Assembly: GCF_002160985.1 (NCBI RefSeq)
Contig: NZ_NFLQ01000004.1
Location: 124,001-188,000, forward strand
Direction: 5' to 3'
DNA length: 64,000 bases
Source of the DNA: Lachnoclostridium sp. An118
GTDB lineage: Bacteria; Bacillota; Clostridia; Lachnospirales; Lachnospiraceae
Both the position numbers and the translations under genes were made by a program. Every line of letters starts with the position of its first letter. Position 1 is the first letter of the stretch. Positions 1 through 64,000 of this stretch are shown here, piece by piece. The notes under the pieces were generated by a model. That model had not been told where the DNA came from, searched no databases, and saw only the letters and a program-made list of their open reading frames with translations.

Positions 1-709
1 GGAATACATGGTCTGCAAAATAGGAATCTCCTGCAAAACTGACGGTATAGGTATAGCGGGTAAAGGTCACGGTTTCCGTCTGGGGCGTTTCCCCCTCTGC
101 GGCTTCTGTCTCCACTTCCACAGAGACGGTTTCCTCCGTTACGTCATATGAAAAAAGCCCATCCTTATTCTCACGGATCAGGCTTTTGAGTTTCTCTATA
201 TTGATATTCTCATAATCATCCTGGCTGGCGCAGAACTGGGAGATCAAGAGATGCGCATTGACCGCTATGGTTGACTCATAGGGATCTACGATCTGTACGG
301 TGGAGCCTTCCGGAAGAGAGGCAATGGCAGCGTTGATTTCTTCTAAAAGATCTGCATGGCTTTCTTCCAGTACCGCCACAATGGCTTGTCTGGCATTTTG
401 GATATTTTCATTGATCAGGGCGTTGCTGTTTAACGCACCGGTGTTTTCTGTCAGGGAGCCAAAGATCAGCCCAGGCAGCATCAGGATGAAAAGGACCGGA
501 AGCAACAGGAATCCCAGGATCACGGCTCCGGCTTTCAAAAGGGTATGCCGGTTGGCGATGACAGCACTGATAGCGGCTGTAAAGGGACCGGCTGCCGCAC
601 CTGCCACGGTTTTGGATAGATGTGCGGCGGTTTTCATGGCATGTAAGTGGGAGGCTGCACTGGTGCCTACATCAACAGCTTCCCCAAGACCGGAGCTTTG
701 CTCCGCCAT
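1..709 (-). CDS. Conjugal transfer cell-wall hydrolase-like protein (partial)
   Basis: This gene runs off the left edge, so only its first 236 codons are present. It starts with ATG at 709, directly abutting the stop of the upstream gene. Translation gives a soluble N-terminus rich in Ala (MAEQSSGLGEAVDVG), one strong membrane helix at about residues 60-85 (LLKAGAVILGFLLLPVLFIL), then an extracytoplasmic region. This matches the N-terminus of the CD1108-like lysozyme/C40 peptidase proteins that open peptidoglycan during transfer of Clostridium-type conjugative elements; the catalytic part would lie outside the window. The family assignment rests on position after the VirB6-like gene and on the N-terminal layout, not on a catalytic motif. 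Confidence 0.6.
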   Translation of the reverse strand, partial: MAEQSSGLGEAVDVGTSAASHLHAMKTAAHLSKTVAGAAAGPFTAAISAVIANRHTLLKAGAVILGFLLLPVLFILMLPGLIFGSLTENTGALNSNALINENIQNARQAIVAVLEESHADLLEEINAAIASLPEGSTVQIVDPYESTIAVNAHLLISQFCASQDDYENINIEKLKSLIRENKDGLFSYDVTEETVSVEVETEAAEGETPQTETVTFTRYTYTVSFAGDSYFADHVF

Positions 710-1627
710 TTACATTTTATCCTTCCGCTGTGGTGCCGGCGGGAGCTTCTGGACAATGGATTCGTTGTAGGCGACTTTTCCATTGCCGGCGTCATACGGC
801 GTTTTCTCCACGGTATCCTGGGCGTACTGCTTATACCAGGCAGCGCCGTCCACGGACTGAACCGTTTCAAAACTGCCGTGAGTGGGGGCAGCATATTGCT
901 CGGCACTGTAAAGGGCAAATTCCCGGCTGGCTCCATTGGAGTTTTCCACGCCGGTCATGCGCCCGCCGCCGATCTCCATATTGGAATAGGTGGCGGCATC
1001 CGGGGCAGAAGCGTCGATTCCCATATAGGAGGCATAGGCTTTTGCCGCATCCTCCCCTTTGATGGAGCCGACCTGCCCGTAATTCCCATGAGCGATATTG
1101 CTGATGACGTTATTGGCAAAATCGCCGCCTTTTTTCAGGGAGGACTGGTAGAGCATGTTCCCCACGCTGGCGCCTTCTGAGTAATGTGTAGCTGCATTGA
1201 CTGCTTCCCGCTGCACCTGGCGGCCCACTGCTCCGGCAAGACCGCCGGATAGGAAGCTGCCTCCTACCGCTGCACTGCCAGGCGAGGATGCACGGCGGTA
1301 GCCACCGCCTCCCCGGTATCCGTGGAAGGCTCCGGTCAGCCCACGGCCTGCGATCAAGAGTTCTGCCATCATGTTTCCGCCTGTGTTTCCCACGTTAATG
1401 CCTAATGAAGCCATAAAGCTGTCGATCTTCTGGGAAACCTTGAGGAACGCAATCGCACAGAGGAACCAGATGAAGATGTTCCCCGTGACGGCTTCCTTTC
1501 CCTGAGACGCTACGGCTTCTTCTACCTGGGCTTCTGTCAGGTCTGCTGCGAAAGCAGGCATGGCGGTAAAGAATACCAGGCAGGTGACCAGGACTATGCC
1601 GCTCAGGACTATGTTCTTATATTTCAT
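710..1627 (-). CDS. Signal-peptide membrane protein of the transfer apparatus
   Basis: The protein has 305 residues. I chose the ATG at 1627 (MKYKNIVLSG) because AAAGGAGGAG precedes it; the open frame extends upstream inside the VirB6-like gene. Residues 1-28 form a clear signal peptide ending AFA-ADL. A second hydrophobic segment (GNIFIWFLCAIAFLKVSQ) follows at about 45-65. The rest is Gly/Ala-rich with a GYRGGGGYRRASS stretch near 115, typical of the poorly conserved protein encoded between VirB6-like and hydrolase genes in these elements. It probably sits in the membrane as an accessory part of the type IV secretion channel. No enzymatic motif is visible. Confidence 0.6.
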   Translation of the reverse strand: MKYKNIVLSGIVLVTCLVFFTAMPAFAADLTEAQVEEAVASQGKEAVTGNIFIWFLCAIAFLKVSQKIDSFMASLGINVGNTGGNMMAELLIAGRGLTGAFHGYRGGGGYRRASSPGSAAVGGSFLSGGLAGAVGRQVQREAVNAATHYSEGASVGNMLYQSSLKKGGDFANNVISNIAHGNYGQVGSIKGEDAAKAYASYMGIDASAPDAATYSNMEIGGGRMTGVENSNGASREFALYSAEQYAAPTHGSFETVQSVDGAAWYKQYAQDTVEKTPYDAGNGKVAYNESIVQKLPPAPQRKDKM

Positions 1628-1641
1628 GTCTCCTCCTTTCT

Positions 1642-2352
1642 TCAGAGTGATAACGGGTTTGCGAGGAAGGTGCCGACCATGCTGGTGAAAAGACGCAGGC
1701 ACCAGGCATTCATCAAAAGCAGGAAGAACTGTCCGCCCAACATCCGGCACCAGGATTTGAAGATGTTCCCGGTGGCCTGGGATGCGCCGGTAGCAAAAGC
1801 AACTGGGGCGGTGTAGACCAGCACCCCTAGAAGGATGTAGCGTTCCGCTGCTTCAAACAGGAGCTTGATGTAATTCCAGGCTAGGATCAACACCAGGATC
1901 AGTGCGATGATGGCCACCGCTCCATTGGCACACACGCCCAGGATGACGGTAATCACGGAATTGAAGCTGGCGAAGTCCAAAGAGGGAAGCTCTTCTGTCA
2001 GAATCCAGTCATAAGGCTTTCCGGCGATACCAAGAAGCAGGTTTACAATGTCTTCCGCATAAAAGGCCAGGAAGATAAAAAGAAAGGAACGGATCGACAG
2101 CTTTATGGGATCCTCTGCTTCGATTCCAGCACCCATGAAGTAGTTCTTGAAAAGCTGCCACACCCAGTTTAAGAGGATGAGGCCAAGTGCCAGTGCCAGG
2201 AATACATCGTACATCGTTTCTGCGGCTGGAAAATAGCGCAGGAAGGTATCCATGGAGCAGCCAAGTGCCCCAAGTACGGAAGTGGTGATCAGGTCCAGGA
2301 TATTCATGACCTGTTCGGCAATCCATTCCACAATCCCGTCCAAGATTCCCAT
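1642..2352 (-). CDS. VirB6-like polytopic membrane protein (CD0415/CD1112 type)
   Basis: The 236-residue protein has an amphipathic N-terminus (MGILDGIVEWIAEQVMNILD) followed by about five hydrophobic segments (near residues 48-65, 88-105, 130-165, 172-190 and 205-225). This is the usual size and topology of the short VirB6/TrbL-type channel protein of Gram-positive conjugative elements, which forms the inner-membrane pore of the mating channel. AAAGGAGG lies 8 bases before the start. It is encoded 18 bp after the VirB2-like gene, and its 3' end lies 14 bp before the next gene, so the four genes form one minus-strand transfer operon. Confidence 0.75.
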   Translation of the reverse strand: MGILDGIVEWIAEQVMNILDLITTSVLGALGCSMDTFLRYFPAAETMYDVFLALALGLILLNWVWQLFKNYFMGAGIEAEDPIKLSIRSFLFIFLAFYAEDIVNLLLGIAGKPYDWILTEELPSLDFASFNSVITVILGVCANGAVAIIALILVLILAWNYIKLLFEAAERYILLGVLVYTAPVAFATGASQATGNIFKSWCRMLGGQFFLLLMNAWCLRLFTSMVGTFLANPLSL

Positions 2353-2370
2353 GTGAACGCCTCCTTTCCG

Positions 2371-2763
2371 TTATCCATTCCATTTGCCATCAGCGAAGAA
2401 CGGGGTGATATATGCCATGATAAATCCCAGCCCATTTAGGATCGCCCATGTAATGATGATCCGCTTCAGCCAGGCACGGCTTTCATCCACGGTCTTGCCG
2501 GATTTGGAGAAATTCATTAAAAGCAGTGCGACGGATGCGGTTACAACAGCGGCAATGGTGGATATGAGGACAATCTGGTTATAGACATCCTTCATGATCT
2601 CGCTGGCTTTATCCCATAAAGTGGTATTGGCAGCTAAAACCGGCTGGATATTCGTTAACAGGAGCGTAAAAATAAGGAAGGCTGCATACAGATACTTTCC
2701 ATAGCAGATTGTCCGTTTTTTCTCCTTCTTCTCCGGCGAAGAGTTTACAGGTAACTGTCTCAT
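2371..2763 (-). CDS. VirB2/TrbC-like small membrane protein of the transfer apparatus
   Basis: A 130-residue protein preceded by GAAGGAGGTC. It has a charged N-terminus, a signal-like hydrophobic segment at about 25-45 ending QPVLAANTT, and two more hydrophobic stretches (IVLISTIAAVVTASVALLLMN and RIIITWAILNGLGFIMAYI) separated by a short basic loop. Two closely spaced helices after a cleavable leader is the pilin/VirB2 layout, and the position directly before the VirB6-like gene fits. It is the first gene of the transfer operon on this strand. Pilin function is inferred from topology only. Confidence 0.65.
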   Translation of the reverse strand: MRQLPVNSSPEKKEKKRTICYGKYLYAAFLIFTLLLTNIQPVLAANTTLWDKASEIMKDVYNQIVLISTIAAVVTASVALLLMNFSKSGKTVDESRAWLKRIIITWAILNGLGFIMAYITPFFADGKWNG

Positions 2764-3131
2764 GTATGACCTCCTTCATTGATTTTGAAAAACGGACGGG
2801 AAAAAATTCCCGCCCGCGCTTATAGTTTTCCGCCTCATAAAGCAAAAGCAGCCCGGTCAATACGGACTGCTTCTGTAAAGGGATACAATATGAAGTTGTG
2901 GAAAAGAAGCCTCCTTTCCATGCGTGAAAAAACGCAGCCATTCCCAAGCGGGAGGCTGCCGCCTGGGATGCCTGCGTCTTCTCTGCATATAATTTTGACA
3001 ATACCTATTTTATCATGGGGACATTTACGGTACAATCGCAAAACCCTGCCAGTTTTGTGCAGAATCAAGAAAAATTTGTGACATTTTTCCGGGAAAGTAT
3101 CTTTTGGAAAAAAGAAAACAGACGGGAGAGG
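2764..3131. other. Leader of the transfer operon, no gene recognised
   Basis: These 368 bases hold no convincing coding sequence; overlapping frames here show no family resemblance and lack good start signals. On the minus strand the region carries two GC-rich hairpins, each followed by T residues (listed separately), ahead of the VirB2-like gene, so transcription into the transfer operon may be attenuated here. Confidence 0.5.
2787..2818 (-). terminator. Hairpin with T-run upstream of the VirB2-like gene
   Basis: On the minus strand CGGGCGGGAA, a short T-rich loop and TTCCCGTCCG form a stem of about ten pairs with one mismatch, followed by TTTTTC. It sits 24 bp before the VirB2-like start codon. 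A second, weaker hairpin (AGCAGTCCG / CGGGCTGCT, then TTTTGC) lies at 2847-2871. Together they look like a leader terminator pair controlling entry into the transfer operon. Confidence 0.5.
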
Positions 3132-3389
3132 CTATTGATCCGTATCGGGAAGCTGGATATTCCGGAAGAAGGTGTTGAAGTCTACACGAAAAATCTTTGC
3201 CAACCCAACAAGGACCGAGATGCGGATACTGTATGTACCGCCTTCTATCTGAGAGTAGATGCTGCGGGTGATGTCCAGATCCATAAGCTGGAGTTTTGAT
3301 ACGACCTGCTCCTGTGTAAGATGCCGCTCCATGCGCAAAGAGCGGATCGTGCTGCCAATCTCCATATCTTGTTTGAATTTCTGGTCCAT
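3132..3389 (-). CDS. XRE-family DNA-binding regulator, short
   Basis: An 85-residue single-domain protein. Residues 10-70 read as an XRE helix-turn-helix (IGSTIRSLRMERHLTQEQVVSKL ... ITRSIYSQIEGG), the same fold as lambda Cro/CI. GGAGG precedes the ATG. Two near-identical palindromes lie upstream at 3467-3485 and 3520-3539, making autoregulation likely. Position between the transfer operon and the cargo suggests that it controls element genes. The target genes are inferred. Confidence 0.75.
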   Translation of the reverse strand: MDQKFKQDMEIGSTIRSLRMERHLTQEQVVSKLQLMDLDITRSIYSQIEGGTYSIRISVLVGLAKIFRVDFNTFFRNIQLPDTDQ

Positions 3390-3466
3390 AGCGGCATCCG
3401 CCTCCTTCCCTGTAATCTGCTTCGGCTGGTCTGTGCGCAGGGTTACCGAATCTTCCTGCCGGGGTA

Positions 3467-3539
3467 TTGCAATGTATCCGTTGCACTTTCCTTGATTTTA
3501 CCGTTTGTTCCGGCTATAATTGCAATGAATACATTGCAA
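3467..3539. promoter_or_regulatory. Two related palindromic operators and a plus-strand promoter
   Basis: The perfect palindrome TTGCAATG-AATA-CATTGCAA occupies 3520-3539; a close copy, TTGCAATG-TATC-CGTTGCA, occupies 3467-3485. They start 53 bp apart. A plus-strand promoter TTGATT (3492-3497), 17-bp spacer, TATAAT (3515-3520) lies between them, so the perfect copy covers its start point. It would transcribe antisense to the neighbouring regulator gene at 3568-3909. The likely ligand is one of the two adjacent XRE proteins. Confidence 0.6.
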
Positions 3540-3540
3540 A

Positions 3541-3564
3541 CAAAAACAGGGCGTCTCTGCCCTG
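3541..3564 (-). terminator. Intrinsic terminator of the upstream XRE gene
   Basis: On the minus strand CAGGGC-AGAGAC-GCCCTG is followed by TTTTTG, four bases after the stop codon of the regulator at 3568-3909. Confidence 0.7.
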
Positions 3565-3567
3565 CCA

Positions 3568-3909
3568 TTAGTCCAGCTTTTCTATAAGGGATGCTTTAGA
3601 AAGAAGGGTCTGGATCTTCTGAATCGTTAAGTCATCCAGTGAAGCAGCATACCGGGCAAGCTCCAGCGCTGCCGGGGATACCGCATCATTTTGTGTCTTG
3701 TTTAAGAGCCAGTGATCCAGGGAGAGGCTGAAGTTTTTTGCCAGGAGTACGGCAATCTCCAAAGATGGGAGCTGCTGTCCACGTTCAATCTTCGTATAAT
3801 AAGAATAGGATATACCTGCTTTTTCTGCGGCATACTCCTGGGTGTATCCGAGTTGGAGCCGCCGTTCCTTCAGGATTCTGCCAATCCGCCTGAGTTCCGT
3901 TTGTTCCAT
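3568..3909 (-). CDS. XRE-family transcriptional regulator
   Basis: The protein has 113 residues from the ATG at 3909 (MEQTELRRIG), preceded by a G-rich ribosome-binding site; an in-frame ATG eight codons earlier has no such site. Residues 6-62 are a textbook HTH_3 domain (IGRILKERRLQLGYTQEYAAEKAGISYSYYTKIERGQQLPSLEIAVLLAK). The C-terminal 45 residues are helical and may dimerise. It is divergent from the plus-strand gene at 4041, with inverted repeats between them, so it probably represses that unit and itself. Confidence 0.8.
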   Translation of the reverse strand: MEQTELRRIGRILKERRLQLGYTQEYAAEKAGISYSYYTKIERGQQLPSLEIAVLLAKNFSLSLDHWLLNKTQNDAVSPAALELARYAASLDDLTIQKIQTLLSKASLIEKLD

Positions 3910-3955
3910 GTTCTGTACACCCCCTTTCCACATGTGCCTTTATGGTAAAGCATGT

Positions 3956-4001
3956 ATAGTGTCTGTACCACACACTATTTATGCCCGTAACAAGCATAAA
4001 T
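3956..4001. promoter_or_regulatory. Inverted repeats between divergent genes
   Basis: Two overlapping dyads are visible: ATAGTGT / ACACTAT (arms 3956-3962 and 3972-3978, 9-base gap) and ATTTATGC / GCATAAAT (arms 3977-3984 and 3994-4001, 9-base gap). They lie between the XRE regulator (minus) and the membrane protein at 4041 (plus), where an operator for the XRE protein would be expected. Equal gaps suggest the same binding geometry although the arm sequences differ. Confidence 0.5.
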
Positions 4002-4040
4002 AATGACTGTTGCAGACATAAATAAAGAGGGTAAAGAGAA

Positions 4041-4766
4041 ATGAAAAATGGGAAATATTATCGGATACGAAAAGAACTGGTCTGGGGGATGGGACTGCTG
4101 GCTGTACTCATCGCCTGCACTGGAATTTTTGGAGCAGTGAAAAGATGGGGGGAAAGCCATACGGACAAGGTTTTGACGGAGCGAAAGGTACTGGCAGAGG
4201 CTGCTTCAGAACTGGAAGATCCAGAAAACTGCTATCTGTGTGGTACTGCCCCGGAGAGCCTTATGGGATATTTCCGGCAGTTTGATGATCTTGGCGTGAT
4301 CTGCGTCAATCAATGGTATGTGCTGGATATGGGGATTCTTGGCCAGGATATACCTGATGGGGAGAAGAAAGGAACGAGAACTTCCATGACAGGAACCGGG
4401 GAAGGCGGAGATTTCTTTTCCAGCACCCAGACACCCTCCCGTGGAATTTCCACGGTGGAAGTCCGTTACGGGGAGGACAGCATCCTGGATGTGGAGAAGG
4501 CGAAAACCATTCTGTGCCAGAAGTGTCTGGATAAGCTGCTTTCTGTCATGGAAACCTATGGCCCGGAAGGGGAAGAACCAAAGCCCAGGGACCTGTGCCT
4601 GGTGGATTTTCAGACGATGGAACTGTATTCCCTGCAGGAGCAGTATACCAGCTACTACATCCGGGATTATTATGTGCGGCTGGATCAGACAGAGGACGGG
4701 ATGGAGATTGAGGCGGTTTATGCGCCGGAAAGAATTAGAGGGAACCTGCAGGATATACTGTCCTAG
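4041..4766 (+). CDS. Membrane-anchored protein with two CxxC motifs, unknown function
   Basis: A 241-residue protein with one N-terminal membrane helix (VWGMGLLAVLIACTGIFGAV, residues 14-33) and an otherwise extracytoplasmic body. It carries CYLCG near residue 65 and CQKC near residue 161, a pair of knuckles that could bind one zinc ion, separated by a Gly/Thr-rich stretch. I do not recognise the family. It starts the plus-strand cargo run and is followed 52 bp later by the HTH_16 gene, suggesting a shared transcript. Confidence 0.6.
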   Translation: MKNGKYYRIRKELVWGMGLLAVLIACTGIFGAVKRWGESHTDKVLTERKVLAEAASELEDPENCYLCGTAPESLMGYFRQFDDLGVICVNQWYVLDMGILGQDIPDGEKKGTRTSMTGTGEGGDFFSSTQTPSRGISTVEVRYGEDSILDVEKAKTILCQKCLDKLLSVMETYGPEGEEPKPRDLCLVDFQTMELYSLQEQYTSYYIRDYYVRLDQTEDGMEIEAVYAPERIRGNLQDILS

Positions 4767-4818
4767 TCGGTCAGGGTATGGTATGATAAGACTATCGAAA
4801 GCAAAGGAGCGAGATTTT

Positions 4819-5076
4819 GTGAAAGAACAGGAATGTACGTTGGAGCTGCATACAATAGAAGCGGCAGTAGCCGGGGAAACATGGGCGCTCGAAGAAGTGC
4901 TGGAATATTATGGAGACTATATTGAAAAAATGTCGACTTTGAATGAAGAACAGCCAGATGGAAGCGTAAAAAAGTATGTAGACGAGGACCTGAAGCAAGA
5001 GATCATTTTGAAGCTGCTGGAGGAGATTCCGAAGTTTCCGCTGGAGGAAGCGAAGAAACAGGCTGCGGAGGAATGA
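4819..5076 (+). CDS. HTH_16-type small protein of conjugative transposons
   Basis: An 85-residue acidic helical protein starting with GTG at 4819, with AAAGGAG 10 bases before it; an ATG at 4783 in the same frame has a poor site. The sequence IEAAVAGETWALEEVLEYYGDYIEKMS followed by DEDLKQEIILKLLEEIPKF is the pattern of the short helix-turn-helix proteins found in Tn916-like elements, related to the start of sigma factors. These act as regulators or recombination accessory factors in such elements. Here it marks the last ordinary element gene before the AT-rich cargo. Confidence 0.65.
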   Translation: MKEQECTLELHTIEAAVAGETWALEEVLEYYGDYIEKMSTLNEEQPDGSVKKYVDEDLKQEIILKLLEEIPKFPLEEAKKQAAEE

Positions 5077-5082
5077 GAAGGA

Positions 5083-5902
5083 AAATTGGAATTTACAGAG
5101 GAGACTGGCTATGGTAGGAATCTACGATTGCTTTGGCTATGGTGGAAGTTTTGATGTGCCTTTTGAAGAAAGATACAGATTAATAAAGATGGCTGGATTT
5201 GATTGTGTGATGTTATGGTGGAGTGACAAATTCGGAAGGGGTGCAGGATACCAAGAGGATGTCAGTTTGGCAAAAAAAGCCGGATTAGAAATAGAGAATA
5301 TGCACACTCCAGTCCATGGACAGAATTTTTTATCATCAGATGATTTGGAGGGAGAAAATGTCTATGAAACATATTTTCGGTGTGTAGAAGATTGTGCTGT
5401 CTTTCATATACCCACAATGGTGATTCATTTGCCCGCTGACCAATATCCAGTTAATGAACTGGGGTTAAAAAGATTGGAAAAGATTATTCATAAGGCGGAA
5501 GATGAAGAGATTCAAATTGCCTTTGAAAATTTAAGTAATATAAATAATCTGGATAGAGTATTAAATGCTTTCCAGTCAAAATTTGTAGGTTACTGTTATG
5601 ACAGCTGTCATCATCAAAACTATGCTCCAGATATTGATCTGCTGAACAAGTACGGAAATCGTTTAATGGCGTTACATTTGCAGGATAATGGTGGGAAGCA
5701 TAATCAGCATCAGCTTCCTTTTGATGGTGATATTGATTGGAAAGATGTCATGAGGAAGATAACGCTCACAGGCTATCAAGGCGCAACAACGCTGGAGCCT
5801 ATGAACTGGGATTATGAAGATTTATCTATTCAGGAATTTTTAGCTTGTGCATATCAAAGAGTAAAGAGGTTAGATGATATGAGAAACCTGTAATTCCAAT
5901 TT
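5083..5902. repeat. Imperfect inverted repeats flanking the isomerase gene
   Basis: AAATTGGAATTTACAG at 5083-5098 and its near-perfect inverse CTGTAATTCCAATTT at 5888-5902 (one T missing) bracket the single gene at 5111-5893. The right copy overlaps the stop codon. A further direct copy of AAATTGGAATTT lies at 7557-7568 before the last hydrolase gene. Related TTCC-purine-purine-TT sequences occur within 2 bases of the stops of the next two cargo genes (6725 and 7534). Confidence 0.6.
5111..5893 (+). CDS. Sugar-phosphate isomerase/epimerase-like TIM-barrel protein
   Basis: The 260-residue protein matches the AP-endonuclease-2 / xylose-isomerase-like TIM-barrel family. Visible metal-site signatures are ENMHTPVHG (residues 56-64), MVIHLP (about 100), FENLSN (the conserved Glu, about 138), YDSCHHQN (Asp-His pair, about 160) and ALHLQDN (about 193), ending with an LEPMNWDYED acidic motif. 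Such enzymes isomerise or epimerise sugars using a divalent metal. GAGGAG precedes the ATG. It is visibly AT-richer than the transfer genes and is framed by inverted repeats, so it is probably imported cargo. The substrate cannot be told from sequence. Confidence 0.75.
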   Translation: MVGIYDCFGYGGSFDVPFEERYRLIKMAGFDCVMLWWSDKFGRGAGYQEDVSLAKKAGLEIENMHTPVHGQNFLSSDDLEGENVYETYFRCVEDCAVFHIPTMVIHLPADQYPVNELGLKRLEKIIHKAEDEEIQIAFENLSNINNLDRVLNAFQSKFVGYCYDSCHHQNYAPDIDLLNKYGNRLMALHLQDNGGKHNQHQLPFDGDIDWKDVMRKITLTGYQGATTLEPMNWDYEDLSIQEFLACAYQRVKRLDDMRNL

Positions 5903-5975
5903 ATTGTGAAGCTGAACAGAGCGATAAATCCTAAGTTGTAGAACAGAGAATTGAAAGTTGTGGAGGTTTTGTATA

Positions 5976-6722
5976 ATGGAATATATTAAGGTTACGAACG
6001 AAAATATTGAAAAAGAGCATATATGCTGTGCTATTTCTAATAACAATGATATTCAAGTATCTTCCAAAAAAGCATGGTTGTCAGAACGATTTGGGGATGG
6101 TTTAGTTTTTCTCAAAAGCACGGAAAGAGGAAAATGTTTTATTGAATATATCCCTGCTGAAAAAGCATGGAATCCGATTTCAGCCGATGGATATATGTAT
6201 ATTGATTGTCTATGGGTTGCGGGTTCGTTTAAAGGGCATGGTTATTCGTCAGATTTATTGAATGCTTGTATTGAAGATAGTAAAAATAAAGGGAAAAAGG
6301 GATTGTGCATTTTAGCAGCGGCAAAGAAAAAAACCTTTTTGGCAGATCCTAAATTTCTGAAGTATAAGGGATTTCGAGTTTGTGATGAAGCCGATAATGG
6401 TATTCAATTATGGTATTTACCGTTTGTCGAAAATGCAACATTACCACAATTCAAAGAATGTGCGAAACATCCCCACACTGACGAAATGGGCTATGTTTTA
6501 TATTATACAAGTCAATGCCCGTTTAATGCGAAGTATGTCCCTGTAATTGAGAGGATTGCAAAAGAAAAATCAATACAATTTAAAGCTATTCACTTGCAGA
6601 GTAAAGAAGAAGCCCAAAATGCTCCGACACCAATCACAACATACGCATTGTTCTTCGATGGCAACTATATTACGAATGAACAGATGAATGACAAGCGGTT
6701 TCTGAAATTATTGGAGAAGTAA
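5976..6722 (+). CDS. GNAT acetyltransferase with C-terminal YoaP domain
   Basis: The 248-residue protein is read from ATG 5976, ten bases after GGAGG. Residues 1-150 form a GNAT fold: IDCLWVAGSFKGHGYSSDLL (beta4 and the acetyl-CoA loop), then the KGLCILAAAKKKTFLADPKFLKYKGF motif. Residues 165-248 match the YoaP domain (GYVLYYTSQCPFNAKYVPVIE ... NAPTPITTYALFFDGNYIT), which looks thioredoxin-like with a single Cys. The substrate of YoaP-type enzymes is unknown to me. The gene shares the AT-rich composition of its neighbours, and a TTCCGGTT element begins 2 bases after its stop. Confidence 0.8.
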   Translation: MEYIKVTNENIEKEHICCAISNNNDIQVSSKKAWLSERFGDGLVFLKSTERGKCFIEYIPAEKAWNPISADGYMYIDCLWVAGSFKGHGYSSDLLNACIEDSKNKGKKGLCILAAAKKKTFLADPKFLKYKGFRVCDEADNGIQLWYLPFVENATLPQFKECAKHPHTDEMGYVLYYTSQCPFNAKYVPVIERIAKEKSIQFKAIHLQSKEEAQNAPTPITTYALFFDGNYITNEQMNDKRFLKLLEK

Positions 6723-6769
6723 AATTCCGGTTTGCTGAACTATCATTTTACCAAGAGAGAGGTGATATA

Positions 6770-7531
6770 ATGGCCTATTTTGAGTATCAGGGTAAATCTG
6801 TTTATTATGAAGAATACGGGCAAGGCGAACCACTTATTTTTTTACATGGTAATACAGCTTCCTCTAAAATGTCTGGACTTCTTATGCCACTGTATGCAGA
6901 AAAATTCAGATGTATTCTAATTGATTTTTTAGGTAATGGACAGTCAGACCGAGTAGAAAACTTTTCGCCAGATATGTGGTATGACGAAGCCTTGCAGACG
7001 ATTGCACTTGTCGAGCATTTACAATGTGGAAAAGTAAGTCTTATCGGAACAAGTGGTGGTGCATGGGTGGCAGTTAATGCAGCATTGGAACGCCCTGATC
7101 TGTTTCGGGCAGTCGTCGCAGACAGCTTTGACGGACGCACTCTTAATGACAACTTCGCCACTAACCTTTTGTCTGAACGGAAAGCGGCAAAAGAAGATAC
7201 ACAGTCAAGACAATTCTATGAATGGTGTCAAGGTGCGGATTGGGAAAGAATAGTTGATCTTGATACAGAAGCATTATTGCAATGTGCAGAGGAAAAACGT
7301 CCACTATTCCATAAACCATTGGAGGAATTAAAAACGCCTATTCTATTCATGGGAAGTAAAGAAGATGAAAGTTGCCGACATAACATAGAAGAAGAATACA
7401 AAGAAATGGCATCTATACTTCCTAGATCTTCTGTATATCTTTTCCAAAACGGAGGACATCCCTCCCTTTTTTCCAATGCTGAAAAGACTGCAGATGTAAT
7501 CTATAGTTTTATATTTCAGCAAGAACAGTAA
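6770..7531 (+). CDS. Alpha/beta hydrolase
   Basis: A 253-residue single-domain alpha/beta hydrolase. The oxyanion loop LIFLHGNTAS (about residue 27), nucleophile elbow LIGTSGGAW (Ser near 95), an acid following ILFMGSKEDE (near 200) and the catalytic His in QNGGHPS (near 231) form the expected triad. Such enzymes hydrolyse esters, lactones or haloalkanes; the sequence gives no substrate. It starts 47 bp after the acetyltransferase and lies in the same direction. A TTCCAGTT element follows its stop by 2 bases. Confidence 0.85.
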   Translation: MAYFEYQGKSVYYEEYGQGEPLIFLHGNTASSKMSGLLMPLYAEKFRCILIDFLGNGQSDRVENFSPDMWYDEALQTIALVEHLQCGKVSLIGTSGGAWVAVNAALERPDLFRAVVADSFDGRTLNDNFATNLLSERKAAKEDTQSRQFYEWCQGADWERIVDLDTEALLQCAEEKRPLFHKPLEELKTPILFMGSKEDESCRHNIEEEYKEMASILPRSSVYLFQNGGHPSLFSNAEKTADVIYSFIFQQEQ

Positions 7532-7592
7532 ACTTCCAGTTCGTATGACAAGTGATAAATTGGAATTTGTGTAAGCAAAGAGGGGGATTAAA

Positions 7593-8345
7593 ATGCGTAT
7601 TTTGGAATATGGCAATACAAATAATCCAACAATAATGCTTGTTCATGGTTTTGAAAGTCCATATCAAATATGGATTGATTATATAGAGCATTATAAAGAG
7701 AACTATCATATTCTTGTGCCAATTTTGCCGGGACATGATGTGCAGGAGAAGTCCGAGTTCAATTCCTTTGATGATACTGCAAAAGAGATAGAAAATTATT
7801 GTATATCAAAATCTATTAACCATATATACGCAATTTATGGAATGAGCATGGGTGGAGTTTTAACATCGTATTTATGGAAAAACAAAAGGCTTACCTTTGA
7901 AAAGGTTATTTTAGAAAGTTCACCACTTTTACCATTTGGAAAATATATGACTCAAATGCTTATAAAACAGTACTTGTCTATAACAAAAAAAGCAAGAGAA
8001 CGAAATCAAAAAGTGGTACGAAACGCAATAAATACAATGGTAACAGAAGATATGTTGGATGTGTTTTTAGAGCTGTTAGATAATATATCAGATGAAACCA
8101 TAAAAAAATATTTATATGCAGTTGGACAATTTAAACTTCCTTCAGATATTGATACGCCCAATACACAGATTATTTATTTTTATGGTGGAAAGATAAATGA
8201 ATTTGTTTTTAGAAACGTAGCTAAATATATCAAGAAAAATTATAAAAATTCCATAACTATTTGTTCAAAAGGAAAGGGACATTGTGAGGACGCATTACTG
8301 CACTCAAATGAGTGGATTGATCGACTGGATAAATATATTATCTAG
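7593..8345 (+). CDS. Alpha/beta hydrolase, AT-rich
   Basis: The 250-residue protein has the hydrolase landmarks IMLVHGFESP (oxyanion loop, residue 16), YGMSMGGVL (nucleophile Ser, about 88), IIYFYGGKINE (acid region, about 195) and GKGHCED (His, about 226). The Lys-rich C-terminal half and codon use are more AT-rich than any other gene in the element. It is unlike the preceding hydrolase outside the motifs, so it is not a duplicate. AAATTGGAATTT lies in its leader, and AGAGGGGGA serves as ribosome-binding site. Confidence 0.8.
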   Translation: MRILEYGNTNNPTIMLVHGFESPYQIWIDYIEHYKENYHILVPILPGHDVQEKSEFNSFDDTAKEIENYCISKSINHIYAIYGMSMGGVLTSYLWKNKRLTFEKVILESSPLLPFGKYMTQMLIKQYLSITKKARERNQKVVRNAINTMVTEDMLDVFLELLDNISDETIKKYLYAVGQFKLPSDIDTPNTQIIYFYGGKINEFVFRNVAKYIKKNYKNSITICSKGKGHCEDALLHSNEWIDRLDKYII

Positions 8346-8399
8346 TATTGCAAATCCTGAATTGCCAGGTTCACCAGGGGCGTGATAGATAAATATAAA

Positions 8400-8431
8400 A
8401 CTGGGGGACTTGATTTCTCGCATCCCCCAGT
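8400..8431 (-). terminator. Terminator of the toxin mRNA
   Basis: ACTGGGGGA (8400-8408) and TCCCCCAGT (8423-8431) form a perfect 9-bp stem. On the minus strand it is followed by TTTTATATTT, so it would end the transcript of the toxin gene at 8536-8619. The loop contains the -35 of the antisense promoter on the other strand. Confidence 0.65.
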
Positions 8432-8548
8432 GTATAATGAACTCAGAAAGGTAATCAGATGCAAGATCTGATGCCCTCAGTTAATTTTATAAGTAATACA
8501 GAGATAGCATCCTAAACTTTGGGCGGTAGAGGATGCTATTTCTTATTA
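8410..8548 (+). ncRNA. Candidate antisense antitoxin RNA with its promoter
   Basis: A plus-strand promoter TTGATT (8410-8415), 17-bp spacer, TATAAT (8433-8438) is followed about 65 bases later by the perfect 10-bp hairpin ATAGCATCCT / AGGATGCTAT (8504-8539) and a T-rich tail. The predicted RNA runs from about 8445 to 8548, about 100 nt, and contains a further ATCAGAT/ATCTGAT hairpin. It is complementary to the 3' untranslated region and last codon of the convergent toxin mRNA, as in TxpA/RatA and BsrG/SR4 pairs. No coding frame of note is present. Confidence 0.55.
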
Positions 8549-8619
8549 TGTCGATTATCTATGTAAGTCAAAGCCGCAAAAATAACTAACAGTAAAGTCA
8601 AGACTTCTGTGATAGTCAT
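8536..8619 (-). CDS. Type I toxin-like hydrophobic peptide (holin-like)
   Basis: A 27-residue peptide read from ATG 8619: an N-terminal MTITEVLTLLLVIFAALTYI membrane helix followed by the charged tail DNRHNKK. AAAGGAGGGTGATG precedes the start, a very strong ribosome-binding site typical of the Fst/TxpA and holin-like toxin families. Its promoter, terminator and an opposing antisense RNA are all recognisable around it. Such peptides disturb the membrane when their RNA antitoxin is lost, stabilising mobile elements. The peptide is shorter than TxpA but the helix-plus-basic-tail layout agrees. Confidence 0.65.
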   Translation of the reverse strand: MTITEVLTLLLVIFAALTYIDNRHNKK

Positions 8620-8693
8620 GGGCATCACCCTCCTTTGATACTAGAGGGCAAGATCGAAAAGCATCCGTCTTTCTGGTTCAGTTATACCGGAAT

Positions 8694-8722
8694 AGTATAG
8701 CATGGAGCTTTGTCACTGACAA
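8694..8722 (-). promoter_or_regulatory. Promoter of the toxin gene
   Basis: On the minus strand TTGTCA (8717-8722) and TATACT (8694-8699) are separated by exactly 17 bp. Transcription would begin near 8687 and leave a leader of about 65 nt before the toxin start codon. Confidence 0.6.
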
Positions 8723-8788
8723 TGAAAAAATGAAGGAAGGCAGCACGATCTGGTTAAGTTTGCCAGTAGTGCTGCCATTTATATTGCC

Positions 8789-9715
8789 TTACAGGTTCTG
8801 CCGGATGATCCGGGTGATCAGACCCACCGCCACATTGCGTTCCTCATCAATGTGTGTAACCACAAAGGATACCTCATCCTTTTTCCCCACAGTGCGGGGA
8901 TCATAGCAGGAATGGGCGATGGCGTTGACGCCAATCGAGAGTCGGACGAATACGGTTCCCTTATGGATATCTTCCACCACACCGGCATACTTGCCCTGGA
9001 CTTTGCATTTCTTCATGTTCTCTTTGCTGGTATTGCCTTCCACGCTTTTCACATCCGCATGGACGGTAATCTGCTCCGGAGACTCTGCTTTTACATTCAG
9101 GATCCGGACCAGGATGTGATCCCCTACCCGGAACCGCTCCCTGGCGTCTCCCAGCCAGTCAAAGGACAGGTCTCTTGCCAGGATAGAGGTCTCCACACCA
9201 AAGATCTCTGCCCGGACCACCTTTTCCGCCACAGCGATGACTCTGGCCTGCACGATGCGGTCCTCGCAGACCTTCGCATTTCCGGAGGCGTCTGTATCCA
9301 GATAGAGGATCTGGCGTTTCTTTAACATGGCTTCTTTGCGGCTGGCCACAATACTGTGTGTCTTCGTATCCAGCCCTTTTACCAGGAAATCAATCTCGCA
9401 GCCCAGCATATTATTGAGGATCTTATTCTGGCGCAGTGCCAGTTCCCCGTAGTCATGAGACTCATCCTGGACCAGGTTCAGCATCATTTCCGCAATCGGG
9501 ATGACAGCCCGGAAGTCTTTATAGTATACAATCGCAATCAGGTTCCCGGCTTCTGTTTTCTCAATGCCGCCCAGCTTCCCGGTAAGGATCTTCCGGGTGC
9601 GGTAGGCGTTCTGGATCTCATGCCAGATGAGATCTGCTTTGGACTGCGGCGTTTCCAGAGGCGCATCGGCGTCCAGGGTGAGGATCGTGTTTCCATGGTT
9701 CAGTTCGTTTGGCAT
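8789..9715 (-). CDS. S1-domain RNA-binding-like protein of conjugative elements
   Basis: The 308-residue protein starts at ATG 9715 (MPNELNHGN), six bases after AAAGGAGG; the frame is open a few codons further. The C-terminal third (VQGKYAGVVEDIHKGTVFVRLSIGVNAIAHSCYDP ... DEVSFVVTHIDEERNVAVGLI) is an S1/OB-fold repeat, and the middle section (DRIVQARVIAVAEKVVRAEIFGVETSI ... GDHILVRILNV) resembles a second, more diverged one. Proteins of this type are commonly encoded next to VirD4 in Clostridia elements; their role is unknown but nucleic-acid binding is likely. The VirD4 gene ends 21 bp upstream, so the two are probably co-transcribed. Confidence 0.65.
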   Translation of the reverse strand: MPNELNHGNTILTLDADAPLETPQSKADLIWHEIQNAYRTRKILTGKLGGIEKTEAGNLIAIVYYKDFRAVIPIAEMMLNLVQDESHDYGELALRQNKILNNMLGCEIDFLVKGLDTKTHSIVASRKEAMLKKRQILYLDTDASGNAKVCEDRIVQARVIAVAEKVVRAEIFGVETSILARDLSFDWLGDARERFRVGDHILVRILNVKAESPEQITVHADVKSVEGNTSKENMKKCKVQGKYAGVVEDIHKGTVFVRLSIGVNAIAHSCYDPRTVGKKDEVSFVVTHIDEERNVAVGLITRIIRQNL

Positions 9716-9735
9716 AAACTGCCTCCTTTCATAAA

Positions 9736-11733
9736 TCAAGACATAATGGAATCTTTATCCAGGGGAACAAGGTCCTCTGGAAAATCCGGGAAATCGTCGG
9801 GCCGGGCAATCGGTTCCTCCGGCTGTCCGGAAGAAAACGGGGGCCTGTCTGATTCCCGGTAGGGCGCTGCCTCCTGGGTGGGGAAGGCAGGCCATCTGCT
9901 TCGCCCTTTATGGGGCTTTTTCTTTAAATTTTCCGCAAGGGTCGGCGTATAGTCGTATTCTCCCTGCTCAGCTTTCGCCCGCCATGCAGGAATGTGATCC
10001 GCAGCTTTACGGGAAACCAGCTTTTTTGCATCCGGATGGAGGGTATAATCGTATTTCTCCACCTCCAGTATCTTCTGTCCCCGCAAGATGATGAGCGCTT
10101 TATTCAAGGGGAGGCGCTGGATCTCATCTGGTGTCAGGAGCTTACGCTTCCCGATGGAGCGGGTCTGCCGGTACTCCGGCGTATAATCTGATACACGCCA
10201 GGAATTGAGCTGTTTGGCTTCGCTGCTGACGCCCACGGTCACATCCCCGGACCGGTTGGAAATAAAAGTGGCGGTTACTTCGTCGGTACAGCCTAAAAAT
10301 AACTGGCTGTCACAATTCCCGATAATTTCCTGCCACTGGTTTAAGGGATACCGGTTCTGCATCTGGGGCAGGTTCTGGAAGATACAGGAAATGCTCAGGT
10401 TCCGGCTGCGGATCACGGAGATCTTCTTATTCAGCTCCAGGATGGCGCCGGTGTTCGCCAGCTCATCCGCCAGGATATGGACCGGGACCGGCAGTTTCCC
10501 GTCTACGCCTTCTTTATCCGCAAACCGGACCAGCTTAATGAAAACAAAGGTCATAAACAGGGAGGAGAGGAAATCAAAGGTGCTGTCCTGGTCTGAGGTG
10601 ATACAGAAGTAGGCGCACTTTTCTTTACCCGGCAGCGTCAGGTCAATCTCATCATAGGAGGTGATCTGGCGGATCAGCTTGTTCTGGAATACCTGCAGCC
10701 TTGCACCTAACCCGATAATGACGCCGGAGCGCACTGTGTCGCTGGCCTGTTTATAAATACAGTAGGGAACTTTTGCCGGATGGGAAACCGGAAGCAGGTC
10801 AAAGAGGCTGTTCAGCTCCTTTTCGGAACTCATGGTCAGCAGCTTATACACCTGCCCGATATTCTTGGCTTCTAGCGGAAAGCCCTGATCCACATATAGG
10901 ACCAGAGCTTTTAGCAGGTTCATCTCCGCATTATCCCAGAAATGGTCCCCTTTGGCGGAGCCGGTATTCTGGATGATGACATCGGCAAATACCTGTGCCA
11001 TGGTCTCGGAACCATTGATCTCCATGAGGCAGTTCCAACTGTCGGAGTTTTCCGGATTGACCAAGTTGAAGCATTTGACAGTATAGCCTTCCTTCTCCAG
11101 ATACACGGACATGCTTTCATACAGTTCGGATTTCGGATCAGTGATGATCAGGCTTTCTCCCGGTCCGTTTATCCCACGGGCGACGCTTTGGAAGATGGCA
11201 TTTCGGACATAGGCACGGCTCTTCATGGAGCCGCTGGAGCCGTAGACAGCCACATTCCGGTTCATATAGGTGTGGTAGGGCAGGCAGACGGCTTTGCCGT
11301 TTAGCTTGCCTAAAATCGTGCCTTTACTTTTCTTTACGTCAGAAGTCAGCTCCAGGACTTTGTGCATTTCCTCCGGCGTCATAAAGCCGGAAGTGCCATA
11401 GGTTCCTTTGGTGGAGTAGTTTAAGTTCCTGTCCCGGTCCGCAATCTCCCCATTCCGGTCATAGCCCATCCGCATGAGAAGAAAGACCAGAAGTGCAAAG
11501 ATGATCACGCAGATCCCGATCCCGTACAGGTTATACGGGAAAGCAGTAATTGCCTGGAAACAGGCTGCCGGATGGGGAGAGGGCATCTGCGGGGAACTGC
11601 CGTTGCCCGGGCTGTTCCCGGCGGCGGTCCAGATGTTATAGTTTCGGATAAACTGTGTAATGTAGCCGCCTGCATATAAGGTGCAGAGGCTAATGGGAAG
11701 CAGATAAATGAGCTTCCACCATTTACGGTTCAT
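9736..11733 (-). CDS. VirD4/TraG-type coupling protein (CD1115 family)
   Basis: A 665-residue ATPase that links the relaxosome to the secretion channel. It has two N-terminal membrane segments (residues 7-25 and about 72-92). The Walker A motif is the unusual GSSGSMKSRAY form (near 165), characteristic of Gram-positive VirD4 proteins. The nucleotide-binding core includes LIITDPKSELY (about 200), HILADELANTG (Walker B region, about 420) and QNLPQMQNRY (about 460). The final 80 residues are Pro-rich and probably disordered. It overlaps the upstream gene by 11 bp, indicating translational coupling. Confidence 0.9.
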   Translation of the reverse strand: MNRKWWKLIYLLPISLCTLYAGGYITQFIRNYNIWTAAGNSPGNGSSPQMPSPHPAACFQAITAFPYNLYGIGICVIIFALLVFLLMRMGYDRNGEIADRDRNLNYSTKGTYGTSGFMTPEEMHKVLELTSDVKKSKGTILGKLNGKAVCLPYHTYMNRNVAVYGSSGSMKSRAYVRNAIFQSVARGINGPGESLIITDPKSELYESMSVYLEKEGYTVKCFNLVNPENSDSWNCLMEINGSETMAQVFADVIIQNTGSAKGDHFWDNAEMNLLKALVLYVDQGFPLEAKNIGQVYKLLTMSSEKELNSLFDLLPVSHPAKVPYCIYKQASDTVRSGVIIGLGARLQVFQNKLIRQITSYDEIDLTLPGKEKCAYFCITSDQDSTFDFLSSLFMTFVFIKLVRFADKEGVDGKLPVPVHILADELANTGAILELNKKISVIRSRNLSISCIFQNLPQMQNRYPLNQWQEIIGNCDSQLFLGCTDEVTATFISNRSGDVTVGVSSEAKQLNSWRVSDYTPEYRQTRSIGKRKLLTPDEIQRLPLNKALIILRGQKILEVEKYDYTLHPDAKKLVSRKAADHIPAWRAKAEQGEYDYTPTLAENLKKKPHKGRSRWPAFPTQEAAPYRESDRPPFSSGQPEEPIARPDDFPDFPEDLVPLDKDSIMS

Positions 11734-12838
11734 GCAAAACCCCCTTCCTGAATTTTACAAGGTCAATACTAGAGAAACGAATGTCGGAGGTCAGATAGCG
11801 CTTCAGGCACGGGATCTGGAAATCAAAACAAATCAGAACCCCTTTCTTTCCATAGACATTCAGTCCGGTATTGAACCGGTTGATCTGTTGCATGTCAAAA
11901 CTATATGCGAGAACCGCAGGGTTCCCGGAAGCGTCCACCCCATCATGCTCAATAGGCAGATCCGGCTGCCGGGGGCCTAAATCGGATAGTAATAGCTGAT
12001 CTAGCTGCTTCATGAGCCGTGGACGGACCAGCAGCTTTAAAAGAGTCTCTCCTTCCGGAGTATTTGGCAGGTAATGGAAATGCTCAAAGGAGGTATCTAT
12101 CATAAACAGGCTCCTTCTATACCCGCCGGTGCTGGTCAGGAGCTGATAGGCGGTATCCATATCTTTTCCTGTAAGGATAGCCCGTATTTTCGGATGCCCT
12201 GTATAGGGAAAATCCTGTAAGTAATGCTGCAGGAAAGCATTCAGCCGCACCTCTGTTTTATATTCCCACTTGAGCACATGGTCACCAGTGTTGTATAGCG
12301 CATAAGTACAGTGGGGAGCAAGCAGGACACCCATACTCCGGGAGTTTTTTATTTTGGTGGTTTCTAAGCCTAGCTGTTTTACTTCCCGTGAAGAATAGAA
12401 AAGAGGCAGGCTTCGCAGGTTGATGGAACCGGTTTTGCGTCCAGCATTAAAAATGTCTGGCTTCTGGTCCGGTAAGAATGGGATGCCGGCGTGCAAAAGC
12501 GTCAGGTAGGTTTCGGCCTTCTGGTGAAGCCGTATGCGCCGGGATACTTCACTGCGTATCTGGTTGGTCTCGGTGTTGCCCGTCAAAAAGAGCTGGAAAC
12601 GAGACGGGTTCTGGGAAAGGAGCAGTTGTTTCGCCCTTCCGGTAAGACGATAACCTCTTAAATGGTCCCGGTAATGGGTACGGATCAGCTTTTCTGCCTT
12701 TAGCTCTGTGATCAGTTTTTCTCCGTAAGAGCGGCTTTCAATAAGCCGATTTAACTGCTCTGATGGGAACTCTCCGCAAAGTGCTGTCATCTCCAGCAGC
12801 AGATATTTTAATGAGCCGGGTTGATACAAAATCAGCAT
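11723..12838 (-). CDS. Winged-helix element protein, replication-relaxation-like
   Basis: A 371-residue protein. Residues 1-75 resemble a winged helix (LLLEMTALCGEFPSEQLNRLI ... LITELKAEKLIRTHYRDHLRGYRLTGRAKQLLL), as in the replication-relaxation and mobilisation-accessory families. The remainder is mixed alpha/beta without a motif I recognise. Its location directly before virD4, with an 11-bp overlap, points to a role in element processing or mobilisation. The functional label is tentative. Confidence 0.5.
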   Translation of the reverse strand: MLILYQPGSLKYLLLEMTALCGEFPSEQLNRLIESRSYGEKLITELKAEKLIRTHYRDHLRGYRLTGRAKQLLLSQNPSRFQLFLTGNTETNQIRSEVSRRIRLHQKAETYLTLLHAGIPFLPDQKPDIFNAGRKTGSINLRSLPLFYSSREVKQLGLETTKIKNSRSMGVLLAPHCTYALYNTGDHVLKWEYKTEVRLNAFLQHYLQDFPYTGHPKIRAILTGKDMDTAYQLLTSTGGYRRSLFMIDTSFEHFHYLPNTPEGETLLKLLVRPRLMKQLDQLLLSDLGPRQPDLPIEHDGVDASGNPAVLAYSFDMQQINRFNTGLNVYGKKGVLICFDFQIPCLKRYLTSDIRFSSIDLVKFRKGVLHEP

Positions 12839-12969
12839 ACCTCCTCATCTGTGTTTACCTATGCAAGTCTGAACTTGGGTAAAAACAGGCAGTTTTGTGC
12901 CTCTCAAACAGCAGGCTGATTCGGCCTTTTGCGTCTGTTTTACCCATGTCGGAAAAAAATTCTCTGAAA

Positions 12970-13605
12970 TCATGGAATTTCCGATATGCTTTTAATCTTG
13001 TTTTTCCGTTCCTGCAGCCATTTGGGGAATGTGGATTTTCCCATGACATAGATGACAGTTGCATCCCTGTCAGCAATCTCCGTGGTATGGTAGGAGTCAC
13101 AGTACAGTCCGGTATCATCCACCATAATATAGGTCGCAATCGTATCAAGAAGCTGTTTGAACTCCAGGTTATCGTAATCCCGTATCCTGTCAAAAGGGCC
13201 GTCCTGTTCATAGACCTGGCTGAAGCAGACCACGCATTCCCGGTACAGGGGAAGCGAATGGACCGCCAGGTAGTTCTGCAGCGCATAGTTCAGTGGCTCA
13301 TGGAGAAAGGCAGCGTTGACATGCTGCTTCCGTTTTGGGAGCAGACCCGGAAGGGTAATGGAGATAAGGTCTTCGTTCTGGCAGATCTCAATTCCCTGGG
13401 CATCTGCGGCTTCCTGTAAATAGTCGCTCCGCTTTTTGGGGGCTGCCAGGCAGACGAGGTTGCGCATCTGGCAGGCGATCCGCTCTGCCCGCAGCGCAGC
13501 GTTCATGCTTAGATCCCCGTAATTTTCCGGGTATACACGGATGTCAGTGGTTTTCAGGGCAAACACGGTGTTGCTCAGTTTCTGGATCTCACTTTCCAGC
13601 TTCAC
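12970..13605 (-). CDS. DUF6100-like element protein
   Basis: A 211-residue protein with an N-terminal coiled stretch (MKLESEIQKLSNTVFALKTTDIRV). Its body contains ICQNEDLISITLPGLLPKRK and VHSLPLYRECVVCFSQVYE, followed by a helical C-terminus with a basic end. I associate this pattern with the DUF6100 proteins that accompany VirD4 modules in Lachnospiraceae conjugative elements. No catalytic residues are evident. It lies between the DUF5697-like gene and the winged-helix protein, all on the minus strand with short gaps. Confidence 0.5.
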   Translation of the reverse strand: MKLESEIQKLSNTVFALKTTDIRVYPENYGDLSMNAALRAERIACQMRNLVCLAAPKKRSDYLQEAADAQGIEICQNEDLISITLPGLLPKRKQHVNAAFLHEPLNYALQNYLAVHSLPLYRECVVCFSQVYEQDGPFDRIRDYDNLEFKQLLDTIATYIMVDDTGLYCDSYHTTEIADRDATVIYVMGKSTFPKWLQERKNKIKSISEIP

Positions 13606-13644
13606 AAGCCGGTCATAGAGAATTTTCTGGTTCGATATGGTGTA

Positions 13645-14169
13645 TTACCTCCTTCCATAGTAGCTGACCACGCCATTTTCATCCACAGTGCAAAAAGCAA
13701 GAACCCCTTCGATAGAGAGCTTTGATGCCTGAGCGATATCTTCCAGCACCACGAGACGTAAGACTTCCTGGCGAGGGAGGGATTTTAATACATGATCTAC
13801 CAGGATTTCCTGCCCCAGAGGAACATAAAGTATTTCATATTCCTCACTTTCGGAAAAGAAATGGAGTTTGGCTGGGAACTCCCCGCTGGTATGGAATACA
13901 ATCGCCTTTTTAAAATCCAATAAAACCCAGAACGCAGCGATTGTCCCATAATCCGGGTTCTCTGCCGCTTCCGGACTGTCACATAAAAGGCCGGACTGCT
14001 TATAATGGTAGAGCCTTCCCTGCTTTGTCAGGCTGGTAATCAGGGAACGAATAGAATCCTGGTTGCCAAATATCTTCATAACCTGTTCATATTTCAACGC
14101 ATGGTAGGTAGTCAGGAAACGCAGGAGTTTTTCTCCTTCCCGGTGATAAATTTGATCTCTTGTTTTCAT
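13645..14169 (-). CDS. DUF5697-like element protein
   Basis: The protein has 174 residues from ATG 14169 (MKTRDQIYHREGEKLLRFL), with CGGAGGATATC before it. The first 70 residues look like a winged helix (YHALKYEQVMKIFGNQDSIRSLITSLTKQGRLYHYKQSGLL). The rest (AAFWVLLDFKKAIVFHTSGEFPAKLHFFSESEEYEILYVP) is a mixed alpha/beta domain with the pattern of DUF5697. Function is unknown. It is the first gene after an intrinsic terminator and a pair of repeats (14206-14312), so it probably heads the virD4 operon. Confidence 0.55.
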   Translation of the reverse strand: MKTRDQIYHREGEKLLRFLTTYHALKYEQVMKIFGNQDSIRSLITSLTKQGRLYHYKQSGLLCDSPEAAENPDYGTIAAFWVLLDFKKAIVFHTSGEFPAKLHFFSESEEYEILYVPLGQEILVDHVLKSLPRQEVLRLVVLEDIAQASKLSIEGVLAFCTVDENGVVSYYGRR

Positions 14170-14205
14170 GCCGGATATCCTCCGTTCTTCATGGTATGTG
14201 CGTAT

Positions 14206-14312
14206 GCTGTACGTAGAGCATATGCAGGACTTTCTACTTAGCCGTAAGTAAGCTGTACGTACAGAAGTCAGCGGTAGTTTATGGGTACAAAAAAAGCACC
14301 TCGGCGGGTGCT
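14206..14312 (-). promoter_or_regulatory. Repeat-containing control region and terminator before the virD4 operon
   Basis: GCTGTACGTA occurs at 14206-14215 and again at 14252-14261, 46 bp apart; the second copy is part of the perfect palindrome TGTACGTACA. To their right, AGCACC-CGCCGA-GGTGCT followed by seven T residues (14289-14312, minus strand) terminates the upstream genes. The arrangement of terminator, repeated operator-like sites and a new gene start suggests an independently controlled promoter, although I see no clear -35/-10 pair. Confidence 0.5.
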
Positions 14313-14412
14313 GTAAAAATAGAAAACTATAAGCAATATCCATTGTAGCATGGGGAGATTTCCCTCGCAATCGCAAAACAGTGACAGTTATCTGCCAGAT
14401 ATGTGCCAGCTT

Positions 14413-14937
14413 TTATTCAGGGAAAAACTTGTTCAGTGTGTCTATGGTTTCCCGTGCCGTATATCCCCAGAGAATACTGCTTAAAGCATCAATCGCCTGG
14501 TGGCGTTTCCGGTAATAGGTCCGGTACGAGATGTTCGGAATATGCTGCTCCAGTTTTTCCAGGATTTCATCTGTGTTCTTTAGCTGCTGTGGGGACAGAA
14601 AGGAGTAATAAAGAATCCAGTAATATTGCTCTCCGTATTTATGGTTATTCCGGAGAAGGTCAACGGAGGACTCCAGAAGTTTCAGCATCCGGTTGCTCCG
14701 CTCAATACTTTTCGCACGTTCCGCAATATCGCTTCCGGTCAGATCTGCGCCGGCCGCATAGATGGAATCCAGAAATTCATCAATGCTGGAACCATACTGT
14801 ACCTTGAACTGGTTTTCCATCTGGTGGACCACGACCTTCAGGCTGTATGTGGCATCCCGATATCGCCGCAGGAACTGGTAGGTGTCGTGAAAACGAGGGT
14901 TTTCCTCAAGAATATCCTGCTCTTTACGCTTCGCCAT
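14413..14937 (-). CDS. Helical DNA-binding-like element protein (phage ArpU / sigma-like)
   Basis: A 174-residue, almost entirely helical protein from ATG 14937 (MAKRKEQDILEEN), nine bases after AAGGAGGTG. The segment ILYYSFLSPQQLKNTDEILEKLEQHIPNISYRTYYRKRHQAIDALSSILWG (residues 118-168) looks like a sigma-region-4 or ArpU-type helix-turn-helix with the recognition helix SYRTYYRKRHQAID. It may act as an element transcription factor. It overlaps the end of the upstream 450-residue gene by 14 bp. Confidence 0.5.
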   Translation of the reverse strand: MAKRKEQDILEENPRFHDTYQFLRRYRDATYSLKVVVHQMENQFKVQYGSSIDEFLDSIYAAGADLTGSDIAERAKSIERSNRMLKLLESSVDLLRNNHKYGEQYYWILYYSFLSPQQLKNTDEILEKLEQHIPNISYRTYYRKRHQAIDALSSILWGYTARETIDTLNKFFPE

Positions 14938-16276
14938 AGTTTTCACCTCCTTCCCGGTTTCTTATGTCTGCGTTTTTTTGTATTTGCCGGGAAAGTTCCG
15001 GCAGCAAGATTTCCGGTATATCAGGAAAGGCTTTTTGATCCGGCTGCATGAAACGATACCCTATCCTGCCCTTCTGCGGTGGGGGAGTGGCTGGCAGTGC
15101 TGACCGGCCTTTCCGCCCACCCTTCTTCTCAGGCTTCATTTTTGCAGACTCCGGCCTGGGTTCAATGGTCAGTTCAAAATGATATTCTGCGGCTCCAAAG
15201 GGGCAGATAATATTTAGACGAACTACAGGTATACTATCCTTGCAGTCTGATAAGGGAGATAATATATACCTGGTCCGGGGGCAGTGACAGCAGGAAATCC
15301 CTTGTGTATCCAGGAGTTTTGCGACTTTTTTTACCATGTGGCGGATGTGCGGAATTGGAACGCAGGGAATGGGTTTTGAAACGGTAATCTGCTCATCCGT
15401 CACCGGTTCTGGTACGCACAGCGGCTCCCGCTCTGCGGCGTCTTCTGCAGGCGTTTCGTTCGGAATATAAATCGGCAGTTTCATTTGCATGGCGATCTCC
15501 TCCTTGTCGATCAGTACATCGCTGATATTAAACATAATGGAAAGATAATTGTTCAGGTAAATCATGCTCCCGTGGTTACCACGGAAGGATACCAGGGTGA
15601 TCAGCTTCATCTTCTCCAGCTTTTTTAAAAGCCTGGAGACAGTAGGTTTGGAATGACCCCAGCGTTCCCCCAGCGTCTGGAAACTGGTCAGTGGGGAGCC
15701 GCTATTGTTCCGGTAGTAGACAACAGGCCCGGTGTCGGAGCAAAGGACGGACGGATCATTGTAGACTGCATGGATCCAGAGATCCAGCAGGATGTCCATT
15801 TCCGAGCATTTGCCTGTCTGGATCAGCTTGTGGGCTTTTCCGATAGGAAAAAAGAAAAAGCCGGTATCCTTTTTGCAGGGATACTTATATTCCAGTGCCG
15901 TGTTGTCTTTCTGCCAGTCTGTGATCCGGAACCGGACCAGGCGTTTTTTCTCCAGAAGCGAATAGGTAATGCAGCCTTCCTCCTGGAGATGTGTCAGGAT
16001 GGAAACCGCCTGGTGTTGGAAACGGCAGCGGAACCAGTCCTGCAGTTCTGAGATGCTGCAGATCCATTCGCCCGGCGAGAGCGTATAGGTGAGCTGCTCC
16101 ATGCGCCGGTTGGAAGTGCTGTAATTTGCATAGGAACAGAGAATCAGATACCAGAAAAGAAAAGAGCCTCCGGTGGTTCGGATGCTCCTGTCATTTAATA
16201 AGGTCTGTATGAAGTTACGGTAAATCCGGCAGCGTGGGAAATCCACGATTTGTTTGAGTTCTAATTGGTATTCCAT
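14924..16276 (-). CDS. Element-end protein with winged-helix domain, possible replication initiator
   Basis: A 450-residue protein, the last gene before the attachment site. Residues 1-190 contain RSIRTTGGSFLFWYLILCSYAN and a helical region. Residues 205-260 form a winged helix (SFQTLGERWGHSKPTVSRLLKKLEKMKLITLVSFRGNHGSMIYLNNYLSI). The tail from about 280 is Pro- and charge-rich and contains CCHCPRTRY, a possible metal knuckle. Rep proteins and element regulators share this helix-turn-helix layout; I cannot decide between them. An unusual 10-bp perfect hairpin lies just upstream. Confidence 0.5.
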   Translation of the reverse strand: MEYQLELKQIVDFPRCRIYRNFIQTLLNDRSIRTTGGSFLFWYLILCSYANYSTSNRRMEQLTYTLSPGEWICSISELQDWFRCRFQHQAVSILTHLQEEGCITYSLLEKKRLVRFRITDWQKDNTALEYKYPCKKDTGFFFFPIGKAHKLIQTGKCSEMDILLDLWIHAVYNDPSVLCSDTGPVVYYRNNSGSPLTSFQTLGERWGHSKPTVSRLLKKLEKMKLITLVSFRGNHGSMIYLNNYLSIMFNISDVLIDKEEIAMQMKLPIYIPNETPAEDAAEREPLCVPEPVTDEQITVSKPIPCVPIPHIRHMVKKVAKLLDTQGISCCHCPRTRYILSPLSDCKDSIPVVRLNIICPFGAAEYHFELTIEPRPESAKMKPEKKGGRKGRSALPATPPPQKGRIGYRFMQPDQKAFPDIPEILLPELSRQIQKNADIRNREGGENYGEA

Positions 16277-16304
16277 AATAAGCCTCTCTTTCTGAAATAT
16301 AATA

Positions 16305-16327
16305 GAGGCAGCATTTCATGCTGCCTC
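16305..16327 (-). promoter_or_regulatory. Perfect hairpin upstream of the 450-residue gene
   Basis: GAGGCAGCAT-TTC-ATGCTGCCTC, 10-bp arms with a 3-base loop, 28 bp before the start codon. It lacks a T-run in the sense direction, so it is more likely an operator or leader structure than a terminator. Confidence 0.45.
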
Positions 16328-16577
16328 CAGCCAATCGTTCGGTTGAATGTCACCTTTTTTCTATTAATTCTGGGTGTGAGGATATCCTGCCAATATCCCT
16401 CCATCATCCCTTTTGCATCGAAAAAGCCTTGCCAAAGTCAAATTCTTGATTTATACTGAATTTGCAAGAAATTTATCATTTGGGCTGTTTCGAGCCGGTA
16501 AAAAATCCCCATTTTTCGGGACTCTAAGTTCCATTTCGTACCAATTCATTCTGGGAAAATCGGTTGGCACAAAATGA

Positions 16578-16631
16578 CTTAAAATCCTGCGGGACTAACC
16601 TCCCGTACCGGTTCGATTCCGGTCTGCGGCA
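16578..16631 (+). other. Element attachment site: 3' part of tRNA-Leu(UAA)
   Basis: From the anticodon loop (CTTAAAA, anticodon TAA) the sequence reads as a tRNA-Leu 3' part: variable arm CGGGA-N6-TCCCG (16590-16605), T arm ACCGG-TTCGATT-CCGGT (16607-16623), acceptor strand CTGCGGC (16624-16630) and discriminator A. The acceptor 5' strand and D arm are missing upstream, and the 5' anticodon-stem strand mispairs (ATGA against TCCT). Tyrosine recombinases often integrate into tRNA 3' ends, leaving such a fragment at the distal junction. This orientation predicts the intact tRNA-Leu gene beyond the left edge of the window. Confidence 0.75.
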
Positions 16632-16647
16632 TTAGTTAAAAATGAGA

Positions 16648-16678
16648 GGAACGCTGATTTTGCAGCGTTTCTTTTTTA
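16648..16678 (+). terminator. Intrinsic terminator after the tRNA-Leu fragment
   Basis: AACGCTG-N6-CAGCGTT followed by TCTTTTTT lies 18 bp after the tRNA end. It is presumably the native terminator of the tRNA gene and marks the start of chromosomal DNA. Confidence 0.75.
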
Positions 16679-16930
16679 TTGTATATTCTGAAAATAAGGA
16701 TCATACTGTAGGTAAGAAGAGAATGATAGATATCTGATTGTGAATAATAAAGGGGATTGGAGGAGTGGTAATGGATAATGTATCTGGTTGTAATGTGGGC
16801 GGCAGCCTGTTTTGTGAGTCCAGAGGTCAAGCATGATCTTGCGGAGCGTGTTATCGTTCATTACAATCTCATTTACAAACGGGATGTCAGTCGTCTGTCT
16901 CGATTCTTCCGTTTTAGGTTCCTCCGTCGC
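16676..16930 (-). pseudogene. Unidentified gene fragment
   Basis: On the minus strand one frame stays open through ATEEPKTEESRQTTDIPF, then VNEIVMNDNTLRKIMLDLW, then THKTGCRPHYNQIHYP. The first part reads like real protein, the last 30 codons do not. There is no start site upstream (a TAA precedes) and no family I recognise. It is probably a decayed piece of an older gene next to the integration site. The rest of the 16277-16973 interval holds only the hairpin, attachment site and terminator listed separately. Confidence 0.25.
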
Positions 16931-16973
16931 GATAAATTTTTTTTATGTATGAGCAGAAATTTTATGGCCGGAT

Positions 16974-18497
16974 TCATAAAGGGTCGTGAACGCTGATAAA
17001 ACGTATGCCAAACAGGCCTGTCTGGTCACATACAGTCTTGTCCTCTCCGGCCAGAAGATCTTCGTAGACGGAGTGGAACAGGCGGACTTCTGTTTTTGTT
17101 CCGTCCGGCAGAAGGAGTTCACTGTAGTACCTGTCTACATATTTGGAGTCCTCATCTTCCCGCAGTCTTACTACTTCGGCGGGATAGTGGTTTATCTTGG
17201 AAGAATGGGCAGTAGCCAGTGTAAGGGCGGGCATGACACCGATACTGTATATGAGAAAAAGAAAGGCCGCTGTGACTGGTGTGAGGATCCGATGAGGCAT
17301 GCCCCTTGTCCGGCGGATAGTGATGATGAGAAATACGACAGTAAGGAGCAGGGCGCCTGTGTACACGATCCATCCGCCTGCCAGATAGTTGAGGAGGGGA
17401 GACAGGGTCATTTCGGTGACAAGGAACAGGAGGATGCCGAGATGGATAAAGACAAACCCCATGCCTGCGTGCTTTTCCTTCCATTCAGCGGATGCATTCA
17501 TGTCTGAAAGAGGCATCCAGGTCATGACATGGTTAAAGATCCAGCCGTATATAAAGTATGTGACAGGCAAGAGCTGGATCAGAAGGAACTGGTATTTCCC
17601 TTTGATAAGAGAAACAGGGCAGAAGAAGAAAAGGAAGATAAAAAGTGCAAGGTTTATAAAGACGAGGATGCGGTATCCGCGCCGGATCTTTCCTGCCTGC
17701 TGGTTCTGCTCTGTCTCCTGGGATGGATCCCACTGCTCTTCACGGGCCTTTTTCCAGTCTTCCAGATCCTGCTCATCCCAGTCCTTTGTAAGAGCTTCGG
17801 GGAGAGTCCCCTCGAGAGCGTGGAACAGTTCTTTTGCATGGATCATATTGTTTTCAAAACGGAACAAGGTTCTGCCGGAGGCGTCTTTTGCGATGAAGCC
17901 ACCGGCGCTTATCTGGAGGCCTGTTTCATAGATTTCACTTTTTGAGAAAGTCCAGTTTCTTCCAAAGGCGGTAGCGCCCCACACACGGCTTTCGTTCATG
18001 AGAATTCGTCTGTTGCGGTAATCGCAGACGCAGGCGGCCCATCCCAGAAAGAGAAGGACCGAGATCACGGAAACAATGATGCTGTTTCCTTCTCTGCAGG
18101 CGGCCATATTGGCTGTGACAAACGTAAGGACAAGGCCGGCAGCGTAGAGAAGTCCTCCCAGGATCAGCCCCAGCCGGGATTCGTATACAATGATCCTGGC
18201 GCCGGAGAAGTCTGTCTCATGCCGCCCGGAGACCAGCAGAGCCCAGATTCCGGCAACGCCCGTACCAGCTGCGGATATGGCGCAGGCAAGACAACACAGG
18301 AAAGGCGTCCCGGCGGCGGTGAAAAGAAAAACTGCAATAAGAGAAATGACAGCCAGGAGCAGAAGCAGGACACTTGCAATAGTCAGGCTCCTGTGGCGGT
18401 TCTGAAACTGATGCGAGAGTCTCGTGCGCTCGGCATTGTCCAGATGGCAGTCTGAAAACAGATTTTGAAGAGTATCGGCTGAGTGACCCATATACAT
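16974..18497 (-). CDS. Polytopic membrane protein of unknown function
   Basis: The 507-residue protein has an N-terminal cytoplasmic segment, four predicted helices (about 38-62, 65-90, 108-130, 140-158), then a soluble domain (about 165-270) that resembles a PH-like / DUF fold with YRNRRILMNESRVWGATAFGRNWTFSKSEI. Five more helices follow (275-297, 303-320, 350-370, 376-396, 408-428) and a C-terminal extracytoplasmic tail with RYYSELLLPDGTKTEVRLF. I recognise no enzyme motif. It is adjacent to and co-oriented with the lipoprotein gene at 18566-19144, suggesting a joint envelope role. Confidence 0.6.
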   Translation of the reverse strand: MYMGHSADTLQNLFSDCHLDNAERTRLSHQFQNRHRSLTIASVLLLLLAVISLIAVFLFTAAGTPFLCCLACAISAAGTGVAGIWALLVSGRHETDFSGARIIVYESRLGLILGGLLYAAGLVLTFVTANMAACREGNSIIVSVISVLLFLGWAACVCDYRNRRILMNESRVWGATAFGRNWTFSKSEIYETGLQISAGGFIAKDASGRTLFRFENNMIHAKELFHALEGTLPEALTKDWDEQDLEDWKKAREEQWDPSQETEQNQQAGKIRRGYRILVFINLALFIFLFFFCPVSLIKGKYQFLLIQLLPVTYFIYGWIFNHVMTWMPLSDMNASAEWKEKHAGMGFVFIHLGILLFLVTEMTLSPLLNYLAGGWIVYTGALLLTVVFLIITIRRTRGMPHRILTPVTAAFLFLIYSIGVMPALTLATAHSSKINHYPAEVVRLREDEDSKYVDRYYSELLLPDGTKTEVRLFHSVYEDLLAGEDKTVCDQTGLFGIRFISVHDPL

Positions 18498-18565
18498 ACC
18501 CCCTCGTCTATATAAGACAATTATATCACAAGGGCAGAAGGATTTTTGCTTTCTACGGGACTTTT

Positions 18566-19144
18566 TTACGTCCGGCAGTCCCCGATGTCATAGAGGATAA
18601 AAATCCCATCCTCCGGGGGCCACTGGGTGTACTGCGCCTCATCAGCCAGGTCGCCGGTCAGGATGAGGATGGAGTTGAGGCCGATACGGCTCTCGTCAAG
18701 ACCCTTTTCCTCGTCTTCCAGCTGGGTGAAGCAGAGACTGACAGAATAGCTCCCTTCATCCGTATATACGTTATAATTCTTTTCCATATATTCCGAGAGC
18801 ATGCCACTTTCGAATGCTGCTGTGCACTGCACGCTTGTGGATGTGCCCTGATAGAAAGAAAAGAACTCGTCTGTCTTTTCGTCGAAATCAGGCAGTGCGG
18901 CCGTGTCATCGCAGAACATGGATTTAAATGCTTCTTTGTCGCCTGCGTCCAGAGCCGGCAGCACCTGGTCTTCAAAGACTGTCCCGGTCATGTGGGCGCG
19001 GGGGTTGGCGCCGGTGGCAATCTCCACAACAGAGCGGACTATGTCCACCGCTGTGCCGGCTGCCTGACAGCCGCTCAGGCAGAGGGAGGCAGACAGGAGT
19101 ATGCAGGACAGGATATATTTTCGGATGTATTTTCTCTTTTCCAT
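18566..19144 (-). CDS. DUF5104-like lipoprotein
   Basis: A 192-residue secreted protein with a lipobox (ILLSASLCLSGC, Cys 26), so it should be lipid-anchored on the outer face of the membrane. The mature part is acidic and resembles DUF5104 lipoproteins: VFEDQVLPALDAGDKEAFKSMFC followed by a cystatin/NTF2-like pattern with YTDEGSYSVSLCFTQLEDEEKGLD. Such proteins have no established function. A 68-bp gap separates it from the membrane protein downstream. Confidence 0.6.
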   Translation of the reverse strand: MEKRKYIRKYILSCILLSASLCLSGCQAAGTAVDIVRSVVEIATGANPRAHMTGTVFEDQVLPALDAGDKEAFKSMFCDDTAALPDFDEKTDEFFSFYQGTSTSVQCTAAFESGMLSEYMEKNYNVYTDEGSYSVSLCFTQLEDEEKGLDESRIGLNSILILTGDLADEAQYTQWPPEDGIFILYDIGDCRT

Positions 19145-19260
19145 AAGAACAGTTCCTTTCAGTCTTGCCTTCTGTTTATATATGGGCTCATTATATCACA
19201 GAGAAGGGAGAGCTGTCCCGCCCTTTTGGAGAAACTGCCGGGCACCAAACTGCCGGACGG

Positions 19261-19293
19261 TTGACATTTGTAAGAAGACAGATTAAAATGTCA
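19261..19293 (+). promoter_or_regulatory. Promoter with a dyad spanning -35 to -10
   Basis: TTGACA (19261-19266), 17-bp spacer, TAAAAT (19284-19289). A perfect dyad TGACATTT / AAATGTCA (arms 19262-19269 and 19286-19293) covers both boxes, so a repressor could block it. It lies about 45 bp before the pentapeptide-type gene. Confidence 0.6.
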
Positions 19294-19338
19294 GTTAATT
19301 TGAGAAATCAAAAAAGCTGGTGTAAGGGTAGAGTGGAA

Positions 19339-19842
19339 ATGACAACATTGACACAGAGAGAACTGGATGAGCTCCTCTTGCAGTACGACGAGTGGCTCAG
19401 GAATGATGCGGCCGGAAAGAGCCCTGTGTTTGCGGGAATGGACCTGTCCGGGCTTGAGCTGAAAAGGGTAAATCTCTATCACGCTGATTTCAGGGGATGC
19501 ACCCTGTTTTATTTTCCGGCCTGTCCCTGTGAGGGCAGCTTTATCGGGTACAAGAAGGCGGTGACTGAGAGCGGGTATGCCATCGTCAGGCGCTACATCC
19601 CTGAGGATGCAAAGCGGAACTCGGCCACATCCTACCGCTGCAGGGCGGACAGGGCCAGGGTCCTTGAGATCACCGACGAGACGGGCCGAGCTTTGGAGGA
19701 GGCCAGGTCGGGAAGGGACGAGTCCTTTGTCTACAGGAGAGGCCAGTGGCTGGAGGTCCGGGAATTTGACGAGGACAGATGGAATGAGAAGACAAAGGGA
19801 ATCCACTTTTATCTGTCAAAAGAGATCGCTATGCTTTATTAG
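19339..19842 (+). CDS. Pentapeptide-repeat / DUF5758-like protein
   Basis: A 167-residue protein from ATG 19339 (MTTLTQRELDELL). A short pentapeptide-like stretch (FAGMDLSGLELKRVNLYHADFRGCTLF, residues 32-58) is followed by a DUF5758-like region (GSFIGYKKAVTESGYAIVRRYIPEDAKRNSATSYRCRADRARVLEI). Such proteins are common in Lachnospiraceae phage and chromosomal contexts; their role is unknown. Several upstream in-frame starts exist, but this ATG matches the beginning of the recognisable homology. Confidence 0.6.
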   Translation: MTTLTQRELDELLLQYDEWLRNDAAGKSPVFAGMDLSGLELKRVNLYHADFRGCTLFYFPACPCEGSFIGYKKAVTESGYAIVRRYIPEDAKRNSATSYRCRADRARVLEITDETGRALEEARSGRDESFVYRRGQWLEVREFDEDRWNEKTKGIHFYLSKEIAMLY

Positions 19843-19880
19843 GAAGGGTTTGCCAGGAGTTGTGCAAAAGGAGGACGGCC

Positions 19881-20528
19881 ATGTGCGGGAGATACCACAT
19901 AGATAAAGCGGCAGAGAGAGCGCTGCTGGATGATACGGGACTGGGGCCGGCAGACACCCTTGGGTGGCGGAAGTTCCTGGAAAAAGGCGCGGGGGACATA
20001 TGCCCCTCGCAACAGGCGCCTGTCCTGACAGGGGAAGGGGGAGAGCTGCACCTGGAACTTATGACCTGGGGGTTCCTGCCCCCGGCGGGAGAGGAGAAGA
20101 GAGAGGGAAAAGGGCGGCCCGGCGGCCTTCTCATCAACGCCAGGGCGGAGACGGCGCTGGAGAAGCGGATGTTCCGGGACAGCATAAGGAGCAGACGGTG
20201 CGTGATCCCTGCGGCACATTTCTATGAGTGGGATGAGGACGGGGACAGGGCGCAGTTTTCGGACCGGGAGTCGCCGCTCCTCTACATGGCGGGATTTTAC
20301 CGGTATTTCCAGGAGGAAAAGAGATTTATCATCCTGACCACAAGGGCCAATGCCTCGGTGGAGAGGGTGCATGACAGGATGCCTGTCCTTCTGGGAAAAG
20401 AGGAGATTGCAAGCTGGGTCTTTGAGGATGAGTTTATGCCCTTTGTCCTGGAGAGGACGCCTGCAGAGCTGGAGAAATTCCAGGAGTATCAGCAGACCAC
20501 CCTGGCAGACCTGGGGCTGGAGTTGTGA
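19881..20528 (+). CDS. yedK: SOS response-associated peptidase, SRAP/YedK family
   Basis: The 215-residue protein starts at ATG 19881 so that Cys2 (MCGRYHID) becomes the N-terminal catalytic residue; AAGGAGG stands just before it. SRAP landmarks follow: ICPSQQAPVL, MTWGFLPP, LLINARAET (Asn/Arg/Glu at the active site), RRCVIPAAHFYEW (Glu before Trp) and the His in ERVHDRMPVLL. YedK/HMCES proteins form a thiazolidine crosslink with abasic sites in single-stranded DNA and protect them during replication. An extra in-frame upstream start exists but would bury the catalytic Cys. Confidence 0.92.
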   Translation: MCGRYHIDKAAERALLDDTGLGPADTLGWRKFLEKGAGDICPSQQAPVLTGEGGELHLELMTWGFLPPAGEEKREGKGRPGGLLINARAETALEKRMFRDSIRSRRCVIPAAHFYEWDEDGDRAQFSDRESPLLYMAGFYRYFQEEKRFIILTTRANASVERVHDRMPVLLGKEEIASWVFEDEFMPFVLERTPAELEKFQEYQQTTLADLGLEL

Positions 20529-20576
20529 CAGAGGGGCCGGTGCGACGGAGACAAGTGAGATAGAAGGAGAAGGCAG

Positions 20577-21449
20577 ATGGATATACGGGTACTCAGATAT
20601 TTTCTGACAGTGGTACGGGAGGAGAACATATCAAAAGCAGCGCAGGCGCTCCACGTCACGCAGCCCACGCTGAGCCGGCAGATGGCGCAGTTGGAGGAGG
20701 AGCTTGGCACCCCGCTCTTTGTGAGAGGGAAGCACCTCACGCTGACAGATGCGGGGGTGATGCTGCGCAGGAGAGCGGAGGAAGTGGCGGAGCTGATGGA
20801 CAAGATCGAGGATGAATTTGCCTCCAGGGAGGAAGTGGGAGGCATCATCTCCATCGGGAGCGGCGTGCTGAGGAGCTCCCATGTCCTGACCCGGGAGCTC
20901 CTGGCTTTTCGGGAAAAATATCCCAGGGTGCAGTATGAGATCTACACAAACACCTCCGACTACATAAAGGAGAAGCTGGACAGGGGACTTTTGGATTTCG
21001 GCCTGCTCCTGGAGCCGGTGGATGTCAGCAGATACGACTATATAAGGCTGCGGGAGAAGGAGCGGTGGGGACTCTTCATACCGGAGGGACATTCCCTGGC
21101 CGCAAGAGAGCAGATCACCAGGGAGGACCTGAAGAAGACCCTCCTCATCACCCCCAGCCGCCAGTCTGTCCAGAGCGAGATTTCCAACTGGCTGGGGGAG
21201 GATTTCCAGAACCTGGACATCCTTGCCGCATTCAATCTGATCACGGATATGACGGTCATGATGAACACCGGGGAAGCCTGCTTTCTGGCTATAGAGGGGG
21301 CTATGGAGTCCTATGTGGGGAGAGGGCAGGTATTCCGCCCCCTGTATCCGGAGCTGTCCACAGCCTCTGTCCTTGCCTGGAAGAGATCCCAGCCCTTAAG
21401 CGGAGCAGCGGGCAAATTTCTGGAAGAGTTCAGGCAGAGACAGGGATAA
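20577..21449 (+). CDS. LysR-family transcriptional regulator
   Basis: The 290-residue protein shows the LysR N-terminal winged helix (MDIRVLRYFLTVVREENISKAAQALHVTQPTLSRQMAQLEEELGTPLF). A linker helix and a periplasmic-binding-like effector domain follow (IISIGSGVLRSSHVLTRELLAFREKYPRVQYEIYTN ...). GAAGGAGAAGG precedes the ATG. Its stop lies only 3 bp before the Fur-like box of the heme operon, so it may be part of that regulatory neighbourhood, but LysR proteins usually control divergent genes and none is present here. Effector unknown. Confidence 0.9.
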   Translation: MDIRVLRYFLTVVREENISKAAQALHVTQPTLSRQMAQLEEELGTPLFVRGKHLTLTDAGVMLRRRAEEVAELMDKIEDEFASREEVGGIISIGSGVLRSSHVLTRELLAFREKYPRVQYEIYTNTSDYIKEKLDRGLLDFGLLLEPVDVSRYDYIRLREKERWGLFIPEGHSLAAREQITREDLKKTLLITPSRQSVQSEISNWLGEDFQNLDILAAFNLITDMTVMMNTGEACFLAIEGAMESYVGRGQVFRPLYPELSTASVLAWKRSQPLSGAAGKFLEEFRQRQG

Positions 21450-21452
21450 ATT

Positions 21453-21471
21453 GAAAATGAAAATTATTATC
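21453..21471. promoter_or_regulatory. Fur-type box
   Basis: GAAAATGAAAATTATTATC matches 16 of 19 positions of the consensus GATAATGATAATCATTATC. It lies 11 bp upstream of the -35 of the heme operon promoter, consistent with control by iron through a Fur-family protein. The site is read by eye; binding is inferred. Confidence 0.65.
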
Positions 21472-21482
21472 ATTGGATAATA

Positions 21483-21512
21483 TTGACAGAAATTGAAAAG
21501 GCATGGTAGTAT
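21483..21512 (+). promoter_or_regulatory. Promoter of the heme-uptake operon
   Basis: TTGACA (21483-21488), 18-bp spacer, TAGTAT (21507-21512). Transcription would start near 21519, at the edge of the first GTTAG-N6-CTAAC box. Confidence 0.7.
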
Positions 21513-21519
21513 CATAACA

Positions 21520-21600
21520 GTTAGGATAAGCTAACTCACTGGACAGTATAGAAGCTGTCCGGTGAGTTGCTTTTTTGACTAACAGTTAGTTCGGACTAAT
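21520..21600. promoter_or_regulatory. Two GTTAG-N6-CTAAY boxes in the heme operon leader
   Basis: GTTAG-GATAAG-CTAAC (21520-21535) and GTTAG-TTCGGA-CTAAT (21585-21600) start 65 bp apart, close to six helical turns. The half-sites resemble those of DtxR-family iron repressors (TTAGG ... CTAA). In group A Streptococcus the related heme operon is controlled by the DtxR-family protein MtsR. Both boxes lie in the transcribed leader, so an RNA role is also possible. A third copy precedes the ABC genes at 47871. Confidence 0.55.
21533..21576 (+). terminator. Leader terminator / attenuator of the heme operon
   Basis: AACTCACTGGACAG (21533-21546) pairs with CTGTCCGGTGAGTT (21555-21568) over 14 positions with one G-T pair, followed by GCTTTTTT. 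It begins within 20 bases of the predicted transcription start and precedes the first gene by 55 bp. Its first three bases are shared with the upstream GTTAG/CTAAC hairpin, so the two structures compete, which suggests attenuation. Confidence 0.65.
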
Positions 21601-21630
21601 AAAAATTAGAAATGACGGAGATAAGTGGAT

Positions 21631-22116
21631 ATGAAGATCGCAGGCAGAAAAAAGAAGATAGTCATTGCCGCTCTTGTCCTTATCCTGGCGGGAGCTGTGG
21701 GAATCTATTTTTACACGAGACCCAGGGAAGTGACGAACTATGCGGAGTTTGAGGAGGCTCAGGAGAAGCCGGACAGCCAGCAGGCAGACAGCGGTGTGAC
21801 AGACGGGATACAGATCCCGGGCTACAAATCTGTCACCATACCCGCAGGCACGAAGGATGTGTCGGTGGAGCTGGTCAATCCGGAGGAGAATACCGTGTAT
21901 TTCCAGATTTCTTTCTATCTGCCGGAGACAGATGAGACAATCTACACGTCGAAGCTGATCCAGCCCGGCCAGCATCTGTATGAGATCACACTGGATAAAG
22001 AGATGGAGGCCGGAGAGCATCCGCTCACCGTCAGATACGAGACCTTCAGCGCGGATGAGGAGATGGCCCCGAGAAACGGGGCGGAGGTCAACTGCACGCT
22101 GATCGTGGAGGGATAG
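21631..22116 (+). CDS. Membrane-anchored beta-sandwich protein, first gene of heme operon
   Basis: The protein has 161 residues from ATG 21631, ten bases after GGAG; a GTG two codons upstream is too close. One N-terminal helix (KIVIAALVLILAGAVGIYFY) anchors it. The exterior part (IQIPGYKSVTIPAGTKDVSVELVNPEENTVYFQISFYLP) is a beta-sandwich found in several Lachnospiraceae envelope proteins; I know no function. As the first gene of a heme operon it could hold surface receptors or relay heme. No heme-ligand motif is apparent. Confidence 0.6.
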   Translation: MKIAGRKKKIVIAALVLILAGAVGIYFYTRPREVTNYAEFEEAQEKPDSQQADSGVTDGIQIPGYKSVTIPAGTKDVSVELVNPEENTVYFQISFYLPETDETIYTSKLIQPGQHLYEITLDKEMEAGEHPLTVRYETFSADEEMAPRNGAEVNCTLIVEG

Positions 22117-22164
22117 GGCCGGGGCAGCGCGCCGCGGCGGAAGAAAAAGAAAAGGAGATGTATT

Positions 22165-23109
22165 ATGAGGTTAAAGAAATTGATGACAGGGGCCCTTTCT
22201 GTGGCCATGCTGGGGACTATGATGTGCAGCACGGCGTTTGCGGCCGACTATGCTGACGGAGACTACAAAGGGGAGATTCATTTTCTCAATGCCAATGGAA
22301 GCGGAGCTGCCAGCATGTGCGACCCCATCTTTGTGCACGAGGCGGAGATGACGCTTGATGCAGACAGCGCGGAGCTGACATTCTATGTGGCTTACCCGAT
22401 CCCCGCATTCCCGGAGCTGGGCACTGACGGCACGATCCTGGACGTGGTGCTCACGGTAGATGGCACAGAGTACACAGCGGAGTCTGATATAACGACAAAG
22501 CCCGAGAAGGTGTTTGACACGACCGCCAGCCTGTTTGGGATAACCGAAGGGGAGTCCTACCCGACCCAGGTGCTGACGGTGGACCTTCCAAGAGACGCGG
22601 TGGATGACCTGGAGGCGGGGACGGTATCTGCCTCTGCCTATGTAAATTCCGTGATGAACTCCACCCAGAGCTTCTTTATACAGGTGACAGATCTGCAGTC
22701 TGTGGGCGGGACGCCCCAAGAGCCCTCTGCGGACACGAAGGATATGCAGATAACGGCAAATGTGGAGGAGTCGGTCTCTGCACCCTCCTACACAGTCACA
22801 GTGCCTTCTTCTGTGGAGCTGGGCACACTGAGCACAGAGGAGGATAACGCGATGCCCTACGTGGTGGACGTAACGGCGTCTGACCTGAACGGCGAGATCG
22901 CTGTCACAGCGCCGGAGACAGGCAGCCTGACAAGCGATGGGAACACGCTGGCTTTTTCCAACAGCTTTAAGACACAGACAGTTAATGCAGACACGGCAGG
23001 CACCAAGCTGAGCGGAACGATCAGCATCGGAAAGGATGCGGTTGCCGCGGCCAAAGCCGGAAACTATACCGGAACTACAACATTCACCATTACCTACAAA
23101 GCTAACTGA
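22165..23109 (+). CDS. Secreted NEAT-like heme-binding protein
   Basis: A 314-residue secreted protein with a signal peptide (residues 1-27, cut after AFA). Residues 28-190 resemble a NEAT domain: YADGDYKGEIHFLNANGSG then ASMCDPIFVHEAEMTLD, followed by beta strands ending in a possible Tyr-bearing strand. Residues 196-314 are an Ig-like surface domain (ITANVEESVSAPSYTVTV ... NYTGTTTFTITYKAN) repeated in the next gene. There is no sortase motif or membrane helix, so it is released or held non-covalently, a hemophore-like layout. NEAT domains bind heme with Tyr ligands in IsdA/IsdX-type proteins. Heme binding here is inferred. Confidence 0.65.
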   Translation: MRLKKLMTGALSVAMLGTMMCSTAFAADYADGDYKGEIHFLNANGSGAASMCDPIFVHEAEMTLDADSAELTFYVAYPIPAFPELGTDGTILDVVLTVDGTEYTAESDITTKPEKVFDTTASLFGITEGESYPTQVLTVDLPRDAVDDLEAGTVSASAYVNSVMNSTQSFFIQVTDLQSVGGTPQEPSADTKDMQITANVEESVSAPSYTVTVPSSVELGTLSTEEDNAMPYVVDVTASDLNGEIAVTAPETGSLTSDGNTLAFSNSFKTQTVNADTAGTKLSGTISIGKDAVAAAKAGNYTGTTTFTITYKAN

Positions 23110-23131
23110 GAAGACGGCAGACGGTAATACG

Positions 23132-23170
23132 ACAGAAATCCTCCGGCTCTTTGCCTGCGAGGATTTCTGT
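23132..23170 (+). promoter_or_regulatory. Intercistronic hairpin between the two NEAT genes
   Basis: ACAGAAATCCTC (23132-23143) and GAGGATTTCTGT (23159-23170) form a perfect 12-bp stem without a T-run. It probably stabilises or processes the mRNA so that the secreted protein is made in excess over the anchored one. Confidence 0.6.
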
Positions 23171-23207
23171 TGTCATAGAGGATCGTCTGTATTTGACGGA
23201 GGGAACG

Positions 23208-25919
23208 ATGAGAAGAAAAAAGACAGGAAAGAGATGGGCGGCGCTTGCCCTTGCGGCTGTCCTGGCCGTCGGGACAACGCAGCCCATGGGAGCGGAGGCT
23301 GCCGGGGGAACCTACACGGGCAGCGGTACATTCCATATAGACCAGTTCGGTGAGTACGACATCAATGCTTCCGTGTCTGTCACGGACGGCGTGATCACCG
23401 GCCTGGAGATAACGGGAGACAATTTCGGCGGGACCTATGCGGAGGTCAACAAGGGTAAGCTTGCCTCCGCCGTGAAGGGGATGCAAAGCCGCATCATAGG
23501 TCTGGGGGATACGGACGCCCAGGGCCTGAAAGGGCTGGACGGCGTGTCGGGAGCCACCTACTCCTCCAACGGTATCAAGGAGGCTGTGGCATCGGCCCTG
23601 GGACTTTCCCTGGAGGAGACAGCCCCGGGAGTGCCCTCCCAGACGCCGGCGGCGGGAACCTATGATATCACCGTGGCGGTGCGCAGCGATGTGGTGGACC
23701 ACAGCCTTGTGCAGACGGATACGGCCCCGGCTGTGCTGACAGTGGATGAGAGCGGGCAGATGACGCTGTCCTACACCATGGTCTCCGGCACGGACCAGGA
23801 GCCCATGTACATCCTTGGATTTAACGGCTACTACGAGAACAACGACACAGCGGCCGCCCTGACTATGGACGGCGTTACATACAATACAGAGCAGAGGGGG
23901 GGCTACCAGGTCGTCACAGATGTATCCTTCCCCCTGACCGGCGCTCTGAGCCAGTATTACTGCAACAACACTTACATTTATGTGCCTGCCATGAGCAATC
24001 TGAACGGGGAGATCAGCGGCATTTATTTTGAAAACGGCAGGTTCAGCGTCAAGACTATCGTGACCATGTACTGGGATACGCTGACAGCCAGGGCGCAGAC
24101 CCCTGAGACGCCGGATGCCACCCAGGAAAGCATGGACGTGACGGCCAGCGTGGCGCAGGAGACCTCCGCTCCGTCCTACCAGGTCACCGTGCCCTCGTCT
24201 CTTGACATGGGAGCCCTCAGCAGGACCGAGGAGAATGTGCAGGAGTACGACATCACCGTGTCCTCCCAGGACAAGGTGGGCACTGTGACTGTGACGGCGC
24301 CGGAGGGCGGTCTCCTGTACGCGGACAGCCATTCCCTGGCGTTTTCCAATGATTTCGGCACCCAGTCCTTTCAGGCAAAAGAGACGAGGGACGCGGGGGC
24401 CGATGAGGCGGTGCTTGGCGGAAGGATCACCATTGCGGGAGCAGACGTGGCGGCAGCCGCGCCCGGCAACTACACCGGCACCACAACCTTTACCATATCC
24501 TACAGCAGTGCCGGCGGAGGCGGGACGACGGAGCCGGAGGAGCCTCAGCCTGACCCGGGGGAGGACCCAGGGGACGGCGATGAGGGGGAAGACCTGGCAG
24601 AGGGAACCTACACCGTGGACGTTTTCCTATGGCACGCCACCAATGACGCCCTGTCCATGGGCAATGCGGCCCTCCAGCCCAAGGGGACAGTGGTGGTGGA
24701 TGAAAACGGGGACATGTCCCTGCGGCTCACCTTCCAGTCCCTGGATATTTCCGGCATAGAGGGCTATCTGTACCGGCTGCGGAAGGTGGATATGGACACT
24801 GTGGAGTACAACCAGGTGGGATATCCATCCTCCTACGAGGCGGCGGACGCAGATGTGCTTGAGTATTTTGCGGGCGTGCACGACGCCTACAATGACCCGG
24901 ACTCTCCGTCCTACGATGGGAAAACGGAGGGAAAGGAGTATCCGAAGGTCATCTCCATTCCCATCCAGAAGGATGAGGACATGAATTATGTGGAAATCTA
25001 CGTGCCTGTCATGGAGGCCATCGGCGCCGGGCAGGGCACCCAGCTGGCCAGGCTCCACATTGACTGGAGCACCCTTGCGCAGGGCGGCGGGGAGCCGGAG
25101 AGCCCGGATCCCGGCGGGGATGAGCTGGATATCCGCAATCTGCCGGACGGCGTGTACTCGGTAACGGGGCGTATGCTGAAGGTGGACAAGGAGACCCTCT
25201 CCATGTCCGACAATGCCATTGACCACACCATCAAGCTGACAGTGAAGGACGGGAAGTATGCTCTGACCATGAACTTCCGGGGACTCACCATCGGCAGCCA
25301 GCTGGGCTATCTTGGGCGGCTCCAGTACTTTGCCTCCGGCTACACGCTGGACCACCAGTACGGAAATCCCCAGGGAGACCTGCAGGCTGTGACAGTGGAC
25401 AGCTATCAGCAGAACGAGGACGGCTCGAGAGTCAGCGACCAGTACGGGACAGACTACCCGGATGAGGTCACCTTTGAGCTCATACCGGAGGCTCTGGAGG
25501 ACGGCTATGTGCCGCTGCAGGTCTTTGTCCCCATCATGGACGCTATCGCGTCGGGAACAGGGACGCAGCCTGTGTTCCTGGCTCTTGACTGGGATACGCT
25601 GCAGGCCACGACAGACGATGACCCGGCTTTCGACGACGAGGGCCAGACGGATGATGAGGAAACAGACGGCAACGGAGAAGGCTCGGGCCTTACCGGCGGC
25701 AGTGGTCTGGGAACCTCCACTCTGCCAGGAGGCTCCTCTCTGGGAGGTTCCTCCCTCGGAGGCTCATCTCTTGGCGGTTCCAGCCTGGGCGGCTCCTCCC
25801 TGTCCGCAGCCCGGACGGGAGATGAGACGGGGACAGCCCTTGCCGGATGGGCGGCGCTGCTTATATTGGCGGGCGCTGCGGTCGTCCTGGCCCTGCGGCA
25901 GAGAAGAGGAAGCAGGTGA
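23208..25919 (+). CDS. Cell-surface FMN_bind-NEAT fusion protein
   Basis: A 903-residue protein from ATG 23208 (MRRKKTGKRW) after GACGGAGGG. Order: signal peptide 1-32; FMN_bind domain 33-132 with D111-G-V-S-G-A-T117-Y-S119, matching the DxxSGATxS motif where ApbE attaches FMN to Thr; NEAT-like module about 143-290; the Ig-like domain shared with the previous gene, about 310-430; NEAT module about 465-620 (LWHATNDALSMGNAAL and YVEIYVPVM); NEAT module about 645-810 (LKVDKETLSMSDNA); five GGSSL repeats; then RTGDE, a membrane helix and a basic tail. The end resembles a diverged sortase signal. Inference: an extracellular heme receptor carrying its own flavin redox group. Confidence 0.8.
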   Translation: MRRKKTGKRWAALALAAVLAVGTTQPMGAEAAGGTYTGSGTFHIDQFGEYDINASVSVTDGVITGLEITGDNFGGTYAEVNKGKLASAVKGMQSRIIGLGDTDAQGLKGLDGVSGATYSSNGIKEAVASALGLSLEETAPGVPSQTPAAGTYDITVAVRSDVVDHSLVQTDTAPAVLTVDESGQMTLSYTMVSGTDQEPMYILGFNGYYENNDTAAALTMDGVTYNTEQRGGYQVVTDVSFPLTGALSQYYCNNTYIYVPAMSNLNGEISGIYFENGRFSVKTIVTMYWDTLTARAQTPETPDATQESMDVTASVAQETSAPSYQVTVPSSLDMGALSRTEENVQEYDITVSSQDKVGTVTVTAPEGGLLYADSHSLAFSNDFGTQSFQAKETRDAGADEAVLGGRITIAGADVAAAAPGNYTGTTTFTISYSSAGGGGTTEPEEPQPDPGEDPGDGDEGEDLAEGTYTVDVFLWHATNDALSMGNAALQPKGTVVVDENGDMSLRLTFQSLDISGIEGYLYRLRKVDMDTVEYNQVGYPSSYEAADADVLEYFAGVHDAYNDPDSPSYDGKTEGKEYPKVISIPIQKDEDMNYVEIYVPVMEAIGAGQGTQLARLHIDWSTLAQGGGEPESPDPGGDELDIRNLPDGVYSVTGRMLKVDKETLSMSDNAIDHTIKLTVKDGKYALTMNFRGLTIGSQLGYLGRLQYFASGYTLDHQYGNPQGDLQAVTVDSYQQNEDGSRVSDQYGTDYPDEVTFELIPEALEDGYVPLQVFVPIMDAIASGTGTQPVFLALDWDTLQATTDDDPAFDDEGQTDDEETDGNGEGSGLTGGSGLGTSTLPGGSSLGGSSLGGSSLGGSSLGGSSLSAARTGDETGTALAGWAALLILAGAAVVLALRQRRGSR

Positions 25920-26947
25920 TGAAGGTGAGAGTGGGAAATAAGATAAGGCGGGCGCTGGCAGGCGCCCTGGCAGCTCTCCTGGTCCTGGCAGCAGGGCAGG
26001 GGGCTGCGCCCCTGTCCGCCCTGGCGGCCGGCGGAAACGTCTATACCTGTGTGGTCCATCCCTGCTACGCCCACCCGGACACCGGGGCCATCGAGGACTC
26101 CGGGGGAGAGGCGTCCCGCCCCATCGGACAGGGAATGGTGGAGGGAGCGGTCTACACCACAGGCATCCTGGAGGTGACGGACAGCGGGGCCTACTACCTG
26201 ACCATCCGCATGAGCTTGATGAGCTACACCTCCGGTCACAGCTTCTGGGTGCAGAACGTGGGGGACTCCTCCTGGGCCAGCCCGGCTGTGGGCGTGACGG
26301 GGAGCGGATCGGACAGCAACGGGGCCACATCGGATATCTGTATCCAGGTGCCCAGTGAAAACTGTGTGGTCCGGGTCTCCATGTATGTAAGTCCCATGGG
26401 GAGAGATGTCATTTTTTATCTCTATCCAAGCGACTACACCGTGGGAAATAACACAGACATGAACGCCACTATCGTGACGGCCGCGTCCGGCAGATCATCA
26501 GGAACTTCCTCCGGGACAGGCAGCGCCTCGGCAGGCAGCAGCACGGCCGGCGGCAGTTCCTCAGGCAGCACTGCGGGCGGCGCGTCCGGCGGCTCCTCCC
26601 TTGGCAGCAACAGTCTGTCGGCGGCGGGCTTGGCCGATACGGATACAGGGGAAGAGACAGATGGAAGCGAGGCGCCGGCCCTCTCCAGCTCCATAGAGGA
26701 GGCGGCGGACCCGGCCACAGCCACAGACGGTGAGCTGTCCGACGCCCAGGGGCTGAGCCTCTCTACTGCCTCGGACGGTTCCGGGGAAGAGGGGACGGAC
26801 GGAGCTTCCGGCAGCGGCGTGTTTGCCGTGGCGGCGGCCGTCATGGTGACCGGTCTGGTCTTTATGGGAGCGGCGGCAGCGATCGTCTATTTCTTCCGGA
26901 GAAACTGGCGCAGATGGGGCGGAGGTTACGAAGATGATGAGGATTGA
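25919..26947 (+). CDS. shp: Shp-type surface heme-binding protein
   Basis: A 342-residue protein whose ATG overlaps the stop of the previous gene. After a signal peptide (1-37) residues 40-180 align well with streptococcal Shp: HPDTGAIEDSGGE, then IGQGMVEGAVY, then RMSLMSY, then SPMGRDVIFYL. The two Met ligands of Shp correspond to M73 (GQGM) and M160 (SPMG); their 87-residue spacing equals that of Met66 and Met153 in Shp. A Ser/Gly/Ala-rich acidic linker, a membrane helix near 305-327 and a charged tail follow. Shp takes heme from NEAT receptors and passes it to the transporter lipoprotein; the same relay is likely here. Confidence 0.88.
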   Translation: MKVRVGNKIRRALAGALAALLVLAAGQGAAPLSALAAGGNVYTCVVHPCYAHPDTGAIEDSGGEASRPIGQGMVEGAVYTTGILEVTDSGAYYLTIRMSLMSYTSGHSFWVQNVGDSSWASPAVGVTGSGSDSNGATSDICIQVPSENCVVRVSMYVSPMGRDVIFYLYPSDYTVGNNTDMNATIVTAASGRSSGTSSGTGSASAGSSTAGGSSSGSTAGGASGGSSLGSNSLSAAGLADTDTGEETDGSEAPALSSSIEEAADPATATDGELSDAQGLSLSTASDGSGEEGTDGASGSGVFAVAAAVMVTGLVFMGAAAAIVYFFRRNWRRWGGGYEDDED

Positions 26948-28082
26948 CAGGAAAAAGGCAGCCGGGAGGACGGCAGTTGGAAGGGCAGCAGGCGCGCTGG
27001 CCTGCAGCGCCCTGACACTGAGCCTCCTGGCAGGATGCGTGGACCAGAGCGGGAGCGCGGATGGTCAGACCGGGTCGGCGGACACGGCGGCGGGCTCTGC
27101 CGGGAGCGTGGAGACCCTCCTTGAGATAACAGACCCCCAGGAGAAGGCGGCCGTGGAGGCGGCCAAGGCCAAGGTGGCGGCTATGGGGGAGGAGCCCCGC
27201 GTCATCGCCACCTCCCCCGCCACAGCCGACATCTGTGACCGGTTGGAGCTGGACCTTGTGGGCGTGTGCACCAGCACCATATCCTCCCTGCCGGAGCGGT
27301 ACGCAGAGGTGGAGCAGGTGGGGACGGCCATGAGTCCGGATATGGAGATCGTGGCCTCCCTCTCCCCTGACTGGATATTAAGCCCCTCCAGCCTCCAGTC
27401 GGACCTGCAGCCAAAGTACGAGGCCATTGACACAGACTGGGCCTTCCTGAACCTGCGCAGCGTGCAGGGGATGTACCGGTCCATCCAGGAGCTGGGAGAG
27501 ATATTCGGCAGGGAGGAGCAGGCCGGGAAGCTGGTAGACGAATTTACGGAATTCTACGAGGACTATGTGACCAGAAATGAAGGGCAGGAGAGCCCCAAGG
27601 TGCTGATCCTCATGGGGCTTCCGGGGAGCTACATCATCGCCACGGAGAACTCCTATGTGGGAAGCCTGGTGGAGCTGGCGGGAGGCGAGAATGTGTACGC
27701 CGGCACAGACCAGGAATTCCTGACTGTGAACACAGAGGATATGAAGTCCAGGGAGCCGGATGTCATCCTGCGGGCCGCACATGCGCTGCCGGACCAGATC
27801 ATCGAGATGTTCAACGAGGAATTTGCGACAAATGACATATGGCAGCATTTCACGGCGGTCAAGGAGGGGCGGGTCTACGACCTGACCTACGAGCTCTTTG
27901 GCATGAGCGCCAATTTCAACTATCCGGAGGCCCTGGAGGAGCTCCAGCCCATGCTCTATCCCCAGAGCGAGGATGACTCGGAGCAGGCAAAGGAAAACAG
28001 CGACAGGGCCGCGGAGGCGGCCAGGGAGAGCGAAGCCACCGGGAAGACTGACGAGGAGACGCTGCAGGAGATTACAAAGTAA
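26934..28082 (+). CDS. Heme ABC transporter substrate-binding lipoprotein (HtsA/IsdE type)
   Basis: The 382-residue protein is a cluster-A substrate-binding lipoprotein. The lipobox LSLLAGC (Cys near 35) is followed by an acidic linker and a FecB-type fold: EEPRVIATSPATADICDRLELDLVGVC, EIVASLSPDWILSPS, then a helical backbone and VLILMGLPGSYIIATENSYVGSLVELAGG. Its start overlaps the end of the shp gene by 14 bp. The C-terminal 50 residues are a charged tail unusual for the family. It should receive heme from Shp and deliver it to the permease. Confidence 0.85.
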   Translation: MMRIDRKKAAGRTAVGRAAGALACSALTLSLLAGCVDQSGSADGQTGSADTAAGSAGSVETLLEITDPQEKAAVEAAKAKVAAMGEEPRVIATSPATADICDRLELDLVGVCTSTISSLPERYAEVEQVGTAMSPDMEIVASLSPDWILSPSSLQSDLQPKYEAIDTDWAFLNLRSVQGMYRSIQELGEIFGREEQAGKLVDEFTEFYEDYVTRNEGQESPKVLILMGLPGSYIIATENSYVGSLVELAGGENVYAGTDQEFLTVNTEDMKSREPDVILRAAHALPDQIIEMFNEEFATNDIWQHFTAVKEGRVYDLTYELFGMSANFNYPEALEELQPMLYPQSEDDSEQAKENSDRAAEAARESEATGKTDEETLQEITK

Positions 28083-28095
28083 GGAGAGGTGAGCC

Positions 28096-29145
28096 ATGAG
28101 CGAAGAAAAAATGACAGTACCGGAGGAGGCCCGGAGGATGGACCAGAGCCGGAAAAAGAAGAAGACAGCCAGGGCGGCCCTCTCCTTCCTCATCCTGGGA
28201 GTCCTCCTGGCGGCGCTGGTATTTGCCTCCATCAATATCGGGAGCCTGCAGGTGTCCTTTGGGGAGCTGATGAGAGGGCTCTTTGTGGAGCGCATCGAGA
28301 ACGTGGCGGCCATCTATGACCTGCGCTTTCCGAGGATCGTGATTTCCCTCTTTGCGGGGGCGGCGGTGGCTGTGGCGGGCGTCCTCTTCCAGGCAGTACT
28401 GAAAAATCCCCTGGCAGACCCGGGCATCATCGGCATTTCCAGCGGGGCCAGCTTTGCGGCAGTGCTGGTCACGGCCTTTCTCCCGGCTCTCTATTTCTTT
28501 ACCCCCCTCTTTGCCTTCGGGGGCGGCGTGCTGGCCTTCTTTCTTGTGTACAGCCTGTCCTGGAAGGGGGGCTTAAGCCCCCTTCGCATCATCCTCACAG
28601 GCGTGGCGGTGAGCGCCATGTTCTCAGGCCTCTCGGACGCCCTGAACTCCATGACAGGGGGCAGCTCCTCCGGGGTGGCCTCCATTGTGGAGGGGAACAT
28701 CACCCAGAAGACCTGGGAGGACGTGCAGACCCTTCTGCCCTACGTCATCGTGGGGCTGGTGCTGGCGGTGCTGTTCTCCAAAATGTGCAATCTCATGACT
28801 CTGGAGGACAAGACGGCCAGGGGGCTGGGAGTCAATGTCAACCTGATGCGCATCCTGATCTCTCTGGTGGCGGTGCTCCTTGCCAGCATTTCCACGGCAG
28901 TGGCGGGAGCCGTCAGCTTCCTGGGGCTCATCGTACCCCATATAGGGCGCATCCTGGTGGGCAGCGATCACCGGGCGCTGGTGCCCTTCTCCATGCTGGC
29001 GGGGGCCTTTACTTTCCTTCTGGCGGACACTATCGGAAGGACCGTGGCGGCGCCCTACGAGGTGTCGGCCTCCATCATCATGAGCGTGATCGGCGGCCCG
29101 TTCTTTATCATTTTGCTTAGGAGGTCAAAGAAATATGCAGCGTGA
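28096..29145 (+). CDS. FecCD-family permease for heme/iron
   Basis: A 349-residue BtuC/FecCD-type permease with ten hydrophobic segments. Family landmarks are LRFPRIVISLFAGAAVAVAGVLFQAVLKNPLADPGIIGISSGA (residues 75-118) and the late VSFLGLIVPHIGRILVGSDHR loop that contacts the ATPase, plus RTVAAPYEVSASIIMSVIGGPFF near the end. AAGGAGAGG precedes the start. It pairs with the lipoprotein and the ATPase as a type II importer. Confidence 0.92.
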   Translation: MSEEKMTVPEEARRMDQSRKKKKTARAALSFLILGVLLAALVFASINIGSLQVSFGELMRGLFVERIENVAAIYDLRFPRIVISLFAGAAVAVAGVLFQAVLKNPLADPGIIGISSGASFAAVLVTAFLPALYFFTPLFAFGGGVLAFFLVYSLSWKGGLSPLRIILTGVAVSAMFSGLSDALNSMTGGSSSGVASIVEGNITQKTWEDVQTLLPYVIVGLVLAVLFSKMCNLMTLEDKTARGLGVNVNLMRILISLVAVLLASISTAVAGAVSFLGLIVPHIGRILVGSDHRALVPFSMLAGAFTFLLADTIGRTVAAPYEVSASIIMSVIGGPFFIILLRRSKKYAA

Positions 29146-29923
29146 GGATAAGAAGAAGCCCGCCATGGAGGTGAGGGGGCTGTATTTTTCCTACGGGAAG
29201 AACAAAGTGCTAAGAGACGCCTCCTTTACCATCGAGGAGGGAGAGATCACCACCATCATGGGGGCTAACGGGTGCGGGAAATCCACCCTTTTCAACCTGA
29301 TGACAAAAAACCTCTGCCCCCGGAAGGGAAATATCTTCCTCTGGGGGAGAAATATCCAGAATCTGGCGCTGAAGGAGTTTGCCCGGAAGGTCTCCATCGT
29401 GCACCAGTACAACACCTCCGCTGACGACATCACAGTGGAGAGGCTGGTGTCCTTTGGCAGGACCCCTCACATGAAGATGATGCAGGCCCGCAGCCAGGAG
29501 GACGAGGAGAAGATACGGTGGGCCATGGAAGTGACGAACGTGGAAACATACAGGGACAGGGAGGTGGGAAGGCTCTCCGGGGGCCAGAGACAGCGGGTGT
29601 GGATCGCCATGGCGCTGGCCCAGAGCACGAAGATACTCTTCCTGGACGAGCCCACCACCTACCTGGATATCCGCTACCAGATCGAGATCCTGGAGCTGGT
29701 CCAGAGGCTGAACCGGGAGTACGGCATCACCATCATCATGGTCCTCCACGACATCAACCAGGCCATCCACTACTCGGACCGCATCATCGGGCTGAAGGAC
29801 GGACGGGTGGCCGCCTGGGGAGCGCCCGGGGAGATCATCACGCCGGAGTGCATCCGGGAGCTGTACGGCATCTCCCTGGATGTGACAAATGTAGAAGGAA
29901 AGAAATTTGTGCTCACCGTCTGA
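29135..29923 (+). CDS. FecE-type ATPase of the heme/iron importer
   Basis: A 262-residue ABC ATPase with Walker A GANGCGKST (near 45), Q-loop VHQYNT (near 90), signature LSGGQRQRVWIA (near 150), Walker B ILFLDEPTTYLD (near 170) and switch His in VLHDINQA (near 208). The start codon lies inside the permease gene (11-bp overlap), indicating translational coupling. It powers heme or ferric-chelate uptake. Confidence 0.93.
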   Translation: MQREDKKKPAMEVRGLYFSYGKNKVLRDASFTIEEGEITTIMGANGCGKSTLFNLMTKNLCPRKGNIFLWGRNIQNLALKEFARKVSIVHQYNTSADDITVERLVSFGRTPHMKMMQARSQEDEEKIRWAMEVTNVETYRDREVGRLSGGQRQRVWIAMALAQSTKILFLDEPTTYLDIRYQIEILELVQRLNREYGITIIMVLHDINQAIHYSDRIIGLKDGRVAAWGAPGEIITPECIRELYGISLDVTNVEGKKFVLTV

Positions 29924-29957
29924 GGGGCGGTGAGCGAAAGAGACAGGAGAAAGCTAT

Positions 29958-30374
29958 ATGAACAACAAAAATCCGATCCGTTTCCTGTGGATCATCGCGG
30001 GATTTATCTGTCTGGGACTGGGGACAGTGGGCATCGTGCTGCCTATCCTGCCAACAGTCCCCTTTTATCTGGCCACTGTGTTCTGCTTTGCGAAGAGCTC
30101 CAGGAGGCTCCACGACTGGTTCCTGGGGACCGGTCTGTACAGGAAGCACCTGGACAGCTTTGTCAGGCGGAAAGCCATGACCATGCAGACGAAATGCTCC
30201 ATTGTGGGGACCGTGACCGTGGTCATGGCCATTGGATTTATCCTGATGAAGAATGTGCCCGTGGGCAGGATCTGTCTGGCCATTGTCTGGGTGTGCCATG
30301 TCATTTACTTTTTCTTCCGCGTGAAGACGGTCAGGCGGGAGGATGGAAAGGGGCAGGAGCGGGCCTATGATTAA
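29958..30374 (+). CDS. YbaN/DUF454 family membrane protein
   Basis: A 138-residue protein with the DUF454 signature [40 protein letters not shown] followed by a basic loop and two more helices. YbaN-like proteins are often encoded near heme or cytochrome-related ABC transporters, but their function is unproven. It lies between the importer ATPase and the CydDC-like pair, and its stop overlaps the start of the next gene. Likely a partner in handling imported heme. Confidence 0.8.
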
Positions 30375-32118
30375 GAAGAGACTCCTGGGGCTTCTGTCCC
30401 AGTCAAAAAAATACATTTACTTTCAGGTGCTCTGGCAGTGGCTCTCCCTCCTCTGCCAGATTTTGGTGACAGGCAGCGTGTCCATGCTGCTGGAGCAGGC
30501 AGTCTTCTGGCAGGTGACCGCCGCCTCGGCCCTTACATGGGGCGGTCTGGCCCTGGGCGCCATTGCCCTGCGGTTTGTCTGTGACAGGCAGGCCTCCTTT
30601 GCCTCCTACCGGGCCAGCGTGGATGTGAAGAGGGTCCTGCGGGACAGGATCTATGAGAAGCTCCTCCGTCTGGGAGCCTCCTACCGGGAGAAGACAGCCA
30701 CGTCGGAGGTGGTGCAGATGGCGGCGGAGGGAGTGGAGCAGCTGGAGACCTATTTCGGCAGATATCTGGCCCAGCTTTTCTACAGCCTCCTGGCGCCGGT
30801 GACTCTGTTTGCCGTCCTCTCCTTTGTCAGCTGGAGAGCCAGCCTTGTGCTCCTTATCTGCGTGCCCCTCATCCCGATATCCATTGTGGCGGTGCAGAAG
30901 TTTGCCAGGCGCCTGCTGGCAAAATACTGGGGCATTTACACAGAGCTGGGGGACAGCTTCCTGGAAAATCTCCAGGGCCTGACTACCCTGAAGATTTATC
31001 AGGCGGATGAGGAGAAGGCCCGGGAGATGGACCAGGAGTCCCAGAAATTCCGGCGGGTCACCATGAAGGTGCTGACCATGCAGCTCAATTCCACCAGCGT
31101 CATGGACATCATCGCCTACGGAGGGGCGGCGGCGGGCATGATCGTCACCCTGTGGGAGCTGGCGGGGGGAAGGGTGAGCCTTCACGGAGCGCTGATGCTC
31201 ATCCTTCTGGCCTCCGAGTTCTTCATCCCCTTGCGCCTTCTTGGCTCCTTCTTCCACATTGCCATGAATGGCATGGCAGCCAGCGACCGGATCTTTGCCC
31301 TGCTGGACCTGCCTGAGCCTGCGCAGGGAGAAGAAATCCTGGCGGGAGGACAGACGGACCTGGCATTTGAGAACGTGTGCTTCTCCTACGGGGAGGACAG
31401 GCAGATACTGGACCAGGTGTCCATGGAGTTCCCGGCGGGGAGCTTTACCTCCATCGTGGGGGCCTCGGGCTGCGGCAAGAGCACGGCGGCCGGCATCCTC
31501 ATGGGGAGGAACAGAGGCTATAGAGGCAGCGTGAGGATACAGGGAAAAGAGCTGTCCCATATCCGGGAGGAAAGCCTGATGGACCAGATCACCATGGTGA
31601 GCCATAACAGCTGGCTCTTTAAAGGCACAGTGGAGGACAATCTGCGGATGGGAGCGCCGGACGCCGGGCAGGAGGAGATGGAGGAGGCCCTGAGGAAGGT
31701 CAGACTGTGGGATTTCCTGGCCGGGCAGCAGGGCCTTCAGACCCCTGTCCTTGAAAAAGGCAGCAACTTCTCCGGCGGCCAGTGCCAGAGACTGGCCCTG
31801 GCAAGGGCCCTGCTCCACGACACGCCGGTGTACATCTTTGACGAGGCCACCTCCAACATTGATGCGGAGAGCGAGGAGATGATCATGGAGGCCATCCGCC
31901 GCCTGGCCGGGGAGAAGACGGTCATCCTCATCTCCCACCGGCTGGCAAATGTGACCGGGTCGGACCGTATCTATTTGATGCAGGACGGCAGGGTGGCGGA
32001 GAACGGCACCCACCGGCAGCTCCTGGAGAGGAAGGGACAGTATGAGAAGCTGTACAGGACCCAGATGGAGCTGGAGCAGTATGGAAAAGAACAGTATGGA
32101 AAGGAGGCGGCAGTATGA
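30367..32118 (+). CDS. CydD-like ABC transporter ATP-binding/permease
   Basis: The 583-residue protein starts at ATG 30367, inside the last codons of the DUF454 gene; an ATG eight codons earlier lacks a ribosome-binding site. Six membrane helices (residues 20-290) with the CydD-like motif [20 protein letters not shown] are followed by an ATPase with [36 protein letters not shown] and ISHRLANV. CydDC pairs export thiols or bind heme and are needed for cytochrome bd assembly. Here the pair sits in a heme operon, as in streptococcal sia operons, which suggests heme or porphyrin trafficking. Confidence 0.85.
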
Positions 32119-33896
32119 GCGGAGAAAACGGAAAAGCAAAAAGCGTGCAGCCAGGCAGCGGTGAGATGAGAAACACCCCCATGCGGCGTAGCGGCATCAG
32201 AATCATGGGCCGCCTCGTGGGGCTGGTGACCCCGCTTCTGCCGGTCATGCTCCTGGCAATCCTTCTGGGAACGCTGGGCTATCTGTGCGCCATCTTTCTC
32301 ACCATCCTGGCAGGATTTGGGCTGCTGCACATCCTGCTGGTGGCCGCAGGCGTGGAGCTGAACCCGGGGACAGCGGGGCTTCTCCTGGGGATGGAGCCGG
32401 GGACACTTTTTGTCCTCCTCATTGTCCTGGCGGTGGCCAGGGGCGTGCTCCACTATGGGGAGCAGTACTGCAACCATTTTATCGCCTTTAAGCTGCTGGC
32501 CATCATCAGGCACAAGGTGTTTGCCGCCCTGAGAAGGCTCTGTCCGGCCAGGCTGGAGGGGCGGGACAAGGGCAACCTGATATCGGTCATCACGTCGGAC
32601 ATCGAGCTTCTGGAGGTGTTTTACGCCCACACCATCTCCCCCATTGCCATCGCCGTAGCGACCTCCCTTGTGATGGTGCTGTTCATCGGGCAGTTTTCCC
32701 CGGCGGGGGCGGTGCTGGCGCTGGCAGGCTACACCGCGGTGGGAGCTGTGCTCCCCCTTGTGTTCGGAAAAAGAGGAGGCGGGGCCGGCATGGAGTTTCG
32801 CAGCGCCTTTGGGGACCTGAACAGCTTTATCCTGGACTCCCTGCGGGGGCTGGACGAGACCATCCAGTACGGCCAGGGAGAGAGGAGAAGAAGGCAGATG
32901 GAAGAGCGGTCAGACAGCCTGGGCGCTCTGCAGAAAAATCTGAACCGCCTGGAGGCGTCCCAAAAGTCGGTCACCAACCTGGTCATCCTTCTCTTTTCTC
33001 TTGCCATGCTCCTTCTCATGATAGTCACGAAGCAGGCCGGGGAGGCGGACCTGGTGGGTATGGTCATCGCCACCATTGCCATGATGGGCTCCTTTGGTCC
33101 TGTGACAGCTCTCTCCAACCTGTCCAACAATCTGAACCAGACGCTGGCGGCAGGCGAGCGTGTCCTGTCCATCCTGGAGGAGGAGCCCCAGGTGGAGGAG
33201 GTAAGCGGAAGGGAGCACACAGATTTTGGGGGAGCGCAGGCCGAGAAGGTCAGCTTTGGATACGGGGAGGAGGAAATCCTGTGGGACTACTCTGTGGAGA
33301 TACCCAAGGGAAAGGTGATCGGCATCCACGGGGCCAGCGGCTCCGGGAAGTCCACCTTCCTGAAGCTTTTGATGCGCTTCTTTGACGTCCGGGAGGGGAA
33401 GATCCTCATTTCCGGCAGGGATGTGCGGGAGATCAACACAGCGGACCTGCGGGAGATGGAGTCCTATGTGACGCAGGAGACAAGCCTTTTCCACGACTCC
33501 ATCGCCGCCAATATCGCCGTGGGAAAGCCCGGGGCGTCCATGGAGGAGATCGTGGAGGCAGCGAAAAAGGCCTCTGTCCACGACTTCATCCTGTCCCTGC
33601 CAAAGGGCTATGAGACGGAGGTGGGAGAGCTGGGAGACACCCTCTCAGGGGGAGAGAGGCAGAGGATAGGCATTGCCAGAGCCTTTCTCCACGATGCACC
33701 CTTCCTTCTCCTGGATGAGCCTACCAGCAATCTGGACTCTCTGAACGAGGGTATTATCCTGAAGTCTCTGGAGGCGGAGAAGAAGGACCGGACCGTGGTG
33801 CTCGTGTCCCACAGGAAATCCACCATGAACCTGGCGGACACAGTGTACGAGATGGACAAAGCCTCCCGTCCCGGTCAGGAGAGGGAGGCCATGTAG
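32115..33896 (+). CDS. CydC-like ABC transporter ATP-binding/permease
   Basis: A 593-residue half-transporter translated from an ATG overlapping the previous stop (ATGA). Six helices come before residue 330. The ATPase domain has GASGSGKST, TLSGGERQRIGIARAFL, LLDEPTSNLDSLNE and SHRKSTM. A Gly-rich loop (GKRGGGAGME) interrupts the middle of the membrane domain. Together with the preceding gene it forms a heterodimer. The product of this last operon gene ends 22 bp inside the convergent J-protein gene. Confidence 0.85.
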   Translation: MSGENGKAKSVQPGSGEMRNTPMRRSGIRIMGRLVGLVTPLLPVMLLAILLGTLGYLCAIFLTILAGFGLLHILLVAAGVELNPGTAGLLLGMEPGTLFVLLIVLAVARGVLHYGEQYCNHFIAFKLLAIIRHKVFAALRRLCPARLEGRDKGNLISVITSDIELLEVFYAHTISPIAIAVATSLVMVLFIGQFSPAGAVLALAGYTAVGAVLPLVFGKRGGGAGMEFRSAFGDLNSFILDSLRGLDETIQYGQGERRRRQMEERSDSLGALQKNLNRLEASQKSVTNLVILLFSLAMLLLMIVTKQAGEADLVGMVIATIAMMGSFGPVTALSNLSNNLNQTLAAGERVLSILEEEPQVEEVSGREHTDFGGAQAEKVSFGYGEEEILWDYSVEIPKGKVIGIHGASGSGKSTFLKLLMRFFDVREGKILISGRDVREINTADLREMESYVTQETSLFHDSIAANIAVGKPGASMEEIVEAAKKASVHDFILSLPKGYETEVGELGDTLSGGERQRIGIARAFLHDAPFLLLDEPTSNLDSLNEGIILKSLEAEKKDRTVVLVSHRKSTMNLADTVYEMDKASRPGQEREAM

Positions 33897-34963
33897 TGCT
33901 CAAGGAGCTGGCTGATCTGAAGGTTCAGGCTTTCAGGCAGCCGGCTTTTGTCTTCTTCTTTTTTGAACTTCAGCCACAGGTGGAGGCGCCGGTATCCGGC
34001 GCTTCTTTTCTGCCTGGCGGCAGCTCTCTTCCCGGCTGACAGGGAAGATGTTTCGCCTTCCCCGGCCGCGCGGAGACGGACAAGGACCCGTCTCTGTTCA
34101 AAGAGGGGGACCAGGACATAGTACAGCCGGTCGTCCGAAAAGGACAGGTATCCGGCCTCCTGTCCCGAGATGTCCTTCAGGTAGAGGCGGCGGTCCCTCA
34201 CGCCTGACGGGAAGAGGGGCGCATCTGCCGGCAGGGAGCCTGGGAGACCGGGAAGCCCCTTTCCCTTTGTCTCCAGCATGGCGGGAAAATAGTAAATCTC
34301 CTGACCCTCCCGGTCGGAGGTGGTCCTGGCCGCCAGCTCCTTAAGGAGGGAGGAGGCGTCTATGTACTGCTGGGCCAGCAGGTAGGTGAGGTCCGCATGG
34401 AACCGGCTGCGGCAGGAGGGGGAGGAGGCTCTCTCCAGGGAGGCATCGACCTCGTCCAACAGCTCCTTCCCGCACAGGTAGATGCTGCGCAGAAAGAGGG
34501 GGAAGTCCTCCTCTGTGGTCCAGAAGTATCGGCCTCTGGCGGCAGTGAAGGTGCCGATCACCTCCCCCTCGCTGTCCTCGGCGCAGCAGAGGATGTCCCG
34601 CTCCCGATAGGCGTGGCTGTTGACCGGGGCGTCCCAGGCGCTGCGCCGGGCAGCGGTTCGGCGTGAACGGTGACAGGTATCCCTGCGGCGGAATACGCCT
34701 GAGGCAGTCTCAGGCCCGGCCAGGGAGGAGGCGCCTGCGGGCCAGGTCCTCTTGAGAAGGGCGTAGGCGGCGTTGACCTGCCAGGCCAGATGCAGGTCCT
34801 CCTCTGAGGGCCCCACGTCCGGGTGGAGCCGGTGCATGAGCTGACGGTATTTCCTTTTTATCTGGTCCGGTGCCGCGCCCGGGGAGACCCCCAGGATGCG
34901 GCAGGCTTCCTCGCGTGTCACGGTGCGCTGTCCTCCCTTTCCATCTGCCGGATCGGCAGACAC
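33875..34963 (-). CDS. J-domain protein
   Basis: The 362-residue protein has an N-terminal J domain (residues 17-65): EEACRILGVSPGAAPDQIKRKYRQLMHRLHPDVG carries the invariant HPD that stimulates DnaK. There is no Gly/Phe region or zinc finger, so it is a class C co-chaperone. The remainder is unassigned, with Tyr/Leu-rich segments such as QEIYYFPAMLE and YLSFSDDRLYYVLVPLFEQRRVLVRLR. Its 3' end overlaps the heme operon convergently by 22 bp, so strong transcription of one could damp the other. The client is unknown. Confidence 0.75.
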   Translation of the reverse strand: MSADPADGKGGQRTVTREEACRILGVSPGAAPDQIKRKYRQLMHRLHPDVGPSEEDLHLAWQVNAAYALLKRTWPAGASSLAGPETASGVFRRRDTCHRSRRTAARRSAWDAPVNSHAYRERDILCCAEDSEGEVIGTFTAARGRYFWTTEEDFPLFLRSIYLCGKELLDEVDASLERASSPSCRSRFHADLTYLLAQQYIDASSLLKELAARTTSDREGQEIYYFPAMLETKGKGLPGLPGSLPADAPLFPSGVRDRRLYLKDISGQEAGYLSFSDDRLYYVLVPLFEQRRVLVRLRAAGEGETSSLSAGKRAAARQKRSAGYRRLHLWLKFKKEEDKSRLPESLNLQISQLLEHYMASLS

Positions 34964-35138
34964 TGTCCGGTATGTCTCTGTTCATTATAAATGATAAGAA
35001 AATTCTTTACAACGGCCGTGGCTTTTCATAAATGCATTTCACAGATATTTCAAAAACAGCCCCCTGAAAGTTTAAATTTAGTTTAAAAACCCGTTCTACA
35101 ATGACAGATGAAAATTTGTGAAAAGAAAGGAATGGGAA

Positions 35139-35240
35139 ATGATCGCTGCGAATGAGGAGCTGGTTATCAGTCTGTTTTACGGACGCGAAGTCCAAGAAAG
35201 GAAGCCGATATACCAATTGCTCCACCATTATACAGCTTAG
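35139..35240 (+). CDS. Small ORF, 33 residues
   Basis: MIAANEELVISLFYGREVQ followed by ERKPIYQLLHHYTA, preceded by AAAGAAAGGAATGGGAA and followed at once by a long terminator hairpin. Protein-like in composition, it may be a real small protein or the start of a larger gene cut off when the lactose island was inserted. I recognise no family. The remainder of the 34964-35306 interval is AT-rich and holds nothing else I can name. Confidence 0.3.
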   Translation: MIAANEELVISLFYGREVQERKPIYQLLHHYTA

Positions 35241-35250
35241 CAAAAGTGCG

Positions 35251-35300
35251 AAGAGGATATCACAAATCATTGCTTTGATGATTCTGTGGTATCCTCTTTG
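35251..35300. terminator. Bidirectional terminator hairpin
   Basis: AAGAGGATATCACA (35251-35264) and TGTGGTATCCTCTT (35285-35298) pair over 14 positions with one G-T pair, with an inner AATCAT/ATGATT extension. It lies 7 bp after the stop of the convergent AraC gene and after the small ORF on the other strand. Confidence 0.65.
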
Positions 35301-35306
35301 TGGATT

Positions 35307-36170
35307 TCAGAATTTGTTTCTCAGCTTTCGGTATTCTCGCGGTGAATATCCTTTCAGCTTGTGAAAAAGCCGACTGAAATACAGCTGGTTATCATATCCG
35401 ACGATTTTAGAGATTTCATTGATGGAATAGGTTGTTGTTTCAAGTAACATCTGAGCATTGCTGATCCGGATTCCTACGATGAATTGCATTGGTGTGGAAC
35501 CGGTGTATTTTTTGAAATTCCGGATAAACCAACTGACACTCATGCCTCGTGAGGCTGCGTAATCCTCTATGTTGATGTCCTGATTATAATTTTCGCTGAA
35601 ATAGGTAACTGCAGTGTTCATTTCCTGATCCAGGTATTCGTTTTTCAGAATATGTTCTCGTGTCAGTTCTCGGTGGAAAGTGATTAGTAGATGACGAAGC
35701 AGAAGAACAAGCATTTCCTCATAATCATCCTGACAGCGTTGGAGTTCGATGATAATACGCTTAAAAACCCGTTCATATTCCATAGATGTGCCGACTTGGA
35801 AAACCCGTTCTTTATCCGGAAATCCATATTGACGCAAGATATTTTTTACATTGCTGCCAGTAAAGTGAATCCAGTATACTTCTGTTTTATCTTCCCCATA
35901 ATATTCATATTTCTGAAGTTCCTTCGGTCTGTACAGCACAATATTACCGGCGGGAACAATCGTTTCGTTATCTACATTGTCAAAATGAAAATGTCCACAA
36001 CCGGCAGTGATATAGATGATCTGATAATCCAGGCGTCCCCTTGGACGGTAGGTTGGTAATTTTGGATGGCTGGAAAGGCGATAAGTACCACAGCTTCCTA
36101 CAATCAGTGGGCGACTTTTGTCTTTGAAATCCATATGGGAGTGGTTCAGATAACCAGTATTTATATACAT
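35307..36170 (-). CDS. AraC-family regulator of the beta-galactosidase
   Basis: The 287-residue protein has a cupin-like N-terminal sensor (LDYQIIYITAGCGHFHFDNVDNETIVPAGNIVLYRPKELQKYEYYG). A C-terminal double HTH follows (IEDYAASRGMSVSWFIRNFKKYTGSTPMQFI and INEISKIVGYDNQLYFSRLFHKLKGYSPREYRK). This is the layout of sugar-responsive AraC activators such as MsmR/LacR-type. It is divergent from the beta-galactosidase gene with about 200 bp between them, so it most likely activates that gene in response to a galactoside. Confidence 0.88.
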   Translation of the reverse strand: MYINTGYLNHSHMDFKDKSRPLIVGSCGTYRLSSHPKLPTYRPRGRLDYQIIYITAGCGHFHFDNVDNETIVPAGNIVLYRPKELQKYEYYGEDKTEVYWIHFTGSNVKNILRQYGFPDKERVFQVGTSMEYERVFKRIIIELQRCQDDYEEMLVLLLRHLLITFHRELTREHILKNEYLDQEMNTAVTYFSENYNQDINIEDYAASRGMSVSWFIRNFKKYTGSTPMQFIVGIRISNAQMLLETTTYSINEISKIVGYDNQLYFSRLFHKLKGYSPREYRKLRNKF

Positions 36171-36226
36171 AGGGCAGCACCTCTTTTCCTACTTTTTACC
36201 ATTGTATCATTTAGTGCATATTTTGT

Positions 36227-36271
36227 CTAATCCAATTCATAGACATATTTTGCGGATTAGGATAAGCTATG
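36227..36271. promoter_or_regulatory. Operator-like repeats between araC and beta-galactosidase
   Basis: CTAATCC (36227-36233) and GGATTAG (36254-36260) form an inverted repeat, and CATAG / CTATG arms lie nearby. The right arm continues as ATTAGGATAAGCTATG, of which TTAGGATAAGCTA (36257-36269) is identical to the core of the box at 21521-21533 in the heme operon leader. It sits about 100 bp before the beta-galactosidase gene in the divergent control region. Confidence 0.4.
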
Positions 36272-36306
36272 TATAGAAAAACAAAGAAACGTAAACAAAA
36301 AAGTAA

Positions 36307-39411
<3,105 letters not shown>

Positions 39412-39580
39412 TAAAGTTTTAAGTAACCCGTTAACAAGGAAGGAGAGTCTGGGTGTTTTGTAAAGTCCGGATATACAGAACAATCAGACAAAAACAAAGC
39501 AAAAAATTTAGAATTAGGCACCATACTGTTAGGCATCTTGAGATTCTAAGTGCGATGAATATGAGGAGCAAAAGAATTCT

Positions 39581-40978
39581 ATGGAAGAAAAAAAGTATTT
39601 AAAATGGTATAACAAAATTGGATATGGTTCAGGTGATATCGCAGGTAATGTAGTCTATGCGTTCCTGACATCTTTTATGATGGTCTATCTGACAGACTTA
39701 GTAGGACTTGCTGCTGGTGTCGTAGGTACCCTGATTGCCGTATCAAAATTATTTGATGGTTTTACAGATATATTCTTTGGATCAATGATCGACAAAACAC
39801 ACAGCAAAATGGGAAAAGCAAAGCCTTGGATGTTGTATGGCTATATTGGATGTGCCATTACATTAGTCTGCTGTTTTGCAGTACCAGTCAGCTGGGGAAC
39901 AACCGCTAAATATGCATGGTTCTTTATTTCTTATACACTGTTAAATGGTGTGTTTTATACAGCTAATAATATTGCATATTCAGCACTTACATCACTCATC
40001 ACAAAGAACAGCAAAGAACGTGTGCAGATGGGATCTTACCGTTTCATTTTTGCATTTTCAACAAGCGTTCTGATTCAGGCAATTACAGTTGGATTTGTAG
40101 ATAAGTGTGGTGGAGATGCAGCTGCATGGAGAACTGTAGCAATTATTTATGCAATTATTGGTCTTATTGTAAATACAATTTCTGCTCTTTCTGTTAAAGA
40201 ACTTCCAGAAGAGGAACTTAACGAAGGAGAAGTAAAAAATGAGGATGAGAAGTACGGAATGGTACAGGCATTTAAGCTTCTTATCAAAAACAAATATTAC
40301 ATGATGATCTGTGGAACTTACATTTTACAGCAGTTATACAGTGCCATGATTGGAGCCGGTATTTATTACATGACATGGGTACTGAAAAACAAAAACTTGT
40401 TCGGACAGTTTGCATGGGCAGTTAATATTCCACTGATCATTGCTTTGATTTTCACACCAACTTTAGTTGGTAAGTGGAAAGGTATGTACAAACTGAACTT
40501 AAGAGGTTATATCTTAGCAGTTATCGGTAGAGCACTTGTTGTTGTTGCCGGATATATGGGTAGCGTTCCGCTGATGATGGCATTTACGGCTCTTGCAGCA
40601 TTAGGACAGGGACCATGGCAGGGAGATATGAATGCGGTTATCGCATCCTGCTCTGAATACACTTATCTTACACAGGGAAAGAGAATTGACGGAACTATGT
40701 ACTCTTGTACGTCTCTTGGTGTAAAGATCGGTGGAGGTATTGGAACAGCTGTTGTTGGATGGATGCTCGAGTTCAGCGGCTATGTAGGAACAAATGCAAC
40801 TCAGCCACAATCAGCACTTGATATGATGCAGTTTATGTATCTGTGGCTTCCATTAATCTTTGATGTATTGATTATGTTTGTACTTTCAAGAATGAATGTA
40901 GAAGGTGCAAATAAGAAACTGAAAGCAGAAAAAGGGATTACTGCAGATGAAGTAACAGATGCATCAGACATGGAGTAA
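39581..40978 (+). CDS. GPH-family sugar:cation symporter (MelB/LacS type)
   Basis: A 465-residue transporter with about twelve helices and the GPH signature YGSGDIAGNVVYAFLTSFMM then LFDGFTDIFFGSMIDKTHSKMGKAKPWMLYG, which holds the cation-site Asp residues of MelB. There is no C-terminal IIA domain as in LacS. It should import lactose or another galactoside with sodium or protons for the upstream beta-galactosidase. AGGAGC is the ribosome-binding site. Confidence 0.9.
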   Translation: MEEKKYLKWYNKIGYGSGDIAGNVVYAFLTSFMMVYLTDLVGLAAGVVGTLIAVSKLFDGFTDIFFGSMIDKTHSKMGKAKPWMLYGYIGCAITLVCCFAVPVSWGTTAKYAWFFISYTLLNGVFYTANNIAYSALTSLITKNSKERVQMGSYRFIFAFSTSVLIQAITVGFVDKCGGDAAAWRTVAIIYAIIGLIVNTISALSVKELPEEELNEGEVKNEDEKYGMVQAFKLLIKNKYYMMICGTYILQQLYSAMIGAGIYYMTWVLKNKNLFGQFAWAVNIPLIIALIFTPTLVGKWKGMYKLNLRGYILAVIGRALVVVAGYMGSVPLMMAFTALAALGQGPWQGDMNAVIASCSEYTYLTQGKRIDGTMYSCTSLGVKIGGGIGTAVVGWMLEFSGYVGTNATQPQSALDMMQFMYLWLPLIFDVLIMFVLSRMNVEGANKKLKAEKGITADEVTDASDME

Positions 40979-40990
40979 GATTTGAAGGAA

Positions 40991-41030
40991 AAAGCATTGT
41001 CTGATTGAATCTTCAATTAGACAATGCTTT
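40991..41030 (+). terminator. Long hairpin after the symporter gene
   Basis: AAAGCATTGTCT (40991-41002) pairs perfectly with AGACAATGCTTT (41019-41030), and the loop adds GATTGA/TCAATT. It follows the symporter stop by 13 bp and ends in a short T-run, so it probably terminates the lactose operon. The right arm encodes the first codons of the next small ORF. Confidence 0.55.
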
Positions 41031-41250
41031 TACATATGAAGAAGCAATTGGAATGCTTAACGGGATGGCTGCCCATGCTGACTGGGCAGAGGAATGGATG
41101 CCAAAATACGAGATTACAGACAGTAATATTCATTCTATCGTACAGAAAGAAATTGGGATTGTATTTACGAAAGTCCTGGAGGATGCAGGAGTTTATAAGA
41201 GAACAGAGGAAGGGAAAGCTGCATTCAAAAGATTTATTGAAAGTTTATAA
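41005..41250 (+). CDS. Small acidic protein, unidentified
   Basis: An 81-residue frame (LDNAFTYEEAIGMLNGMAAH, then ADWAEEWMPKYEITDSNIHS, then IVQKEIGIVFTKVLEDAGVYK) with protein-like helical content. A TTG at 41005 starts inside the hairpin loop; ATG 41053 is an alternative. The sequence looks like the C-terminal part of a larger protein. A weaker terminator (GACCACTTCA / TGAAATGGTC, 41257-41282) follows. I do not recognise the family; it may be a remnant. Confidence 0.35.
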   Translation: MNLQLDNAFTYEEAIGMLNGMAAHADWAEEWMPKYEITDSNIHSIVQKEIGIVFTKVLEDAGVYKRTEEGKAAFKRFIESL

Positions 41251-41513
41251 AAAAAGGACCACTTCATTTTTGTGAAATGGTCTTAAGAAAAAATATTCAG
41301 TTTTCACAAAATAGTCCTTTTAGTATTTATACATGATATGGATGCTCAAAATAGTCAGCGTAGAATACTAAAAGGTCGTTCAGATATTTTTTAAGATTGC
41401 TCATTTGCGATTCCTCCTTTCCTTGTTTACAAGTTGATTATAGGATAGATGAAAAAGGATTGCTTGCCAAATCGAAAGAAGATATAGACAAATGTTGCAA
41501 AGGGGAGTATTTC

Positions 41514-42314
41514 ATGCAGTTAAAATATGTTGACACAAAAGAGGAGATCATAGCAGTAAATAAAAAGTCAAAACATATTGAACCACATCTTCATAATGCA
41601 CTGGAGATTGTTTGTGTAACAAGTGGAACATTAGAGCTTGGTGTCGGACAGGAACTTTACCATATGGAAAAAGGAGATATAGGCTTTGTATTTCCGGATA
41701 TTATTCATCACTATCAGGTACTGACACCCGGTGTAAATAAAGCGACTTATCTGATCGCATCGCCCTTTACGATTGGTAAATTTGCAGATATCATGCAGTC
41801 CATGGCTCCTGAATATCCAGTTATCAAAGCGGAAAAGGTTGAGCCGGAGGTATATAGGGTTATCAATGCGATCTTAGAGACAGAACAGTCGGATATTACA
41901 GTCGCACAGGCTTATCTTCAAATTGTGTTGGCACGCTGCATAGGAAAACTGAATCTGGTAGAGAAGAGCCATGTGGGGAGCAATGACCTTATTTACCAGA
42001 CGGTTTCCTATATATCAGCAAATTTCAAAAAGAAGCTTTCACTGGAAGAGATGGCGAAAGACCTTGGAGTAAGCAAATATGTCTTATCCAGACTCTTTTC
42101 CAAAACATTTCATAGGAATTTCAACCAGTATCTTAACGATGCAAGGCTCAACTACGCATGTCATCGTTTGGAAAATACGAGTGATTCTATTACAAATATT
42201 TGCCTGGATAGTGGCTTTGAAAGTCAGAGAACATTTAACCGGGTATTTAAGGAAAGACATAAAATATCGCCTAGTGACTATCGGAGCACATGTGTAAAAG
42301 ATATATTGTCATAA
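41514..42314 (+). CDS. AraC-family transcriptional regulator
   Basis: The protein has 266 residues from ATG 41514, preceded by AAAGGGGAG; the open frame extends 39 codons upstream without a good site. An N-terminal cupin (HIEPHLHNALEIVCVTSGTLELGVGQELYHMEKGDIGFVFPDIIHHYQV) precedes a C-terminal double HTH (LSLEEMAKDLGVSKYVLSRLFSKTFHRNFNQYL and ITNICLDSGFESQRTFNRVFKERHKISPSDYR). It follows the symporter and the small ORF and probably responds to a sugar or metabolite; its target is not clear. Confidence 0.85.
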   Translation: MQLKYVDTKEEIIAVNKKSKHIEPHLHNALEIVCVTSGTLELGVGQELYHMEKGDIGFVFPDIIHHYQVLTPGVNKATYLIASPFTIGKFADIMQSMAPEYPVIKAEKVEPEVYRVINAILETEQSDITVAQAYLQIVLARCIGKLNLVEKSHVGSNDLIYQTVSYISANFKKKLSLEEMAKDLGVSKYVLSRLFSKTFHRNFNQYLNDARLNYACHRLENTSDSITNICLDSGFESQRTFNRVFKERHKISPSDYRSTCVKDILS

Positions 42315-42470
42315 AAGGTTCTGCTGATAGAATAATTTACTTTGATTTCACGCCGTTATGTATTTGATTTTATGTGCGTATGATACGATATTACAATGGT
42401 CGTAGAAAATAGATTTTTCAGAAGTAAAAGAACAAGGCGTACTCTAAAGAAAAAGAAAGGCAGGGCATAT

Positions 42471-43283
42471 ATGAATATGGGAAATTCCATAATTGATTTT
42501 AACGAGAAAAAAGGGTTCATCTGCGATATGGATGGTGTGATTTATCATGGCAATCAGATATTGCCAGGTGTTCCAGAATTCATTCAGTGGTTACATGATG
42601 AAAAGAAGGAATACTTATTTTTGACAAATAATAGCGGGTATACACCACGGGAATTAAATCAGAAACTGGCAAGGATGGGACTTGATGTGCCGGAAGAACA
42701 TTTTTATACCAGTGCATTGGCAACAGCAGCTTTTTTAAAAGAACAGGCGGCAGGATGTTCAGCATTTGTGATAGGAGAAGCCGGTCTGTTAAATGCACTT
42801 TATGATGTAGGTATCACAATGAATGATGTGAATCCGGATTATGTTGTTGTGGGAGAGGGACGATCCTATTCATTGGATACATTAACAAAAGCAACGAATT
42901 TGGTCCTGAAAGGTGCAAAGCTGATCGGAGCAAACTCAGATGTTTCCGGGCCGATTGAGAACGGCATTGCACCAGCTTGTCGGGCGTTAGTTGCACCAAT
43001 CGAAATGGCAACAGGTACACAGGCATATTTCTGCGGAAAACCGAATCCGCTGATGATGCGAACAGGATTAAATATGCTTGGATGTCACTCAGCAGAAGCA
43101 GTAATGGTTGGGGACCGCATGGATACAGATGTGATTTCAGGTATGGAAAGTGGTATGTCTACAGTACTGGTTCTCTCAGGGTGTTCAACGAAGGATACAC
43201 TTAAAACTTATGCGTATCGTCCAACTATGGTTTTGAACGGTGTGGGGGATATTGCTGCGATGGCAAAGGCAAAAGCAGAGTAA
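42471..43283 (+). CDS. HAD-IIA (NagD-like) sugar phosphatase
   Basis: The protein has 270 residues from ATG 42471 with AAAGG upstream. HAD motifs are clear: FICDMDGVIYHG (nucleophile Asp), FLTNNSGYTPREL (motif II with the type IIA cap after it), FCGKPNPLMM (motif III Lys) and VGDRMDTDVISGMESGM (motif IV). NagD-like enzymes dephosphorylate sugar phosphates and nucleotides. Position after the lactose genes suggests housekeeping of sugar phosphate overflow. It is the last intact gene of the AT-rich island. Confidence 0.88.
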   Translation: MNMGNSIIDFNEKKGFICDMDGVIYHGNQILPGVPEFIQWLHDEKKEYLFLTNNSGYTPRELNQKLARMGLDVPEEHFYTSALATAAFLKEQAAGCSAFVIGEAGLLNALYDVGITMNDVNPDYVVVGEGRSYSLDTLTKATNLVLKGAKLIGANSDVSGPIENGIAPACRALVAPIEMATGTQAYFCGKPNPLMMRTGLNMLGCHSAEAVMVGDRMDTDVISGMESGMSTVLVLSGCSTKDTLKTYAYRPTMVLNGVGDIAAMAKAKAE

Positions 43284-43367
43284 TAAATTTGTTAGAAGCA
43301 AGTTAAAATACGTGTGGGGAGAATTTAAACAAAATTAAAAAATTTATAGGAAACAGGTAAAAAAATA

Positions 43368-43398
43368 TTGACCGATGGTTACTATCGGAGAGTATACT
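43368..43398 (+). promoter_or_regulatory. MerR-type promoter upstream of gene debris
   Basis: TTGACC (43368-43373) and TATACT (43393-43398) are separated by 19 bp. The spacer carries CCGAT-GGTTACT-ATCGG, a 17-bp dyad. An over-long spacer with a centred dyad is the hallmark of MerR-activated promoters. No intact target remains downstream. Confidence 0.5.
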
Positions 43399-43459
43399 TC
43401 TTTTTGTAAAGGTGTATTATGGAGAGAAAATCATAATGCATCCTTACAAAAAGAAGTAT
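43394..43459. repeat. 16-bp inverted repeat
   Basis: ATACTTCTTTTTGTAA (43394-43409) is repeated exactly in inverse orientation at 43444-43459 (TTACAAAAAGAAGTAT), 34 bases apart. The left arm overlaps the -10 of the MerR-type promoter; the right arm lies inside the small ORF at 43436. It could be a leader hairpin or the footprint of a mobile element. Confidence 0.6.
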
Positions 43460-43567
43460 GCTTTGGTCTTGAGAGAAAAGCGGACGAAGTTAGTAAAAAG
43501 GACTCAACAAATTGTAACACAAAACACAGATGTACATACCGTTAAGCCCAGTAAAATCAAGGCATGA
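43436..43567 (+). CDS. Small basic ORF, 43 residues
   Basis: MHPYKKKYALVLREKRTKL then VKRTQQIVTQNTDVHTVKPSKIKA, strongly basic. It begins 34 bp after the MerR-type -10 and has GGAG 11-14 bases before the ATG. I recognise no family; it could be an unannotated small protein or noise in decayed DNA. Otherwise the 43284-43588 interval is AT-rich and empty. Confidence 0.25.
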   Translation: MHPYKKKYALVLREKRTKLVKRTQQIVTQNTDVHTVKPSKIKA

Positions 43568-43588
43568 GGGGAACGTGCTCCATTTTAG

Positions 43589-43828
43589 TATCCCATCTGG
43601 TGGGGCGATATGCCCATGGCTGTCTACAGCTTTCTGGAGGAGTACGACCTGTCAGGAAAGACGGTCATTCCCTTTGTCACATCCGGGGGCAGCGGATTTT
43701 CCGATACGGTGAGCCGGATCGGGGAGCTCCAGCCAGGTGCGGACGTGCAGGAGGGAATAGCCGTCAGCGCCTCGGGAGCCATGGACGCCCGGGAGGAGAT
43801 ACGCTCCTGGCTGGATGGGCTGGGATAG
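43589..43828 (+). pseudogene. Flavodoxin C-terminal fragment
   Basis: The 79 codons start abruptly at YPIWWGDMPMAVYSFLEEY and continue DLSGKTVIPFVTSGGSGFS, matching the second half of flavodoxin_4 proteins (the WWG loop and the TSGGSG FMN region). A TAG stands directly before the first Tyr codon, and the N-terminal half with the phosphate-binding loop is absent. It is therefore a truncated, non-functional remnant. Confidence 0.8.
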
Positions 43829-44318
43829 CTGAGCTGGCTTTGCTCTGCGCTTCCCTTATGCCGGATGTCTGCGGCGTAGTCGCACTCTCTCCGATGCACT
43901 GTATATGGGGAGGCATGCATGGGAATAGAGGCATGGCGTCGAAAACTTTTTCATCCGCATCGGAATTCACATACAGGGGAAAGGATTTTCCATGTATGAC
44001 AGCCCATCTGAAATATGGGCCGGCAATCCGGAACCTGATCCTCCACCGGCAGTTCGAGTTATCCTACATCTACGAAGGGCCGCTGAAACAATTTGATGAG
44101 GATACGGCCATCCGTGTGGAGAACATCCGGGGAAGCATTCTGTTCATTTACGCAAAGAAAGACATCATGTGGCCCAGCAAAGAGGCGGTCACATTCTTGT
44201 CCCTTTAAATCCGCCTAAGCTGAAAATGTTTAAAATAGAGAGACAATATCCGGAAGAATGCCGGCGTAGCCGCGAAGACGCGTTCCGTAAAACAGTGAAA
44301 TGGATATCGGCTATATGA
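43829..44318 (+). pseudogene. BAAT-type acyl-CoA thioester hydrolase fragment
   Basis: Directly after the flavodoxin stop the sequence reads AELALLCASLMPDVCGVVA, then further on GSILFIYAKKDIMWPSKEA, matching the C-terminal half of BAAT/acyl-CoA thioesterase-like alpha/beta hydrolases. The nucleophile elbow before AELALL is missing. A frame change near 44205 leads into PPKLKMFKIERQYPEECRRS, the expected C-terminal helix. The flavodoxin and BAAT genes appear to have been joined by a deletion. Confidence 0.7.
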
Positions 44319-44339
44319 TATACGCTATACAATATACAG

Positions 44340-44359
44340 AAGGCTCCAAAAGGAGCCTT
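44340..44359. terminator. Terminator of the ABC operon
   Basis: AAGGCTCC-AAAA-GGAGCCTT, perfect 8-bp arms, 42 bp beyond the end of the minus-strand ABC gene. Confidence 0.65.
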
Positions 44360-44401
44360 CCTGAGTTTCATCGGACTTATTTGTGACAGCTTCCTCTGTT
44401 C

Positions 44402-46132
44402 TTACAATTTCCACCCCGCAGCTTCTTTCCTGACCTCCAGGAAATCCCGATAGATACCGGGCGTATCCTTGAGTTCTTCGTGGGTCCCCTTCTGCACGAT
44501 CCGTCCCTCGTCCAGCACAAGGATCTGGTCGGCCTTCTGCACGGTCTTCAGCCGATGGGCGATCATCAGGATCGTCTTGTCACACATCAGCTCCTCCATG
44601 GCTTTCTGCAGCTTATCTTCGTTTTCCGGGTCAACATTTGCCGTGGCCTCGTCAAAGATAATGATGGGCGCATTTTTCAGCATGGCCCGGGCAATGGAGA
44701 TGCGCTGCTTTTCACCGCCTGACATCGTGGCGCCTCCCTCCCCGATCACTGTGTCGTAGCCTTTCGGCAGAGCAGAGATGAAATCATGGCAGCAGGCTTT
44801 TTTCGCCGCGGCGACAACCTGTTCGTGGTCAGCGTCCGGCTTCCCGAATTTGATATTGTTCTCGACCGTATCCGCAAAGAGATATACGTTCTGGAATACC
44901 ATGCTGATCTGGTCCATGAGGGATTCCAGTGTATACTCCCGGATATCTGTGCCGCCGATGCGGACAGAGCCGCTGCCTACGTCCCAGAACCGGGCGATCA
45001 GACTGCACAGAGTGGTCTTTCCGGAACCGCTTGGGCCTATGATGGAAGTGGTGGTGCGGTCCGGTATCGTTACATTTACATTTTTGAGTATCGGTCTCTT
45101 ATCATAAGAAAAGCTCACATGATCGAAAGAAATGTCATGCTTTTTGGGATATACCGGTCTTCCGGTACTGTCCATTTCCGGGATCTCGTCAATCTGCTCC
45201 GCATGGTCGATGGAGCTTCCGACGACACGCAGCAGGGATACAGCGCTTCCCGTTGACTGGATCTGCGAGAAGACCAAAAAGGAGATGACAACGGTCATCA
45301 GGGCATCGGAAAGCGCCATGCTCCCGTTCAGGCAGAAAATGATCCCGGCGCCCATGGTCAGCACAGAAAACAGATGCAGGCTTAACTCCTGGGCAACCAT
45401 ATAAGGGGTGAAGAGGCGCTCAATGTCGAGATTGCTCTTCCGGTTATATTCCAGCGCTTCCCTGACCCGGCGGTCACCTTTTCCGGTCAGATTAAAGGAC
45501 TTGATCACGCTCATCCCCTGTATCTGCTCCAGCACCGCGTCCACAAGCTGCGCCTCGGATTCTTGGCGGCGGGGCGTCACCTGAGCGGATTTTTTCTCCA
45601 TGGCGGAAGTGATGAGCAGGTAGAGCAGTGTGCCTGCGAGGGCAAGAAGCCCGATGCGCCAGTCGAATCCGAACACACAGAGTAGAAATACAAGGGAATT
45701 GATAAAACCGCTGAGGATATTGACAAGCACCACAGGCCCGTTGCTTTCCACCACATCAAGCACGGTAGTGGAGATACCGGTGATCTCGCCAAGGCTCCTG
45801 TCATTAAAATATCCCATGGGAATCCGTTTCAGTTTGTCGCCGATGGCAATTCTTTTATTTGCGACCATGAAGTACCCCGCGTGTGTCTGCTGAAGCTGGG
45901 TGAAGCGGTTGATGAGAGCCCTCCCGGCTATGCTGGATACGAGAAGCAGGAGAGCGGTCCACGCCGCGCGGTATGTCCTGTCCCCGCCGGTGAGGGCGAG
46001 CACGATGAAATAGATCGCCGCGATCTGGAACATGTGGAATACTGCGTAAAAGAAGCCCCAGAAAATGGATTTGTTGATGTTTTTCTGTTCGTCTCCTGCA
46101 AACTGATAAAGCTTTTTCAATACTGCGATCAT
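44402..46132 (-). CDS. YbtQ-like ABC transporter ATP-binding/permease
   Basis: A 576-residue half-transporter: six membrane helices within the first 310 residues, then an ATPase with GPSGSGKTTLC, MSGGEKQRISIARAML, IIFDEATANVDPENE and IAHRLKTV. It overlaps the upstream half-transporter by 4 bp (ATGA), and both are probably needed as a heterodimer. The sequences resemble the YbtPQ/IrtAB-like group, exporter-fold proteins that import metal chelates, as well as multidrug exporters; direction and substrate cannot be decided from sequence. Confidence 0.85.
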   Translation of the reverse strand: MIAVLKKLYQFAGDEQKNINKSIFWGFFYAVFHMFQIAAIYFIVLALTGGDRTYRAAWTALLLLVSSIAGRALINRFTQLQQTHAGYFMVANKRIAIGDKLKRIPMGYFNDRSLGEITGISTTVLDVVESNGPVVLVNILSGFINSLVFLLCVFGFDWRIGLLALAGTLLYLLITSAMEKKSAQVTPRRQESEAQLVDAVLEQIQGMSVIKSFNLTGKGDRRVREALEYNRKSNLDIERLFTPYMVAQELSLHLFSVLTMGAGIIFCLNGSMALSDALMTVVISFLVFSQIQSTGSAVSLLRVVGSSIDHAEQIDEIPEMDSTGRPVYPKKHDISFDHVSFSYDKRPILKNVNVTIPDRTTTSIIGPSGSGKTTLCSLIARFWDVGSGSVRIGGTDIREYTLESLMDQISMVFQNVYLFADTVENNIKFGKPDADHEQVVAAAKKACCHDFISALPKGYDTVIGEGGATMSGGEKQRISIARAMLKNAPIIIFDEATANVDPENEDKLQKAMEELMCDKTILMIAHRLKTVQKADQILVLDEGRIVQKGTHEELKDTPGIYRDFLEVRKEAAGWKL

Positions 46133-47871
46133 GCTGCGTCACCATCCTTTGCTCCGATATGTGCCTGCCACATTTCATGGTACAGACTGCTCCGCTCTAA
46201 GAGTTCCTCATGTGTCCCGGCTGCCGTTATCCGTCCGGCCGACACGACAAATATCTTGTCCGCGTCCGTGATGGTGGAGAGGCGGTGGGCGATGACAATG
46301 ACAGTCTTCCCTTTTACCAGCCTGGCCACAGCCTTCTGGACCACAGCCTCATTTTCGGGATCGATATATGCGGTGGCCTCGTCCAGGATCACGATGGGGG
46401 CATCTTTTAGCATGGCCCGCGCGATGGCGATCCTCTGGCGCTCCCCGCCGGAGAGATGAGCGCCTCCTCCGCCGACCACGGTGTCGTAGCCGTTCTCCAG
46501 TTTCCGTATGAAAGGATCGCAGCCTGCGGCTTTAGCCGCGGCCTCCACCTCCCTGTCGCTGGCCCCGGGTTTTCCCATGCGGATGTTCTCCCTTACCGAT
46601 TCATTGAACAGATAGTTGTCCTGGGAGACAAACGCAGTCTGTTCGTAGAGCTGGGAAAGAGGAATGTCTTTCAGGTCATGTCCGCCCAGGGTAATCTTTC
46701 CCTTCTTCACATCCCAGGATCCTGCGATCAGCTTTGCAATCGTTGATTTCCCGCTGCCTGACGGACCGACAAACGCAGTCATGGTTCCGGACGGGATGGA
46801 CAGAGAAACGTCATGCAGGATTTCCTGATCCGCATGATAGCCGAAGGACACATGATCCAGCCGGATATCCTCAGAGCTGAAAGATACCGGCGTCATGCCG
46901 TGCTGCTGTTCTTCGCTGCTTAAGATGGAGTCAACTTCACCTACGATGGTCCCCACCTTTGCCAGACTGTCCACGAAATCCATGGCGGCAAGCAGAGGGC
47001 CGGCAATGCCCAGGGAGAGGATGATAACAGTAATAAAAGTTTCGATATCCAGGGAACCACCCAGATACATGGCCCAGCCCACAGGAAGAATGGTGATCAG
47101 TGTCGTAGGCGCCAGCGTCCGCGAAATGGATACCGGGAGCTGGCAGCTCTTCATCCACTGATAGAAGTAGGATGCGTTTGCGAGCACTCTTTGGGAAAAT
47201 TTTTCATAGGAATTTTTTCCCTGGTTAAATGCCTTGATCACCTCAATGCCGCCGATATATTCCACGATGGTGGAGTTCATTGCCTGCGTAACCTTGACGG
47301 ACCCTTCATATTGTTTCCCGTAATTGGTCATCACAGCCATCATGAACGCCATTCCCACAGGAATGGAGACAAGGGAGAGGAGCGCCATCCGCCAGTCAAG
47401 GACAAACAGATAGATCAGAATGCACACCGGCGCCAGTATGTTGGACGTCATCTCCGGCAGAAGGTGGGCCAGCGGCCGTTCCATGCTCTCCACCTGGTCT
47501 ACGATGATCTGCTTCAGCTGGCCGCTGGGGGTGTCCATGACGGTTCCCAGAGGGAGCTTCGGAAGCTTGGCAAGGATACGCTCCCGGATATTTTTTAGGA
47601 TAGCAAAGGTCGCTTTGTGCGACATGGAGAGTGCGAGCGCGTAGAGGACCGCCCGCAGGATGTAGCCTCCCAGTGCCAGGCAGCACCAGAACAGATAAAA
47701 TGAAGTGTCCTGCTCAGAATGGATGAGCCCGATGATGATCTGCGCTGCTGCAAAATACGGCAGTACGCCGCATAAGACGCCGACGGACGCGGAAAGGACT
47801 GCCCGTATCAGTCCGCCGTGATATTGTTCCCCAAGCTCCCAAAGCCGGAGCATAGGACTTTTTTCCTGCAT
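46129..47871 (-). CDS. YbtP-like ABC transporter ATP-binding/permease
   Basis: The 580-residue partner of the previous gene. Membrane domain residues 20-310 include MDTPSGQLKQIIVDQVESMERPLAHLLPEM; the ATPase has GPSGSGKSTIAKL, LSGGERQRIAIARAML, VILDEATAYIDPENE and IAHRLSTI. AGGAGGAA precedes the start codon, and a GTTAG-N6-CTAAC box lies 19 bp upstream, identical in form to that of the heme operon. This suggests shared metal control and a possible iron-chelate substrate. Confidence 0.85.
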   Translation of the reverse strand: MQEKSPMLRLWELGEQYHGGLIRAVLSASVGVLCGVLPYFAAAQIIIGLIHSEQDTSFYLFWCCLALGGYILRAVLYALALSMSHKATFAILKNIRERILAKLPKLPLGTVMDTPSGQLKQIIVDQVESMERPLAHLLPEMTSNILAPVCILIYLFVLDWRMALLSLVSIPVGMAFMMAVMTNYGKQYEGSVKVTQAMNSTIVEYIGGIEVIKAFNQGKNSYEKFSQRVLANASYFYQWMKSCQLPVSISRTLAPTTLITILPVGWAMYLGGSLDIETFITVIILSLGIAGPLLAAMDFVDSLAKVGTIVGEVDSILSSEEQQHGMTPVSFSSEDIRLDHVSFGYHADQEILHDVSLSIPSGTMTAFVGPSGSGKSTIAKLIAGSWDVKKGKITLGGHDLKDIPLSQLYEQTAFVSQDNYLFNESVRENIRMGKPGASDREVEAAAKAAGCDPFIRKLENGYDTVVGGGGAHLSGGERQRIAIARAMLKDAPIVILDEATAYIDPENEAVVQKAVARLVKGKTVIVIAHRLSTITDADKIFVVSAGRITAAGTHEELLERSSLYHEMWQAHIGAKDGDAA

Positions 47872-47889
47872 AAAAATTCCTCCTTTTAA

Positions 47890-47905
47890 GTTAGAAAAAG
47901 CTAAC
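47890..47905. promoter_or_regulatory. GTTAG-N6-CTAAC box before the ABC pair
   Basis: GTTAG-AAAAAG-CTAAC, with the same arms and gap as the box at 21520-21535. It lies between the TetR gene and the first ABC gene, just before its ribosome-binding site. Confidence 0.5.
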
Positions 47906-47987
47906 CGTATATTTTATAAAAAGACCGCCGCCTGCGGTACCGGACAGGAAACGGTCTGATTACCGGTGATCGCTGTTCCTGCTGTAG

Positions 47988-48659
47988 TCAGAAACCGGAA
48001 GTACTTCCCGGAACCTCCTGCTCCGGGTTGAATATAGTGGTAAATCCCTGCATGTGATAGCGGTTGAGAAGCCGGATGTATTTGTCTGCGTCAGCCTTCT
48101 TCATCCTGTGCCGCACGACCTCGAACATGCCGTTGAAATAGGCGGTCGTGACAATGTGGATAAATTCCTCGGTGATCAGTCCAGATTTTACGCTCTCGCA
48201 TCCAATGACTTCCATATATTTGTAAGTGTAATCTACTTCAATGTCTACCAGCTTATCCAGAAAGGCAGAGAAGCGGGTGCCCTCCGCACAGTCCAGGAGA
48301 AGCCGGAATTCATCAAAATGATCGTAAATAAAATCCAGCATATCAATCTGATGCTCAGACGTATACTTCCCCATTTCGGCTCGCTGTGTATCTTCGTTCA
48401 GATTGTGGAAATCCTTCTGTATCTTTAAAAACATTTCCGTGAGCTGGCCGGCAGCGGGACCGACGATCGCCTCAAAAAGCCCCTCCTTGTCTCCAAAGCG
48501 GGTATAGATGGAGCCGGTGCTGGTGCCGGCCTCCTGGGCGATGACTCGCAGGGAGGCATCTTTATAGCCCTTTTCTAAAAATTCCTTCTTGGCGCAGGAA
48601 AGTATCGCTTCATATACGCCTTCAATCTGTTTTGCCATAGTGGTGCCATTTCCTTTCAA
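47988..48659 (-). CDS. TetR-family repressor of the ABC pair
   Basis: A 223-residue TetR protein: N-terminal HTH (IEGVYEAILSCAKKEFLEKGYKDASLRVIAQEAGTSTGSIYTRFGDKEGLFEAIV) and a helical ligand domain. It is encoded 116 bp upstream of the ABC genes in the same direction, probably as the first gene of one operon. The consensus promoter and a 22-bp dyad directly upstream indicate autoregulation. The ligand is unknown, presumably a substrate of the transporter. Confidence 0.88.
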   Translation of the reverse strand: MKGNGTTMAKQIEGVYEAILSCAKKEFLEKGYKDASLRVIAQEAGTSTGSIYTRFGDKEGLFEAIVGPAAGQLTEMFLKIQKDFHNLNEDTQRAEMGKYTSEHQIDMLDFIYDHFDEFRLLLDCAEGTRFSAFLDKLVDIEVDYTYKYMEVIGCESVKSGLITEEFIHIVTTAYFNGMFEVVRHRMKKADADKYIRLLNRYHMQGFTTIFNPEQEVPGSTSGF

Positions 48660-48668
48660 CTAATCCAT

Positions 48669-48722
48669 AACACTGTTTTGAAACGCTGTTATGATTATAA
48701 ATAATTTCAGGGTATATGTCAA
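48669..48722 (-). promoter_or_regulatory. Consensus promoter and operator of the TetR-ABC operon
   Basis: On the minus strand TTGACA (48717-48722), 17-bp spacer, TATAAT (48694-48699): both hexamers are perfect. Downstream, 48669-48690 is a 22-bp dyad of pattern AACA-NN-GTTT-NN-AAAC-NN-TGTT covering the start point, a typical TetR operator. Confidence 0.75.
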
Positions 48723-48770
48723 TAGAAGTTATTGTGAATTATTTTATAACGCCAGAAAGGTGGTGCTGAC

Positions 48771-48836
48771 GTGGCACCAAGAAGTACAAACGTAAATGTG
48801 CGGGTAGAACCAGAAGTTAAGGAGCAGGAGTTGTAA
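48771..48836 (+). pseudogene. RelB/DinJ antitoxin N-terminal remnant
   Basis: The GTG-initiated frame APRSTNVNVRVEPEVKEQ matches the first residues of DinJ/RelB antitoxins, then stops after 21 codons. GAAAGGTGG lies upstream. No toxin follows. The remaining 48660-49074 interval has a palindromic CCGTAACGG stretch and the start region of the ATPase gene but no other gene. Confidence 0.5.
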
Positions 48837-49074
48837 AGTTAGATCTTACACCGTAACGGTACATCCTGTATCGTTATGAGGGATGTGGCAAGAATTAATT
48901 TAGTTATGCGTTTTTGACGAAACGATGGAAAAATATATATTATAAATATAGTTTTTCCTGTCTAACACTAAAAACTATTGTATAAGCGATAAACTTTGGG
49001 TATAATAATGTAAACAGAAATGATGAACTGGGTGTTTTGTCCAGATTTTCTTTTACATGAAAGGAGGCATTCGC

Positions 49075-50274
49075 ATGATTGTCAGACCGGACTATATTAA
49101 GGCAGTTTCGCCTTTTATTGACAAGCCTGTTGTGAAAATCCTTGCAGGTATTCGCCGGAGTGGGAAATCCACTATTTTCGAAATGCTCGCAGAAGAGCTT
49201 CGGAGCCGTGGGATTCCGGATGACCATATTATACAAAAAAGGTATACGGAAATGGATATCCCGGAAGATATATCTGCAGCGGATATGTACAGGGAACTGA
49301 TGGAACAGCTTCAGGGAAAAGGGCACTGCTATCTGCTGTTGGATGAGATACAGGAAGTCAAAGGATGGGAACGATGTGTCAACAGCCTGTTTGAAGGGCA
49401 GAACGTTGATATCTATGTGACTGGCTCCAATTCAAAATTGATGTCCAGCGAATTATCCACGTATCTGACAGGGAGGTTCGTATCCATTCCTGTCTATACA
49501 CTGTCTTTTAAGGAATATCTGGAGTTTAAGAGCCGGGATTCCCGTTCTGAAAAGGAATTGCTGGAGGAATATATCCGCTTTGGTGGCTTTCCCATCATTG
49601 CTTTGGGCAGGTATGACGAGCAGAGCGCCTACCAGATCGTCAATGGCATCTACCATACAGTAATCTCCAGAGATATTGTAAAGCGTCATCGGATCAACCG
49701 GCAGGATCTTTTTGACAGAGTGGTGAAGTATATTGTTGAAAATATGGGAAAGACTTTTTCCGCAAACTCTATCGCAAGATTTTTAAAAAGTGAGCACCGG
49801 ACGGTTTCTGTAGAGTCCATTTATAATTATCTGCGCTGGCTGGAGCAGGCTTTTATCGTGTATCCCTGCCATCGCTATGATATCCAGGGGAAAAGTATTC
49901 TGAAGACGCAGGAAAAATACTACCTTGCGGATGTCACTCTAAAATATTGTCTTTTGGGTTATAACCGAAAGATGCTGGATGGTGCTATTGAAAATATTGT
50001 GTTCCTGGAAATGAAGCGACGCGGCTATGAAGTCTATATAGGAAAGAATGCAGCCAGAGAAATAGATTTTATTGGTGTGCGCCGTGATGAGAAGATCTAT
50101 GTTCAGGTCTGTGTACAGCTTCCTGAAAATTCAGACCGGGAAATTGGCAACTTAATGGAAATCCCGGACCACTATCCGAAATACGTGGTGACAACAAATG
50201 GCATGGACGTTGGAATTGAGAATGGCATCCGGATCGTGCATCTGTCAGATTTCCTGCTTTCAGAACGTTGGTAG
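49075..50274 (+). CDS. AAA ATPase with DUF4143 domain
   Basis: The 399-residue protein starts at ATG 49075 after AAAGGAGG. The AAA core has Walker A LAGIRRSGKST (residues 25-35), Walker B CYLLLDEIQEV (about 90) and a sensor-like TGSNSKLM (about 125). The C-terminal DUF4143 region (VSVESIYNYLRWLEQAFIVYPCHRYD ... YYLADVTLKYCLLG) ends in a PD-(D/E)XK-like fold (VFLEMKRRGYEVYIGKNAAREIDFI). These ATPases are abundant in gut anaerobes; their role is unproven, possibly defence or toxin-like. Confidence 0.88.
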   Translation: MIVRPDYIKAVSPFIDKPVVKILAGIRRSGKSTIFEMLAEELRSRGIPDDHIIQKRYTEMDIPEDISAADMYRELMEQLQGKGHCYLLLDEIQEVKGWERCVNSLFEGQNVDIYVTGSNSKLMSSELSTYLTGRFVSIPVYTLSFKEYLEFKSRDSRSEKELLEEYIRFGGFPIIALGRYDEQSAYQIVNGIYHTVISRDIVKRHRINRQDLFDRVVKYIVENMGKTFSANSIARFLKSEHRTVSVESIYNYLRWLEQAFIVYPCHRYDIQGKSILKTQEKYYLADVTLKYCLLGYNRKMLDGAIENIVFLEMKRRGYEVYIGKNAAREIDFIGVRRDEKIYVQVCVQLPENSDREIGNLMEIPDHYPKYVVTTNGMDVGIENGIRIVHLSDFLLSERW

Positions 50275-50279
50275 TTGAA

Positions 50280-50407
50280 AGTCGCTCATTTTTTTGTTGT
50301 AAGCTATGATAACTCACTCATTTTTTGCTGATGTTCATATAAAACTCGCTCATTTTTTGCGACAAATCTTGAATAATTCGCTCGATTTTTGTATAATATA
50401 GATACAG
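50280..50407. repeat. Four tandem 32-bp repeats with embedded promoter
   Basis: Units start at exactly 50280, 50312, 50344 and 50376. Each opens with a variant of ACTCGCTCATTTTTTG (AGTCGCTCA, ACTCACTCA, ACTCGCTCA, ATTCGCTCG, then T5-T7 and G) followed by a non-conserved half. The promoter TTGAAT (50369-50374), 17-bp spacer, TATAAT (50392-50397) of the second ATPase gene lies so that the conserved part of unit 4 fills the spacer. A 32-bp period is three helical turns, so all copies face the same side of the DNA. Confidence 0.75.
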
Positions 50408-50422
50408 AGAGGAGCGATGTAC

Positions 50423-51793
50423 ATGCCGGAGACATATTTGAAGCGAAAAATAGACGGATATCTGCACTCATGGAAAAAAGATCCAAACCGGAAGCCGCTT
50501 ATTGTGAAAGGACCGAGGCAGGTGGGAAAAACGGAGTCCATCCTCCATTTCGCAGAAGACACCTATCAAAGCGTGATCTATATCAACTTTGTGGAGGAAC
50601 CCAAATACAAGCTCATCACGGAGAATGGCTACAAGCCGGAAGATATCATCCGCAACATTTCCCGAATGGATCCCTCCAAAAGGTTTGAACCCGGAGAGAC
50701 GCTTCTGTTTTTCGATGAGCTTCAGGAATATCCGGAAATTGCAACTGCGTTGAAGTTCTTTAAGATCGACGGACGTTTTGACGTGATCTGCAGCGGCTCT
50801 CTGCTGGGGATTTCCTACAAGCGGATTGAAAGCAACAGTGTGGGCTATAAAATGGACTATAATATGTACTCCATGGATTTTGAGGAGTTCCTGTGGGCAA
50901 AGGGGTACGACCGTGCAGCAATCGAGGAGATGCTGTGGCACATGGAGACAGAGAAACCTTTCACGGAAGCCATGATGCGGGGATACAGTGATCTGTTTCT
51001 GGATTATTGCATCCTTGGCGGTATGCCTGCGGTTGTACGGGAGTATATCGAAAGAAATACCTTTGAGGGGACACTGGATATCCAGCGCCAGCTTCTGGAG
51101 GATTACAGAGAAGCTATCAGAAAGTATGCAGACGGAATGGATCAGACCAGGATTTTGAATGTGTTTGAGCAGATTCCTGTCCAGCTGGCAAAGGACAATA
51201 AGAAGTTCCAGATTTCCAAGGTCGCAAAGGGAGCACGGTTCAAGGACTACCGCGGCTGCATCGAATGGCTGCGGGACGCAGGGATCATTAACATCTGTTA
51301 CTGCCTGAATTTCCCTGAACTTCCGCTTCGGGGGAATTATGACGATACCAAGTACAAGATTTATGTTTTTGATACGGGATTGTTCGTGGCGATGCTGGAT
51401 GAAGAGGCGCAGGAAGATCTGCGGGCAAACAAAAATCTGGGTGTCTATAAAGGCGCTCTCTATGAAAATATTGTAGGGGAAGCGCTGACTAAAAGCGGGT
51501 ATGGCCTGTATTACTACAAGAGAGAAGATTCTACGCTGGAAGAGGACTTTTTCGTGAGAACCAAAGAGGCGCTTATTCCTGTAGAAGTAAAAGCAAAACG
51601 TGGAACTGCGAAATCTCTCCGAACACTGATAAAAAGCGAACGCTATCCAGATATTCAATGCGGGATTAAATTTACAGGGGGGAATATTGGATACAGTGAT
51701 GGAATCTATAGTTTCCCATACTTTTGTGCCTTCCTCTTAAAGGATTACCTGAAGCGTGCTTCGGCGCTGTTTGACAAACAAAATCTCCTGTGA
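50423..51793 (+). CDS. AAA ATPase with DUF4143 domain, second copy
   Basis: A 456-residue protein; ATG 50423 lies nine bases after the GGAG site, while the in-frame ATG at 50417 is too close. Walker A is VKGPRQVGKTE (residues 28-38), Walker B LLFFDELQEYPE (about 95), then CSGSLLGISYKR (sensor). The C-terminus carries the DUF4143 module and a nuclease-like LEEDFFVRTKEALIPVEVKAKRG, a PD-(D/E)XK motif with D and EVK. It is only distantly related to the preceding ATPase. The two genes are separated by the 32-bp repeats. Confidence 0.88.
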   Translation: MPETYLKRKIDGYLHSWKKDPNRKPLIVKGPRQVGKTESILHFAEDTYQSVIYINFVEEPKYKLITENGYKPEDIIRNISRMDPSKRFEPGETLLFFDELQEYPEIATALKFFKIDGRFDVICSGSLLGISYKRIESNSVGYKMDYNMYSMDFEEFLWAKGYDRAAIEEMLWHMETEKPFTEAMMRGYSDLFLDYCILGGMPAVVREYIERNTFEGTLDIQRQLLEDYREAIRKYADGMDQTRILNVFEQIPVQLAKDNKKFQISKVAKGARFKDYRGCIEWLRDAGIINICYCLNFPELPLRGNYDDTKYKIYVFDTGLFVAMLDEEAQEDLRANKNLGVYKGALYENIVGEALTKSGYGLYYYKREDSTLEEDFFVRTKEALIPVEVKAKRGTAKSLRTLIKSERYPDIQCGIKFTGGNIGYSDGIYSFPYFCAFLLKDYLKRASALFDKQNLL

Positions 51794-51839
51794 TACACTA
51801 ACCTACAGTTCTCGGAGGGCTGGCTGCAGGAGCACAGGA

Positions 51840-51965
51840 TCATGCAGACAGCCGGATAAGAGGCGGGCTTAAGATGCCCGTTCCTCGGAGGGAAAGTCAT
51901 TCGGCGGAAATGATGGACCGGATAAGAGACGAGCCTTACGCTTGTTCCTTATCCGGTTTTTTCTT
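51840..51965 (+). promoter_or_regulatory. Structured leader with terminator before the MATE gene
   Basis: CCGGATAAGAG occurs at 51852 and again at 51918, each followed by a small hairpin (CGGGC/GCCCG and ACGAGC/GCTTGT) and GTTCCT. The second copy pairs with CTTATCCGG (51948-51956) as a terminator followed by six T residues. The first copy could pair with the same strand, giving an alternative structure. This is the logic of an attenuator or riboswitch for the downstream transporter. It does not match a ligand-binding consensus I know. Confidence 0.5.
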
Positions 51966-52058
51966 TGCGGACTGCATTTTGACCGGACTGTATTCCGGCT
52001 TTTCCGGCGCAGGCTCTTTCGGGGGAAGACACATTTTTTGCAGCAGGAGGATGAGAGA

Positions 52059-53317
52059 ATGGATTTTCTGAGCGGGAAGATCAAGACCATTTATTTCAAG
52101 TATCTGTCAGCCGTCTTTGGAAGCGCGCTGATCACGTCCATCTACTCTATCGTGGACATGGCCATGGTAGGGCAGTACCACGGACCGGAGGGTCCGTCCT
52201 TTTCAGCACCATCCGGGGAAAAGCGGACGGGGATGTTCGGAAATCAAACGAGTATTTTACAGCCTCGGTGACAGGCTCCATCATTTTGGCGCTGATCATC
52301 TGGGCGGTCATCATCTGCTTTGACAGACAGCTCCTTCTTTTCTTCGGGGCACAGGACCATACGCTGACACTGGCCAGGGAATATGTGCAGCCTGTCAAGG
52401 CAGCCATCCCGTTTTTCCTTTTTAACCAGATGCTGGCCGCCTACTTAAGAAACGACAAAAATCCGGCGCTGGCCACAGGGGCCGTGCTGGCAGGAGGTAT
52501 CTTTAATATCTTCGGGGATTACTTCTTTGTGTTTGTCTGCAATATGGGAGCATACGGCGCGGGGCTTGCCACAGCTATCGGCTCCACCATCAGCTTCCTG
52601 GCCATGCTGTCACACTTCTTTATGAAGAAGAACACGCTCCGCCTGGTGAGACCGGAGAGACTCCTCTATAAATTAAAAGAAATCACAGTGACCGGATTTT
52701 CCACCTTCTTCATCGATGTGGCCATGGGCATACTGACCATCCTTTTCAACCGTCAGATCATGATCTACCTTGGCACGAACGCCCTGGCGGTGTACGGAGT
52801 CATTGTAAATATCAGCACCTTCGTGCAGTGCTGCTCCTACAGTGTGGGGCAGGCTTCTCAGCCCATCATATCCACCAACTTTGGAGCGGGAAAGGGAGAC
52901 AGGATACGGGAGACGCTGAAATACGCTCTGGGGACGGCAGCCTTTTTCAGCCTGTTCTGGACGGCTTTGTCGATGCTGATGCCAAATGTATTTATCCGGT
53001 TCTTCATGGCGCCCACGGCGGGGGTACTAAAGATCGCGCCTTCCATCTTCCGGTGCTACGGTCTCTCCTTTTTGCTCCTGCCGCTGAACATCTTTTCCAC
53101 ATACTATTTCCAGGCTCTGATGAAGCCGAGGGTGGCCTTCATCGCGTCGGTGGCCAGAGGGCTCGTGATAAGCGGCATCCTTATTTATCTGCTTCCGGCC
53201 ACGTTTGGCGGAAATGCGATCTGGTTTGCCATGCCCATCACAGAGGCAGCCGTGGCTTTCTATGTGATCCATGAGATGGTAAAATATACAAAACAGCTCA
53301 GTACAAGGGAGGTATGA
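52059..53317 (+). pseudogene. MATE-family efflux transporter, disrupted by deletion
   Basis: The gene starts at ATG 52059 (MDFLSGKIKTIYFKYLSAVF), eight bases after GCAGGAGG. Helix 1 continues to MAMVGQYHGPEG and then shifts frame at about 52192; the other frame resumes with SVLFSTIRGKADGDVRKSNE and runs to 53317 with the remaining MATE helices. About two dozen residues of the usual second helix are missing, and the join reads GGAGGGT, consistent with deletion between short repeats. An internal start at 52268 could make a truncated protein lacking the first helices. It is probably inactive. Confidence 0.8.
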
Positions 53318-53925
53318 GTATGAACAGGATCATTACGATCGGACGTGAATTCGGAAGCGGGGGAAGGGAGCTTGGGCGCAGGCTCTCAGAAAAGCTGGGC
53401 ATTGCCTACTACGACCAGGAGATCGTCAGCGAGATTGCCAGGCGGACAGAGCTGTCGGAGCAGTATGTGCAGTCCATTGTGGAGCATCAGCCGGCTGTCT
53501 CCTTCCCCATCCATATCGGCAGGAGCTTTTACCCGGCTCCCACGCCGGTCTTTGACCAGAGCATGTCGGTCTACCGGGAGCAGGCCCGCATCATCGAGGA
53601 GATGGCGCAGAAGTCGGACTGTGTCATCGTGGGCCGCTGCGGGGATTACATCCTCAGGGAGTATGAGCCCTTCCGCATCTTCGTCTATGCGGATATGGAG
53701 AGCAGGATGGAGCGGTGCCGCAGGAAGGCGCCTGAAGATGAGGAGATGACGGACAGGGAGCTTAAGCAGCATATCCTGGGCATTGACAAAAAGAGGGCGA
53801 AATACTATGAGTTCTACACGGGCCACAAGTGGGGCGACAGGCTGAACTTTGACCTTTGTATCAACACGTCCCGGACCGTCATCAAGGAGATGGTGCCGGC
53901 TCTGGCGAAATTGTTTGAAGCTTAA
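53314..53925 (+). CDS. Cytidylate-kinase-like family protein
   Basis: A 203-residue P-loop protein whose ATG overlaps the end of the MATE frame (ATGA). It has ITIGREFGSGGRELGRRLSEKLGIAYYDQEI (P-loop, cytidylate-kinase-like) and SDCVIVGRCGDYILRE, and ends in NFDLCINTSRT. Members of this family are often encoded next to MATE transporters in Clostridia; the substrate has not been established and they lack the full CMP-binding insert of Cmk. It may phosphorylate a nucleotide-like compound handled by the transporter. Confidence 0.8.
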   Translation: MSMNRIITIGREFGSGGRELGRRLSEKLGIAYYDQEIVSEIARRTELSEQYVQSIVEHQPAVSFPIHIGRSFYPAPTPVFDQSMSVYREQARIIEEMAQKSDCVIVGRCGDYILREYEPFRIFVYADMESRMERCRRKAPEDEEMTDRELKQHILGIDKKRAKYYEFYTGHKWGDRLNFDLCINTSRTVIKEMVPALAKLFEA

Positions 53926-54050
53926 GATCTGATCTGGAGATTTCAGACCCGGCACGCTTTTGGGGGCTGCTCTGGGGCATCGATGTGGCGGGGGCTCTTG
54001 CATGCCTCCCGGGTATGAAGCTTTATGCGGAACAGGCATTGGCATTTGCG

Positions 54051-54098
54051 CTGACACTGTGTCACAATAAATGGAGAAAAGAAGAAATACAGTGTCAG
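54051..54098. promoter_or_regulatory. 10-bp inverted repeat before the flavoprotein gene
   Basis: CTGACACTGT (54051-54060) and ACAGTGTCAG (54089-54098) are perfect inverse copies 28 bases apart, just upstream of the ribosome-binding site at 54108. Candidate operator or leader hairpin. Confidence 0.5.
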
Positions 54099-54119
54099 GT
54101 GATGAACGGAGGTATGAAG

Positions 54120-54653
54120 ATGAAGATCGTCATTTTACAGGGAAGCCCCAACAAAAAGGGGTCAACGGATATTCTGGCAGAGGAGTTTACAAGAGGAGCC
54201 AGGGAGGCGGGGCATGAGGTCCGCAGGTTTGACCTGACAGACCTCATCATCCACCCCTGCACGGGCTGTGTGGCCTGCGGGTACGAGGGGCCCTGCGTGC
54301 AGAAGGACGACAACCGGAAGGTGCGGGCAGCCATGCTGGAGGCGGACATGGTGGTCTTTGCCACGCCCCTCTACTACTACGGCATGTCCGCCCAGCTGAA
54401 GACCGTGGTGGACCGGTTCTGCTCCTACAACAGCAGCATCACGGGAAAGCACATGAAGTCCGCCCTCCTGACCGTGGCCTGGAACAGCGACGACTGGACC
54501 TTTGACGCCTTGGAGAGCCACTATCAGACCCTGGTGCGGTATCTGGACTTTGAGGACTGCGGCATGGTGCTGGGCAGAGGCTGTGGCAGCCCCTCGATGA
54601 CAAAGAGAAGTCCCTACCCGAAGATGGCCTATGAGCTGGGGCGGGGACTGTAG
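54120..54653 (+). CDS. NADPH-dependent FMN reductase / iron-sulfur flavoprotein
   Basis: The protein has 177 residues from ATG 54120, seven bases after GGAGG. It has the flavodoxin-like loop ILQGSPNKKGSTDIL, the Cys-rich CTGCVACGYEGPC typical of iron-sulfur flavoproteins (only part of the usual cluster set) and the FATPLYYYGMSAQLKTVVDRF FMN-binding motif. Such enzymes reduce quinones, nitro compounds or drive small redox reactions. It lies with an aldo/keto reductase in a small redox operon. Confidence 0.85.
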   Translation: MKIVILQGSPNKKGSTDILAEEFTRGAREAGHEVRRFDLTDLIIHPCTGCVACGYEGPCVQKDDNRKVRAAMLEADMVVFATPLYYYGMSAQLKTVVDRFCSYNSSITGKHMKSALLTVAWNSDDWTFDALESHYQTLVRYLDFEDCGMVLGRGCGSPSMTKRSPYPKMAYELGRGL

Positions 54654-54680
54654 GAAATAAGAGAAGAGGAGGTACAGGTT

Positions 54681-55532
54681 ATGAAAGTGATACGTCTGAG
54701 CAACCATGTGGAAGTACCCCAGCTTGGCTTCGGGGTGTTCCAGATCACGGATGAGGAGGAGTGCAAAAGGAGTGTGCTGACAGCGCTCCGGACAGGGTAC
54801 CGCCTCATCGACACGGCCGCCTGCTATGGAAATGAGAGGGCCGTGGGCGAGGCCGTGAAGGAGAGCGGCATAGCCAGAGAGGACGTCTTCCTCACGTCTA
54901 AAGTGTGGATACAGGATGCGGGGTATGAAAGGACGATGCGTTCTTTTGAGAAAACGCTGGAAAATCTGCAGACAGACTATCTGGATCTTTACCTGATACA
55001 CATGCCCTACGGGGACTACTACGGGAGCTGGAGGGCCATGGAGGAGCTGTACAAGAAGGGAAAGGTCCGTGCCATCGGCGTCTGCAATTTTGAGGCGGAC
55101 CGGCTGGTGGATCTGATCCTGAACAGCCAGGTCGTGCCCGCCGTGGACCAGGTGGAGCTCCATCCCTTCTGCCAGCAGAAAAAGCTGCGGGAAATCATGT
55201 ACCACTATGACGTCACGCCCATGGCGTGGGCCCCCTTTGCAGAGGGAAGGGACGGGATCTTTACAAATGAGACCCTCTCGGCCATAGGGCAGCAGTACAG
55301 GAAAAAACCATCCCAGGTCATCCTGAGATGGCTTCGCCAGAGCAATATTATCGCGATCCCCAAGTCCGTTCACAGGGAGCGGATCGAGGAAAATTTTGAC
55401 ATTGACTCCTTCAGGCTGGAGGATGAGGACTTGGTCCGCATCAGTCAGATGGACAGGGGCGTAAGCCAGATACTGGACATCCGCAGTCTCCTGGAGGTGT
55501 ACCGGCTTTTCCATATCCGGTTTGAGCAGTAG
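54681..55532 (+). CDS. Aldo/keto reductase
   Basis: A 283-residue AKR of the 5A/5G type. The tetrad is visible: Asp in RLIDTAACYGNE with Tyr, Lys in FLTSKVW, His in YLIHMPYG. Cofactor contacts follow in VIPAVDQVELHPF and IAIPKSVHRERIEENFDI. It reduces carbonyls with NADPH in the cytoplasm. It is encoded 27 bp after the flavoprotein gene, with AGAGGAGG as ribosome-binding site. Confidence 0.92.
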   Translation: MKVIRLSNHVEVPQLGFGVFQITDEEECKRSVLTALRTGYRLIDTAACYGNERAVGEAVKESGIAREDVFLTSKVWIQDAGYERTMRSFEKTLENLQTDYLDLYLIHMPYGDYYGSWRAMEELYKKGKVRAIGVCNFEADRLVDLILNSQVVPAVDQVELHPFCQQKKLREIMYHYDVTPMAWAPFAEGRDGIFTNETLSAIGQQYRKKPSQVILRWLRQSNIIAIPKSVHRERIEENFDIDSFRLEDEDLVRISQMDRGVSQILDIRSLLEVYRLFHIRFEQ

Positions 55533-55535
55533 GCG

Positions 55536-56204
55536 TCAGGCCCAGGTGAAGTGCTCCTTCCCGGCGCCTGCCTCAAAGTGGTACCTGACAATGCCAAGAT
55601 CGATCTTTGTGTAAAATCCCACGCCGGCCCTGACGGACACCTTGTCATCTGTCAGAGTGAACTGGAATTTCTGCTGGTTCATGGCCGTGGGAGCCAGAAG
55701 GGCGGCCTCGACCCCGGATGTAAACCAGTCCGGCGCGGGGCCGTCTGTCTTTGCCATCTTTTCTATGGCCTTTGACTTGTGGGGAACACCCTGGGTCTTC
55801 CCGTATCCAAGGGAGATGACAATGCAGAGCTTCTCCCCCTCGCCCACGGAAAAGGCGGAGCGTATCTTGCTGTAGGTCATGGCGACCCAGCAGGTGTTCA
55901 GCCCCAGCTGCTGGGCTTTCAGGACAAGCCTCTCCCCGTAGTATCCGCAGGCCTCCTCCAGGTCCGGGCCTTTTTTGCCGATCATGGCAATGTAGTTGGT
56001 GACGCCGCTGAATTTTCCATAATGAGCCATGAAGCTGTCAAAGGCTTTGGGCTCATTTTTTACGAGCTGGATGTGGAGGCCGCTCTCTTTGTTGCAGGCG
56101 GCAATCTCCTCCTCCAGGGGGCGTATCACATCCTCCCCCAGGGGTTTATCTGTGTACTGGCGCACACTGTGGCGCTGTCTTATTGCTTCCATGATAGTCA
56201 TCAT
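55536..56204 (-). CDS. Nitroreductase-family protein
   Basis: A 222-residue FMN enzyme: IRQRHSVRQYTDKPL (FMN phosphate binding), GLNTCWVAMTYSK, then ALLAPTAMNQQKFQF and a C-terminal GIVRYHFEAGAG. Nitroreductases reduce nitro groups, quinones or flavins with NAD(P)H. Its start overlaps the end of the ArsR gene by 4 bp. The convergent aldo/keto reductase gene ends 3 bp away. Confidence 0.88.
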   Translation of the reverse strand: MMTIMEAIRQRHSVRQYTDKPLGEDVIRPLEEEIAACNKESGLHIQLVKNEPKAFDSFMAHYGKFSGVTNYIAMIGKKGPDLEEACGYYGERLVLKAQQLGLNTCWVAMTYSKIRSAFSVGEGEKLCIVISLGYGKTQGVPHKSKAIEKMAKTDGPAPDWFTSGVEAALLAPTAMNQQKFQFTLTDDKVSVRAGVGFYTKIDLGIVRYHFEAGAGKEHFTWA

Positions 56205-56593
56205 TGTTCATTTCCTCCATTTTCTTTTACGATGTGCTCCGGGCGGTGCTCCATGATCTCCTTGGCGTGTGTGAGCATCCGGAGCAGACGGTCCATAGCT
56301 TCGGTGTCCGCATCGAAATAGTAGAAGTTTTTTGTGCCTTCTTTTCTCATTTTCAGGAGTCCGGCTTCCCTGAGTATCTGTATATGATGGGAGACGGCGG
56401 GCCGGGAAAGATTAGTCCGCTCTGTAATGGCGCCGACCCGGACTCCGCCGCACTCTCCCATCCGCATCATTTCCAGGATAAGATGCTGCCGGTTTTCATC
56501 GCCCAGGGCGAGAAGAAGCTTCCGGCATCCCTGGAATTCCTCGGCCAGACGGTGGATTTTCTCCAGATGGAGTTCTTCCGTTGTTTTTTCCAT
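56201..56593 (-). CDS. ArsR-family transcriptional regulator
   Basis: The 130-residue protein shows the ArsR winged helix (LLLALGDENRQHLILEMMRMGECGGVRVGAITERTNLSRPAVSHHIQILREAGLLKMRKEGTKNFYYFD). The metal-binding ELCVCD motif of true ArsR is absent, so it probably senses another signal. It leads the nitroreductase operon and likely controls it. AAAGGAGGTGCAG precedes the ATG. Confidence 0.88.
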   Translation of the reverse strand: MEKTTEELHLEKIHRLAEEFQGCRKLLLALGDENRQHLILEMMRMGECGGVRVGAITERTNLSRPAVSHHIQILREAGLLKMRKEGTKNFYYFDADTEAMDRLLRMLTHAKEIMEHRPEHIVKENGGNEQ

Positions 56594-56841
56594 AGCTGCA
56601 CCTCCTTTGGTCCATCGGATTAAACCATTATACCATGTATTGCCGCCCGCGCCACATTGGTAAAGAAAATCGAGACGGACCGGGGCGATTGCAGTTTTTC
56701 AGATCCCTGTGATAAGATAGAGAAAGACAGGAAACGCCGCAAGGGCGGAAGAGCACGGGGAGGAAGGACAGCTCCCTGGAGGCCTTTGCCAGAGCTGTCT
56801 TACAAAAAACGCCGGAACATTGATGAGAACTCTCATAATAC

Positions 56842-56903
56842 TTGTATCTTTTTTTCAATTGTGCTATCCTTTCCATATCCCCCATGGGGGGATATGGAAA
56901 GGA
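56842..56903 (+). promoter_or_regulatory. Promoter and 37-bp perfect palindrome of the csoR-type gene
   Basis: TTGTAT (56842-56847), 17-bp spacer, TATCCT (56865-56870). From 56867 to 56903 lies a palindrome of two perfect 17-bp arms around the centre ATG; inner arm sequence CATATCCCCC / GGGGGATATG. G-tract dyads are typical CsoR/RcnR operators. The right arm includes AAAGGA of the ribosome-binding site, so the transcript can fold over it. The interval 56594-56841 otherwise holds no gene. Confidence 0.8.
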
Positions 56904-56913
56904 GGCCGATATC

Positions 56914-57261
56914 ATGAACCAATCCCATACACAGGCGAATACTGATACTCACACACATGCCAATACCCACACCCAAGCCAATATCCACACCCATACCCAC
57001 ACCCACACGGAGACAAAAAAGGTCCTGGACCGCCTCTCCCGGGCCATAGGCCATATGGAAGCTGTCAAAAAGATGGTGGAGGAGGGGAGGGACTGCTCCG
57101 AGATACTGGTCCAGATCGCGGCAGTCAGGTCTGCTGTGAATAATATCGGAAAAATCATCCTGAAGGACCACATCGACCACTGCGTTGTGGACGCCGTGGA
57201 GACAGGGGACAGGAAAGTGCTGGAGGACCTCTCGGAAGCCATCGACCGGTTTGTCAAATAG
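56914..57261 (+). CDS. CsoR-family metal-sensing repressor with His-rich N-terminus
   Basis: A 115-residue DUF156/CsoR protein. The core has C61, H86 and C90 (GRDCSEILVQIAAVRSAVN and ILKDHIDHCV), the Cys-His-Cys set that binds Cu(I) in CsoR. Before it is an unusual 34-residue tail with eight His (positions 5, 13, 15, 19, 25, 27, 29, 31), the last four as HTHTHTH. CsoR-type proteins are usually about 85-100 residues, so the tail is an addition. It precedes the EamA transporter by 11 bp and probably regulates it. Which metal is sensed is not decided. Confidence 0.85.
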   Translation: MNQSHTQANTDTHTHANTHTQANIHTHTHTHTETKKVLDRLSRAIGHMEAVKKMVEEGRDCSEILVQIAAVRSAVNNIGKIILKDHIDHCVVDAVETGDRKVLEDLSEAIDRFVK

Positions 57262-57272
57262 GAGGTGGGAGC

Positions 57273-58154
57273 GTGAAAGAGAGTGGAAAAGGAAGCCTTT
57301 CTGTTTTCTGGGCCGTGCTGGCAGCAGCTCTCTACGCGGTCAACGCCCCGGTGGCCAAGCTGCTCCTTGAGGACGTGGAGCCGGCCATGATGGCGGGCCT
57401 TCTGTATCTGGGGGCCGGGGCCGGCATGCTCCTTCTGGGGATTGCCCGCAGGGGGACTGGCAGAGGAGGGGAGGAGAAGCGGCTCACGAGAAGCGACCTG
57501 CCCTACACGGCAGGGATGATCGCTCTGGATATTGCCGCGCCTGTTTTCCTCATGTTCGGCCTTACCATGACCACGTCGGCCAACGCCTCCCTGCTCAATA
57601 ACTTTGAGATTGTTGCGACCTCTGTTGTGGCTTTTTTTATCTTCAAGGAGAAGATCAGCCGCCGGCTGGGACTGGCCGTGGGCCTGATCACTCTGTCCAG
57701 CATGCTACTGTCCTTTGAGGATATGAGCAGTCTCGATTTCTCAGCGGGCTCCCTCCTTGTGCTTGCAGCCTGCGTCTGCTGGGGCTTTGAAAACAACTGC
57801 ACCCGGATGCTGTCCAGGAGTGACCCGCTGGAAATCGTGGTCGTCAAGGGGCTGGGGTCCGGCATGGGCGCGATGCTGATCGCCCTCCTGTCCGGGGAGC
57901 ATTTCCCGGCGCTTTCTGATATCCCCCTTGTCCTGCTGCTGGGATTTGTGTCCTACGGGCTGAGCATTTTCTTCTATGTATATGCCCAGCGCTGCCTTGG
58001 GGCGGCGAGGACAAGCGCCTACTACGGGATAGCCCCGTTTATCGGCGTGCTGTTTTCTTTCCTCATTTTCGGGGAGCTTCCGGGAGGCTTTTTCCCGGCC
58101 GCGTTTGTCATCATGGTGCTGGGAGCGTATCTGGCGACGGAGAAGATTACGTGA
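57273..58154 (+). CDS. EamA/DMT-family transporter
   Basis: A 293-residue protein with ten helices in two EamA repeats (VLAAALYAVNAPVAKLLLEDVEPAMMAGLLYLGAGAGMLLLG and LLVLAACVCWGFENNCTRML). GTG start with AGGAGGTGG upstream. EamA proteins export or import metabolites such as amino acids or nucleotide sugars; some are metal-linked. Co-transcription with a CsoR-type repressor suggests control by a metal or reactive sulfur. The end is followed by AT-rich DNA and a gene remnant. Confidence 0.85.
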   Translation: MKESGKGSLSVFWAVLAAALYAVNAPVAKLLLEDVEPAMMAGLLYLGAGAGMLLLGIARRGTGRGGEEKRLTRSDLPYTAGMIALDIAAPVFLMFGLTMTTSANASLLNNFEIVATSVVAFFIFKEKISRRLGLAVGLITLSSMLLSFEDMSSLDFSAGSLLVLAACVCWGFENNCTRMLSRSDPLEIVVVKGLGSGMGAMLIALLSGEHFPALSDIPLVLLLGFVSYGLSIFFYVYAQRCLGAARTSAYYGIAPFIGVLFSFLIFGELPGGFFPAAFVIMVLGAYLATEKIT

Positions 58155-58219
58155 AAATTATATTTATGTTTATCAGATAATGTTTTAAAGCATAGATAAC
58201 CGCCCTTGTACTTTGTTTT

Positions 58220-58315
58220 GACACCCATGAAAAGCTGCTGGAGAGCAACGCCATCTACCAGGAGATCTACAGCTCCCAGATGGAGGGCGGCGGCGACTTC
58301 GACCAGCCGGCGTAA
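58220..58315 (+). pseudogene. ABC exporter C-terminal remnant
   Basis: Thirty-one codons, DTHEKLLESNAIYQEIYSS then QMEGGGDFDQPA and a stop, match the extreme C-terminus of the first subunit of heterodimeric ABC exporters. No start or Walker motifs precede; AT-rich DNA joins it to the EamA gene. It lies 23 bp before the intact second subunit, so the partner gene has been deleted almost completely. Confidence 0.75.
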
Positions 58316-58338
58316 AACATAAAGGAGGAAAAGGAACT

Positions 58339-60249
58339 ATGTCTATAAATGAGAAAATAAATGAGCGGAAGTCCCAGGACAGGTCAGCCAGAGCGACAAA
58401 GCTGATCAGCAGGGTCATCCGCTACATGCTCCACTACTATAAAATCCCGTTTTCCATTGTCATTGTCTGTATCCTGCTCACTGCCATCGCGACGGTGGTG
58501 GGGGCCACATTCCCCCAGACGCTGGTGGACGACTACATCACGCCCATGCTGCAGAACGGGACAGACGATTTTGATGGACTGGCCTCCGATCTGTTCCGCT
58601 TGGCCTGCATCATGGCAGGAGGCGTGCTCACCGCCTTTGCCTACAACCGCATCATGGTCAATGTGAGCCAGGGGACCATGCGCCACTTGAGGGATGACCT
58701 TTTCCTCAGAATGGAGTCCCTGCCTATCAAGTACTTTGACACCCACGCACACGGCGACATCATGTCCGTGTACACAAACGATGTGGACACTCTGCGGCAG
58801 ATGCTCAGCCAGAGCGTGCCCCAGATCATCAACTCCGTTATCACCATGGCGGCCACCCTGGTCACCATGGTCCTCCTGAACCCGGCCCTTACCGTGATCT
58901 CCATACTCACGGCTGTGGTCATGATCTTTGTGACATCCAGCTTCTCCCGGCTGTCCGGGAAATACTATGTCCGCCAGCAGATCGACCTGGGAGCTGTGGA
59001 CGGCTTCATCGAGGAGATGCTGGACGGCCAGAAGGTAGTCAAGGTATTCTGCCACGAGCAGGCGGCCATGGAGGATTTCCACAAGGTCAATGAAAGGCTC
59101 CGGAACAGCGCCGACAAGGCCAACCGCTACGCTAACCTGCTGATGCCCGTGAACGCCAATATCGGCTGGATCAGCTACGCTCTGGTAGCCATCGTGGGCG
59201 CCATCCTGGGCATCAACGGCCTGGCAGGCGTCACCATAGGTACGGTGGTCACGTTCGTGGGTCTGAACAAGAGCTTTACCAACCCCATCACCCAGGTGAG
59301 CCAGCAGCTCAACTTCGTTGTCAACGCCGCGGCCGGCGCTCAGCGTGTCTTTGATCTGATGGATCAGGAGCCGGAGATGGATGAGGGATACGTGGAGCTT
59401 GTCAATGCCAGAGAGGACGAGAACGGACAGCTCACAGAGTCTGACGTGCGCACGAACCTGTGGGCGTGGAAGCACCCCCACAGGGCGGAGGGAACCGTCA
59501 CCTACACGAGGCAGGAGGGCGGCGTTGTGTTTGACGATGTGGATTTCGGATACACAGATGAGAAGATCGTTCTGCATAACATCAGCCTCTATGCAAAGCC
59601 GGGGCAGAAGATTGCCTTTGTCGGTGCCACGGGAGCCGGAAAGACGACCATCACCAACCTGATCAACCGGTTTTATGACATTGCGGACGGCAAGATACGC
59701 TACGATGGCATCAATATCAATAAGATAAAGAAGCCGGACCTGCGCCGTTCCCTGGGCATGGTGCTCCAGGACACCCACCTGTTCACAGGAACAGTCATGG
59801 ACAACATCCGCTACGGAAAGCTGGATGCCACGGACGAGGAGTGTATCCAGGCAGCGAAGCTGGCCAATGCGGACGGATTTATCCGGCGTCTGCCTGACGG
59901 TTATGACACTATGCTCACCGGCGACGGCGCCAACTTGAGTCAGGGTCAGAGACAGCTCCTGGCTATTGCGAGAGCCGCTGTGGCAGACCCGCCGGCGCTG
60001 ATCCTGGATGAAGCCACCTCCTCCATCGACACCCGCACTGAGAAGCTGGTGCAGGCCGGCATGGATGCGCTGATGAAGGGGCGGACCACTTTTGTCATCG
60101 CTCACAGGCTGTCCACGGTCAAGAATTCTGACTGCATCATGGTCATGGAGCAGGGGCGCATCATCGAGAGGGGCACCCACGATGAGCTCATAGAGAAAAA
60201 AGGAAAATACTATCAGCTCTACACGGGAAGCTTTGCGGCTCAGGGCTAG
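58339..60249 (+). CDS. Heterodimer-type ABC exporter, second subunit
   Basis: The 636-residue protein is of the type that normally pairs with a smaller partner (TmrAB/LmrCD-like). Six helices occur within residues 40-340; a charged insertion (EDENGQLTESDVRTNLWAWKHPHRAEGT) precedes the ATPase, as is usual for this subunit. Motifs are GATGAGKTTIT, LSQGQRQLLAIARAAV, LILDEATSSIDTRTE and IAHRLSTV. AAAGGAGG precedes the start. Its partner survives only as a remnant upstream, so it may be orphaned or homodimeric. Confidence 0.92.
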   Translation: MSINEKINERKSQDRSARATKLISRVIRYMLHYYKIPFSIVIVCILLTAIATVVGATFPQTLVDDYITPMLQNGTDDFDGLASDLFRLACIMAGGVLTAFAYNRIMVNVSQGTMRHLRDDLFLRMESLPIKYFDTHAHGDIMSVYTNDVDTLRQMLSQSVPQIINSVITMAATLVTMVLLNPALTVISILTAVVMIFVTSSFSRLSGKYYVRQQIDLGAVDGFIEEMLDGQKVVKVFCHEQAAMEDFHKVNERLRNSADKANRYANLLMPVNANIGWISYALVAIVGAILGINGLAGVTIGTVVTFVGLNKSFTNPITQVSQQLNFVVNAAAGAQRVFDLMDQEPEMDEGYVELVNAREDENGQLTESDVRTNLWAWKHPHRAEGTVTYTRQEGGVVFDDVDFGYTDEKIVLHNISLYAKPGQKIAFVGATGAGKTTITNLINRFYDIADGKIRYDGININKIKKPDLRRSLGMVLQDTHLFTGTVMDNIRYGKLDATDEECIQAAKLANADGFIRRLPDGYDTMLTGDGANLSQGQRQLLAIARAAVADPPALILDEATSSIDTRTEKLVQAGMDALMKGRTTFVIAHRLSTVKNSDCIMVMEQGRIIERGTHDELIEKKGKYYQLYTGSFAAQG

Positions 60250-60286
60250 GCCGGGGACGTCTAAGGAGGACTGCTGTGAGCCGGCT

Positions 60287-60565
60287 CTACTCGTCCCAGC
60301 CCTCGTAGAAGCGTATATTGACGGAGATGTTGCGGATGATATCTCCCTCCTCTGCAGGGATGTCCTCCATGTCGGAGACACGGGGCAGCTCCGGCTCCTC
60401 CTCCTCCAGCTCTACAGAAAGCCAGCTCCGGGCTGCGTCGTTGGCGTTGTCGATGGCGTCATCCAGGGTATCGCCTACCGCCTCGCAGCATTCCAGGTCC
60501 GGGAAGGAAGCGTGGTATTTTCCGTCTTCCCCTTTTCGGAAGACAGCGGGATATATAAAATTCAT
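60287..60565 (-). CDS. HicB-family antitoxin-like protein, orphan
   Basis: The 92-residue protein has the HicB fold MNFIYPAVFRKGEDGKYHASFPDLECCEAVGDTLDDAIDNANDAARSWL. Its C-terminal extension is acidic (EDIPAEEGDIIRNISVNIRFYEGWDE) and not a typical HTH. No hicA toxin frame is found on either side, so it is a solitary HicB. Such orphans may regulate other genes. Confidence 0.8.
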   Translation of the reverse strand: MNFIYPAVFRKGEDGKYHASFPDLECCEAVGDTLDDAIDNANDAARSWLSVELEEEEPELPRVSDMEDIPAEEGDIIRNISVNIRFYEGWDE

Positions 60566-60673
60566 ATGTGTGTTCTCCTTTCAGCTATGTTCTTTTGGCA
60601 CAGTTAAGTATAAGATAAATCCCGCTGTAAGGCAATCACCAAGTTTTCCCGGACATAGCCGGAACACAGAAAC

Positions 60674-60722
60674 AAAAACGCCATGCTGCTTCAGGCTGTA
60701 CCTGACAGAGCATGGCGTTTTT
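60674..60722. terminator. Strong bidirectional terminator
   Basis: AAAAACGCCATGCT (60674-60687) pairs perfectly with AGCATGGCGTTTTT (60709-60722), a 14-bp stem with T-run on both strands. On the minus strand it ends the cupin operon 18 bp after the stop codon. Confidence 0.85.
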
Positions 60723-60739
60723 GAAGTTCACTATTATAC

Positions 60740-61177
60740 TCAGCTTAATCTGGAGTACGCTTCATCGTCCACAGGCTCCAGCCACTCGTTGCTGGTCTCT
60801 GTGCCGGGTGCCTCGAAGGCAATGTGGGAGAACCAGCTGTCAGCCTTGGCGCCGTGCCAGTGCTTGACCTCCGCCGGGATGACGATGACCGTGCCGGGCT
60901 CCAGACTGACAGGGTCTTTGCCCTCCTCCTGATACCAGCCGCTGCCCGCAGTGCAGATGAGGATCTGCCCGCCGCCAGTCTTTGCGTGGTGGATGTGCCA
61001 GTTGTTGCGGCATCCCGGCTCAAAGGTGACGTTGGCGAGGCCCACGCCTGCCTCCTTTGGGTCGGTCAGCGGATTTAGATAAGAATTTCCGATAAAATAC
61101 TGGGCAAATGCGGTGTTCGCCTGTCCCTGTCCAAATATGTTTGCCTTGTCAAAAGTCTCTTTGTCTTGGATCTTCAT
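60740..61177 (-). CDS. Cupin-domain protein
   Basis: The protein has 145 residues from ATG 61177 after AGGAGGC. It is a single cupin: VTFEPGCRNNWHIHHAKTGGGQILICTAGSGWYQEEG gives the first metal-ligand motif (HIHH), then TVIVIPAEVKHWHGAK the second (HWH). Related proteins are often linked to carboxymuconolactone decarboxylase-type oxidoreductases, but the reaction is unknown. It is encoded 22 bp after the short MerR gene, probably as one operon. Confidence 0.88.
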   Translation of the reverse strand: MKIQDKETFDKANIFGQGQANTAFAQYFIGNSYLNPLTDPKEAGVGLANVTFEPGCRNNWHIHHAKTGGGQILICTAGSGWYQEEGKDPVSLEPGTVIVIPAEVKHWHGAKADSWFSHIAFEAPGTETSNEWLEPVDDEAYSRLS

Positions 61178-61199
61178 GAAAAATGCCTCCTTAAACGGT

Positions 61200-61499
61200 T
61201 TATTTTTTGTTTTGTTCTCTGCGGATGCTATAGCGTAGATAATCCAGATGACTGAGCTGCTTTTCCCGGAAATGGATCTCGTCAAGAAGGCCGCGCCGCT
61301 TCCGGTCAAGTATCCGGAGGCGCTGGCCATCGCTGTCCTCTTTTTCCATCAGCCTCATGTAGGTCTCTATCTCGGCACGCTCAAAGCCGATCTCGTGCAG
61401 GGTAATGAGCACGCTCAGATGCTCCGGGTCAGTGTCGTCATACTCCTGCAGGGCCTTGAGGGGGATGCCGCAGCACCTGCTCACTTCCTCTATGGTCAT
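61200..61499 (-). CDS. Compact MerR-family regulator
   Basis: The 99-residue protein begins with a MerR-like helix-turn-helix (MTIEEVSRCCGIPLKALQEYD) and goes directly to LSVLITLHEIGFERAEIETYMRLM, skipping the usual wing. A long C-terminal coiled coil (LRILDRKRRGLLDEIHFREKQLSHLDYLRYSIRRE) should dimerise it. A MerR-type promoter lies about 140 bp away on the other strand and is the likely target. No Cys-rich effector loop is present. Confidence 0.75.
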   Translation of the reverse strand: MTIEEVSRCCGIPLKALQEYDDTDPEHLSVLITLHEIGFERAEIETYMRLMEKEDSDGQRLRILDRKRRGLLDEIHFREKQLSHLDYLRYSIRREQNKK

Positions 61500-61639
61500 T
61501 TGCCGCCTCCTTTCTGGATGCTTCTATTGTAGTACCAGGGCGGGAAAGTGTCTAATGCTTAGATTTCATTGTATCCTATGCCTGGGAGGTATCTTTTTTG
61601 ACCGGAGGTATTTTGAAGCAAATTTGAGGAAGAAAAGAC

Positions 61640-61670
61640 TTGACCTTAAGTCAACTTTAGGTGCTAAAAT
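61640..61670 (+). promoter_or_regulatory. MerR-type promoter before the DUF362 gene
   Basis: TTGACC (61640-61645), 19-bp spacer, TAAAAT (61665-61670). The 20-bp dyad ACCT-N-AAGT-NN-ACTT-N-AGGT at 61643-61662 fills the spacer, matching the usual MerR-family operator. Confidence 0.7.
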
Positions 61671-61726
61671 CAAAATAGAGTACAGATGCTGTCTCAAGTG
61701 AAGATAGCAGGAAAGTGAGGGAGATC

Positions 61727-62617
61727 ATGAAGGCAAAAGTATATTTTACACGAGAGATCACACCTGAAAAGGTGGTTGAGATGTACAGCGCGCTGGGCGT
61801 GGAGCTTCCCGGGAGAGTGGCTGTGAAGGTACACTCCGGGGAGAAGGGAAACCAGAACTTCCTCCGCCCGGAATTCTGGAAGCCCATGGTGGACAAGATA
61901 AAGGGGACCATCGTGGAGTGCAACACGGCCTACGGCGACGCGGCGGGCGGTGTGCGGGACAATACGCCTGCCCATCTCCAGCTCCTTGATGAGCACGGCT
62001 GGACGAAATATTTCGATGTGGACCTGATGGACGCGGAGGGACCGGACGTGGTGTGGCCCATCCCGAACGGAAAGATCCTGAAGGAGAACAAGCTGGGAAA
62101 GAACATTGAAAGCTATGACTCCATGCTGGTGCTGGCCCACTTCAAGGGACACCCCATGGGAGGCTACGGCGGGGCCCTCAAGCAGCTGGCTATCGGCTGC
62201 GCGTCACGGGCGGGCAAGGCGCTGATCCACTCTGCCGGGAAGACAGACGACCGGTTTGAGACATGGAAGCAGCACGCATCCAATGTTGTCTTTCCGGAGG
62301 CCATGGCGGATGCGGCCTCCAGCGTGGTGGAGCATTTCGCCGGAAAGATCGCGTTCATCAACGTCATGAAGAACCTTTCCGTGGACTGCGACTGCTGCGT
62401 TGTGGCGGAGGACCCCTGCATGGAGGACATCGGCATCCTTGCCTCCACAGACCCGGTGGCCATCGACCAGGCCTGCATCGACCTGGTCATGAACTCCGAT
62501 GACCCAGGACGGGAGCACTTTATGGAGCGGGTGAACAGCCGCAACGGTATCCACACCATCGAGGCGGCGGAGGACCTGGGAGTTGGTTCCAGGGAGTATG
62601 AGCTGATCGAGCTCTAA
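61727..62617 (+). CDS. DUF362-domain protein
   Basis: A 296-residue protein from ATG 61727 (MKAKVYFTREITPEKVVEMY), preceded by GAGGGAG; a GTG at 61715 is an alternative. It shows the DUF362 pattern: VAVKVHSGEKGNQNFLRPEFWK, GTIVECNTAYGDAAGGVRDN, VLAHFKGHPMGGYGGALKQLAIGCASRAGK and GILASTDPVAIDQACIDLV. Many DUF362 proteins carry extra 4Fe-4S ferredoxin repeats; this one does not, although DCDCCVV and CM provide Cys residues. Function is unknown, probably redox-related. Confidence 0.85.
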   Translation: MKAKVYFTREITPEKVVEMYSALGVELPGRVAVKVHSGEKGNQNFLRPEFWKPMVDKIKGTIVECNTAYGDAAGGVRDNTPAHLQLLDEHGWTKYFDVDLMDAEGPDVVWPIPNGKILKENKLGKNIESYDSMLVLAHFKGHPMGGYGGALKQLAIGCASRAGKALIHSAGKTDDRFETWKQHASNVVFPEAMADAASSVVEHFAGKIAFINVMKNLSVDCDCCVVAEDPCMEDIGILASTDPVAIDQACIDLVMNSDDPGREHFMERVNSRNGIHTIEAAEDLGVGSREYELIEL

Positions 62618-62618
62618 C

Positions 62619-62870
62619 ATTTCAGACAGGATTTATGCCGGGGAGAGCCTTCTCACCCTGGAGACTGTGGAGTGAAGGACAGACGACTTTGCCTACTCCT
62701 CCTTCCGGCGACAGATCGAGGCCATGGAGGCTGCGGACGGAGGCGTTTTCCGCCCTGCGGACAATGAGGCGGAGGGCAATATCTGGTTCCTGGTGAGGGA
62801 GGGCGGCATCCACAGCGGAGAGTACGCGCTGCAGTACTTTTACAACGGTATGTGCTGGATCTGGAAATAG
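62619..62870 (+). pseudogene. Unidentified gene remnant
   Basis: A continuous frame reads SDRIYAGESLLTLETVE, a TGA stop (62673-62675), then RTDDFAYSSFRRQIEAMEA and GNIWFLVREGGIHSGEYAL to a TAG at 62868. The second half is clearly protein-like but there is no start codon with a ribosome-binding site. It is probably the decayed C-terminal part of a lost gene after the DUF362 gene. Confidence 0.5.
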
Positions 62871-62961
62871 AAAATTTTTTCTCCTTTAATCTTCCTTTAA
62901 TTTTTCACTGGTATATTTATCTCACTGACAAGATAAGTGAAAGAGATGGAGGATGAAGAAC

Positions 62962-63258
62962 ATGAAAAACATATCGAAGAAAACAGCAGGAATTGTGGCA
63001 GCAGTCATTGTAGTGGTCATCGCGGCGGCTCTCGTCGCCGTCAACGTGATGAAAGTCAGCCCTGTGGAGGCGGAGCAGATTGCCCTGAACCAGGCGGGCG
63101 GAGGCGAGATCGTGGAGAGCGAGATAAGCAATGAGGGACTCTGGAACGAGTACAGCTACACGGTAGTCAACGGCGACTCCTGGTACAAGGTGGACATCAC
63201 GGGATTTGGAAATATAGAGGAGATGGAGAGCGGAAGCGGAGACTCCTGGAGATATTAG
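62962..63258 (+). CDS. Small secreted or anchored PepSY-like protein
   Basis: The protein has 98 residues from ATG 62962, nine bases after GGAGG; an in-frame ATG at 62953 is too close to it. An N-terminal hydrophobic segment (GIVAAVIVVVIAAALVAVNVM) anchors or exports it. The remainder (SPVEAEQIALNQAGGGEIVESEIS ... YSYTVVNGDSWYKVDITGFG) resembles one PepSY repeat, a fold that often inhibits peptidases or senses signals. It is short for that family. Confidence 0.6.
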   Translation: MKNISKKTAGIVAAVIVVVIAAALVAVNVMKVSPVEAEQIALNQAGGGEIVESEISNEGLWNEYSYTVVNGDSWYKVDITGFGNIEEMESGSGDSWRY

Positions 63259-63311
63259 AGAGAAGAATAAGAATGTACAGACAATAGAAAAGCGAAAGGA
63301 ACATGAAAAGA

Positions 63312-63336
63312 CCGGGCAACTCTGCCCGGCCTTTTT
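63312..63336. terminator. Bidirectional terminator
   Basis: CCGGGCA-ACTC-TGCCCGG followed by CCTTTTT on the plus strand and TCTTTTC on the minus strand, between the convergent PepSY-like and pyrophosphatase genes. Confidence 0.75.
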
Positions 63337-63345
63337 CCGTCTCTG

Positions 63346-64000
63346 TCAGAATATGTGATAGTTCACGACAAGCGCCGCAAAGACAATGGAGACCATGGAC
63401 AGCAGCTTGATGAGGATGTTGATGGAGGGTCCCGATGTATCCTTGAAGGGGTCTCCCACTGTATCGCCCACGACAGCGGCCTTGTGCTGCTCGCTCCCCT
63501 TGCCGCCGTGCTTTCCGCTCTCGATGTATTTCTTGGCATTGTCCCAGGCGCCGCCTGCGTTTGCCATGAAGATGGCCATCAGGAAGCCGGTGGCCGTGGA
63601 GCCGGTGAGAAGGCCGATGACACCGTTGTAACCCAGGATGAGACCCGTCACCACAGGGGTCACGATGGCCAGCAGGGTGGGAAGGATCATCTCGTGGAGG
63701 CTGGCCCTTGTGCAGATGTCCACGCACCGCTCATAGTCCGCCTCGGCCTTCCCCTCCATCAGGCCCCGTATCTCCTTAAACTGGCGGCGTACCTCAACGA
63801 CGATGCTCTGTGCCGCACGGCCCACAGAGGACATAGTGAGAGCCGCGAAGACGAAGGGCAGGCAGGCGCCGATGAAGATGCCCACAAGGACAGCGGGGTT
63901 CATGACGCTCATGTCCAGCACCACGCCGCTGCCGCCCACCTCCTGCACCTTCTCCACATAGGAGGCGATGAGGGCCAGGGCGGTGAGTGCCGCGCTTCCG
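63346..64000 (-). CDS. hppA: Membrane-bound pyrophosphatase (partial)
   Basis: Only the C-terminal 217 codons are present; the gene continues past the right edge. The sequence includes [73 protein letters not shown] and the conserved [22 protein letters not shown], all standard for ion-pumping inorganic pyrophosphatases. The GNAGGAWDN-type motif reads [12 protein letters not shown]. It couples pyrophosphate hydrolysis to export of protons or sodium; the key residue that sets potassium dependence appears as GSTATGF in this region. Confidence 0.92.

Follow-up and report, generated by a model that had tools for sequence, protein, structure and literature searches.

Does a heme receptor at the bacterial cell surface only pass on the heme that it captures, or may it also reduce the heme iron? 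Described heme relays pass heme from protein to protein, and the available parts of the literature on them leave a reduction of the iron en route unsettled. The question is raised by a locus of Lachnoclostridium sp. An118 within the window analyzed here, i.e. the whole stretch of 64,000 nucleotides from positions 124,001 to 188,000 of contig NZ_NFLQ01000004.1. An initial annotation made from the nucleotide sequence had proposed that a flavin-carrier domain and NEAT modules are combined in one protein within a heme operon, and this combination was confirmed. The whole protein of 903 residues, whose reading frame boundaries are exact, matched the Pfam families NEAT (PF05031, 54.8 bits, cut-off 32.8) and FMN_bind (PF04205, 35.1 bits, cut-off 22). 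The following features were assigned to it:

23208-25919, + strand: FMN_bind/NEAT heme receptor, 903 residues (open reading frame, Pfam)
23304-23609, + strand: FMN_bind domain, residues 33-134 (39.6 bits as an isolated piece, cut-off 22)
23538-23564, + strand: flavinylation motif DGVSGATYS, predicted acceptor T117 at 23556-23558 (motif)
23646-24086, + strand: NEAT-fold module 1, residues 147-293, with invariant H165 and M262 (fold, profile comparison)
24114-24506, + strand: FimA-like Ig domain, residues 303-433 (structure match, Z 8.7)
24594-25085, + strand: NEAT module 2, residues 463-626, Met pair M484/M602 (alignment, fold)
25128-25604, + strand: NEAT module 3, residues 641-799, Shr NEAT2-like, Met pair M666/M777 (profile, fold)
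25803-25916, + strand: C-terminal RTGD motif, hydrophobic helix and basic tail, a putative surface anchor (reading of the sequence)

The FMN_bind domain was recovered by its profile, and its motif is intact with the numbering D111, T117 and S119 given initially. The stretch from D111 to T117 fits the ApbE pattern D-x-x-[ST]-G-A-[ST], and T117 would be the residue to which ApbE attaches FMN. The domain model shares its fold with the crystallized domains SaFMN3-D2 (8p2a, Z 10.6), which is part of a covalent-FMN protein, and CbFMN4-D1. Fold matches of the FMN_bind-module 1 model were obtained by VIA only, Foldseek alone giving none at E ≤0.001, and they also include IscU and lipoate-ligase, which lack covalent FMN. 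In an alignment of 21 rows, whose identity to the first row falls as low as 37%, the acceptor Thr and the Ala are invariant, and the Asp is present in 20 rows. The full motif is found in 16 rows; five rows depart from it, one with A in place of S, three with S in place of G and one with E in place of D. Such alterations, together with the similar folds of proteins without covalent FMN, would suit a domain that acts as a fold or spacer without a working flavin, or whose flavin has no redox role. We regard this as unlikely, since Thr, Ala and Asp are kept over such a distance and since, as far as the available text of PMC12052999 goes, flavinylation of another protein was kept at about 50% upon exchange of Gly to Ala and suffered little loss upon exchange of Asp to Ala.

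Of the three NEAT-type modules proposed initially, modules 2 and 3 are NEAT by sequence, whereas module 1 belongs to this class by fold. Module 3 reached 40.5 bits on its own, above the cut-off of 32.8, and it shows a fold match of Z 14.0 and a match to Shr NEAT2 (PDB 9w5y) at E 3e-38. Module 2 alone scored 21.6 bits, below that cut-off; it aligns with module 3 and has a NEAT fold (Z 12.0-12.1; Z 12.0 to IsdH NEAT3). Module 1 alone matched no Pfam family at E ≤0.1 and, by sequence, no solved NEAT structure. Its fold resembles that of IsdX1 (VIA Z 9.4, 119 residues, rmsd 3.5), and profile comparison with modules 2 and 3 gave an hhalign probability of 94.2. The Ig-like domain, also named in the initial annotation, is present, with FimA pilins as its best structural match.

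Both Met columns of modules 2 and 3 are invariant in 21/21 rows and align to positions 28 and 138 of the 9w5y chain, at a spacing of 110 as in Met997/Met1107; modules 2 and 3 thus retain the two Met that bind heme iron as ligands in Shr NEAT2. According to the accessible text of PMC12796733, heme with Met ligands may be Fe(II) or Fe(III), and isolated Shr is reported as a mix of ferric and ferrous forms in the part of PMC2266757 available. H165 and M262 of module 1 are invariant in the alignment, and heme binding by module 1 is assumed here. A further reading is that FMN_bind and module 1 form a flavin-heme electron-transfer pair, in which module 1 would be a NEAT domain turned cytochrome with its heme on H165 and M262 and reduced by the neighboring covalent FMN, and scavenged heme would serve as an extracellular redox cofactor. 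Such a pair, which we consider distinctly doubtful, would deliver electrons to the heme carried as cargo by modules 2 and 3, or to acceptors outside the protein.

The receptor is closest to the streptococcal Shr-Shp-HtsABC system, with which it shares Met-pair NEAT modules and an operon encoding Shp (PF11545), an HtsA-type lipoprotein and a FecCD transporter. Streptococcal Shr differs in having hemoglobin-interacting HID domains (available text of PMC12796733), and no flavin domain is described for it in the literature available. In our receptor, no HID domain (PF07550) was found up to E 1 with a library that detects PF07550 in the protein of locus L047. The Met pairs, the missing HID match and the N-terminal FMN_bind domain thus make the receptor Shr-like, but not Shr. 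Further additions relative to the Shr system are the third NEAT fold, the FimA-like Ig domain, the partner protein P2 and the CydDC-like genes. The NEAT fold of all three modules is also that of the Isd proteins IsdX1, IsdH and IsdB. In contrast to these, modules 2 and 3 have Met at the ligand columns and the operon is of the Shp/Hts type; an Isd-type receptor was rejected on account of the Met ligands and of scores far below cut-off (IsdC 31.3 versus 155.85 bits, IsdX2 18.3 versus 1400 bits).

The surroundings of the receptor gene are those of a heme operon as claimed initially, with genes for Shp, HtsA/IsdE, a FecCD permease and an ATPase adjacent:

21458-21472, + strand: Fur-box-like site with 1 mismatch to a 15-base consensus, followed closely by a promoter-like site (21483-21512)
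21532-21569, + strand: terminator-like hairpin between the promoter-like site and the first gene, kept in locus L057; a possible attenuator
21631-22116, + strand: small protein with hydrophobic N-terminus and a weak FimA-like match (PF21514, 15.1 bits, cut-off 27)
22165-23109, + strand: partner P2, N-terminal domain P2N followed by an Ig-like domain as in the receptor (profiles)
25919-26947, + strand: Shp heme-relay protein (PF11545, 200.2 bits)
26934-28082, + strand: HtsA/IsdE heme-binding lipoprotein (TIGR03659, 401.7 bits, cut-off 298.65)
28096-29145, + strand: HtsB permease, FecCD (Pfam)
29135-29923, + strand: HtsC ATPase (profile match)
29958-30374, + strand: DUF454 small membrane protein (125.7 bits)
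30367-32118, + strand: CydD-like ABC exporter half, scanned from the second codon (410.7 bits, below the CydD cut-off of 435)
32115-33896, + strand: CydC-like ABC exporter half (311.8 bits, below the CydC cut-off of 329.05)

In Shp, the Met columns 41 and 128 are invariant in 13 rows. P2N scored above 150 bits in 18/23 loci; in L077 it forms one protein with FMN_bind and module 1. Its assignment as a further NEAT domain found no support, with hhalign probabilities of 0.9 against Shp and 0.4 against module 1 and no PDB match. The Fur-box-like site was scored against the 15-base Fur consensus. L057 has a site with two mismatches. Among the other 21 loci, of which L065 was too short and L059 and L061 were scanned from an upstream gene as operon start, L067 has a borderline site with three mismatches (shuffle P 0.04); in 17 loci none was better than chance at P 0.05. 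With a clear site only in the window and L057, Fur control was rejected as a general trait.

The CydDC-like exporter could point to protection, i.e. reduced flavin and bound heme would scavenge oxygen or peroxide, or keep surface heme harmless, and reduced SaFMN3 does use oxygen according to the available text of PMC10339131. Downstream of Shp operons that have no FMN_bind match at all (L041-L044), CydDC-like genes are found as well, which argues against this very improbable role and against assigning these genes to the flavin system; no linked peroxidase gene was noticed.

Relatives of the receptor were collected by a contig scan with two peptide patterns, both within FMN_bind, so that this domain is itself given in the set. 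The unit of FMN_bind and module 1 recurs in 22 named loci, mostly from Lachnospiraceae. It was found in other genera with identity down to 37% and is thus not a chance combination. Module 1 directly follows FMN_bind in all 23 cases (the window and the 22 loci), and scans of 397 genomes of the family revealed no module 1 without FMN_bind, with at most two candidates per genome scored in one scan and a threshold of E 1e-20 in the other. The local HMMs, refined by iteration over the sequences retrieved, may have drifted where matches are weak. Among the 397 genomes, the unit was present in 7 (E 1e-20) and Shp in 26, and all 7 carriers have Shp (P 2e-9, without correction for kinship). In three of the seven carriers (G021, G028 and G347), the genes for the unit and for Shp lie at separate loci; thus, linkage alone does not explain the co-occurrence. 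No other NEAT receptor was found in the 20 kb around the Shp-Hts operons of G028 and G347 (L080, L081). The unit is missing from 19 of the 26 genomes with Shp; the relay itself can thus do without it, and it is an accessory. The Shp tree (32 rows) speaks against a single origin of this unit, needing five label changes, at least three of them forced by starred branches; 18/29 of its inner branches are open, its bootstrap is not settled, and L047 counts in it as a locus that lacks the unit.

Receptors of this kind are also found where the available stretch contains no Shp operon, e.g. in L062, L063 and L077. This would fit captured heme being a cofactor instead of cargo, part of a chain from flavin via NEAT-heme to distant acceptors of an anaerobe, for which H165 and M262 could provide a His/Met heme in module 1. 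We hold this to be quite improbable, as the presence of Shp in every carrier better suits import, hhalign aligns H165 three positions ahead of the ligand residue, and no linked acceptor or donor enzyme was found.

A different reading is that the flavin acts outward and reduces acceptors near the cell, be they host hemoproteins, ferric iron or others, the NEAT modules only catching the freed material. The ectodomain is long and appears surface-anchored, and the available text of PMC8238504 connects flavinylated proteins of other gene clusters with assimilatory iron reduction. Moreover, in genome G103, which lacks the unit, a different FMN_bind protein of surface type (39.1 bits, SGAT motif) without a NEAT module is encoded a few genes away from the Shp operon (L047), an arrangement that would also suit heme reduction within the relay. 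The constant joining of flavin domain and module 1 and their restriction to genomes with Shp argue for heme and not free iron as the substrate, and the receptor shows no Shr-type hemoglobin-interacting domain. Outward action therefore seems unlikely to us.

The initial annotation had placed apbE and the electron donor outside the window. Two copies of apbE were indeed found on contigs C54 and C31 of the genome (the window is on C34). ApbE is encoded in 22/22 related genomes; with a baseline of 180/200 family genomes, this co-occurrence is uninformative. No electron donor gene lies within the operon. Elsewhere in the genome, a Rnf-type cluster that includes PF03116 and an FMN_bind protein could supply the electrons, and perhaps Rnf is the donor to the receptor flavin. 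RnfD, counted among the carriers only, was present in 22/23 genomes and was not found in one of them, the MAG G415. In the An118 genome, Fer4_5, DUF4405 and Ferric_reduct were not found, and a DsbD-type protein is present.

Taken together, we give about an even chance to a Shr-like surface receptor that uses a covalent flavin to reduce the heme bound in its NEAT modules before this heme reaches Shp and HtsA. According to this model, ApbE would attach FMN to T117 outside the membrane, and the flavin would receive electrons from the membrane, with the Rnf complex or its flavinylated subunit as the most likely source. Electrons would then pass to ferric heme in the NEAT modules, first in the adjacent module 1, and the heme would travel through modules 2 and 3 with their Met-ligated sites, and onward through Shp and HtsA, into the cell, at least partly as Fe(II). 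Reduction may in this way improve uptake; the reductive heme release at the cell surface suggested initially is more speculative. The domains, motif, Met columns, operon, conservation and association with Shp that underlie this model are computed results, from which flavin attachment, the donor, heme reduction and a benefit for uptake are inferred. The flavin potential of SaFMN3 (-184 mV in the available text of PMC10339131) would, by analogy, be low enough to reduce Met-ligated heme if the heme potential is higher; a literature search yielded no reduction potential for SiaA.

The FMN_bind fold and motif are shared with the extracytosolic, ApbE-flavinylated proteins RnfG, NqrC, and the multi-flavinylated SaFMN3 and CbFMN4. 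None of the ApbE-flavinylated FMN_bind proteins in the literature available is joined to a heme-uptake module, PMC8238504, PMC11334425 and PMC12052999 nowhere use the word NEAT in their main text, and an open literature search found no paper covering both a flavin domain and NEAT heme uptake. Heme reduction at an uptake receptor has been raised as a possibility, not proven, for the fungal receptors Frp1/Frp2, which differ in being eukaryotic and ferric-reductase-related and, in the available text of PMC9635878, have neither NEAT nor FMN_bind domains.

A receptor with its own flavin makes the question of heme-iron reduction testable through one point mutant (T117A). If our reading is correct, heme would join the targets of extracytosolic flavoproteins, and energy metabolism (ApbE, perhaps Rnf) would be linked to iron uptake in gut anaerobes. 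Thus, some anaerobic gut bacteria may hand electrons to heme during its uptake.

The putative heme receptor and its partner protein P2 are encoded in the window together with a control-like 5′ region:

21458-21631, upstream of the first gene: Fur-box-like sequence and promoter-like site, followed by a 16-pair terminator-like hairpin
22165-23109 (+): P2, with an unassigned, highly conserved N-terminal domain (P2N)
23208-25919 (+): receptor ORF, 903 residues

The ORF coordinates and motif numbering of the initial annotation both proved correct, and the receptor N-terminus reads as signal peptide-like. On the whole protein, FMN_bind (PF04205) scored 35.1 bits against a Pfam cut-off of 22, and 39.6 bits when the domain was scanned alone; NEAT scored 54.8 bits against a cut-off of 32.8. 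Of the three NEAT modules claimed, module 3 alone passes the Pfam NEAT cut-off (40.5 bits), whereas module 2 alone stays below it (21.6) and module 1 alone has no Pfam match, both being NEAT by comparison of fold and, for module 1, also of profile. Predicted from a 21-row alignment, the structure of FMN_bind with module 1 had a mean pLDDT of 87.3 and a pTM of 0.68. Foldseek gave no confident match for this model. By VIA, its first half resembles domain 2 of SaFMN3, with Z 10.6 and an rmsd of 2.1 over 86 residues, and its second half IsdX1 (Z 9.4), Hbp2 N2 (8.3) and Shp (6.9); hhalign furthermore aligned module 1 with modules 2 and 3 (probability 94.2). The full-length model was weaker (mean pLDDT 67.8, pTM 0.30), and the domain arrangement is therefore not readable from it. 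Its parts resemble IsdX2 NEAT5 and IsdX1 (module 3, Z 14.0), IsdH NEAT3 (module 2, Z 12.0) and, in line with the Ig-like domain originally proposed, FimA pilins (Z 8.7).

When named genomes were scanned once with the alignment of FMN_bind plus module 1 (the flavin unit), 22 loci emerged. They are from Eubacterium sp. ER2 (94%), Blautia, Mediterraneibacter, Drancourtella, Scatomonas, Hominisplanchenecus, a Roseburia MAG, other Lachnospiraceae and Firmicutes, two Clostridia MAGs and one Gracilibacteraceae MAG. FMN_bind immediately precedes module 1 in the window and at all 22 loci. Modules 2 and 3 are variable, some relatives having module 3 alone. At locus L077 both are absent and the flavin unit is fused to P2N, the Shr-like NEAT protein of that genome being encoded at L040; at L076 the next gene encodes the main Shr-like NEATs. 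A C-terminal TGD motif with hydrophobic stretch and basic tail is present in 16 of the 23 receptor proteins, and TDD or TAD replaces TGD in 3 more. The L073 protein ends in S-layer homology domains and the L075 protein has a cell-wall-binding domain; on inspection of the 23 proteins, no anchor was seen in those of L072 and L076. The L075 frame (909-8012, +; 2368 aa, open at the contig end) contains two FMN_bind domains, NEAT and FIVAR besides the cell-wall-binding domain.

In the 21-row alignment of the flavin unit, the acceptor Thr and the Ala before it are found in 21 rows, Asp and [ST] in 20 each and Gly in 18. The full flavinylation motif is present in 16 of 21 rows, or 18 of 23 when L063 and L064 are counted; departures are AGAT (L065), TSAT (L067, L070), SSAT (L072) and E for D (L073). 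In another protein, Gly to Ala left about half of the flavinylation, Asp to Ala caused a slight loss and Thr to Ala a total loss; these mutants cover Gly to Ala, not Gly to Ser (PMC12052999). As the initial annotation had expected, apbE lies elsewhere: the window's genome has two ApbE genes, one about 4 kb from an RnfG-type FMN_bind gene, which with the receptor gives the only two FMN_bind matches there, the other on contig C31. ApbE is encoded in 22/22 relatives, against a family baseline of 180/200 genomes. An RnfD-type protein (PF03116) was matched in 22 of 23 genomes, once as a fragment, and was not found in the Gracilibacteraceae MAG carrying L075. Searches of the window's genome for Fer4_5, DUF4405 and Ferric_reduct found none; a DsbD-type protein is present, whose end reads as thioredoxin-like.

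The heme ligands can be compared with those of Shr, the streptococcal NEAT heme receptor. Module 3 matched Shr NEAT2 (PDB 9w5y) with E 3e-38, and a joint profile for modules 2 and 3 reached E 4e-51. Two Met aligned to 9w5y chain positions 28 and 138 are invariant (21/21 rows), corresponding to M666/M777 in module 3 and M484/M602 in module 2. The spacing of 110 equals that of Met997 and Met1107, the heme ligands of Shr NEAT2 (PMC12796733). In Shp, Met is kept at columns 41 and 128 in 13 rows; this spacing of 87, compared without alignment, is that of the heme pair Met66/Met153 of streptococcal Shp (PMC2266757). In module 1, H165 and M262 are invariant (21/21 rows). Since hhalign places Val at the first ligand position, with H165 three residues before, heme binding by an H165/M262 pair is only a possibility.

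The operon consists of genes for a small protein, P2, the receptor, Shp, HtsA, HtsB, HtsC, a DUF454 protein and a CydD/CydC-like pair, both scoring below their family cut-offs. From receptor through HtsC, neighbouring genes either overlap or are separated by 13 bases. Fur-box-like sequence, promoter-like site and hairpin are all kept in L057, where one C to T change in the hairpin leaves a G-U pair; the 5′ region had no Rfam match at gathering score. The hairpin may be an attenuator or a small RNA. P2N contains invariant Cys, His and Met; P2 adjoins the receptor in most relatives, and further P2N-like matches occur at L040 and L052.

Shp is encoded at 13 of the 23 receptor loci, and Shp or HtsB at 15. 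At L062-L064, L066, L068, L071, L075 and L077, some of which are on short contigs, neither was present in the examined stretch. At L062 and L063 the receptor is followed by genes of a two-component system and by an ABC exporter whose permease is large, which we take to resemble heme-sensing and efflux systems. Among 397 family genomes, Shp was found in 26 and the flavin unit (E 1e-20) in 7. All 7 also have Shp (hypergeometric P 2e-9; 3e-8 when the window's genome is left out; kinship ignored in both). In genomes G021, G028 and G347, flavin unit and Shp genes stand at separate loci; for the Blautia-type G028 and G347, the 20 kb around the Shp-HtsABC operon (L080, L081) held no NEAT receptor. 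The flavin unit is missing from 19 of the 26 Shp genomes, and its label on a 32-sequence Shp tree takes 5 changes, of which starred branches force 3 or more, with many branches open. Thus, from the co-occurrence, the absences and the tree, the flavin unit seems to come and go, in this sample restricted to Shp-bearing genomes.

Genome G103, with Shp and without flavin unit, is a second way for an FMN_bind protein to stand by the Shp-Hts relay:

L047:2-6579 (+): FMN_bind protein beside HID-domain protein

The FMN_bind protein (at least 991 residues, incomplete at the stretch edge) has FMN_bind at 39.1 bits, an SGAT motif, Ig and leucine-rich repeats. The adjoining protein has an Shr-like HID domain (PF07550, 24.9 bits, cut-off 22.3), and both genes lie a few genes upstream of a NEAT-Shp-Hts operon.

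Winged-helix/NEAT-like proteins of about 280 aa share loci with Shp operons, these loci having been chosen by NEAT or Shp matches:

L042:16315-17187 (-): winged-helix/NEAT-like protein
L046:8642-9502 (-): winged-helix/NEAT-like protein
L047:6623-7498 (+): winged-helix/NEAT-like protein
L048:5580-6491 (-): winged-helix/NEAT-like protein
L049:4739-5575 (+): winged-helix/NEAT-like protein
L072:8136-8996 (+): winged-helix/NEAT-like protein
L073:4334-5161 (+): winged-helix/NEAT-like protein
L084:5760-6638 (+): winged-helix/NEAT-like protein
L087:3950-4786 (+): winged-helix/NEAT-like protein

The N-terminal part is winged-helix-like, and the C-terminal NEAT-like domain mostly has SM...GFEHP and MPES; no signal peptide was seen by eye. 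By hhalign, an alignment of 11 members, including the odd L050 and L088, matched that of NEAT with a probability of 97.5 and E 6e-12. Pfam NEAT gave a sub-cut-off match in 3 of 6 proteins and none in 3; the L048 protein, the sole one compared with the PDB, weakly matched MntR (E 0.0017). These may be NEAT-bearing heme sensors of the cytosol. Separately, L045:12832-13626 (-) encodes an iron-dependent-repressor-like protein (Fe_dep_repr_C, 45.7 bits), whose gene adjoins that of another winged-helix protein and a heme operon.

Covalent FMN carried by this kind of domain has a potential of -184 mV in SaFMN3 (PMC10339131), Shr as isolated contains a mixture of ferric and ferrous heme (PMC2266757), and neutral Met may hold both iron states (PMC12796733). 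Electron transfer from flavin to Met-ligated heme is therefore plausible by analogy. The reductive release put forward in the initial annotation would require a site with lower affinity once reduced; the simpler reading would be that Shp and HtsA receive the heme in its ferrous form. Full-text searches of open-licence PMC papers (FMN_bind as 'fmnbind') found none joining FMN_bind flavoproteins with NEAT heme uptake. A flavinylation survey links flavinylation and iron uptake, its main text mentioning neither NEAT nor Shp nor Isd (PMC8238504), and a heme-trafficking protein of an anaerobe belongs to the flavodoxin superfamily (PMC10404700). Overall, receptor type and cofactor domain are each known; their combination is new, and it offers a clear test.
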